Virus record (IMG/VR): IMGVR_UViG_3300044961_000404
Location: 1-31,419 of that record
Source of the DNA: a virus
Strand: one strand, 5' to 3'
DNA length: 31,419 nt
The position numbers and the translations under genes were made by a program. The notes beneath the pieces were generated by a model. That model searched no databases. It was not told the DNA's origin and was given only the letters and a program-made list of their open reading frames with translations. This document shows positions 1 through 31,419 of this stretch, piece after piece (the first letter of the stretch is position 1; every line of letters begins with the position of its first letter).

Positions 1-1567
1 ATTTGCTAACCGCCTCTGTCCGTTCTTTTTGGTTGCTGCGGCGCTCGGCCATGCGAGCCGCCAGCGCTGCCTTGAGTCGTGGCGACGCGTTGACGAAGTG
101 GGCGCGCGCCATGCGTTCGGCGTAGCGGATGGCCGCGGTAGCCACCTCGCGCTGCATATCGGCAGCGGCGTCATGGAAGCTGGTGGCCCCGCGAAGTGAA
201 TCGGTAGCTTGGCGAACCAGCCGCTCGTGCAACTCAGTCAGGGCGCGGTGCTCGTCCTCATCGAGGGGGATGCCGGCAAGGCTGCGGTCCGGCGCCCGCG
301 ACTGCTCCTGAATGATTTGATCAAGCGCGGCTCCGGCAACCACGGCCTTTAGCGCCTTCTTAGGATCCATCGATAATTCGATAGGCGGCACGGGGCGTCC
401 CGCGATCCGCTCGTTGTTCGCGAAAGTGTCATTGTAGTTGGCCTGGATAACCTTGATTGCCGTCTCGACGGGCACGTCCGCCCCTTCGACGTAATCGATC
501 ACGAATGGGTCGTCTGGCGTCGCCACTTTCGCTCCCGGTAGCGGACGGTCGCCCTTGTAGCGCATCTCGTTGAACTGCTGGGAGGTCATCGACGCGCCCG
601 CCTCTTCTTTTTCCGCCGCCTTGATCATCGCCTGGCGTTCGGCCTCGGTGGTTGGCAGCGTGGGCTTGAGCCCTTTATCGTCTGGGGCGCCGCCGGCGGG
701 CCCAAGCATTTTCTCGTAGTGTTCTTGGGCGCGCTTCAGGATGCCCGGGGGCACTTTCGAGCCCACTTTCCCTTGATCGATTTCCACTCGACCGTCCGGG
801 CGCGCACGCAGGATTATTTCCCTGGGCCCAGGTTGCACGTCGACAGCATCGACGGTCAGCGGCAACGGAGAGACCTTGCCGCGCAGGGTGTCATACTTGA
901 ACAGCCGCTCGCCCCGTGCGCGTTGTCCCGCAACGCGGCTGATGGCCTCCCCGCTCGCGGCCATGTCGGCCATGGATCGAGTCACCCGCGGACTTGGCCC
1001 CGATTCGCCCGGAATTGACCCGGCAGCGTCGATTTCGGAACCGACGATGCCACCCATGGCCCGCGGCGGCTGCGCGCGTCTCGCGGCCATTCTGGCGCCC
1101 AGAACGCCCGCGGCGATATCTGGCGCCATGGAGATCCCGGTCAACAACGCCGGAGATGGTTCATCGGAGCCCCGCGGCGCCGACGGCAGCCCCGTCCGAA
1201 AATCGCGCGCACCGCGGCGGAGCGCCGGAATTGCTTCCGTGGCCACGTCGGCCATTGCTGCGCCGCCGCGAGACGGAAGCCCGATTAAATCCGAGGCGCC
1301 TTCCAGCATTTTGCGAGCCCGCGGATTGCGCGGCGAGTACGTCAAGGCGTCCTGCGTTTCGGCGATGCGCCGAGCCGCCTCTTCGGCACTAGCCCCAGCG
1401 GCCAGCGCAAGCAAGCCGCGGAGCCCGGCAGTGGGCATGGCAGCAGCGCCCGTGACGACGGCTGCGGGCACTTCGGCTATCGGCGCGAGTCGCCTCGCGT
1501 ACCGCAACGCATCGAGCGCCGCCGTGGCGCTCTTGGTGCGTGTACTTGCTTGATCGTCCTGATTCAT
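1..1567 (-). CDS. large phage protein, polyvalent-type, partial (3' end beyond window)
   Basis: A continuous minus-strand frame runs from an ATG at 1567 to the left edge without a stop, so about 522 residues are visible and the C-terminus is missing. The start overlaps the stop of the upstream 417-residue gene as ATGA, showing translational coupling. The N-terminal part is Ala/Gly/Arg-rich, with a segment (RIAETQDALTYSPRNPRARK, about residues 62-81) like the entry region of large phage polyvalent or internal virion proteins. The visible C-terminal part is charged and helical. No enzymatic motif is visible. It follows two related large genes after the tail genes, where podoviruses encode proteins ejected with the DNA; that role is inferred from position only. 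Confidence 0.75.
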   Translation of the reverse strand, partial: MNQDDQASTRTKSATAALDALRYARRLAPIAEVPAAVVTGAAAMPTAGLRGLLALAAGASAEEAARRIAETQDALTYSPRNPRARKMLEGASDLIGLPSRGGAAMADVATEAIPALRRGARDFRTGLPSAPRGSDEPSPALLTGISMAPDIAAGVLGARMAARRAQPPRAMGGIVGSEIDAAGSIPGESGPSPRVTRSMADMAASGEAISRVAGQRARGERLFKYDTLRGKVSPLPLTVDAVDVQPGPREIILRARPDGRVEIDQGKVGSKVPPGILKRAQEHYEKMLGPAGGAPDDKGLKPTLPTTEAERQAMIKAAEKEEAGASMTSQQFNEMRYKGDRPLPGAKVATPDDPFVIDYVEGADVPVETAIKVIQANYNDTFANNERIAGRPVPPIELSMDPKKALKAVVAGAALDQIIQEQSRAPDRSLAGIPLDEDEHRALTELHERLVRQATDSLRGATSFHDAAADMQREVATAAIRYAERMARAHFVNASPRLKAALAARMAERRSNQKERTEAVSK

Positions 1568-2817
1568 GCCGCCATGCTCTGAGTCGGGATACGGGAAATC
1601 TCCATGCCCTTCTTTGCGGCTTCTCTCATCCGCGGCGTAATGCGCAAGCGGTAAGCCTTTTCCGTCGACACCCGCTGCCTTCTCCCCTTAAGAAATTCTT
1701 GGGCCGCTGCGGGCGTCCCGAACCATTGAAGCTGCCCCGTCTTTCGATTCTCGACCCATACCGCATTCGGGCTGCCGGGGACGGGATGCGGTATGATCAG
1801 CCATGGCTGCTCTTTCGCGACTTCAAATTTTTCGACTTGTGCCCCGTACTTCTTTGCCCATTTGTTGACGCTATTGACGAGGCGCTCATCGTAAAATGCG
1901 CGCATCCCCGCGGATGATATAGTCAAGGGTTGTTGATGGAGATCGTACACCTTGGTGCCGCCATCCCGCACGATCGGCTGCCTGTCGCCAAGGAGCCGCT
2001 CTAGCTCAGCGGCCTGGGGCCGATTTAGCACCGTGGGGTATCGGTAATTCTTGAACATGACGACCCACTCGCCATCGGGCGTTTGCTCCGCGACCGTGAT
2101 GTTCGCAAGTGTCTGATTGTAGCGATCCGACTGCGTGCGGCCGGTTGTCCAGCCGATTTGATCAATGTTTTCATCGACGGCGTAGCGGATCATGCGCCTG
2201 ATTGCCGTCATGGGCCATGTGTGTTTCAGTGGCGCATCGATCACGCCGGAGGTGGCATTTCGCGCCGCTTCCAGCTCATGTTTGAGCTTTAGCATTTCCA
2301 GTTCGGCATTCTTGACCGCCACTAGGGCTCCTATTCGCTCGTGGTCGGGCAGCTTGCCAGACTGCGCCACTTTCTCGTATGCCGCCCGGAGGTCGTTATA
2401 CTCATGAATGGCATCGGTGTACCTGGCGGTAAGTTCGTCTATCTTAGGATGAAGAATGCGTGGATCGTAGTAGCCGAACCTAGCGCCTTCCTGATGCCAG
2501 TCGCTTTGAATCTCTTCGATGAAGAGGGTTATCCTGCCGTCCGCATCTGGTCGCACGTCAAACCGAACGTGGGCCACTAAATTTTTATTGAGCGGGTCGA
2601 GATTTCTATGGGCACCCCTGCCGACGGGCTGAAAGTGCGGCGCTCGATAATCCACCAAAGCTTCCGTTGACGTTGGGTAGATTGCGTACTGGGCGTCGGG
2701 ATTGCGCTGTTTTAGTTGCCGCACAAATGATTCAGCTTGGGCCTTCCCCGGGAAGGAAGCGACAGGGGCCCCCTCTCCTTTTGCGAACACCGCCCACTTT
2801 CCGCTCAGCTTCTTCAT
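1564..2817 (-). CDS. polyvalent-protein module (EEIQSDWHQ family)
   Basis: A 417-residue protein. It contains the sequence signatures of a module common in very large phage and mobile-element polyvalent proteins: IEEIQSDWHQEG near residues 99-110, a central DAPLKHTWPMTAIRRMIRYA helix leading to GWTTGRTQSDRY, and GMRAFYDERLVNSVNKWAKK near residues 304-323. The biochemical function of this module is not established to my knowledge. It usually sits inside proteins of thousands of residues; here it is a free-standing gene coupled by ATGA overlaps to both neighbours. The start ATG at 2817 overlaps the stop of the 1202-residue gene. A role as an ejected or internal virion protein is inferred from position after the tail genes. 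Confidence 0.85.
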   Translation of the reverse strand: MKKLSGKWAVFAKGEGAPVASFPGKAQAESFVRQLKQRNPDAQYAIYPTSTEALVDYRAPHFQPVGRGAHRNLDPLNKNLVAHVRFDVRPDADGRITLFIEEIQSDWHQEGARFGYYDPRILHPKIDELTARYTDAIHEYNDLRAAYEKVAQSGKLPDHERIGALVAVKNAELEMLKLKHELEAARNATSGVIDAPLKHTWPMTAIRRMIRYAVDENIDQIGWTTGRTQSDRYNQTLANITVAEQTPDGEWVVMFKNYRYPTVLNRPQAAELERLLGDRQPIVRDGGTKVYDLHQQPLTISSAGMRAFYDERLVNSVNKWAKKYGAQVEKFEVAKEQPWLIIPHPVPGSPNAVWVENRKTGQLQWFGTPAAAQEFLKGRRQRVSTEKAYRLRITPRMREAAKKGMEISRIPTQSMAA

Positions 2818-5800
2818 TTCAGGTAAATACGTCGGTAATGATGGTGGAGCCCCCGGCCCGCCAACGGCGTCGGCGATGGCGATGGAGCCGGCGATGGCGT
2901 AGGCGCTGTTTCTGGAATCGGGCCCAGGGCCTTACCCAGAAAACCTCGCGGCAAAATCCCTTCGGCCTCCATCTGTTCAAGCGTGTATCCCTTGTCCAGA
3001 AGCGCCTCGATTTCGTCAGGTTCGGCAATCTGCGATCCGGCCAGCAGCGCGCGAATCTGCCGGCGCTTCTCTTCGCTCGCGGCCCCCTGGCGCTCTGCCG
3101 AGCGCTCCTTCTGGGCCGGGTAAATGGATCTTTCTGGCGATATGGCGCTGATCCGAAGGCCAGTCAGTAAATTCAATGCCTGCGTATCTGGATCGGTGGT
3201 AGGATCCAGCATCTTGCCCGCGGTCGAGTAGAGCCTCGACATGACATAGGCGCGCAGAAGCTGGAGCGCCCATGGGTCCATCCTGTACCTGACACCCAGG
3301 CGCCGGTCATGGTATTTCTCGAACCCGAGCCAGTCCTTTACTGCCTGCGGCAGCTTTTCGACCAGCGGTCCGTAGCCAGCGTAGATCTGATCGAGATCCT
3401 TGAGCGGCCGATCCTCGAAGGCCCCACGTTGGGAGATCTGCTCGGCAACGTACTTCGCCAGCGGGGCGAGCATCTGGACGAAGTTTTTCCGAAAGAGCTT
3501 GTACGCCTTGGAGTCGCTGGCTCGCGATTGCGGCCAAATCCGGTTCAGATCCTCCATCGGCAGCCCGGTGCCGAACAGAATCAGCTCGTTGCCACTGCTA
3601 TCCGTAGCGCCCGTCCGAATGGCTAGCCCCTCCGCTACCCACTCCGGCAGATTGCGCAACCCCTTTTCGATTTCAGCTTGATCGCCCGGCTGCGCGAAGA
3701 TCTTCAGTATGGCCGAATATCGACCCGGCTCCTTGAGGAGCATCTTGGCCTGATAAGGCACGTTGCGGGCGGTAAATTTCACGAATGGTAGCGCACGACT
3801 AAGAACCTCGCGCTCGATCCAGGGGCTATTTCGATAATCGAAAAGCACCTCGCGCACGGTGCTGACCGCATCCTCGATAGAGGCCCCTCGCCGCAGCTCG
3901 GAAAGAAGTAGCGCCATGCGCGCCTCGTCCTCGATAAAGCTGCCGACGTGCCGCCCCGCCTCAAGGGGCGGGATCATCTCGGATAGCGTTCGCTCGCCGC
4001 GCGTCACTCGCAACGCGAGCTTATCTCCGTAAGCGCCCTCTAGGCCGTGTTCGCGAAATACGCGCCTGAGCTCATCATAGCTGTACTTCTGCCCGAGCTT
4101 GGTGGTGAAGGTGCCGCTGGCGCCCTTCATGATGCGCAGCGCCTGTGCGTGTCTCTCTGGATTCAGGGCCTCTATGCCGATTTTTAGAAATGAATTGACG
4201 ATATTCGTGGTGGCGTTCCGAACGTGAAATGAGGGAAAAATTGCCGTGACCGCACCCTTCCACAGATTCTGGATGCCATCGTATGCCTTGAGCAGCTCGT
4301 TTCGCTGTGACGGCGCCAATGATCCAATGTCCTCCGCTATGGCGCGCGGGATGTAGATCGGTTCCCCGCTGGCGGTCTTGAAGCCTGGCGCCTCAACGAG
4401 ATCCTTGCTCGTCCTTGCGTAAATTCTCTCTACCCACTTCGGCATTGCGGGATTCGGGCGCAGCGGCAAGCCGGCGGCGGTCAGCCCGTATGTTCGCGCT
4501 ACGTCCTCGATCAGCTCTTGCGCTCGGATTGCCCTGGAGCTGGCTATCTCGCGCAACATGAACAGCTCGCTCGCCTTCTCGGTCACGGGCTCAAGGCCCG
4601 CCGCCTTCGCCTGCTCCAGCGTGGCAAATTTGCGCTGAAGATCGTGCATGGAGATCCCGGGGAGCTGTTGCCGGATGCCGGCAACTACCGCCGGGTAATT
4701 GCGGAAGGCGTGCATCATGTAATCTTCCCACGCGGCGTCGCCGACGCCGCGTCGGATTTCCTCTGCGCGACGCATCTGGTCCGCAAGCTGGATCCTTAGC
4801 GCTGCATTCTGGAGTCGCGGTGGCAACGGCTGGCCAGCCAAAAGATTCAGCTCATCGCCGGCTTTCCAATCCGGCGTTGCCGGCAGCGGCTCGCCGCGTA
4901 GCCACTTTACCTCCGTATCGAACTCGTAGGTTGGGTAACGCAAGCCCTGGGGGGAAATCGGCGGCGGCTTCGGCGTTCCGCGCGGACGCGACGGTAGCCA
5001 GTGTTTCCCGGTTTGGCCAAATGGCTCCGGCACGCTCTGATTTTCGATAGCCCAGCGGATGACCTTGTCCTCGTCATCGCTCAGGCCGTGAAAAGTGGCC
5101 GTAGCAAAATCCACGATATCCTCACGGTCGGCCGTCGCGATGTCGAGATATCGTTGCTTGTCCTTGACGTACTGCTCGAACGGGCGCACCATGGCGTCCC
5201 GGTCGTACAGCGACGCAATCCGCCGCAGGCGTTGCGTGAGCATTGCGCCGGCCTCGGTGCTGTTGACGGCAAGGGCGGCTCTCTTGAGCGCTTCACTGGC
5301 CGTCTGCTGGGCCGCTCCGGTGCCCGGAATGGTTGCCCCAGCGAACTTGATGCCGCCCTTATCGATCCAGCCGTAACGCGGGGCGACGCGCGCCACCACT
5401 TTCTCGGCTGCCGCCCGCGCTTCTTTCGCCGACATGCCGCGTGCAACGCGCTTTTCTATCTCCCTGGCGAACGCGCGTTGGCCAGCGGGATTCAAGATGG
5501 TGCCATCGGCCAGCCGCAGGCCGCGACTAGTGCCGACGGAAGCGTAGCTCAGCGGGTCCTGGGCAAAGTCTAGGGCCGCACCGGCGAGCTCGCGCGGCGT
5601 AACTTCCGCTAGGGTTGCGCGTATGGGCGGCGGGGCTTGGGCGCCGAAGCCAAGTGAGCCCTCGACGCTCACTAATGGTGGACCGGGTGGCAACCCGGCG
5701 GCCTCTAGGGCATCCTCGCTGAATGTCTTGGTGCGACCGGATAGTGCGTCCTTGACGGCTTGCGAGACATTGCCGCCCTCAAGGGCCGCCTTTTCGGCAC

Positions 5801-6422
5801 CAGCGATGGCTGAAATTGGTCGCGTGAGATAATCAACGGCAGTTTGCAGCAGGCCCGGGGATACCGGATCCTCGGAAAGCGGAGGCGGGAGCTTCTCGTG
5901 GCGCGGCCTGCGCCCGGTAACTTGCGCCAGCGCATCGGATTCCTGCACTAGGCGCGCCGTTGCGCCCTCCATCTCGATGACGCGCTGAAGATCCTCGATG
6001 GTCTCTGCCGCGCTAATGGCGTTCTTTAATTTCTCCTTGTTCCGCAGGGTGGGCGAATCTTCGATGACAATGCCGGTCGTGCCAATGGCTCCGGCGGGTG
6101 GCTGAATAGTCACTGCCCGGGCTCGCCTTGCGGCTTCGAGCTGCGCATTGCGAATCGCGCGGTTCGATAACTCGACCTGCGCCTGCCCAGAGCCGAGCTC
6201 GCCCGGGATTGCCATCCCTTGCCCGGCCACCTTCTCTTGATTGAGCCGCGTAGGAATCGGCTCGAAATTCTCTGGTATGGGAGCCGCTGGGTCTACCTGC
6301 TCGTATTCGCGACCGTCCGGCCCGCGAAACCAGCGAACGGGGATCCAGCCCGGCAATGGCTTCGCGTTGGGGTCTGTCTGCTCAAACAGGCGACCGGACT
6401 CATCCTCGAATACGATCGGCAT
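2814..6422 (-). CDS. large virion-associated protein with LPD38-like region
   Basis: A 1202-residue protein, the largest gene in the window. The N-terminus has short tandem segments (FEDESGRLFEQTDPNAKPLP, then GPDGREYEQVDPAAPIP). The middle is Ala-rich and helical. Around residues 720-890 there is a region like Large Polyvalent protein-associated Domain 38, with FPSFHVRNATTNIVNSFLKI and LPFVKFTARNVPYQAKMLLK. The tail ends in a Pro/Ser/Thr-rich stretch (about residues 1165-1187) and a basic end. Such proteins lie at the end of structural clusters in many podovirus-like genomes and are often regarded as internal virion or ejection proteins, which is inference here. It starts 6 bp after the previous gene and ends with an ATGA overlap with the next. 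Confidence 0.85.
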   Translation of the reverse strand: MPIVFEDESGRLFEQTDPNAKPLPGWIPVRWFRGPDGREYEQVDPAAPIPENFEPIPTRLNQEKVAGQGMAIPGELGSGQAQVELSNRAIRNAQLEAARRARAVTIQPPAGAIGTTGIVIEDSPTLRNKEKLKNAISAAETIEDLQRVIEMEGATARLVQESDALAQVTGRRPRHEKLPPPLSEDPVSPGLLQTAVDYLTRPISAIAGAEKAALEGGNVSQAVKDALSGRTKTFSEDALEAAGLPPGPPLVSVEGSLGFGAQAPPPIRATLAEVTPRELAGAALDFAQDPLSYASVGTSRGLRLADGTILNPAGQRAFAREIEKRVARGMSAKEARAAAEKVVARVAPRYGWIDKGGIKFAGATIPGTGAAQQTASEALKRAALAVNSTEAGAMLTQRLRRIASLYDRDAMVRPFEQYVKDKQRYLDIATADREDIVDFATATFHGLSDDEDKVIRWAIENQSVPEPFGQTGKHWLPSRPRGTPKPPPISPQGLRYPTYEFDTEVKWLRGEPLPATPDWKAGDELNLLAGQPLPPRLQNAALRIQLADQMRRAEEIRRGVGDAAWEDYMMHAFRNYPAVVAGIRQQLPGISMHDLQRKFATLEQAKAAGLEPVTEKASELFMLREIASSRAIRAQELIEDVARTYGLTAAGLPLRPNPAMPKWVERIYARTSKDLVEAPGFKTASGEPIYIPRAIAEDIGSLAPSQRNELLKAYDGIQNLWKGAVTAIFPSFHVRNATTNIVNSFLKIGIEALNPERHAQALRIMKGASGTFTTKLGQKYSYDELRRVFREHGLEGAYGDKLALRVTRGERTLSEMIPPLEAGRHVGSFIEDEARMALLLSELRRGASIEDAVSTVREVLFDYRNSPWIEREVLSRALPFVKFTARNVPYQAKMLLKEPGRYSAILKIFAQPGDQAEIEKGLRNLPEWVAEGLAIRTGATDSSGNELILFGTGLPMEDLNRIWPQSRASDSKAYKLFRKNFVQMLAPLAKYVAEQISQRGAFEDRPLKDLDQIYAGYGPLVEKLPQAVKDWLGFEKYHDRRLGVRYRMDPWALQLLRAYVMSRLYSTAGKMLDPTTDPDTQALNLLTGLRISAISPERSIYPAQKERSAERQGAASEEKRRQIRALLAGSQIAEPDEIEALLDKGYTLEQMEAEGILPRGFLGKALGPIPETAPTPSPAPSPSPTPLAGRGLHHHYRRIYLK

Positions 6423-6428
6423 TTGCCA

Positions 6429-7418
6429 TCACCGCGGACGGAACCCCGGGGGCACCTCCACCGAGGGTGTTTCACGTGGAACACTGCCTTCGGCGCGGGT
6501 CGCGTCCAAAATCGCGCGGCCGACAGTCGGCCTCAAAACATCGATCCGATTGAGAAGCACCAACTTATCCATCGCCTGCTCTGGCGTGAGGGCAGCAATC
6601 TCCGGCGACACAACGCCGCCCATTCCCGCCGCGCGAGCGGACAGGTCCTTCAGGAAGCGATCGAGGCCGCCGGCTACCGCAAGCGCAGCAGCCGCTTCTT
6701 GGTCGCCATTGATTGCTCGGATGGCTAATTCGTTTGTCGTGGGCGCCCGCTCACTGCCCCCAGGGGCCGCACCGATATCCCAGGTTTTCCCAGACGTGAG
6801 CTCCACGATTTTGCGGCGCGGCACCCCGTCCTCATCGAGCACGGTGGTCTGCTGGTACTGCGGGGCGGGCCCAGGTCGATGCTCCGCCTTCCATTTTTCC
6901 TTGACCAAATCCGCCGACAGGTTGGGGAGCAAATCGGTTGGGATACCCGCGATGATATCGTCAGCAATGCCCATCTGGCGCAGGCTCCGCTCGAAGTCGG
7001 GGCGTAATCTGCGCAGGCGGTATTGCTTGGCGAAGCCGGCCTTGTCTGCGCGGTACGCCAGGCGATCCTCGTCGTCGAGCTGCTCCAGTAGTCGTCGCTC
7101 ATCGGCGAGCTCCGCATCCACCTGCGCCCGCTTCCGCTCGATTTCCTGAGCGCGGGCGAGATACCAGCGGTCCTTGGCGCTGGCTCCGCGAGGGAGCTGG
7201 CTTTCGAGGCCGGCCATGAAGCCTAGCAATCCCCGGCCGGCCGCTTGCATGTCGCTCGACGGCGTCGGGGTTGACATCGCCGCCGCTGCGCCGGTAATGA
7301 CGGCCGGTATCAGCATCTTTGCCCAATCTCCCGCCGACGCGCCCTCTGTGGCTGGCGCAATCGGCGACTGGGCGCCGGATAGTGAACGAAAGGCCATCGG
7401 GTCCAGTGCCTGAGTCAT
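6429..7418 (-). CDS. hypothetical structural protein, coiled-coil middle
   Basis: A 329-residue protein of no family I recognise. It opens with a low-complexity Ala/Gly/Pro segment including a short hydrophobic stretch (about residues 35-48). A highly charged helical region with coiled-coil character follows (about 78-145: ARAQEIERKRAQVDAELADE and onward), then a mixed region ending in a Pro-rich tail. Its start overlaps the stop of the 73-residue gene upstream as ATGA, and its stop lies 6 bp before the 1202-residue gene, so it belongs to the same late operon. By position it may be a second internal virion or tail-associated protein; no motif proves this. Confidence 0.75.
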   Translation of the reverse strand: MTQALDPMAFRSLSGAQSPIAPATEGASAGDWAKMLIPAVITGAAAAMSTPTPSSDMQAAGRGLLGFMAGLESQLPRGASAKDRWYLARAQEIERKRAQVDAELADERRLLEQLDDEDRLAYRADKAGFAKQYRLRRLRPDFERSLRQMGIADDIIAGIPTDLLPNLSADLVKEKWKAEHRPGPAPQYQQTTVLDEDGVPRRKIVELTSGKTWDIGAAPGGSERAPTTNELAIRAINGDQEAAAALAVAGGLDRFLKDLSARAAGMGGVVSPEIAALTPEQAMDKLVLLNRIDVLRPTVGRAILDATRAEGSVPRETPSVEVPPGFRPR

Positions 7419-7636
7419 TTTTGCCCCTGCCCTGAGCCGAGAGTGGGACGCGAATCCGCCGGGTACGCGGAAAGTTCGGGCGGTGCGCTGGATATGCCGG
7501 GTCCGGTGAGCGGACTAGCCGACCACGGCGGCGCCATTAAGGCCGAATTGATCGATCCCGTAGGCGAGTTGCCAAAGCCGGCTTGGCCGATCATGCCAAA
7601 AGGAACACTGGGGCCGGACGATCCGCGCGCTCCCAT
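7415..7636 (-). CDS. small Pro/Ser/Gly-rich hypothetical protein
   Basis: A 73-residue ORF rich in Pro, Ser, Gly and Ala, with no recognisable domain. Support is mainly contextual: the start follows the stop of the preceding gene by one base, and the stop overlaps the next start as ATGA, so it fills its slot in the operon exactly. Probably disordered. Function unknown. Confidence 0.6.
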   Translation of the reverse strand: MGARGSSGPSVPFGMIGQAGFGNSPTGSINSALMAPPWSASPLTGPGISSAPPELSAYPADSRPTLGSGQGQK

Positions 7637-7637
7637 G

Positions 7638-7868
7638 CTAGAGTCTCCCGATCTGCCTCATGACCATCGCCAAACGCTGAGATGGGCTGAGGATCTGCCC
7701 TGGCCGCACGGCGCTTTGATAAATACCGCCCTGCAACTGCTGATCCTGCATCTGGTTCATTGCGCTTTGCGCCGCATCGCGCAGCTTGAGGCTTTCCAGG
7801 ATTTTTCCATAACCAATGCCTCCGGTTTGGCCGGTGGCGCTGCCGCCGCCAGCCCCGAACGATGCCAT
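7638..7868 (-). CDS. small phage protein with RLAMxMR C-terminal motif
   Basis: A 76-residue protein. The ATG at 7868 was chosen over one 18 bp upstream because GGGAGGTGA lies 4 nt before it, and this start lies beyond the previous stop. A Gly-rich N-terminus is followed by a Gln-rich helix (AAQSAMNQMQDQQLQGGIYQ), and the protein ends SPSQRLAMVMRQIGRL. The protein encoded just upstream ends SPAERLAMAMRSAGR, so the two share a C-terminal motif. Function is unknown; the position suggests a minor virion component. Confidence 0.7.
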   Translation of the reverse strand: MASFGAGGGSATGQTGGIGYGKILESLKLRDAAQSAMNQMQDQQLQGGIYQSAVRPGQILSPSQRLAMVMRQIGRL

Positions 7869-7872
7869 AGCG

Positions 7873-8457
7873 TCACCTCCCGGCACTTCTCATCGCCATC
7901 GCCAACCGCTCGGCCGGTGAGTATTCTGGCCGCGCCGGGCGAGGGGAAGCTGTAGAAAACGTTGGCGCATTTAAGGTCTCGCTGCCGGTTCGGCCGCCCG
8001 CCACGCCGGTCGCTCCGCCTCCTGGCGACACAAGATCTTTTATGACTTGAGCCGCCGCCCCACCCGTAGTGATTGTGTCAGCGAAGTTCTTCGGGTTTTG
8101 GAATGGGTAAGCCAACGCATTCTTCAATGATTCAATTGAGCCAGAGGCTAGCGTACCCAAAATGCCGAGGTTGCCGCCGCTAGAAAGCGTCGGGCCAAAA
8201 AGAAGCCCCCCCTGGCCACCCGGTATCAACCCGGATGTAAGGCCGCCACTAAAACCGCCGCCTAAACCTGGAGTCGCCAAAAGGCCGCTCGATGGGGCCG
8301 CTCCGGGAATCGCACCGGAGGTCATCGGCGCGCTTATTAGCGTAGCATTGCTACCAGTAGCGCCCCCTCCGGTTAGCGCGCCGCCGCTTAGGCCGCCGCC
8401 GCCTCCTCCGCCGGCGGCCGTTCCGCTTATCCCGAGTGTCTCGAAAATCCCTGACAT
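7873..8457 (-). CDS. Gly-rich structural protein with RLAMxMR C-terminal motif
   Basis: A 194-residue protein. Residues about 12-100 are low-complexity Gly/Ser/Ala with runs of Gly, followed by a more ordered part (about 105-150: SIESLKNALAYPFQNPKNFA). The C-terminus (SPAERLAMAMRSAGR) matches the end of the next, smaller protein. Gly-rich proteins of this size are common next to podovirus tail and ejection genes, but no defined family is recognised. It lies 12 bp after the 260-residue gene. Confidence 0.7.
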   Translation of the reverse strand: MSGIFETLGISGTAAGGGGGGGLSGGALTGGGATGSNATLISAPMTSGAIPGAAPSSGLLATPGLGGGFSGGLTSGLIPGGQGGLLFGPTLSSGGNLGILGTLASGSIESLKNALAYPFQNPKNFADTITTGGAAAQVIKDLVSPGGGATGVAGGRTGSETLNAPTFSTASPRPARPEYSPAERLAMAMRSAGR

Positions 8458-8469
8458 GCCAACCCTCCC

Positions 8470-9252
8470 TCACTTCGAGGTTCCTGCGGTTACCTGACCG
8501 CCGCCGCCAGTCGCTGTTCCTATCGCATTAAGCAGGTACGAAAGCAGCTTGAACGGGTACTCTTGCCGCAATTCCGCGTTGGTGCGGGCGGCATCTAGTT
8601 CCGTTTGGCGCTGGCTTTGCTCAAGCGTACCAACCCCCATCAGTGATTGACCGGGCGCTTCGATGGCCGCTTGCAGCGCTGGGATGTTCGCGGCAGCCGC
8701 GAGTTGATTGGCCCGCTCCGCCTGGTAGTTGTTGCCATAAATTTGACTTGCGAGGTCGGCGAGATTTTGGCCCAGCTGAAACTGGCTGTACTGCTTGTGC
8801 TCGTCCTGCGCGGAGCCACCAAATCCACCAGCCTGCATCGCCTGGACCATGTTTCCGGGGGCGATTGCCTGCTGGTATTGATTGGTCAAAGCGCGAGTCG
8901 CAGCGTCGTAAGTGCCGCTTAGATAGGGATTGCTCTCCGGGTGCAAATAATCGCCAGCGAGGGTCCTTCTCGCCTGTTCAACGCCGACCCCGGCAATGTC
9001 GGCCGATGTGTCAGCGGACCTGCGGAGGTACTCCATGGCCGCCTCCTGGTCCGGGCCGAAACCGGCAATTTGCTGTCCAAGGCCCTCGTCGAACGGAATG
9101 AGATTGAAACCCTCCCCTAAAGGCAGCAATTTGCCGGTTTTTGCATCGAAGCTACCGGGCGCTACCAGCGAGGTTGCCGTTCGTAAGCCTATCTCCGCGT
9201 ATGGGCGAGCCCACGCCGGCAGCGATGTGGTAGTGCTGCTTCTCGATCCCAT
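8470..9252 (-). CDS. tail-associated or internal virion protein
   Basis: A 260-residue, Ala/Gln-rich, largely helical protein. The centre has the pattern SNPYLSGTYDAATRALTNQY and GNMVQAMQAGGFGGSAQDEH, which I recognise as recurring in phage virion proteins encoded beside podovirus tail genes. The C-terminus is a hydrophobic helix followed by a Gly-rich tail (LSYLLNAIGTATGGGGQ). The start is one base after the stop of the GNAT-like gene. The exact role is unknown; ejection or internal virion protein is inferred from position and composition. Confidence 0.75.
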   Translation of the reverse strand: MGSRSSTTTSLPAWARPYAEIGLRTATSLVAPGSFDAKTGKLLPLGEGFNLIPFDEGLGQQIAGFGPDQEAAMEYLRRSADTSADIAGVGVEQARRTLAGDYLHPESNPYLSGTYDAATRALTNQYQQAIAPGNMVQAMQAGGFGGSAQDEHKQYSQFQLGQNLADLASQIYGNNYQAERANQLAAAANIPALQAAIEAPGQSLMGVGTLEQSQRQTELDAARTNAELRQEYPFKLLSYLLNAIGTATGGGGQVTAGTSK

Positions 9253-9253
9253 C

Positions 9254-9805
9254 TCACAATTCCTTCACGAGCCGGTATTCTACCAGACTCACGCCATGCT
9301 TCTCCATCCGCCTCGCCCACCCCTTCCGCGAAGTGCCCCACTCCCAGCTCGTAAAACCACGAGCCCTGGCCATGTCGTCGAATTCGGATATTAGGGCGTC
9401 GGTGATATCCGGCCCCCAAACCCCGAGCCACACAAACCACGTCAGCGCCAAGCCGATGAAGGGGTCCACTTGCGGATAGCACACTAGCAGCCCGCGCGCG
9501 TATTCGGCTTCAGCGCGAACGTCGTGAGCCACGAAGCACTCCACGAGATTGTTGCCAGCCAGGCCCTTTATGATCTCTTGGCGGACGTGCTCGGGCAGCC
9601 AGTGCGAGCGCACGGCATTCTTCTTCCGCAAGTGAATGAGCTCCTGCTTCATCCACGGCCAAAGAGCTGCCAGTTGCTCAATGCGATTGATGCGACAGAT
9701 ATGCAGCCCGTCGCGACCGCAGCCCATGGCCCACCCATCCAGCCGATGAGTATGGCGCAACGCTTCGCTTACGGATCCTGCTGCGATATTTGGATCAAGG
9801 GACAC
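9254..9805 (-). CDS. GNAT-fold-like phage protein (T7 gp13-like role possible)
   Basis: A 183-residue protein. Its layout resembles the N-acetyltransferase fold: LAALWPWMKQEL in an N-terminal helix, a middle strand region (VECFVAHDVRAEAEYARGLLVCY), an amphipathic helix, and a C-terminal end (RARGFTSWEWGTSRKGWARRMEKHGVSLVEYRLVK) like the beta-bulge end of GNAT proteins. The canonical acetyl-CoA loop (Q/R-x-x-G-x-G/A) is not evident, so activity is doubtful. Phage T7 gp13 and similar tail-cluster proteins have a GNAT-like fold with a structural role. One base separates it from each neighbour. Confidence 0.6.
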   Translation of the reverse strand: MSLDPNIAAGSVSEALRHTHRLDGWAMGCGRDGLHICRINRIEQLAALWPWMKQELIHLRKKNAVRSHWLPEHVRQEIIKGLAGNNLVECFVAHDVRAEAEYARGLLVCYPQVDPFIGLALTWFVWLGVWGPDITDALISEFDDMARARGFTSWEWGTSRKGWARRMEKHGVSLVEYRLVKEL

Positions 9806-9806
9806 G

Positions 9807-10487
9807 TCAGGTCCCCTCGTTCGAGCGGTACAGCGTGGCGCTCGGCCGCGTCACGCCGATGTGGCCGGCAAGGCGTGGCATTTCCATTTGCGGCTGCGAT
9901 CCTATCACCTCGCCGACGCCAGACACAACGTGAAACACCACCTCCGCCGTCAACGTGGTCGCCGGAATCTCCGCGATTGTTTCGACGCGGCCGGCCTGCC
10001 CCAGCTCCTGCGTCGCTCTGGCTATTTCGACATTGGTAACCGCATCGCGCACGATCCACGACGCGGACCCGCTCACGAGCTGCCTGGCGTCGATCCAGCC
10101 GCTGAGCACGTACTGATCGCCGCCAGGCACGACAACGAACGGGTCGCTCACCGCCTCGGCCGTCACGGGGCCACCGGTCGTGTAAAATCCCCTGCCACCA
10201 CCCCAGCCAATTCCATCGAGCAGGCCCATGCCGGGGCCGATGTTCCAGTGCGTGGCGGGGCGTTTGATGTCAGAGTCTGGAATCAGATTGCGGACCCCTT
10301 GCTGCTGGATTAGCCAGTTGATTGCCGCGCGCATTGGGGCCAACTGCTGCTGGATGTACACGACCAGCGCGTGCTCGAAGTGACTTTGCAGCTGCTGATT
10401 GTCACCGATGAGGCCGGCATCGCGGCCGCCGCCGCGCGACAAAGTCGGCGGCTTTGGCGGCGTAGCCTCTGGCACGAGCTCCGGCAT
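9807..10487 (-). CDS. virion surface protein, beta-sandwich-like C-terminus
   Basis: A 226-residue protein in two parts. The N-terminal 65 residues hold a helical segment (LQSHFEHALVVYIQQQLAPM) of the kind that attaches fibre proteins to a tail. From about residue 80 onward there is a beta-rich region with alternating hydrophobic residues (DPFVVVPGGDQYVLSGWID, TAEVVFHVVSGVGEVI), like a carbohydrate-binding jelly-roll domain. It starts with a 1-bp overlap (TAATG) after the gp10-like gene. A tail fibre or tail accessory protein is a reasonable guess; no receptor-binding motif is visible. Confidence 0.6.
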   Translation of the reverse strand: MPELVPEATPPKPPTLSRGGGRDAGLIGDNQQLQSHFEHALVVYIQQQLAPMRAAINWLIQQQGVRNLIPDSDIKRPATHWNIGPGMGLLDGIGWGGGRGFYTTGGPVTAEAVSDPFVVVPGGDQYVLSGWIDARQLVSGSASWIVRDAVTNVEIARATQELGQAGRVETIAEIPATTLTAEVVFHVVSGVGEVIGSQPQMEMPRLAGHIGVTRPSATLYRSNEGT

Positions 10488-11962
10488 TAGACATCTCCCG
10501 CTGGCGAGATTTGCACCTGGTAATCGGCGATGGCAACGTCATCGTCACTCTCGAACTTCAGGCATTGCAGTCGTGCCGTGTTGAGGCAATTGAACCAGCC
10601 GTCAGCGGATAATTCTACGGCCGCTTGGGCAACGAATGGTGATCCGGGAGAGTAGGCGTTGAGCGGCGTCATTCTCGGCGTACCATTGAGTATGTTGTAG
10701 CCTGGACGCACGCGCGACAGTTGGTACATATTTTGCCGGTCCCCAAGCGCGCCCGTGGTAAAAAAGGACCCCGGGCTCGCTCCCTGCCCGGTGCGCGCGT
10801 ACAAATAAAGGGCGTTGTCATTCAGGAAGATTCCCTGCGTGTGGCCGAAATCCTGCGATGAGACGGTGCCGGGGGAGATCCCGTCCGTGGCCATTTGCAC
10901 AACGCGATTCCCCTTGGTCCAGTTTCCGCTTCGCACATCCAGACAGACCCATTCGTCCGCAGTCTGATCGGAGTCGACCGCGCCTTCTGTGGTCTTGTAG
11001 TGCCAAAAGATCAGCGCCCGCGCCTGATCGAATCGGCCCACTACCCATGGCGCGCCGGCCTCGGCGCGCCTCTCGAAGAACCAATTGCGATGCTGATTCT
11101 CTAGCTTCGTCACCGAGAATCCATCGAACCGATACCAATCGTCTGGGCCCAGGAAGTAATGAACATCATCGACGGAAACGATGGCCTCCTGACTCACGGC
11201 CCCCACTTGTCGCGAAATTTCAGTAAAAGACCAAATTAGCGGGGGGCCGACCAGTTGACCGATGAAAATCGCCTGCGCCTTGTAAAGCACCATCTGCGAG
11301 CGCAGCGCGCGCGCTGCGACGATTGGCCCCGGCGTCTGTGACAGCCTGCCATTGACGCTCAGATTGGCTATGCTTCCCGATGCCCAAATGAACGGGTTGG
11401 TGCTGGACCACCAACGGTTCGACCACTCATCCACCTCTCCGGCCGCGTTGAGATTGTCGCCGACCATGAAGAGGCTGTAATCGGACGACGCCAGAATGCT
11501 GGCGTAGGGCGGTGAATCCGGAACATCCTGCCATGCCACCGTTGGCGTCAGCGTCAAGGCGGTCAGGGTGGCGTAAAGCGGCTTGCGCGTGCCATCCGCC
11601 GCGAACACCAAATTATTGTAGTAGGCGAATCGCCAGCGCACGGGGCGCCCGAATTGCGTGGGTGGCAGCCCCTGCGTCCCCCAAGACGCCGGCGAAGCGG
11701 GACTCAGCGCCTGCGAGAGAACCACAGATAAATCGTCGCGCGTCCCCGCGATTACCATTTGGACCCCTTCCGGCGTGGTGACTACACATGAGCCAAGGCA
11801 GGGGCCCGTCAAGCTTTCCGTTACCTGGTGCAGCGCCGGCAATGTCCTAAGCCCACGCGGCGTGGGGTACATATCGTTCCCGTCGATCAGGATCCCCGGT
11901 GTGATGATGTCCTGATCTGGGGCGAAACTGCGAACGGGGATTGGTCGCATCGGCTGCGGCAT
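10487..11962 (-). CDS. P22 gp10-like tail hub (packaged DNA stabilisation) protein
   Basis: A 491-residue beta-rich protein with repeated blade-like segments (RWRFAYYNNLVFAADGTRKP, SDYSLFMVGDNLNAAGEVDE, DDVHYFLGPDDWYRFDGFSV, TADEWVCLDVRSGNWTKGNR). This fits the beta-propeller tail hub proteins of podoviruses, such as P22 gp10 (472 residues), which sit below the gp4 adaptor and close the portal channel. It follows the gp4-like gene by 7 bp, the same order as in P22-like and related genomes. Assignment rests on length, fold pattern and order. Confidence 0.75.
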   Translation of the reverse strand: MPQPMRPIPVRSFAPDQDIITPGILIDGNDMYPTPRGLRTLPALHQVTESLTGPCLGSCVVTTPEGVQMVIAGTRDDLSVVLSQALSPASPASWGTQGLPPTQFGRPVRWRFAYYNNLVFAADGTRKPLYATLTALTLTPTVAWQDVPDSPPYASILASSDYSLFMVGDNLNAAGEVDEWSNRWWSSTNPFIWASGSIANLSVNGRLSQTPGPIVAARALRSQMVLYKAQAIFIGQLVGPPLIWSFTEISRQVGAVSQEAIVSVDDVHYFLGPDDWYRFDGFSVTKLENQHRNWFFERRAEAGAPWVVGRFDQARALIFWHYKTTEGAVDSDQTADEWVCLDVRSGNWTKGNRVVQMATDGISPGTVSSQDFGHTQGIFLNDNALYLYARTGQGASPGSFFTTGALGDRQNMYQLSRVRPGYNILNGTPRMTPLNAYSPGSPFVAQAAVELSADGWFNCLNTARLQCLKFESDDDVAIADYQVQISPAGDV

Positions 11963-11969
11963 CGTCCCC

Positions 11970-12620
11970 TCATAGGTGCGGTTGGATCATGAACGGCCCA
12001 CGCAGTCGCGCAGTGTAGTCGCGCAAGGACTTCGCTTCACGCTCGGTCGCCCATTGGTGCTGTGTCGCCCTAGCTTCGTCGTTGAGCACTAGACGACATA
12101 TATCGGCGCAGGTTGCCTCGATGAGCAGGGTGGCGGCCTTGTCCGTCCAGAAGTTCGTCGCGCTATCGTTGACCGGCTCCGGCGGCGCGGCGGAGACCAT
12201 CAGCTCCAGGGGGTAGGGCTGCCCGGGCGTTGGGTACAGGCGAAGCGTTTCGCCGTAGGTTGCCCAGTACGCTGGCAGCGTCTGGAATGGGGGGTTTACC
12301 ACATCGACGGCCAGGAGCTCCTCGTACCATGGCGCCCTCGTGAGCGGAATCCACACGCCAAGCAAGAGCCTCACGTTCAAAACCGACTGCACGTTCACCA
12401 GCGACGGATAGGGCGCAAAGGGATAAATGCTTTGGCCGGGAATGCACGTGATGCTGTAGTCCAGGGTCTCGGAGGGAGCGTAAAGCGCCTTCTGGTAGAA
12501 GCGGATACGGTCCGCCACCATTGATGGGATTATCGCAACGGTTGACGGAGGAACCGCCGTCAGGAGATCTGGGCGATTCAGCCGGGTGGCGACTTGTTGC
12601 TTGAGTTCGCCGTAGGTCAT
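11970..12620 (-). CDS. head-to-tail adaptor, P22 gp4-like
   Basis: A 216-residue protein starting MTYGELKQQVATRLNR, a helix typical of podovirus head-tail connector proteins. The middle matches their usual pattern: a DRIRFYQKALY helix, strands around SLVNVQSVLNVRL, and PAYWATYGETLRLYPTPGQPYPLELM, where the YWATYGETLRLYP segment is characteristic. A long C-terminal helix (NDEARATQHQWATEREAKSL) follows. The adaptor binds the portal ring and then the gp10-type hub, which is encoded immediately downstream. The start overlaps the stop of a 32-residue membrane peptide (ATGA). Confidence 0.8.
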   Translation of the reverse strand: MTYGELKQQVATRLNRPDLLTAVPPSTVAIIPSMVADRIRFYQKALYAPSETLDYSITCIPGQSIYPFAPYPSLVNVQSVLNVRLLLGVWIPLTRAPWYEELLAVDVVNPPFQTLPAYWATYGETLRLYPTPGQPYPLELMVSAAPPEPVNDSATNFWTDKAATLLIEATCADICRLVLNDEARATQHQWATEREAKSLRDYTARLRGPFMIQPHL

Positions 12621-12715
12621 CTAAGTAGCCAGCGCGCAAAGCAGCACCACATCGCTATTGTCCCAACCACGGAAAGCGCGATGAGTAGTGCGTAGACTTT
12701 CTCGCGAAGGTCCAT
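12617..12715 (-). CDS. 32-residue single-span membrane peptide
   Basis: A very short ORF that I translated by hand. The product is MDLREKVYALLIALSVVGTI followed by AMWCCFARWLLR. It has one hydrophobic segment of about 18 residues flanked by charged ends. Its TGA overlaps the ATG of the adaptor gene as ATGA, the coupling style of the whole operon, which is the main support. The upstream GAGG sits almost against the ATG, so initiation may depend on coupling. It could be a tiny holin-like or other membrane-active peptide; no sequence signature confirms this. Confidence 0.5.
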   Translation of the reverse strand: MDLREKVYALLIALSVVGTIAMWCCFARWLLR

Positions 12716-12731
12716 CCTCGCAGCGCGCCGG

Positions 12732-12911
12732 CTAGCGGTGCCCCAAGTACCTCATCGTATTCGGTTGCGTCTTTGCTGGATTGAGTGACTTCTGTCGGCC
12801 CGGGCCGCTCTGGAACTGCATGCCCCTGCCGGACGGCTGTACGCCATCGGTCGCCACCTGCTTCTTCATCGGCCGCGCGGGCCCATCTGGAAACTTCTTT
12901 CCTGGTTCCAT
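12732..12911 (-). CDS. small basic hypothetical protein
   Basis: A 59-residue ORF beginning MEPGKKFPDGPARPMKKQ. The ATG at 12911 was chosen over an upstream in-frame ATG because GGAGGGG lies 4 nt before it. The product is rich in Pro, Gly, Lys, Arg and Gln and likely disordered. It belongs to a run of tiny genes between head and tail genes. Function unknown. Confidence 0.6.
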   Translation of the reverse strand: MEPGKKFPDGPARPMKKQVATDGVQPSGRGMQFQSGPGRQKSLNPAKTQPNTMRYLGHR

Positions 12912-12933
12912 AACCCCTCCAATCAACCAGCCA

Positions 12934-13083
12934 TCAGCTTTTGTGGTGGCGCATTGGCTTGGCGTGGTGCTTGCTAGCTAGCTTTTCTGCCGCGCGCTTA
13001 ATGTCCTTCAGTTTTGGGATCTCGGCCTCTTCGCGCCGGATGAACCCCGACACTTGCTTCACGATACCCTTCGCATCGGTCAT
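12934..13083 (-). CDS. 49-residue basic protein with SKHHAxPxRxHK end
   Basis: A short ORF translated by hand, starting at an ATG that overlaps the previous stop (ATGA), with GAGGAG about 9 nt upstream. The product has a charged amphipathic helix (FIRREEAEIPKLKDIKRAAE) and ends ASKHHAKPMRHHKS. The preceding gene ends ASKHHATPLRSHKR, so the two share a His/Lys-rich C-terminal signature. Probably a small virion or nucleic-acid-binding protein; function unknown. Confidence 0.6.
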   Translation of the reverse strand: MTDAKGIVKQVSGFIRREEAEIPKLKDIKRAAEKLASKHHAKPMRHHKS

Positions 13084-13259
13084 CGTTTATGACTCCTCAA
13101 TGGGGTGGCGTGGTGCTTCGAGGCAAAGTGCCGCAATGACTCTTCCGGCATATCGGCCATTTCCTTCACGGCCTTCGAGGCGCGCTCGCGGGCGCGCCCC
13201 CTCTTGTAGGCGAGAGCTGCGCCCGCGAGCCGCCGTTGCGCTTCGGACTTGGCCGGCAC
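13080..13259 (-). CDS. DUF3008-like small basic protein
   Basis: A 59-residue ORF with a GTG start at 13259, preceded by AAGGAG 4 nt upstream. The N-terminus PAKSEAQRRLAGAALAYKRG matches the signature of the DUF3008 family (typically PAKSKAQQR-x-x-GAAL-x-x-KRG), and the FASKHHATP end parallels the family's FASTKHKGLP end. Members are small basic proteins of unknown function found in bacteria and phages. The stop overlaps the next start as ATGA. Confidence 0.7.
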   Translation of the reverse strand: MPAKSEAQRRLAGAALAYKRGRARERASKAVKEMADMPEESLRHFASKHHATPLRSHKR

Positions 13260-13260
13260 C

Positions 13261-13509
13261 TTACTCCTTGTCGTAGTTTTGAGGCGCGTCGGCCGTTCTG
13301 CCGCCGCCGCCGCTGGAGTAGGTGACCTTCTTGTACTCCTCGCCGAGCGGATCCTCGTCGTAGTTGTTGCCGACCTCCGGGCCGCCGCCAGCCATCACGG
13401 AGACGCGGTCGCTATTGCCGGTCGGCATCCCGGCGCCAATCGTCCAGCCGCTACGGTCAGTCTGTGCTTGGGGATCGTCCATCCCCGGTTCCATCTTTTT
13501 CTCGATCAT
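13261..13509 (-). CDS. acidic hypothetical protein
   Basis: About 82 residues. Two in-frame ATGs exist, at 13515 and 13509; AAGGAG lies 1 nt before the first and 7 nt before the second, favouring 13509 (MIEKKMEPGMDDPQ). The product is polar and rich in Gly, Asp and Glu with a GGGG stretch, likely disordered. It ends immediately before the SD-bearing junction of the DUF3008-like gene. Function unknown. Confidence 0.55.
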   Translation of the reverse strand: MIEKKMEPGMDDPQAQTDRSGWTIGAGMPTGNSDRVSVMAGGGPEVGNNYDEDPLGEEYKKVTYSSGGGGRTADAPQNYDKE

Positions 13510-13523
13510 GACCATGCTCCTTA

Positions 13524-13811
13524 TCAGGGCGTTCGTGGCGGCCCAGGATGCCGCCCGGTAACGCTGCCTTCGGTAATCTCGAACCGCCTATCGCGCTGAA
13601 GCTTGCTCAATTGCTCCTCGGCGTCGGCAGCCTCCTGGCGTCGCAAAAAGTCCTCGTATGACTCGCGACCATAATCCCACTTCAAGCGCTGTCCAGCGCT
13701 AGGCTTCATGCAGTCCTCGGGATAAACCATCCGATCCAGGGCGAGGTCGTCTGGCAGCTCCCCGCCTCCACAATAGCCGTCTGGGAAGGGCCTGTTTGGT
13801 CCGTCTGCCAT
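13524..13811 (-). CDS. hypothetical protein, charged helix
   Basis: A 95-residue ORF. The N-terminal half is Pro/Gly/Asp-rich (MADGPNRPFPDGYCGGGELP) and the C-terminal half contains a charged helix (GRESYEDFLRRQEAADAEEQ). It starts 3 bp after the stop of the decoration-like gene and has normal operon spacing. No family recognised. Position behind the capsid genes suggests a head-completion or minor head protein, without direct evidence. Confidence 0.6.
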   Translation of the reverse strand: MADGPNRPFPDGYCGGGELPDDLALDRMVYPEDCMKPSAGQRLKWDYGRESYEDFLRRQEAADAEEQLSKLQRDRRFEITEGSVTGRHPGPPRTP

Positions 13812-13814
13812 GAC

Positions 13815-14321
13815 CTACACCGAGCGGATGCCAAACTGGGCGAACGTCGCGCTGCCGCGGATCACGCCGCTGGTCGCTCCGGACGCCGGGCCCGTCTGCA
13901 CCGAGAGAATCAGATTCTTGTTTGCTGTGTAGGAAACGGGCAGCGACCCGTAGACCGCGCCGCCGGCCACCGTGCCGGATCCGGTGGTTACCCCTACGGC
14001 AGAGCTGAAGCGGCCAGCGACCTGACCGATACTGCCAGACCCTCCCGATCCTGGCGCAACGAAGCGCGCCAGATTGTCGTCGTCACCGAGCTGAAGCACC
14101 AATCCAGATCCGCTATCCAGGTCGGGAATATCAACGGAGAATCCCAGCAGGGTGAATCCCGGCAGATTCTTCCCCTGTAGCGGCATGAGCAGGATTTGGT
14201 CGTCTACCGCGAGCGCCGCGGTCACGGTGAAAATGAAAGTTCGAGCCACGACGATCCCGGCGCCGGGCGCCTCGCACATGGGCTCGGTTTTGTAATTATC
14301 CGAGTAATAAACCGTGGGCAT
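13815..14321 (-). CDS. beta-rich head decoration or head-associated protein
   Basis: A 168-residue protein with mostly beta-strand character: ARTFIFTVTAALAVDDQILL, FTLLGFSVDIPDLDSGSGLV, NKNLILSVQTGPASG, and a Gly/Ser/Thr-rich middle. A strong GGGGAGGA lies upstream of the ATG at 14321. It follows the major capsid gene directly. In genomes with N4 gp56-type capsid proteins a beta-rich protein of similar size often occupies this slot, so a capsid decoration or head-fibre role is likely but inferred. Confidence 0.65.
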   Translation of the reverse strand: MPTVYYSDNYKTEPMCEAPGAGIVVARTFIFTVTAALAVDDQILLMPLQGKNLPGFTLLGFSVDIPDLDSGSGLVLQLGDDDNLARFVAPGSGGSGSIGQVAGRFSSAVGVTTGSGTVAGGAVYGSLPVSYTANKNLILSVQTGPASGATSGVIRGSATFAQFGIRSV

Positions 14322-14348
14322 GTCTAGTCCTCCCCTTGCGCCCCTCTA

Positions 14349-15224
14349 TCACGACGGAGCGTTCCAGGTCGATACGACGATGGTGCCAAAGTCCTGGTTG
14401 TTAAACCGGGTCTTTTTCAAGCCCCAGATCATGCCGGCGGTGATTCGCAGCTGATTGCCGGCATCGAGGAGCTCTTCGTACCAGTTCACCTTCAGGGCTT
14501 CGCCGCTTTGTGCCTTGTCCGCGCCGCAGGCAAGAGCCGCGGCTTGGGCGCCGACGAAAACGGCGCGACCAACATTGGTGGTTCCCGCCGCCGGCGCGCC
14601 GAGGCACGTCGGTGCAGCCACCATCGTTCCGCTCAGGGGATCGAGCACCATGTTCTGCGAGCTATCCCCCCACGGGCAGCGCGTGTCCTGGTGCAGCACG
14701 ACGTTGTTGATCATCCCGATGGCCCCGGTGAAAATCGGATTGCCGGTGACTTGTCCGCCCTGCAATGCGGCTCGATAGATGTCACCCCACTCGCCCTGCG
14801 TGTAGTTCGTTTTGAGATCGCGCACCTGCTGCGCCGTCAGGAACAGCACGCCTGCCACCTCGATGCCCTTGATCAACACCGGCTTGATGGGGAAGATCAG
14901 CTCGCCCTGCGCCTTGGCGACGATGGCCGGAATCAGGTCCACCGAAAACACATCGGCGCTCGTAAGGGCGGCTTCATTGGCGGCGCCGCCAGCGAGAATC
15001 CAGTGATCCGCGTCGGGCGCAACCGGCGCCTGGAGCCCGGTGTAGGCGACGTTGGTCTGTGCAGTGTTGCCGGCCAGCTGGTTGAGAAGGCCAACGTCCA
15101 TCATGTCTTTCCACCAGTTGGCCAGACCGGTCTTGGCCGCATCGCGCATCGAATAGGGAACTCTCTGCTGCGACATGCGGCCAACGAGGAGCATCGCCTG
15201 CCGCTGTTGATTGATTACCAATGT
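14349..15224 (-). CDS. major capsid protein, N4 gp56 family, exon 2
   Basis: Downstream exon of the split major capsid gene; it contributes 291 residues after splicing. The sequence begins TLVINQQRQAMLLVGRMSQQ and continues RVPYSMRDAAKTGLANWWKD, the conserved core of N4 gp56-type capsid proteins (Pfam DUF4043/Phage_capsid_3 as I recall it). Further on, GNPIFTGAIGMINNVVLHQD is another family hallmark. Without splicing this segment would have to begin at a TTG with no Shine-Dalgarno and would lack the N-arm, so it is an exon and not a complete gene. Joined to exon 1 it gives 383 residues, close to the 401 of N4 gp56. Confidence 0.9.
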   Translation of the reverse strand, partial: TLVINQQRQAMLLVGRMSQQRVPYSMRDAAKTGLANWWKDMMDVGLLNQLAGNTAQTNVAYTGLQAPVAPDADHWILAGGAANEAALTSADVFSVDLIPAIVAKAQGELIFPIKPVLIKGIEVAGVLFLTAQQVRDLKTNYTQGEWGDIYRAALQGGQVTGNPIFTGAIGMINNVVLHQDTRCPWGDSSQNMVLDPLSGTMVAAPTCLGAPAAGTTNVGRAVFVGAQAAALACGADKAQSGEALKVNWYEELLDAGNQLRITAGMIWGLKKTRFNNQDFGTIVVSTWNAPS

Positions 15225-15279
15225 CTTTACTGTTCAGCGCCCGTCGCCAACGGACACCCGCTTCTTTTCATGAAGCAGC

Positions 15280-15879
15280 TCAACATTTCTGCTGAGAACG
15301 GACCATATCATCGTCCACAGAACGAGGACGCAACGCGCTTCCGGTGACAGTCGCTTTCACCGTACTCCCTTTCGGGATGGCCTCTGAACCTTCCAGATGA
15401 GGACAAATTCCACCGTTAAACTGACGCCCCATATTGCAGTTGTGGCAAAGCACCCGGAGAGTATCCGGGAAGTTGTTGTCGATGATCCACAGAAGGAACG
15501 GTAGTCCGCTGTGTGGGTGCTGCGCTCCACGCGCCTTGCCACCATCGTTGTTGACATGATCGATGGCAAGAAATTGAGTAGTCCGCTCACTACAGCAAGA
15601 ACATCCACCACCGTAAGCAGCAACGATGGCACGCCGAAGGATACGATACTTCGGCTTGGTCCTAGTCTCGGCGTGTTTGCGTGTGAGTGATCTCCAGCGT
15701 TCGTAATTTGCTTGGCGCCACCGTTCGGTTCGTGCGGCATTGCAGGGCTTGCAGAAGTGTCGGCGGATATGCGGCTTCTCTCGATCGACCATTGGGAAGT
15801 CGACGAGTGATTTGGTTTCGCCACAGTCTTTGCAGAGTCGATTGCTCATCTGGCTTGGCTGCTGATTACCTTCGTTCAT
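15280..15879 (-). CDS. HNH homing endonuclease encoded in the intron
   Basis: A 199-residue protein. The N-terminal zinc site has Cys16/Cys19 (CKDCGETKSLVDF) and Cys43/Cys46 (HFCKPCN). A second Cys cluster (CSCC, 93-96) leads to the HNH core AIDHVNNDGG (Asp107, His108, Asn111), and the helix that completes the fold ends LRVLCHNCNMGRQFNGGICP. This is a common phage HNH endonuclease type, which cuts intronless alleles and copies the intron by repair. The last 40 or so codons run through the intron core, and the stop lies in the P9-like hairpin. The Shine-Dalgarno is weak, so expression is probably low. Met11 is an alternative start. Confidence 0.9.
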   Translation of the reverse strand: MNEGNQQPSQMSNRLCKDCGETKSLVDFPMVDREKPHIRRHFCKPCNAARTERWRQANYERWRSLTRKHAETRTKPKYRILRRAIVAAYGGGCSCCSERTTQFLAIDHVNNDGGKARGAQHPHSGLPFLLWIIDNNFPDTLRVLCHNCNMGRQFNGGICPHLEGSEAIPKGSTVKATVTGSALRPRSVDDDMVRSQQKC

Positions 15880-15940
15880 GGTTTTGGTTTTAATATCACC
15901 ACACGGTCAGGCGTCCCAGCAGTTCACGTTGTTTGCTCAC

Positions 15941-15969
15941 GCCGGTTACCCGACGTAGGGACCACATTG
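15941..15969 (-). promoter_or_regulatory. 5' splice region with P1/P10 guide and P2 hairpin
   Basis: The first 29 intron bases hold the guide sequence. CAAUGU (15969-15964) is complementary to the start of exon 2, GUCC (15962-15959) to the end of exon 1, and the hairpin GUCGG-GUAA-CCGGC follows. Unspliced message reaches an in-frame TAA here, after seven intron-encoded residues. Confidence 0.8.
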
Positions 15970-16245
15970 ATCCTGGAAGTAGCTGTACGGCACTTCCTGC
16001 CCGGCGATCGGAGCATCGCCGAGAACACCGGGGCCCTGCGGATTGGTAATCAGATCATACTTTACCTGATCGCCGGGGCCCTTACTGGGTTCGTCGAAAT
16101 ACTGAACGAAGTTCGATTGATCCCTGGCGTTCAGCCCCACCGCCATGAGCTTGGCAGCGGTGCATGACCGCAGGGCCTGAAAAAACACCCGATGGCTGTA
16201 AATGACAACAGCGGTCGGGTCATTCGCTGGAACGACGGTTTCCAT
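15970..16245 (-). CDS. major capsid protein, N4 gp56 family, exon 1
   Basis: Upstream exon encoding the first 92 residues (METVVPANDPTAVVIYSHRV through EVPYSYFQD). The pattern GPGDQVKYDLITNPQGPGVL followed by GDAPIAGQEVPYSYFQD matches the N-terminal region of N4 gp56-like capsid proteins, where GD-x-I-x-F-x-L, then G-D-x-x-L-E-G-x-E and F-x-x-D occur in this order. Read through into the intron, the frame adds only QCGPYVG and stops. The ATG at 16245 has GGGAG about 10 nt upstream. The gene has its own candidate promoter in the 383-bp gap upstream. Confidence 0.9.
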
Positions 16246-16491
16246 GCGCCATGTTCTCCCTGAAATTAACCGTTGCGTCGCGGCGTCAATTCAGGCCCGC
16301 GACTCGCCTGCACATCATCGCGCTCGCCGGGTCGCGATGTCCCCGTGTAGGCTTTGATCGGGAGAGGCAGCCCACCTGGCCTCGCGCATGGTTGTTTTCG
16401 CTGTCTATGTCAGCGCCGCCGCTTGCTCACCGGGGCCGGCGGATCCCCGAAAGCGTGGATTTGGGCAGCGCCACGCACCGCTGATTGATTC

Positions 16492-16521
16492 CTACTACCG
16501 CACGGCGGCGCGATTTGTCAA
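16492..16521 (-). promoter_or_regulatory. candidate sigma70-like promoter for the capsid gene
   Basis: TTGACA at 16521-16516 is a perfect -35 box. After 18 bp there is TAGTAG (16497-16492), a weak -10. It points toward the capsid gene, and its -35 overlaps a palindrome. Plausible but unproven because of the poor -10. Confidence 0.4.
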
Positions 16522-16530
16522 CTTAAGTTG
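16519..16530. promoter_or_regulatory. 12-bp perfect palindrome overlapping the -35 box
   Basis: CAACTTAAGTTG is a perfect palindrome whose left arm overlaps three bases of the TTGACA box on the minus strand. A dimeric regulator bound here would compete with or touch RNA polymerase. Which protein would bind is unknown. Confidence 0.4.
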
Positions 16531-16532
16531 GC

Positions 16533-16572
16533 GCGTGGCGCCCCGAGCGCTGGGCGGCGTGGGGCGCCACGC
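16533..16572 (-). terminator. strong 12-bp-stem hairpin between cassette and capsid gene
   Basis: GCGTGGCGCCCC (16533-16544) and its exact reverse complement GGGGCGCCACGC (16561-16572) flank a 16-nt loop. No T-tract follows on the minus strand, so it is not a textbook intrinsic terminator. It may be an attenuating or message-stabilising hairpin that separates the secreted-protein genes from the capsid gene. Confidence 0.45.
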
Positions 16573-16628
16573 TTGCGCTACGCCCGGTCTTTCGTGGGGG
16601 GGTCGCCGAGCATAGCATCCTGTCGGCG

Positions 16629-18260
16629 CTAAGGCGCTATGCGCGCTTTCGCATCCGGAACGCGGTCTATCCACGCGGTAGTGGCGGCATCGCCACTACA
16701 GTTGGCAACTTGCCCAAAACACGATTCGTAGTCTCCTAGCCACGTCGCTGCGCCCGGACATGAAATCGGAGAGCTTACTGGTATCGGCGTTCCCTGCCAC
16801 GGCCCGCTGTGGGCGTAACAGAAGAACTGCACTTGCGCCGCGCCCGAACCAAAATTTTGACAAGTCCCGGTTTTTACGTCGCCAAACGTGTCACTATATC
16901 CGGGCACCGGCGTCCCGAACGCCATGGGCGTCGGTGTGCTCAGGCACGGCGCGTTGCAGAGGGTCAGGTTCGGGCGCCCGCGGCGGTCGTTGGCGGGCGG
17001 GCAAGTGGGGGTTGGGGTTGTCGTAGCGGTCGCCGGCACGGCCGCCGTATGCGTGCGCGTTTGGGTCGGGGTGGGTGTTCGCGTCGGTGTCAGCGTAGGT
17101 GTCCTAGTGATCGTATTCGTAGGCGTGTTGGTTGCAGACGCGGCTGGGGTCGACGTGGCGGTCGGCGCCTCGCCGCAGGAGCTACCGGGTTCGAGTGGGG
17201 CGCCGATGCAAGCTTCTCCCGCATGCCACGTGCCACCAGAAGCGTCGCACGTCGCTTCGTCGATAATCGTCTGGTTGCTCCCGACGCACGTCGCGCCGTC
17301 GCCGAAATCCCCAGCGCAGCAACCGACTTCTGGTGACGCTACGCACGCCCCAAGCAGCTCGGAGCACTGAGCGCCGAGGAGCCAGTCGCTACCCGGGAGG
17401 CATCCATCAGGCCCGGATAGGTCCTCACAAGATACTTCCCGCTGGCAGCATCCAGATCCAGCGACGCAAGTATCCCCGACGCAAGTTTCGTTTACATGAA
17501 ACACCCCCGGCGGAGCGCAATTATCGCCCGGCCCCATCGGCGAGCAGGCCCCTTCCCCCTGGCAACAGCCATATGCCGGCAGCGGCGTTGGCGTTGGCGT
17601 CTGCGTCGGCAGAGGCGACGGCGTCAACGTCACGCAATTCCCCGGACCCACCCCGCCTTCAGCATTGCAAAGCGCATTAGGAAAAAACGTTCCGCCAACG
17701 GAATCGCAAAGGGACTCCGTAAGCTGCGCGCAGTTTCCTTCGGTGTCCTCGCAGCAACTATTCGGCGTCTGGGTCGGCGTGGCCGCTGCGACCGTGATGG
17801 AGCCGTCCTCCGTGGAGCACGACACGGGGCCGCCGGAGTCCTCTAGCACGCAGCCACCCGAGACAGGCGGAGAGCAACCACTAGCGTCGAACTCCACGGG
17901 GCTAACGCCAATGTTATCTCCATTAAACGACACAACGGCCAGCTCGGCATTGGGTACGTTGATCGGCGTCACGCAAGCAATCGCAATGCAGATCTTTCCC
18001 GCGACTAGCGTATTCGCCGAGAACAAACACCCGGCGCTACTGGCGTCAGAGCCAATCAGGACCGTACCAACGGAGACAATCGAAATGTCGTAGCTCAATC
18101 CCAGATCGTAAGCGTTGATCGTGCTGGAATCATCGACCCGCACGGATACGTTCGCTGAGCCACCCAGGGCTAGGGTCTGCGTCGCTGGGTCAATGCTAAC
18201 CGTCACCGCAGCGGCAGTGTTCGCTAACAGCGCACCGAGCGCCACGATCAGCCGTCTCAT
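16629..18260 (-). CDS. secreted cohesin-like / Cys-repeat / Thr-Pro protein
   Basis: A 543-residue protein. The ATG at 18260 was chosen (over one 39 bp upstream) because it overlaps the LamG gene's stop as ATGA and gives a Sec signal peptide, MRRLIVALGALLANTAAA. Residues about 19-160 resemble a cohesin-type beta-sandwich (VSIDPATQTLALGGSANVSV, NAYDLGLSYDISIVSVGTVL). Then come several Cys modules of the CC-x-C-x-C-x3-GG-x-C type (for example SCCEDTEGNCAQLTESLCDS), separated by Thr-Pro linkers. A long Thr-Pro linker and a Cys-containing C-terminal domain of about 110 residues end the protein. That last part is homologous to the end of the 245-residue gene product upstream. This is host-like extracellular architecture and unusual in a phage head cluster. 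Function unknown; adhesion or surface decoration is a guess. Confidence 0.8.
   Translation of the reverse strand: MRRLIVALGALLANTAAAVTVSIDPATQTLALGGSANVSVRVDDSSTINAYDLGLSYDISIVSVGTVLIGSDASSAGCLFSANTLVAGKICIAIACVTPINVPNAELAVVSFNGDNIGVSPVEFDASGCSPPVSGGCVLEDSGGPVSCSTEDGSITVAAATPTQTPNSCCEDTEGNCAQLTESLCDSVGGTFFPNALCNAEGGVGPGNCVTLTPSPLPTQTPTPTPLPAYGCCQGEGACSPMGPGDNCAPPGVFHVNETCVGDTCVAGSGCCQREVSCEDLSGPDGCLPGSDWLLGAQCSELLGACVASPEVGCCAGDFGDGATCVGSNQTIIDEATCDASGGTWHAGEACIGAPLEPGSSCGEAPTATSTPAASATNTPTNTITRTPTLTPTRTPTPTQTRTHTAAVPATATTTPTPTCPPANDRRGRPNLTLCNAPCLSTPTPMAFGTPVPGYSDTFGDVKTGTCQNFGSGAAQVQFFCYAHSGPWQGTPIPVSSPISCPGAATWLGDYESCFGQVANCSGDAATTAWIDRVPDAKARIAP
16901..17087 (-). repeat. 187-bp direct repeat, copy 2
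   Basis: Base-for-base identical to 19549-19735 and in the same orientation. It encodes the Thr-Pro linker end and the start of the C-terminal domain (PANDRRGRPNLTLCNAPCLS and onward). Sequence outside the block diverges abruptly, although the proteins remain homologous downstream. Confidence 0.95.
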
Positions 18261-19033
18261 AACCCACCGAGCTCCAGCTCGCTGAGGGCGCGGCTCCACA
18301 CGCGCACGTCACGCATCCGCCCGAAGAAGGGGTCGTAGGGACCGCCCTGCGTTGGCGGCTCGGCTCCGACGTAGATCACCTGATCTCGGGTGATCGGGCT
18401 GAGCTGCGCGGCCATCTGCTTGCGGCGCATCAGGACGCCGTTGACGTACAGCCGCAGATCGAGGCCGTCCACCGTGACGGCGATGATCTTCTCTGCGTCC
18501 AGTGGCCACTCGAAGAACGTGAATACAGTCTCGTTCATGTTGTCCACTGGATTCACCGGCTGCGTCGGCGGCACGGAACCGACGTTCGCCTGCGCAATCA
18601 CGTTGACCACACGTGGCCACTGGCGCATGGTCACGCCGATCGAGAAGCGCGGCAGCAGTGGCGACTCGCCGCCGAGATAGAACAGCACCTGCGTCGAGGA
18701 TGCCAGCGATCCCAGCGCGACGCGAAACTGTACCGTGAACGGCGGCTCCAGCGTTGGCGCAGGCACCCTGAGCCACGACGGCCCGCGGCGATGGAACGTG
18801 CCGCCCGCAGGACCAAACTCGATATTGTGCGCGCCGGCAACGGCTGCCGTTAGCGAGTAGTCTAGCAACAGGCTGTGGTCTACGCCAAGACAGTCGATGT
18901 TGTCCAAGCGCGCCGCGAGGCTCCGCAACTGTCCAGCGATCTCCGGGACCGTCAGTGGCTGACCCTGCACCAGGGTCGCCGGCAGGAACAGCGCGGCACC
19001 GGTCAAGCCAACGACACACTGGCGCAGGGTCAT
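18257..19033 (-). CDS. secreted LamG/concanavalin-like lectin domain protein
   Basis: A 258-residue protein with a Sec signal peptide (MTLRQCVVGLTGAALFLPAT then LVQGQ). The remainder fits a LamG/concanavalin A-like jelly roll: PFTVQFRVALGSLASSTQVL as inner strands, EKIIAVTVDGLDLRLYVNGV with the usual 'DG..L.LYVNG' hallmark, and the closing GRMRDVRVWSRALSELEL, typical of LamG-3 type domains. Such domains bind glycans or proteins. GAGGTGA lies just upstream of the ATG. Its stop overlaps the next secreted gene's start. It could decorate the virion or the infected cell surface; a signal peptide favours export from the cell. Confidence 0.8.
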   Translation of the reverse strand: MTLRQCVVGLTGAALFLPATLVQGQPLTVPEIAGQLRSLAARLDNIDCLGVDHSLLLDYSLTAAVAGAHNIEFGPAGGTFHRRGPSWLRVPAPTLEPPFTVQFRVALGSLASSTQVLFYLGGESPLLPRFSIGVTMRQWPRVVNVIAQANVGSVPPTQPVNPVDNMNETVFTFFEWPLDAEKIIAVTVDGLDLRLYVNGVLMRRKQMAAQLSPITRDQVIYVGAEPPTQGGPYDPFFGRMRDVRVWSRALSELELGGL

Positions 19034-19051
19034 CTCGTCACCTCTTTTCGG

Positions 19052-19258
19052 CTACTCTCCCGCTTTTCCCAAGAACGAAAGCGTCGAGCCATCCGTGAAC
19101 TTGATCTCGATATCCCGCACGTCGGGATCATTGAGATAATCAGGATGATGCCTCGCCCGGAGGTAGAACGTATTCTGTGGTTGGATGAAGTAGTGCGTTT
19201 CGATCTGGTTCTCGTCCGGCACTGTCACTAAGTGCATCCCGGGTCCTTCTGCTGCCAT
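19052..19258 (-). CDS. 68-residue hypothetical protein
   Basis: A small protein (MAAEGPGMHLVTVPDENQIE through TDGSTLSFLGKAGE), with AAAGGAGAAGG well placed before the ATG. The pattern suggests a small beta-rich domain (THYFIQPQNTFYLRA, DIEIKFTDGSTLSFL). It has no signal peptide, unlike its three neighbours. No family recognised. It could be a virion protein left in its original place when the cassette was inserted. Confidence 0.65.
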   Translation of the reverse strand: MAAEGPGMHLVTVPDENQIETHYFIQPQNTFYLRARHHPDYLNDPDVRDIEIKFTDGSTLSFLGKAGE

Positions 19259-19282
19259 TGCCTTCTCCTTTCGTCCCTTGCT

Positions 19283-20020
19283 TTACGGAGCAACCGGAGC
19301 CACCGCGTCCGGAAGCCGATCTACCCACGCATTGGTTGTTGCCGAGCCCGCGCACGACGACACTTTTCCGAAGCATAGCTCGAAAGTCCCTTCCCATGTC
19401 GCACTGCCCGGGCATGAAATCGGAGTAGTGACCGGAATCGGCGTCCCTTGCCACGGACCGGCGTGCGCGTAGCAGAAAAATTGCACCTGCGCCGTCCCGG
19501 TGGATTGGCAAGTGCCGGTCTTGACGCGGCCGAATAGATCATTGAAGGCGGGCACCGGCGTCCCGAACGCCATGGGCGTCGGTGTGCTCAGGCACGGCGC
19601 GTTGCAGAGGGTCAGGTTCGGGCGCCCGCGGCGGTCGTTGGCGGGCGGGCAAGTGGGGGTTGGGGTTGTCGTAGCGGTCGCCGGCACGGCCGCCGTATGC
19701 GTGCGCGTTTGGGTCGGGGTGGGTGTTCGCGTCGGGCTATTGGTAAATGTGAAGGTTGGTGTTCGGGTTGGGCTGCGGGTGCTGGTATGACTGAACGTTG
19801 GCGCGGACGTTTGAGTGATGGTTGGCGTGCGCGTGGGCGAATTGGGGATGGTATTTGTAGGCGTGTTCGTGGGGGACGGCGCCGGGGTATGGGTCTCTGT
19901 CGGCTCCGGTGTATCGGTCGGCGTTTGCGTTGGTTCCTCGGTTTCGGTTGCGGTTTGCGCTAGCGCTACACCTGCCAGGAACGACAGAGCAATGACTGTC
20001 AGTATCCAGCGCTTCGTCAT
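19283..20020 (-). CDS. secreted Thr-Pro-rich protein with Cys C-terminal domain
   Basis: A 245-residue protein with a clear Sec signal peptide (MTKRWILTVIALSFLAGVAL, then AQ). Residues about 23-125 are a continuous Thr/Pro/Ser-rich linker of TPT, TNTPT and TRTPT units. The last 115 residues form a Cys-containing domain (LTLCNAPCLSTPTPMAFGTP, KTGTCQ, VQFFCYAHAGPWQGTPIPV, ISCPGSATW, CFGKVSSC) homologous to the end of the 543-residue secreted protein. Part of the match is DNA-identical over 187 bp. AGGGAGAAGG precedes the ATG. Thr-Pro linkers normally hold surface domains away from the cell wall. Function unknown. Confidence 0.8.
   Translation of the reverse strand: MTKRWILTVIALSFLAGVALAQTATETEEPTQTPTDTPEPTETHTPAPSPTNTPTNTIPNSPTRTPTITQTSAPTFSHTSTRSPTRTPTFTFTNSPTRTPTPTQTRTHTAAVPATATTTPTPTCPPANDRRGRPNLTLCNAPCLSTPTPMAFGTPVPAFNDLFGRVKTGTCQSTGTAQVQFFCYAHAGPWQGTPIPVTTPISCPGSATWEGTFELCFGKVSSCAGSATTNAWVDRLPDAVAPVAP
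19549..19735 (-). repeat. 187-bp direct repeat, copy 1
   Basis: Identical to 16901-17087, 2648 bp apart, same orientation, in the 245-residue secreted protein gene. Perfect identity next to diverged flanks points to recent gene conversion or recombination between the two paralogous ends. Confidence 0.95.
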
Positions 20021-20033
20021 GGCCTTCTCCCTG

Positions 20034-21140
20034 CTACGCTAGGCGCGTATGCCAATTTGGGTCGGCGCGATCCATCTTCTCGATGTACTCCGCCCGCGCC
20101 TCTGGGTCCATCGCCATCAGGTCGGCGCGGCTCTGGATGCGCGGGGGCGGGGCGCTACCTGTGCGCGCCATGGCCTGCACCGATGATGCCGCCGTAGCGG
20201 CCTGCTCGGCGCGCACCCTTTCGGCCGCCGAGACAGCGGCGGCAGGGGCCGCGCCGGCTCCATTGCGCGCGTTGCCGTTCCCATTCCAGCCCATGAGTTG
20301 CGCCTGCGTGTAAACCACCTCGGCGGGATTGCGGCCGAGAACCCGCGCGCCATTGATGAGCCTTTGCCGGCGCTCCTCGAATAGCACCTCAAAGGCGATG
20401 CGTTGAGAAGCTTCGTCCTCCGTGATGCCATGCTGTACAGCGGCCTGTCGGACAATCTGCGGCACCCTCTGTCGGATCTTGAGCGCAGCGTCGGCGAGCT
20501 CGCCGCTCTCTTGGGCCCGTCGCGTTTCCTGCTCGACGTAGAAATTGAACGCCTGGGGATAATCTGGGTGCTGCTGGGTAAACGCTGCGGCCTGCTGAGC
20601 AAGCGCCGCCTCTTCGGCTTGCCTAGCCAGTTGCGCTTCGAGTTGGGCGATGCGCTGGTTTTGCTGCTCGATGGGATCCGCCTCGACCGCCTCCTGCTGC
20701 CAGCCGGGCTGCTGCTCGCGAGCCAGCCGCTCTTGCTCAATCGCCTGAAGCCTTCGTTCGAGCTCAAGGGCGCGGGCGCGTTCGGCCAAGAGCTCCTGCT
20801 CGGCTGCTTTCTTCTGGCGCTCGATCTCTCGGAGCTGCTTCCAGCTCAACGGCCGCTGCTGCTGTTGCTGCTCTGCCTGCGGCCCCGTGGCGGCCTCGGT
20901 TGCCGGCGGCATGGCGGGCGCAGGCGGCTCCGGCGCTGCGCCTGCGGCGCTGCTTGGATCTTCTGCCCCCTCGGCCGGTTGCGCCGCGGGCAATTCACCA
21001 TCGGCTACGTCGAGCGCTTCCTCGCGCTGCACCGGTTCCGGTTGTGAATCGCGCTGCGTAAGCTCGGCCGAATGCGCCGGAAAACGCTGCGCCAATTCAT
21101 CCATCGTTGCACGCTCCATCTCCTCGAATGGATCAGCCAT
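20034..21140 (-). CDS. capsid scaffolding protein
   Basis: A 368-residue, very charged protein rich in Glu, Gln and Ala. Residues about 85-225 form a long predicted coiled coil (RPLSWKQLREIERQKKAAEQ through QLEAQLARQAEEAALAQQAA). The C-terminus (PEARAEYIEKMDRADPNWHT) is a short helix-turn of the type that contacts coat protein in scaffolds. Low complexity, high charge and position directly after the portal gene (8-bp overlap) are standard for podovirus scaffold genes. Normally the coat gene follows directly; here a 3.8-kb cassette intervenes. Confidence 0.8.
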   Translation of the reverse strand: MADPFEEMERATMDELAQRFPAHSAELTQRDSQPEPVQREEALDVADGELPAAQPAEGAEDPSSAAGAAPEPPAPAMPPATEAATGPQAEQQQQQRPLSWKQLREIERQKKAAEQELLAERARALELERRLQAIEQERLAREQQPGWQQEAVEADPIEQQNQRIAQLEAQLARQAEEAALAQQAAAFTQQHPDYPQAFNFYVEQETRRAQESGELADAALKIRQRVPQIVRQAAVQHGITEDEASQRIAFEVLFEERRQRLINGARVLGRNPAEVVYTQAQLMGWNGNGNARNGAGAAPAAAVSAAERVRAEQAATAASSVQAMARTGSAPPPRIQSRADLMAMDPEARAEYIEKMDRADPNWHTRLA

Positions 21141-23313
21141 CGTTCCTCCCGCTGTTTTGCTTGGCCAGCCGCTCCTGGTGCTTGGTGATGATTTCCATCA
21201 GGTCAGTGACCAGCTGGGCCTGCGCCTTGCTGCGCTCCATGTCCTGGCGCGTCGCTTCTAGAATTGCTCGCTGCTGCGCTTCTCTGGCTTCGGTAGAAGC
21301 GCGCATATCTTCGCGGCGAGCCCCGGAAACGATCTCCGCCGTGCGCGCCATCTCTAGCTGCGTTTGCGCCTTGAGCTTGTCGATTTTGGCCTGCGTCTCG
21401 CGCGGATCTTTCGGCGCCCCGCGTCCGTGCAGGTTGATTCCCATCTGGGCCGCCATCTCGTTGCGCTTGCGCTCCTCCATCATCCCCTGAATGATCTCCT
21501 GCCTGACTTTCACCGGGAAAGGCAAGTAATTCAGCATCGATGGGACGAACATGCCCATGCGCGACAAGTGCGGAGCGATCTGCATTAGGAATTGCGAATA
21601 CTGCTGGCGCAGCATCGGGTCCTGATCGGTGTCGTCAATAATGACATCGTACTCCAGGGAGAACGGCTCCCGAAGCAGCTTGATCGTTTCCGGGCCATAG
21701 TCGCCAGCCACGCGAATGAGGCGCCCATCGGCAATCAATCCCAGGAAGGCAGCGATGGTCCTCGCTTCATCCTCGGTTCGATAGCGAGACAACGAGTCGA
21801 ACTCGTGGGCGAGAAGGACCTGGCTGATGTGCTGTCGCTGGCGCATCATCTGCGCCGGCATCTCCCCGCCACTGGCGCTCTCCAAGCCAAGGCTCGTCAT
21901 CGATAGGCCGGTGACCTGCTCCATCGATCTGATGCACCACTCCAGCATCGTCATCGTCGCCGGTGGAATGCTCGGGGCCTGCTTCTCCTTGAAGCGGCCT
22001 TCCGCTAGGGCGCCGTGGGAGACCTCGTTCACCGACCCTGGTTGGCTATAGGTTTGCTTGAAGGCGTCGCGCTGCGCATTGTCGTCGAAAGCGGTGGTTT
22101 CTACGATGGCACCCCCCTTGGCGCTCACCGCGATAATCTCGATCAGTTGATTGAAGAATTTGTTCGCGTAGCGCTGCGGATCCATCAGCAAGCGCACGAA
22201 GCCATACCATTGCCGAGAGTCCTCGTCGTAGTGGCCCGTCATGAAGTTGAGGGTGAAGCGATCGCCGGGCAGTCGCTTCGGATCCCCCAGCATGTACTGG
22301 CGATCGAGAACGTATGCGCTGCGATAGACTCGGTGATTGGCGCGTTCGGCTAGTATGCGCACGTTGGGCGACAGGATCTGGAGCTCGCGCTCGTAGCGGC
22401 GGAATTCCTCCTCGTCCATCCAGACGTATTCGCCGGTGACCGGATCACGAAAGGAGCGGCCCTCTTCGTCGGATACGTATTGAAACTGCATCAACTTGAC
22501 CTTGTTGCGCAACGACGGGTCTCTGCGGGCTTTGTCGATAGGCTCGGTCTCGATGTAGTCCACCGTGTACCAGATTTGCGATGGCCCGGGCGGGAAGGCT
22601 CGCTGCTCCCGCGCCGCGCCTATTGCTTCGATCAATCCCGCGTACTTCGGGAATTGGCGAATCGCATCGGCCTTATCCACCTCCGCCTCGCGGGCGCGCC
22701 AGCGGGTGGTGCGAAGGTTCTCGTCGGAGCAGTCCGGCCAGATGCACTCCATCGGCGAGATGCGCACGTGCTGGATCAGGCCGCGCGGGTCGCGCTGCTT
22801 GTCTAGGTACGTCTCGGTGCATCCGATACCTGTGATGAGCAGATCCTCGAATGCGCGCGAACGTTCGTAGGAGCCCCCGCAACGAGACATCGCCCATTCG
22901 TAACCCTGCGTCAGGTATTCGCCGAAGCTCTGCTGTTGCAAGTTGTCGATGATCGCTGGCTCGAAGCGAAGCGCGCGGGGGGCCCGACGCTCGATCCCCG
23001 ATACATAGCGCACAAACTTTTGAACCGAATTGAACGCCGTGTCCGGGCGCTTATTCATGCGCAGGACGCGGCGCGTTTCGGCGTCGTACTGATCTCCCGC
23101 AACGAATCGATAGGCTTCGCGCGCGTTGTTGACGAACGTCGTGCGCGCATCATTCTGTGCGGCAACCTCCCGCAGGATCCAGCGCAGCAGTTCTTCACCA
23201 CGCGACGGCGGCTGGATCGGCGCTGGGCGCTCGTTCGTGGCGCGGCTTTCGTCGATTTTGTCGCCGACCTCCACTGATGACTTGGTCGCATCGAAGAGCG
23301 GTGTCGTTGCCAT
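21133..23313 (-). CDS. portal protein, P22 type
   Basis: A 726-residue protein, almost the length of P22 gp1 (725). Family features include an N-terminal helical block (FVNNAREAYRFVAGDQYDAE), the segment RPDTAFNSVQKFVRYVSGIE typical of P22-like portals, GYEWAMSRCGGSYERSRAFE, IGCTETYLD, and a long C-terminal helical region (QAKIDKLKAQTQLEMARTAE) corresponding to the portal barrel. The dodecameric portal sits at one capsid vertex, is the DNA channel, and docks TerL during packaging and the gp4-like adaptor afterwards. The Shine-Dalgarno is weak (GAGAG). The gene is separated from terL by an oppositely oriented ORF. Confidence 0.9.
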   Translation of the reverse strand: MATTPLFDATKSSVEVGDKIDESRATNERPAPIQPPSRGEELLRWILREVAAQNDARTTFVNNAREAYRFVAGDQYDAETRRVLRMNKRPDTAFNSVQKFVRYVSGIERRAPRALRFEPAIIDNLQQQSFGEYLTQGYEWAMSRCGGSYERSRAFEDLLITGIGCTETYLDKQRDPRGLIQHVRISPMECIWPDCSDENLRTTRWRAREAEVDKADAIRQFPKYAGLIEAIGAAREQRAFPPGPSQIWYTVDYIETEPIDKARRDPSLRNKVKLMQFQYVSDEEGRSFRDPVTGEYVWMDEEEFRRYERELQILSPNVRILAERANHRVYRSAYVLDRQYMLGDPKRLPGDRFTLNFMTGHYDEDSRQWYGFVRLLMDPQRYANKFFNQLIEIIAVSAKGGAIVETTAFDDNAQRDAFKQTYSQPGSVNEVSHGALAEGRFKEKQAPSIPPATMTMLEWCIRSMEQVTGLSMTSLGLESASGGEMPAQMMRQRQHISQVLLAHEFDSLSRYRTEDEARTIAAFLGLIADGRLIRVAGDYGPETIKLLREPFSLEYDVIIDDTDQDPMLRQQYSQFLMQIAPHLSRMGMFVPSMLNYLPFPVKVRQEIIQGMMEERKRNEMAAQMGINLHGRGAPKDPRETQAKIDKLKAQTQLEMARTAEIVSGARREDMRASTEAREAQQRAILEATRQDMERSKAQAQLVTDLMEIITKHQERLAKQNSGRNDG

Positions 23314-23482
23314 CGGCTCTCGCGTCTAACACATGCCGGCGGTATAAGCCAAGTCAACGAGCATGCGGACATACTCGTTTTTGCGAACGCTAGCCTCTTT
23401 CTACTTCGTTTTCGGTCGCGGTAATTTCAGCCGCCACGATTGCAGTTCGTCCTATCTTCTCAGGCGACTACTGGCGGCGCTG

Positions 23483-23908
23483 GTGTTTCATGGACATCGC
23501 GTCGTTGACGACCCACTGAATCGCGGCAACGTCGCCTGGCTCGATGCACACCAGCGCGTGCAATGGGGCATCGCTCTGGTCGCGCAACGCACGCGATACG
23601 GTCGCTTGGGTTTGCGCAAAATGACCAAGCCACATTTTCGCGGCAAGCGGCGACGGCGCGCCGCAGAGGGGATCCGGCGGTACCACTGGGCGCCGCGATG
23701 GGGCGACTTCACGCATTGGAGCGTGAAGATGCCGCCCGGCCCCCGGGCGCCGGTCTACTTCGTGATGTTTCCACGCGGCGCCCTGGTCGTGCCAGAAGTA
23801 TTTTTGGACAAATTTGGCGGCATCAAAGTGATGCGCTTGCTGCACCTCTGGGAGCGTTACGACATCCTATGGGCTCTGCCGCACATCCCCGAAGATCTCT
23901 TCCCGTAA
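23483..23908 (+). CDS. convergent hypothetical protein between terL and portal
   Basis: This is the only plausible plus-strand gene. Its TAA ends one base before the terL stop, so the two genes meet tail to tail. With the GTG at 23483 the product is 141 residues; an ATG at 23363 is possible, but codons before 23483 have low GC at third positions, unlike the rest. The second half looks protein-like (HWAPRWGDFTHWSVKMPPGP, YFVMFPRGALVVPEVFLDKF, LLHLWERYDILWALPHIPED) and has strongly GC-rich third positions in this frame only. The middle is very basic (GKRRRRAAEGIRR). No clear Shine-Dalgarno or family. It is probably a moron or an early-expressed accessory gene. Confidence 0.5.
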   Translation: MFHGHRVVDDPLNRGNVAWLDAHQRVQWGIALVAQRTRYGRLGLRKMTKPHFRGKRRRRAAEGIRRYHWAPRWGDFTHWSVKMPPGPRAPVYFVMFPRGALVVPEVFLDKFGGIKVMRLLHLWERYDILWALPHIPEDLFP

Positions 23909-23909
23909 G

Positions 23910-31392: not shown

Positions 31393-31419
31393 ATTTCATG
31401 CCACCCCATCTTCCCTTGA

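Follow-up and report, generated by a model that had tools for sequence, protein, structure and literature searches.

The window (the whole stretch of DNA that was analysed, 31,419 nucleotides of IMG/VR record IMGVR_UViG_3300044961_000404) carries on its minus strand a major capsid protein gene in two parts. Exon 1 (15970..16245) has 92 codons for residues 1-92 and exon 2 (14349..15224) has 291 codons plus a stop, encoding residues 93-383. Both were matched by the Pfam profile PF13252 (Phage_capsid_3), with E-values of 7.7e-5 and 1.9e-44 respectively, and the matched stretches adjoin each other, exon 1 covering positions 2-84 of PF13252 and 4-88 of phrog_334, and exon 2 positions 86-372 and 89-377. 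This bears out the initial annotation, which had assigned the two reading frames (92 and 291 residues) to one capsid protein; when spliced, the resulting 383 aa protein matches PF13252 over its whole length (2-84 plus 86-372 of 376 positions). The exon 1 frame, when continued into the insert, meets a stop after 7 more codons, giving 99 aa in total. Among solved structures, a profile of the capsid family finds major capsid proteins (8h89, E 8.8e-150).

Neighbouring genes in the window include those for a P22-type portal, a terminase and a DnaB helicase, and the owner of the capsid gene is an uncultivated tailed phage with a P22-like portal and a PF13252 capsid. The same gene and intron are present in a second IMG/VR record, IMGVR_UViG_3300045912_000705, identical or at 99.9% identity. 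Elsewhere in the window, positions 16730-17087 and 19385-19735 are 86% identical over ~360 nt; these stretches sit in two neighbouring minus-strand ORFs (16629-18299 and 19283-20020) with many threonine-proline repeats, and the pair looks like a duplicated domain.

The exon junction had been placed between GAT (15970) and ACA (15224), and this position was supported by the comparisons with uninterrupted proteins. The joined protein aligned without gaps across the junction to six uninterrupted homologues, and residue D92 at the junction is invariant in all of these sequences. Moreover, when the 672 stop-free joins within 30 nt were scored against a profile built from intron-less homologues only, GAT|ACA shared the top score of 529.9 bits. 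The protein evidence alone leaves ~4 nt of play in the position; within the top-scoring group the choice was made by the U...G rule of group I introns together with P1 and the 6-bp P10. The expected joined-exon sequence is TACTTCCAGGATACATTGGTAATC.

The insert between the exons is a group I intron of 745 nt on the minus strand (15225..15969), its first base a C after the exon U and its last base a G. The two pairings that the initial annotation had used at the splice sites both hold: P1 (15959..15973) is formed by exon GGAU (15973-15970) and the guide GUCC (15962-15959) with U.G at the splice site, and the P10 strand CAAUGU (15964..15969) pairs over 6 bp with the first bases of exon 2, ACAUUG (15224-15219). 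Downstream of P1 lie P2, of 8 bp with a GUAA tetraloop (15938..15957), the 5' strand of P3, CAACGU (15926..15931), whose partner is GCGUUG at 15336-15331, a helix in which relatives show changes at both bases of 4 of the 6 pairs, and P4 (15860..15921; 15921-15917 with 15864-15860) with P5 inside. P7 (15301..15382) pairs GGCCAU (15382-15377) with AUGGUC (15306-15301) and encloses P7.1 (15376-15367), P7.2 (15362-15342), the 3' strand of P3 and P8 (15329-15313). It is followed by the P9 hairpin CUCAGCA-GAAA-UGUUGAG (15279..15296), whose 3' strand contains the UGA stop of the endonuclease ORF described below. Judged by these elements of its sequence the intron is a group I intron of the IA type, with P7.1 and P7.2 present.

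The search with the Rfam group I model, which had been proposed as a check, gave a mixed outcome. At the gathering threshold no Rfam match was obtained in the window; a focused search of 901 nt with RF00028 did return a match, of 21.5 bits (E 0.005), which is below the gathering score of 50, a curated reporting cut-off and not a biological feature. In that match P7 was misplaced, being put at AAAGACU inside the start of the endonuclease gene, a placement ruled out by the covariation of GGCCAU/AUGGUC in nine introns (see below). We also used a covariance model of the P7-P9 region (R2) made from seven introns, with the window and its nearest sister, L197, left out. Over the whole 31-kb window this model had a sole match, at 15390..15278 on the minus strand, with 98.8 bits and E 7e-23. 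Chance is thus ruled out for the window intron, since a model free of the window matches here only.

The intron contains an ORF of 199 aa (15280..15879, minus strand; an alternative internal start at the ATG at 15849 is possible) for a putative HNH homing endonuclease of the beta-beta-alpha metal, EndoVII-like type. It was matched by phrog_2255 (E 6.5e-16) and by phrog_1035, endonuclease VII (E 5.6e-11), while Pfam Endonuclease_7 scored 15.9 bits, below its cut-off of 23.6. Residues C93, C96, D107, H108, C145, N147, C148, C159 and H161, among them the DH, N and zinc cysteines of the beta-beta-alpha metal motif, are invariant in 13 relatives. For most of the domain the predicted structure has pLDDT values in the 90s, but they fall to ~40 in a disordered tail (168-199); the best Foldseek matches of this model include HNH-type Cas9, Hpy99I and EndoVII, all weak (E 0.12 or worse), and a PDB sequence search with the HNH protein returned a chance-level ribosomal match only.

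The ORF occupies intron positions 91-690 in the P6 loop, with its start in P5, and codes across the P4 and P6 strands (NQQPS). Past the HNH domain it crosses P7, P7.1, P7.2, P3 and P8 into P9, where it stops, thus remaining open across the whole P7-P9 core (15280-15390, an overlap of ~111 nt on the 3' side). The ORF of the L115b intron ends just before P7, showing that the family does not need this tail. Known introns likewise overlap their ORFs with the core, a phenomenon termed 'core creep', with tabulated overlaps of up to 81 nt (PMC3073962); the overlap in the window fits this description while exceeding that maximum, and it could hamper folding of the RNA during translation.

Homologous introns were found nine times in seven phages, the window included: one each in the window, L002, L197, L082 and L146, and two each in L115 and L199. 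The phages L197, L082, L146, L115 and L199 were found by IMG/VR scans for capsid relatives. L002 is MW202512.1 (Podoviridae sp. ctDrO704), in which the capsid gene (26027-28181) is split by a 627-nt intron with an HNH ORF; in this GenBank 'complete genome' the intron is unannotated, exon 1 and the intron being entered as small hypothetical ORFs and an 'icea protein' beside a short capsid gene. With the Rfam group I model the MW202512 intron scored 47.5 bits (E 5.7e-10), and those of L115 and L082 22.4 and 21.1 bits, respectively. One of the L199 introns (2468-2731) is 264 nt long and has no endonuclease ORF, while the same capsid gene also has an HNH intron; the short form may be ancestral, from before an ORF was acquired, or may have arisen by deletion. 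When the whole records of the seven phages were searched with model R1, which was built from those introns, introns were found in the capsid gene only. Among prokaryote genome contigs there was no close relative of the window clade, the capsid matches being four distant ones, and an alignment of eight capsid sequences offered no searchable stretch.

All nine introns start after U, end in G and have a P1 with a U.G pair, and eight of them have a P2 hairpin with a GNRA loop. P10 has 6 bp in the window and L199b and 3-4 bp in the other introns, a length within chance. In the core alignment, on which helices P3, P4, P5, P6, P7, P7.1, P7.2, P8 and P9 were marked, 97.8% of the cells in 40 core pairs are standard-paired, a percentage biased upward as some pairs were read off the same sequences; sliding the partners by 1-3 columns lowers pairing to 30-43% (maximum 42.7%). 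Two-sided changes were seen in 29 of the 40 pairs, with 80 compensatory cells, and none of 500 shuffles gave a value as high. The upward bias is no explanation for these changes, nor for the score of the leave-out model. P3, P7.2 and P9 are almost wholly changed among the nine introns with pairing kept; in P7, the window and L197 have C-G in place of U-A, and L115b has A-U in place of C-G. The P7.1 and P7.2 hairpins are present in every intron, and seven of their eight pairs vary on both sides. Taken with the 98.8 bits of the leave-out model, the covariation upholds the original assignment of the 745 nt to a group I intron.

Insertion sites were placed on a codon alignment of the capsid genes, using the numbering of the window. 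The site after codon 92 (phase 0) is occupied in the window, L197 and L082, and that at codon 137 (phase 1) in L146 and L115a; the others are after codon 29 (phase 2; L002), at codon 129 (phase 1; L199a), at codon 262 (phase 2; L199b) and at codon 343 (phase 2; L115b). There are thus six sites in one capsid gene, and every splice restores the family protein in register. L082 shares the site of the window though its capsid, 40% identical to that of the window, falls in a different clade. For each of the six sites there are alleles without an intron; the nearest pair is formed by L082, with an intron, and L080, without, whose capsids are 87% identical, and L080 and other intron-less relatives retain the uninterrupted site TACTCGGAT|GATGTG. 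In the closest clade of the window, ~5 of 19 distinct capsid genes have introns, a rough figure as some contigs repeat.

The HNH protein of the window is 52% identical to that of L197 and 34% to that of L082; L146 and L115a share 75%, and other pairs 29-49%. HNH proteins at the same site are closest to each other within the window clade (window/L197 and L146/L115a). Free-standing HNH relatives adjoin unsplit capsid genes in KLEP18, RHph_Y1_10, L198 and L233, which suggests that these endonucleases circulate around the capsid locus both inside and outside introns. A search with RF00028 over 43 records having HNH relatives gave few matches, and most such HNH genes appear free-standing.

The reading that we hold with high confidence is that a mobile group I intron interrupts the capsid gene, would splice at GAT|ACA and probably spread by homing. 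The alternative to which we give some small weight, while considering it improbable, is that the intron is dead, its RNA no longer splicing, so that the capsid is made as two pieces or the genome is defective. Exon 2 does have a possible TTG start of its own (ORF 15221..14349), the Rfam score of this intron is low and the endonuclease ORF overlaps the catalytic core; but all core helices are intact, the G.U and C-G replacements in P7 keep its pairing, P1 and P10 are intact too and the HNH ORF is open. Furthermore, read-through from exon 1 ends after 7 codons, and a second contig has the same intron.

The remaining explanations are of a far lower order of probability, and the evidence given here refutes them. 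Free-standing relatives beside unsplit capsid genes, such as those of KLEP18, RHph_Y1_10, L198 and L233, are what one would point to in arguing that an HNH gene was inserted between two real genes with no intron involved, but the insert falls within a single protein family match, its group I core covaries with eight others and is matched by model R2, and the 264-nt intron of L199 exists without an HNH ORF, making this reading barely tenable. An assembly chimera or a sequencing artefact might be feared in a metagenomic contig; the second contig at 99.9% identity and the sister introns at homologous sites in other records render it exceedingly unlikely. Inteins, group II introns and translational bypass also leave split genes, yet an intein is excluded by the in-frame stop that exon 1 meets within the insert, the Rfam searches of the window gave no group II match, and the core covaries as that of a group I intron; we give these options next to no credence.

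Returning to the mobile group I intron, the transcribed RNA would fold into the P3-P9 core, with GNRA loops in L2 and L9, and exogenous guanosine would attack after the U of GGAU in P1. The exons would then be joined at GAT|ACA, with the help of P10, yielding an mRNA from which the normal capsid protein of 383 residues would be translated. Ribozyme splicing followed by ordinary translation would explain together the split gene, the conserved RNA and the frame restored at all six sites. As a rule few phage products are as abundant as the capsid protein, so efficient splicing of its mRNA is needed. In a mixed infection with intron-less relatives, the intron-encoded HNH endonuclease would cut their capsid genes close to the insertion site, and the intron would be copied in as the break is repaired; the sister introns at six sites could have arisen as a single lineage homed repeatedly and also inserted ectopically. 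Both the splicing of the 745-nt intron and the cutting and homing by the HNH enzyme we infer from sequence, the latter on the basis of the enzyme type, the sites shared by diverged phages and the intron-less alleles.

Introns at or in capsid genes were also met in two other records, each of which had been retrieved solely because it contains an HNH relative at a different locus. In L204 (IMG/VR 3300031593_000093, 7463-10556) a LAGLIDADG group I intron splits the major head protein of another family, phrog_9953, at 75/76 (exon matches 10-75 and 76-326). In L060 (IMG/VR 3300049811_000205, 26853-30081) a group I intron of 33.3 bits with a LAGLIDADG ORF lies directly upstream of the coding region of an SU10-type major capsid protein (PF17236, E 1.4e-73), the first exon of which was not located. 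These two cases hint that capsid genes are more widely favoured by introns. It is possible, though we consider it rather unlikely, that the capsid gene is a preferred battleground of mobile introns in tailed phages, in which intron endonucleases cut the intron-less capsid genes of rivals at several conserved sites and carriers come out ahead in mixed infections, selection having thereby filled the six sites and unrelated capsid families as well.

The related introns at six sites, of which some phages have two in the one gene, offer together with the intron-less alleles a natural series for studying the spread of group I introns to new sites, and for testing whether intron endonucleases act as weapons between co-infecting phages. 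They also serve as a warning about annotation: in viral metagenomes, and in at least one complete genome in GenBank, split capsid genes are wrongly recorded as a short capsid gene accompanied by small unknown ORFs.

The novelty suggested in the initial annotation stands in part: in the open-access library searched there was no report of introns in the PF13252-type capsid family, nor of any capsid gene interrupted by introns at many sites, while introns in phage capsid genes as such are known. In the mycobacteriophage LittleE the major capsid gene, gp13, contains a group I intron whose splicing was shown by RT-PCR, and Tuc2009 has an intron in a capsid subunit gene (PMC3706429). What the window and LittleE gp13 share is the interruption of a phage major capsid gene by a group I intron with an endonuclease-like ORF inside, and the existence of relatives that lack the intron (PMC3706429). 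LittleE, however, involves another capsid gene and phage group and a LAGLIDADG-like ORF on the opposite strand, with one intron at one site (PMC3706429), whereas here the ORF is HNH and on the same strand, and nine related introns occupy six sites. An ORF that sits in the P6 loop and extends into the core is a feature shared with the T4 td intron and I-TevI, which differ in being of the GIY-YIG type, in the thymidylate synthase gene and in an overlap of 20 nt (PMC3073962), against ~111 nt on the 3' side in the window.

A precedent for more than one group I intron in a phage gene is Staphylococcus phage Twort, with three in one gene according to Landthaler and Shub 1999 as cited in PMC6669764; other genes are concerned there, while here it is the capsid gene, with different sites in different phages. 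Jug phages have 18.5 group I introns each on average (PMC12363816). A related 3' core is found in the psbA introns of cyanophage S-SRM01, which were matched by model R1 with 44.3, 36.0 and 29.4 bits, but these lie in a photosystem gene and have a more distant core. In that genome group I introns interrupt psbA (L222, 207378-210278), the three R1 matches falling within 1.3 kb and one of them (209136-209240) in a stretch without an annotated gene. Mirusvirus introns similarly carry homing endonucleases, HNH included, and are concentrated in virion morphogenesis genes including that of the MCP, but they are spliceosomal, belong to eukaryotic viruses and are not ribozymes (PMC12768974). The intron endonuclease of PhiPA3 is reported to mediate interference between co-infecting phages (PMC11620839), and a similar role is possible for the endonuclease of the window. 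The single intron is therefore a known type of element; what is new is one capsid gene serving as a multi-site intron hotspot.

Follow-up and report, generated by a model that had tools for sequence, protein, structure and literature searches.

Predicted exported proteins encoded between the scaffold and coat genes of a phage with a P22-type portal

Gene order between scaffold and coat

What could three proteins with signal peptides be doing in the head module of a phage? The window, that is, the entire stretch of 31,419 nucleotides analysed here (IMG/VR record IMGVR_UViG_3300044961_000404), derives from metagenomes and represents a phage with a P22-type portal, with all head-region genes on the minus strand (Table 1). 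The first-pass annotation, made from the sequence alone, put 3.8 kb between the scaffold and coat genes, and the distance from the scaffold end (20034) to the start of coat exon 1 (16245) is indeed 3.79 kb, with four genes in between. Its premise that these two genes are normally adjacent is roughly right, the median portal-to-coat distance among 74 relatives being 1.9 kb, yet this distance exceeds 4 kb in 17 of the 74. The best 80 of the 367 confirmed loci were taken from the first portal search; of the 81 loci at which both portal and coat are present, the gap counts use 75, with L003, L013, L016, L092, L093 and L100 left out as the same contig or virus as others, and with near-duplicates (for example, L096-L098, L079/L080 and L085/L086) retained. 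L003, a contig from another sample that is 99.9% identical to the window, carries the same genes, all intact.

The scaffold has no match of its own in Pfam or PHROG and is recognized by its homologues in the relatives, which occupy the same position and show 27-40% identity. One of the four genes in the interval encodes, as initially annotated, a 68-residue protein with no export signal, and has a strong ribosome-binding site. Between positions 16200 and 21300, scanned for the promoter and terminator of its own that a moron would carry, there are 0 promoter-like sites (0.7 expected), as scored against the sigma-70 consensus only, and 3 terminator-like sites (4.5 expected); in the gap preceding the coat gene, neither kind of site rises above chance. 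For gene calling in the gap, a filter based on the codon usage of the portal gene was dropped after it rejected the T/P genes and the L013 and L016 genes, all of which have homology support.

Table 1 Features of the head region of the window (CTD, C-terminal domain; T/P, Thr-Pro)
Feature	Coordinates	Strand	Remarks
Portal	23313-21133	-	P22_portal, E 5e-62
Scaffold gene	20034..21140	-	Directly upstream of the exported set; placed after portal; relatives have homologues in this position
T/P protein, 245 aa	19283..20020	-	Signal peptide, T/P stalk, CTD
187-bp tract	19549..19735	-	Identical to 16901-17087
CTD copy 1, 124 aa	19286..19657	-	In T/P protein; AlphaFold2 model
68-aa protein	19052..19258	-	No signal peptide; no family match
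LamG-domain protein, 258 aa	18257..19033	-	Signal peptide; Laminin_G_3, E 7e-13
Cys-rich protein, 543 aa	16629..18260	-	ATG overlaps LamG stop (ATGA)
187-bp tract	16901..17087	-	Identical to 19549-19735
CTD copy 2, 126 aa	16632..17009	-	In Cys-rich protein; 77% identical to copy 1
Gap before coat gene, 383 bp	16246..16628		Contains a 12-bp inverted repeat without mismatches (16533-16544/16561-16572)
Coat gene exon 1	15946..16245	-	
Coat gene exon 2	14349..15221	-	After group I intron carrying HNH gene

Signal peptides

Signal peptides were scored with a home-made rule, distinct from SignalP, that combines a charged n-region, an uncharged h-region and an A-x-A-type site. Applied from each gene's own start, the rule is positive for three of the 29 window genes, exactly those for the T/P, LamG and Cys-rich proteins, compared with one of 60 annotated coding sequences in four reference phages; the three signal-peptide proteins announced for this interval are thus borne out by the rule. 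Within the interval, three of four genes are positive, against none of the 25 elsewhere in the window (Fisher p 0.001). When residues 2-35 were shuffled, the score was equalled in 0/2000 trials for the T/P protein, 13/2000 for the LamG protein and 110/2000 for the Cys-rich protein, so the signal of the latter is the weakest of the three. The Cys-rich gene could also start at a GTG (556 aa), but the ATG at 18260 (543 aa) is the most likely start; the GTG would place 13 residues ahead of the signal peptide. The predicted cleavage sites are ALA|Q, VQG|Q and AAA|V, and the signal peptide of the T/P protein reads MTKRWILTVIALSFLAGVALA|Q.

On arbitrary open reading frames, the rule alone does not discriminate: among raw ORFs of at least 80 aa taken from the gaps between portal and coat at 75 loci, it is positive for 11 of 330 in sense and 14 of 346 in antisense. 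Export of the three proteins, as judged by this sequence rule, is nevertheless supported, because the tripartite signal with an A-x-A-like site is kept in all five proteins that contain the C-terminal domain described below, while the signal sequences themselves differ, and because proteins combining a signal peptide with a T/P stalk are encoded also in L015 and L102. (The five include one protein, L016a, with a score of 4.06, under the scan cut-off of 4.5.) Altogether, five of the nine distinct portal-clade viruses have such proteins (window, L013, L016, L015 and L102), and L014, L095, L096-098 and L099 lack them; none were found in the more distant portal-family loci examined.

Domains of the three proteins

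The LamG-like protein of the first-pass annotation is confirmed as such by a match to Laminin_G_3 (PF13385; residues 183-254) whose 49.3 bits clear the cut-off of 27.6. It has no relative in any other virus searched, including the phage collection. The Cys-rich protein consists of a signal peptide, a putative cohesin-like beta domain, four CC-containing Cys repeats, a T/P stalk and a C-terminal domain (CTD). Its description as a cohesin-like Cys-repeat protein stands with respect to the repeats; the cohesin match (PF00963) is below threshold (E 0.014; 16 bits against a cut-off of 24.1), and phmmer identified no cohesin among solved chains. The N-terminal part of this protein has no match in any other virus searched.

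The annotation treated the three proteins as unrelated, and that reading was rejected: the T/P and Cys-rich proteins share the CTD, a domain of 124-126 aa. Among the data searched, the CTD recurs in only two related phages, L013 and L016. In every case it forms the C-terminal end of a protein that begins with a signal peptide and continues through a T/P stalk, and one copy lies directly downstream of the scaffold gene. Homologues of the T/P protein occupy this same place in L013 and L016, and in all three phages no more than 30 nt separate the T/P gene from the scaffold gene upstream of it. The N-terminal parts differ among the phages; the stalk and CTD recur. Neither the CTD nor the T/P protein belongs to a family in Pfam or NCBIfam, in agreement with the initial remark that no named system has this set. 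The weak match to PHROG 15511 was discarded as a family assignment, given that this PHROG is hit equally by unrelated proteins through nothing more than their T/P stretches. Seven cysteines, at positions 3, 18, 22, 50, 62, 82 and 95, are invariant in all five CTDs; together with the T/P linkers, they would fit an extracytoplasmic setting in which the cysteines might form disulfides.

Among CTD paralogues and orthologues, pN/pS is 0.26-0.59 and synonymous change approaches saturation, and hence the protein is maintained by purifying selection. The T/P and Cys-rich genes also have in common an identical 187-bp tract that spans the stalk and the first 36 CTD residues and adjoins a half in which synonymous change is saturated, a pattern left by recent gene conversion.

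These patterns bear on the possibility that the proteins are host-derived secreted passengers (morons) with no role in infection, for example, adhesins or matrix proteins acquired from a bacterium in which T/P linkers and Cys repeats abound. A similar layout, T/P linkers included, is known from secreted proteins of bacteria, and variable N-terminal parts joined to a recurrent stalk and CTD would suit such an origin. However, there is persistence at one locus in three divergent viruses under purifying selection, and no bacterial relative of the CTD came to light: a pattern search of genome_contigs (84,980 species), limited in sensitivity, produced 49 candidates, none of which was confirmed, the CTD was not found in plasmids or in the phage collection, and the use of portal-clade alignments as a host search in genome_contigs gave no confirmed match. 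We therefore regard passengers as unlikely. The moron covered in excerpts of one report (PMC5567305) is of the regulator type and unrelated to this set.

Predicted fold of the CTD

Two AlphaFold2 models of the CTD, built from 5 sequences and of medium confidence (pLDDT 70.7 and 71.5), predict a beta-sandwich, the nearest solved folds being the prophage proteins YomS (SP-beta) and XepA (PBSX). YomS is near the top of the matches for both models (Z 8.7 and 8.5), and the XepA C-domain scores Z 9.0 with the first model and is not among the 50 matches listed for the second; Z of 8-9 is barely above the 7-8 typical of models with no clear relative. Further down are protease and carbohydrate-binding domains, GOLD domains and the jelly-roll of the BPP-1 cement protein (Z 6.9 and 5.8). 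A capsid protein of Vibrio phage VP1 scores Z 5.7 and 5.3, and BFVD yielded a match to a phage protein with collagen repeats (TMq 0.61, E 0.02). At the sequence level, the CTD profile search matched nine solved chains at E of at most 1, with neither XepA nor YomS among them; weak profile matches to cyanovirin chains (E 0.046-0.98), none of which is among the 50 matches listed per fold search, leave Cyanovirin-N as a weak candidate.

The XepA likeness suggests that the window proteins might be late exported lysis helpers, as proposed for XepA, whose PDB title, PBSX exported protein, is a further point of similarity. We consider this improbable. XepA is not known to have a T/P stalk or a Sec signal, there is no detectable sequence similarity between it and the CTD, and the window genes are located in the head module, unlike XepA, which is part of a lytic cassette. 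Excerpts of PMC6834076 describe XepA as cytotoxic to Bacillus and propose that it acts on the membrane; they also describe a pentameric, two-disc protein that requires both its domains, and YomS, the closer fold, as not cytotoxic.

The matches to BPP-1 cement, VP1 and the collagen-repeat protein are instead in line with virion fibres or decorations, in which a T/P stalk with a beta-sandwich knob would make up a fibre of the head or the tail, and the hydrophobic N-terminus would attach the protein or be tolerated; if exported, the protein would join virions only after lysis. The location of the genes between scaffold and coat would suit this, as would proteins of other phages, such as L007 (316-2382), that combine a T/P stalk with LamG_3, both of which the window phage encodes too, but have no signal peptide; the L007 protein also matches a PHROG of virion structural proteins. 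According to excerpts of PMC7824862, Laminin G3 lectin domains of jumbo phages are linked to tail fibres and to further parts of the virion. The existence of signal-less T/P and LamG proteins keeps fibres in play as the main, though doubtful, alternative. Opposed to it are the signal-type N-termini, with A-x-A-like sites conserved in all five CTD proteins while the rest of the signal differs. Moreover, tailed phages assemble their heads in the cytoplasm, and a small gene after the coat (13815-14321), with homologues in L015, L016, L095, L096 and L099, already fills what we take to be the usual position of a decoration gene. The BPP-1 cement protein and similar jelly-roll decorations, for all their likeness to the CTD in fold and to the window genes in placement beside the coat, are not known to be exported.

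Possible role of the exported set

Because export is supported, the best reading is that the three genes encode phage exported accessory, binding proteins that are made late, along with the head proteins, and alter or occupy the surface of the infected cell; we assign this a probability of about one half. The first-pass suggestion of exported binding domains expressed with the coat is thus partly upheld; these results do not discriminate among its three options, which were surface modification, superinfection exclusion and virion decoration. Counting against this reading, the three window proteins have no visible lipobox (Cys at +1) or C-terminal anchor, which leaves their retention on the cell without an explanation.

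Under the accessory-protein reading, each protein would be produced in the late phase, leave the cytoplasm by the host Sec pathway and lose its signal peptide to cleavage. Two would then consist of either nothing or a swappable Cys-rich/Ig-like domain, followed by a Thr-Pro stalk and the Cys-containing beta-sandwich CTD, and the third would carry the lectin-like LamG domain. Outside the cytoplasm, probably at or beyond the envelope of the infected cell, the stalk would space the domains, and the CTD and LamG would attach to some envelope or matrix component. Most likely, the cell surface would end up occupied or altered, which would exclude further phages or keep released virions from being lost to debris. 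Superinfection exclusion or surface/glycan binding would be the likeliest roles. More tentatively, the proteins might form a surface-display family that coats the infected cell during virion assembly, with the conserved new CTD docking or anchoring, the N-terminal domains varying across phages and gene conversion homogenizing the stalk between paralogues.

The closest functional parallel could be the Ltp-type superinfection-exclusion lipoproteins (TP-J34, TP-778L and the Ltp-like gp41 of Cutibacterium acnes phages), which, in excerpts of PMC11480721, are likewise phage-encoded and combine a signal peptide, a disordered stretch and an extracytoplasmic, globular C-terminal part. Ltp, however, is a lipoprotein that targets the tape measure protein and is encoded by temperate phages infecting Gram-positive hosts, whereas the window set has no lipobox and belongs to the head module; the relation would be one of similar action, not membership.

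The titles and abstract openings searched contain no account of exported proteins whose genes lie between those for scaffold and coat, which does not imply absence from print. The exported phage proteins known to date are mostly single lysogenic-conversion or exclusion genes. The set looks like a real, though unexplained, phage means of acting on or outside the cell surface. If so, virion production in a clade of uncultivated phages would include a remodelling of the dying cell's exterior, by means of a recurring head-operon set of Sec-signal, lectin-like, stalk-and-knob proteins, with the CTD as a compact, testable module absent from the family libraries searched.

Genes in and around the coat

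Downstream of the coat, L015 carries two small signal-bearing genes, the first of which has no match in named phages. The coat ORF of L096 shows a frame break and is followed by an HNH gene; L097 has neither. The coat gene of the window itself holds group I introns, and the one between exons 1 and 2 carries an HNH gene.

Gene order and content of the interval

Coding in this 31.4 kb single virus record is chiefly on the minus strand. Downstream of the helicase-like and terminase genes lie, 5' to 3', a P22-type portal gene, the scaffold gene, the interval under study and the coat gene (Phage_capsid_3 family). The portal shows 27-29% identity to named phages across most of its length (23% for the fifth match). 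The same virus is represented by two more metagenome contigs (~99.9% identity), L003, which contains the entire interval intact, and L008, of which only the edge extends into it.

Re-examination recovered the genes that the first-pass annotation had placed between scaffold and coat, encoding a Thr-Pro (T/P) protein, a 68-aa protein, a LamG protein and a Cys-rich protein. By our own scoring rule, signal-type N-termini are present, as claimed, on all but the 68-aa protein; the rule was positive for 3 of 29 window genes vs 1 of 60 reference CDS, and gave no sense-strand excess among raw ORFs. The LamG assignment is secure (Laminin_G_3, 49.3 bits vs cut-off 27.6), and the suggested cohesin-like match is sub-threshold (16 bits vs 24.1). 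The T/P, 68-aa and LamG genes each have a ribosome-binding site upstream, and the Cys-rich gene start overlaps the LamG stop (ATGA). Ahead of the coat gene, a gap of 383 bp contains a perfect 12-bp inverted repeat (16-nt loop, no T-run), possibly a processing or regulatory hairpin.

A shared C-terminal domain

The T/P and Cys-rich proteins share a module that is syntenic among relatives, under selection and subject to gene conversion: their final 124-126 residues are one domain (CTD), overlooked initially, with 77% identity between copies (81% with the stalk end included). A sharply bounded 187-bp tract is identical in DNA. Up to its border, 36 CTD codons show zero differences; past this point, synonymous sites are saturated (pS 0.80) and pN is 0.21. 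This juxtaposition identifies old paralogues under purifying selection, with recent conversion of the stalk and the beginning of the domain. A comparable tract is absent from the CTD pair of the relative L013, whose longest shared run is 13 bp. Searches of species genomes, named phages and plasmids did not find the CTD.

AlphaFold2 models of the window T/P copy and the second L013 copy, from five-sequence alignments, are both beta-sandwiches (pLDDT 70.7 and 71.5). Foldseek against the PDB returned nothing at E 0.001, and a viral structure library gave a single, unnamed match under that value. A second structure comparison matched YomS to both models (Z 8.7, 90 residues, 2.9 A; Z 8.5, 91 residues, 2.4 A) and, among matches listed for the first model only, the XepA C-domain (Z 9.0, 91 residues, 2.5 A); protease, carbohydrate-binding and GOLD domains and phage head jelly-rolls ranked lower. 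The CTD is taken as a small, predicted binding-type beta-sandwich, no more than that. In the first model, the 36 converted residues are largely poorly predicted (block pLDDT 44, 55, 67, 67), so the well-folded part was spared by the conversion.

Relatives and possible function

A clade-level portal search yielded 9 distinct viruses, window included (portal identity 36-52%), three of which encode CTD proteins (window, 2; L013, 2; L016, 1). Each such protein opens with a predicted signal peptide, carries a T/P stalk and ends in the CTD, and in all three viruses a T/P-type CTD protein gene directly follows scaffold. L016 encodes an additional signal-bearing T/P protein without the CTD. Two small signal-bearing genes lie downstream of coat in L015 and L102, the first with a weak tail fibre PHROG match (E 0.001) in L015 only. 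Between portal and coat, L102 carries one signal-bearing and one lipoprotein-like gene, and in L095 scaffold is followed by a gene whose product has a hydrophobic N-terminus; in L014, L096-L098 and L099, no signal-bearing gene was called in the interval. No signal-bearing T/P protein was found on the sense strand of the more distant portal-family loci examined. The portal-coat stretch exceeds 4 kb in 17 of 74 relatives, so this place is insertion-prone and interval size alone is unremarkable.

We favor, at a probability of about 0.5, exported proteins acting on the envelope or matrix, which would be expressed late, may form disulfides and would engage in binding. A lysis role seems very unlikely, and that the interval proteins are passengers is unlikely. 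That the proteins are virion fibres is rather unlikely; the strongest counter-case to the favored reading comes from L007, in which a single protein combines T/P linkers with LamG, lacks a signal peptide and also matches a virion structural PHROG.

Ltp is described as having a signal, a disordered stretch and a globular end (PMC11480721), a similar design; the interval proteins lack the lipobox, Ltp's defining feature, and thus are not classed as Ltp. Phage-encoded exported accessory proteins are known already; the unnamed C-terminal domain and the unusual head-module location appear to be new relative to the literature searched.

Two further genes of relatives are missing from the window: one in the portal-scaffold gap, which looks ATP-grasp-like (no Pfam match for the single copy tested), and one that L013 and L016 carry behind the final gene of their putatively exported set (no Pfam match for the L013 copy).

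Features of the window and of other virus loci (L-numbers)
Locus	Feature	Position	Strand	Remark
Window	Replicative helicase-like gene			named by eye; first in gene order
Window	Terminase	25370-23910	-	after helicase-like gene
Window	Identical tract	16901-17087 = 19549-19735
Window	Inverted repeat	16533-16572
Window	Coat-gene intron	15950-15225	-	Intron_gpI, full length, 21.5 bits, E 0.005
L094	Intron_gpI matches	17522-17763; 18203-19037		38.7 and 35 bits; full length
L101	Intron_gpI match	17088-17120		23.3 bits; 3' end only
L007	T/P-rich, no signal peptide	5027-17905		4292 aa
L007	T/P-rich, no signal peptide	316-2382		688 aa; LamG domain
L004	T/P-rich, no signal peptide	5436-9128		1230 aa; reprolysin-like metallopeptidase match, E 6e-6
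L015	Conserved signal-bearing gene pair	16554-17199		second gene ends in T/P tail
L102	Conserved signal-bearing gene pair	17567-18209		second gene ends in T/P tail
L013	422-447-aa gene	9872-11179
L014	422-447-aa gene	3721-5064
L015	422-447-aa gene	9962-11260
L016	422-447-aa gene	9811-11079
L013	Conserved ~97-aa protein, FPPGSRWxLR	15860-16153		no signal peptide
L016	Conserved ~97-aa protein, FPPGSRWxLR	within 14955-15488		no signal peptide

Introns in the coat gene

A group I intron with an HNH gene interrupts the window coat gene and is flanked by coat profile positions 1-88 and 88-355. The coat genes of both CTD-bearing relatives are interrupted too, at other sites: profile positions 124/126 and 264/261 in L013/L094, and 133/130 in L016/L101 (paired handles of the same relatives). 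All the Rfam Intron_gpI matches are below gathering (score 50 for the window intron). Counting the window, the coat gene is interrupted at four different sites across the three phages.
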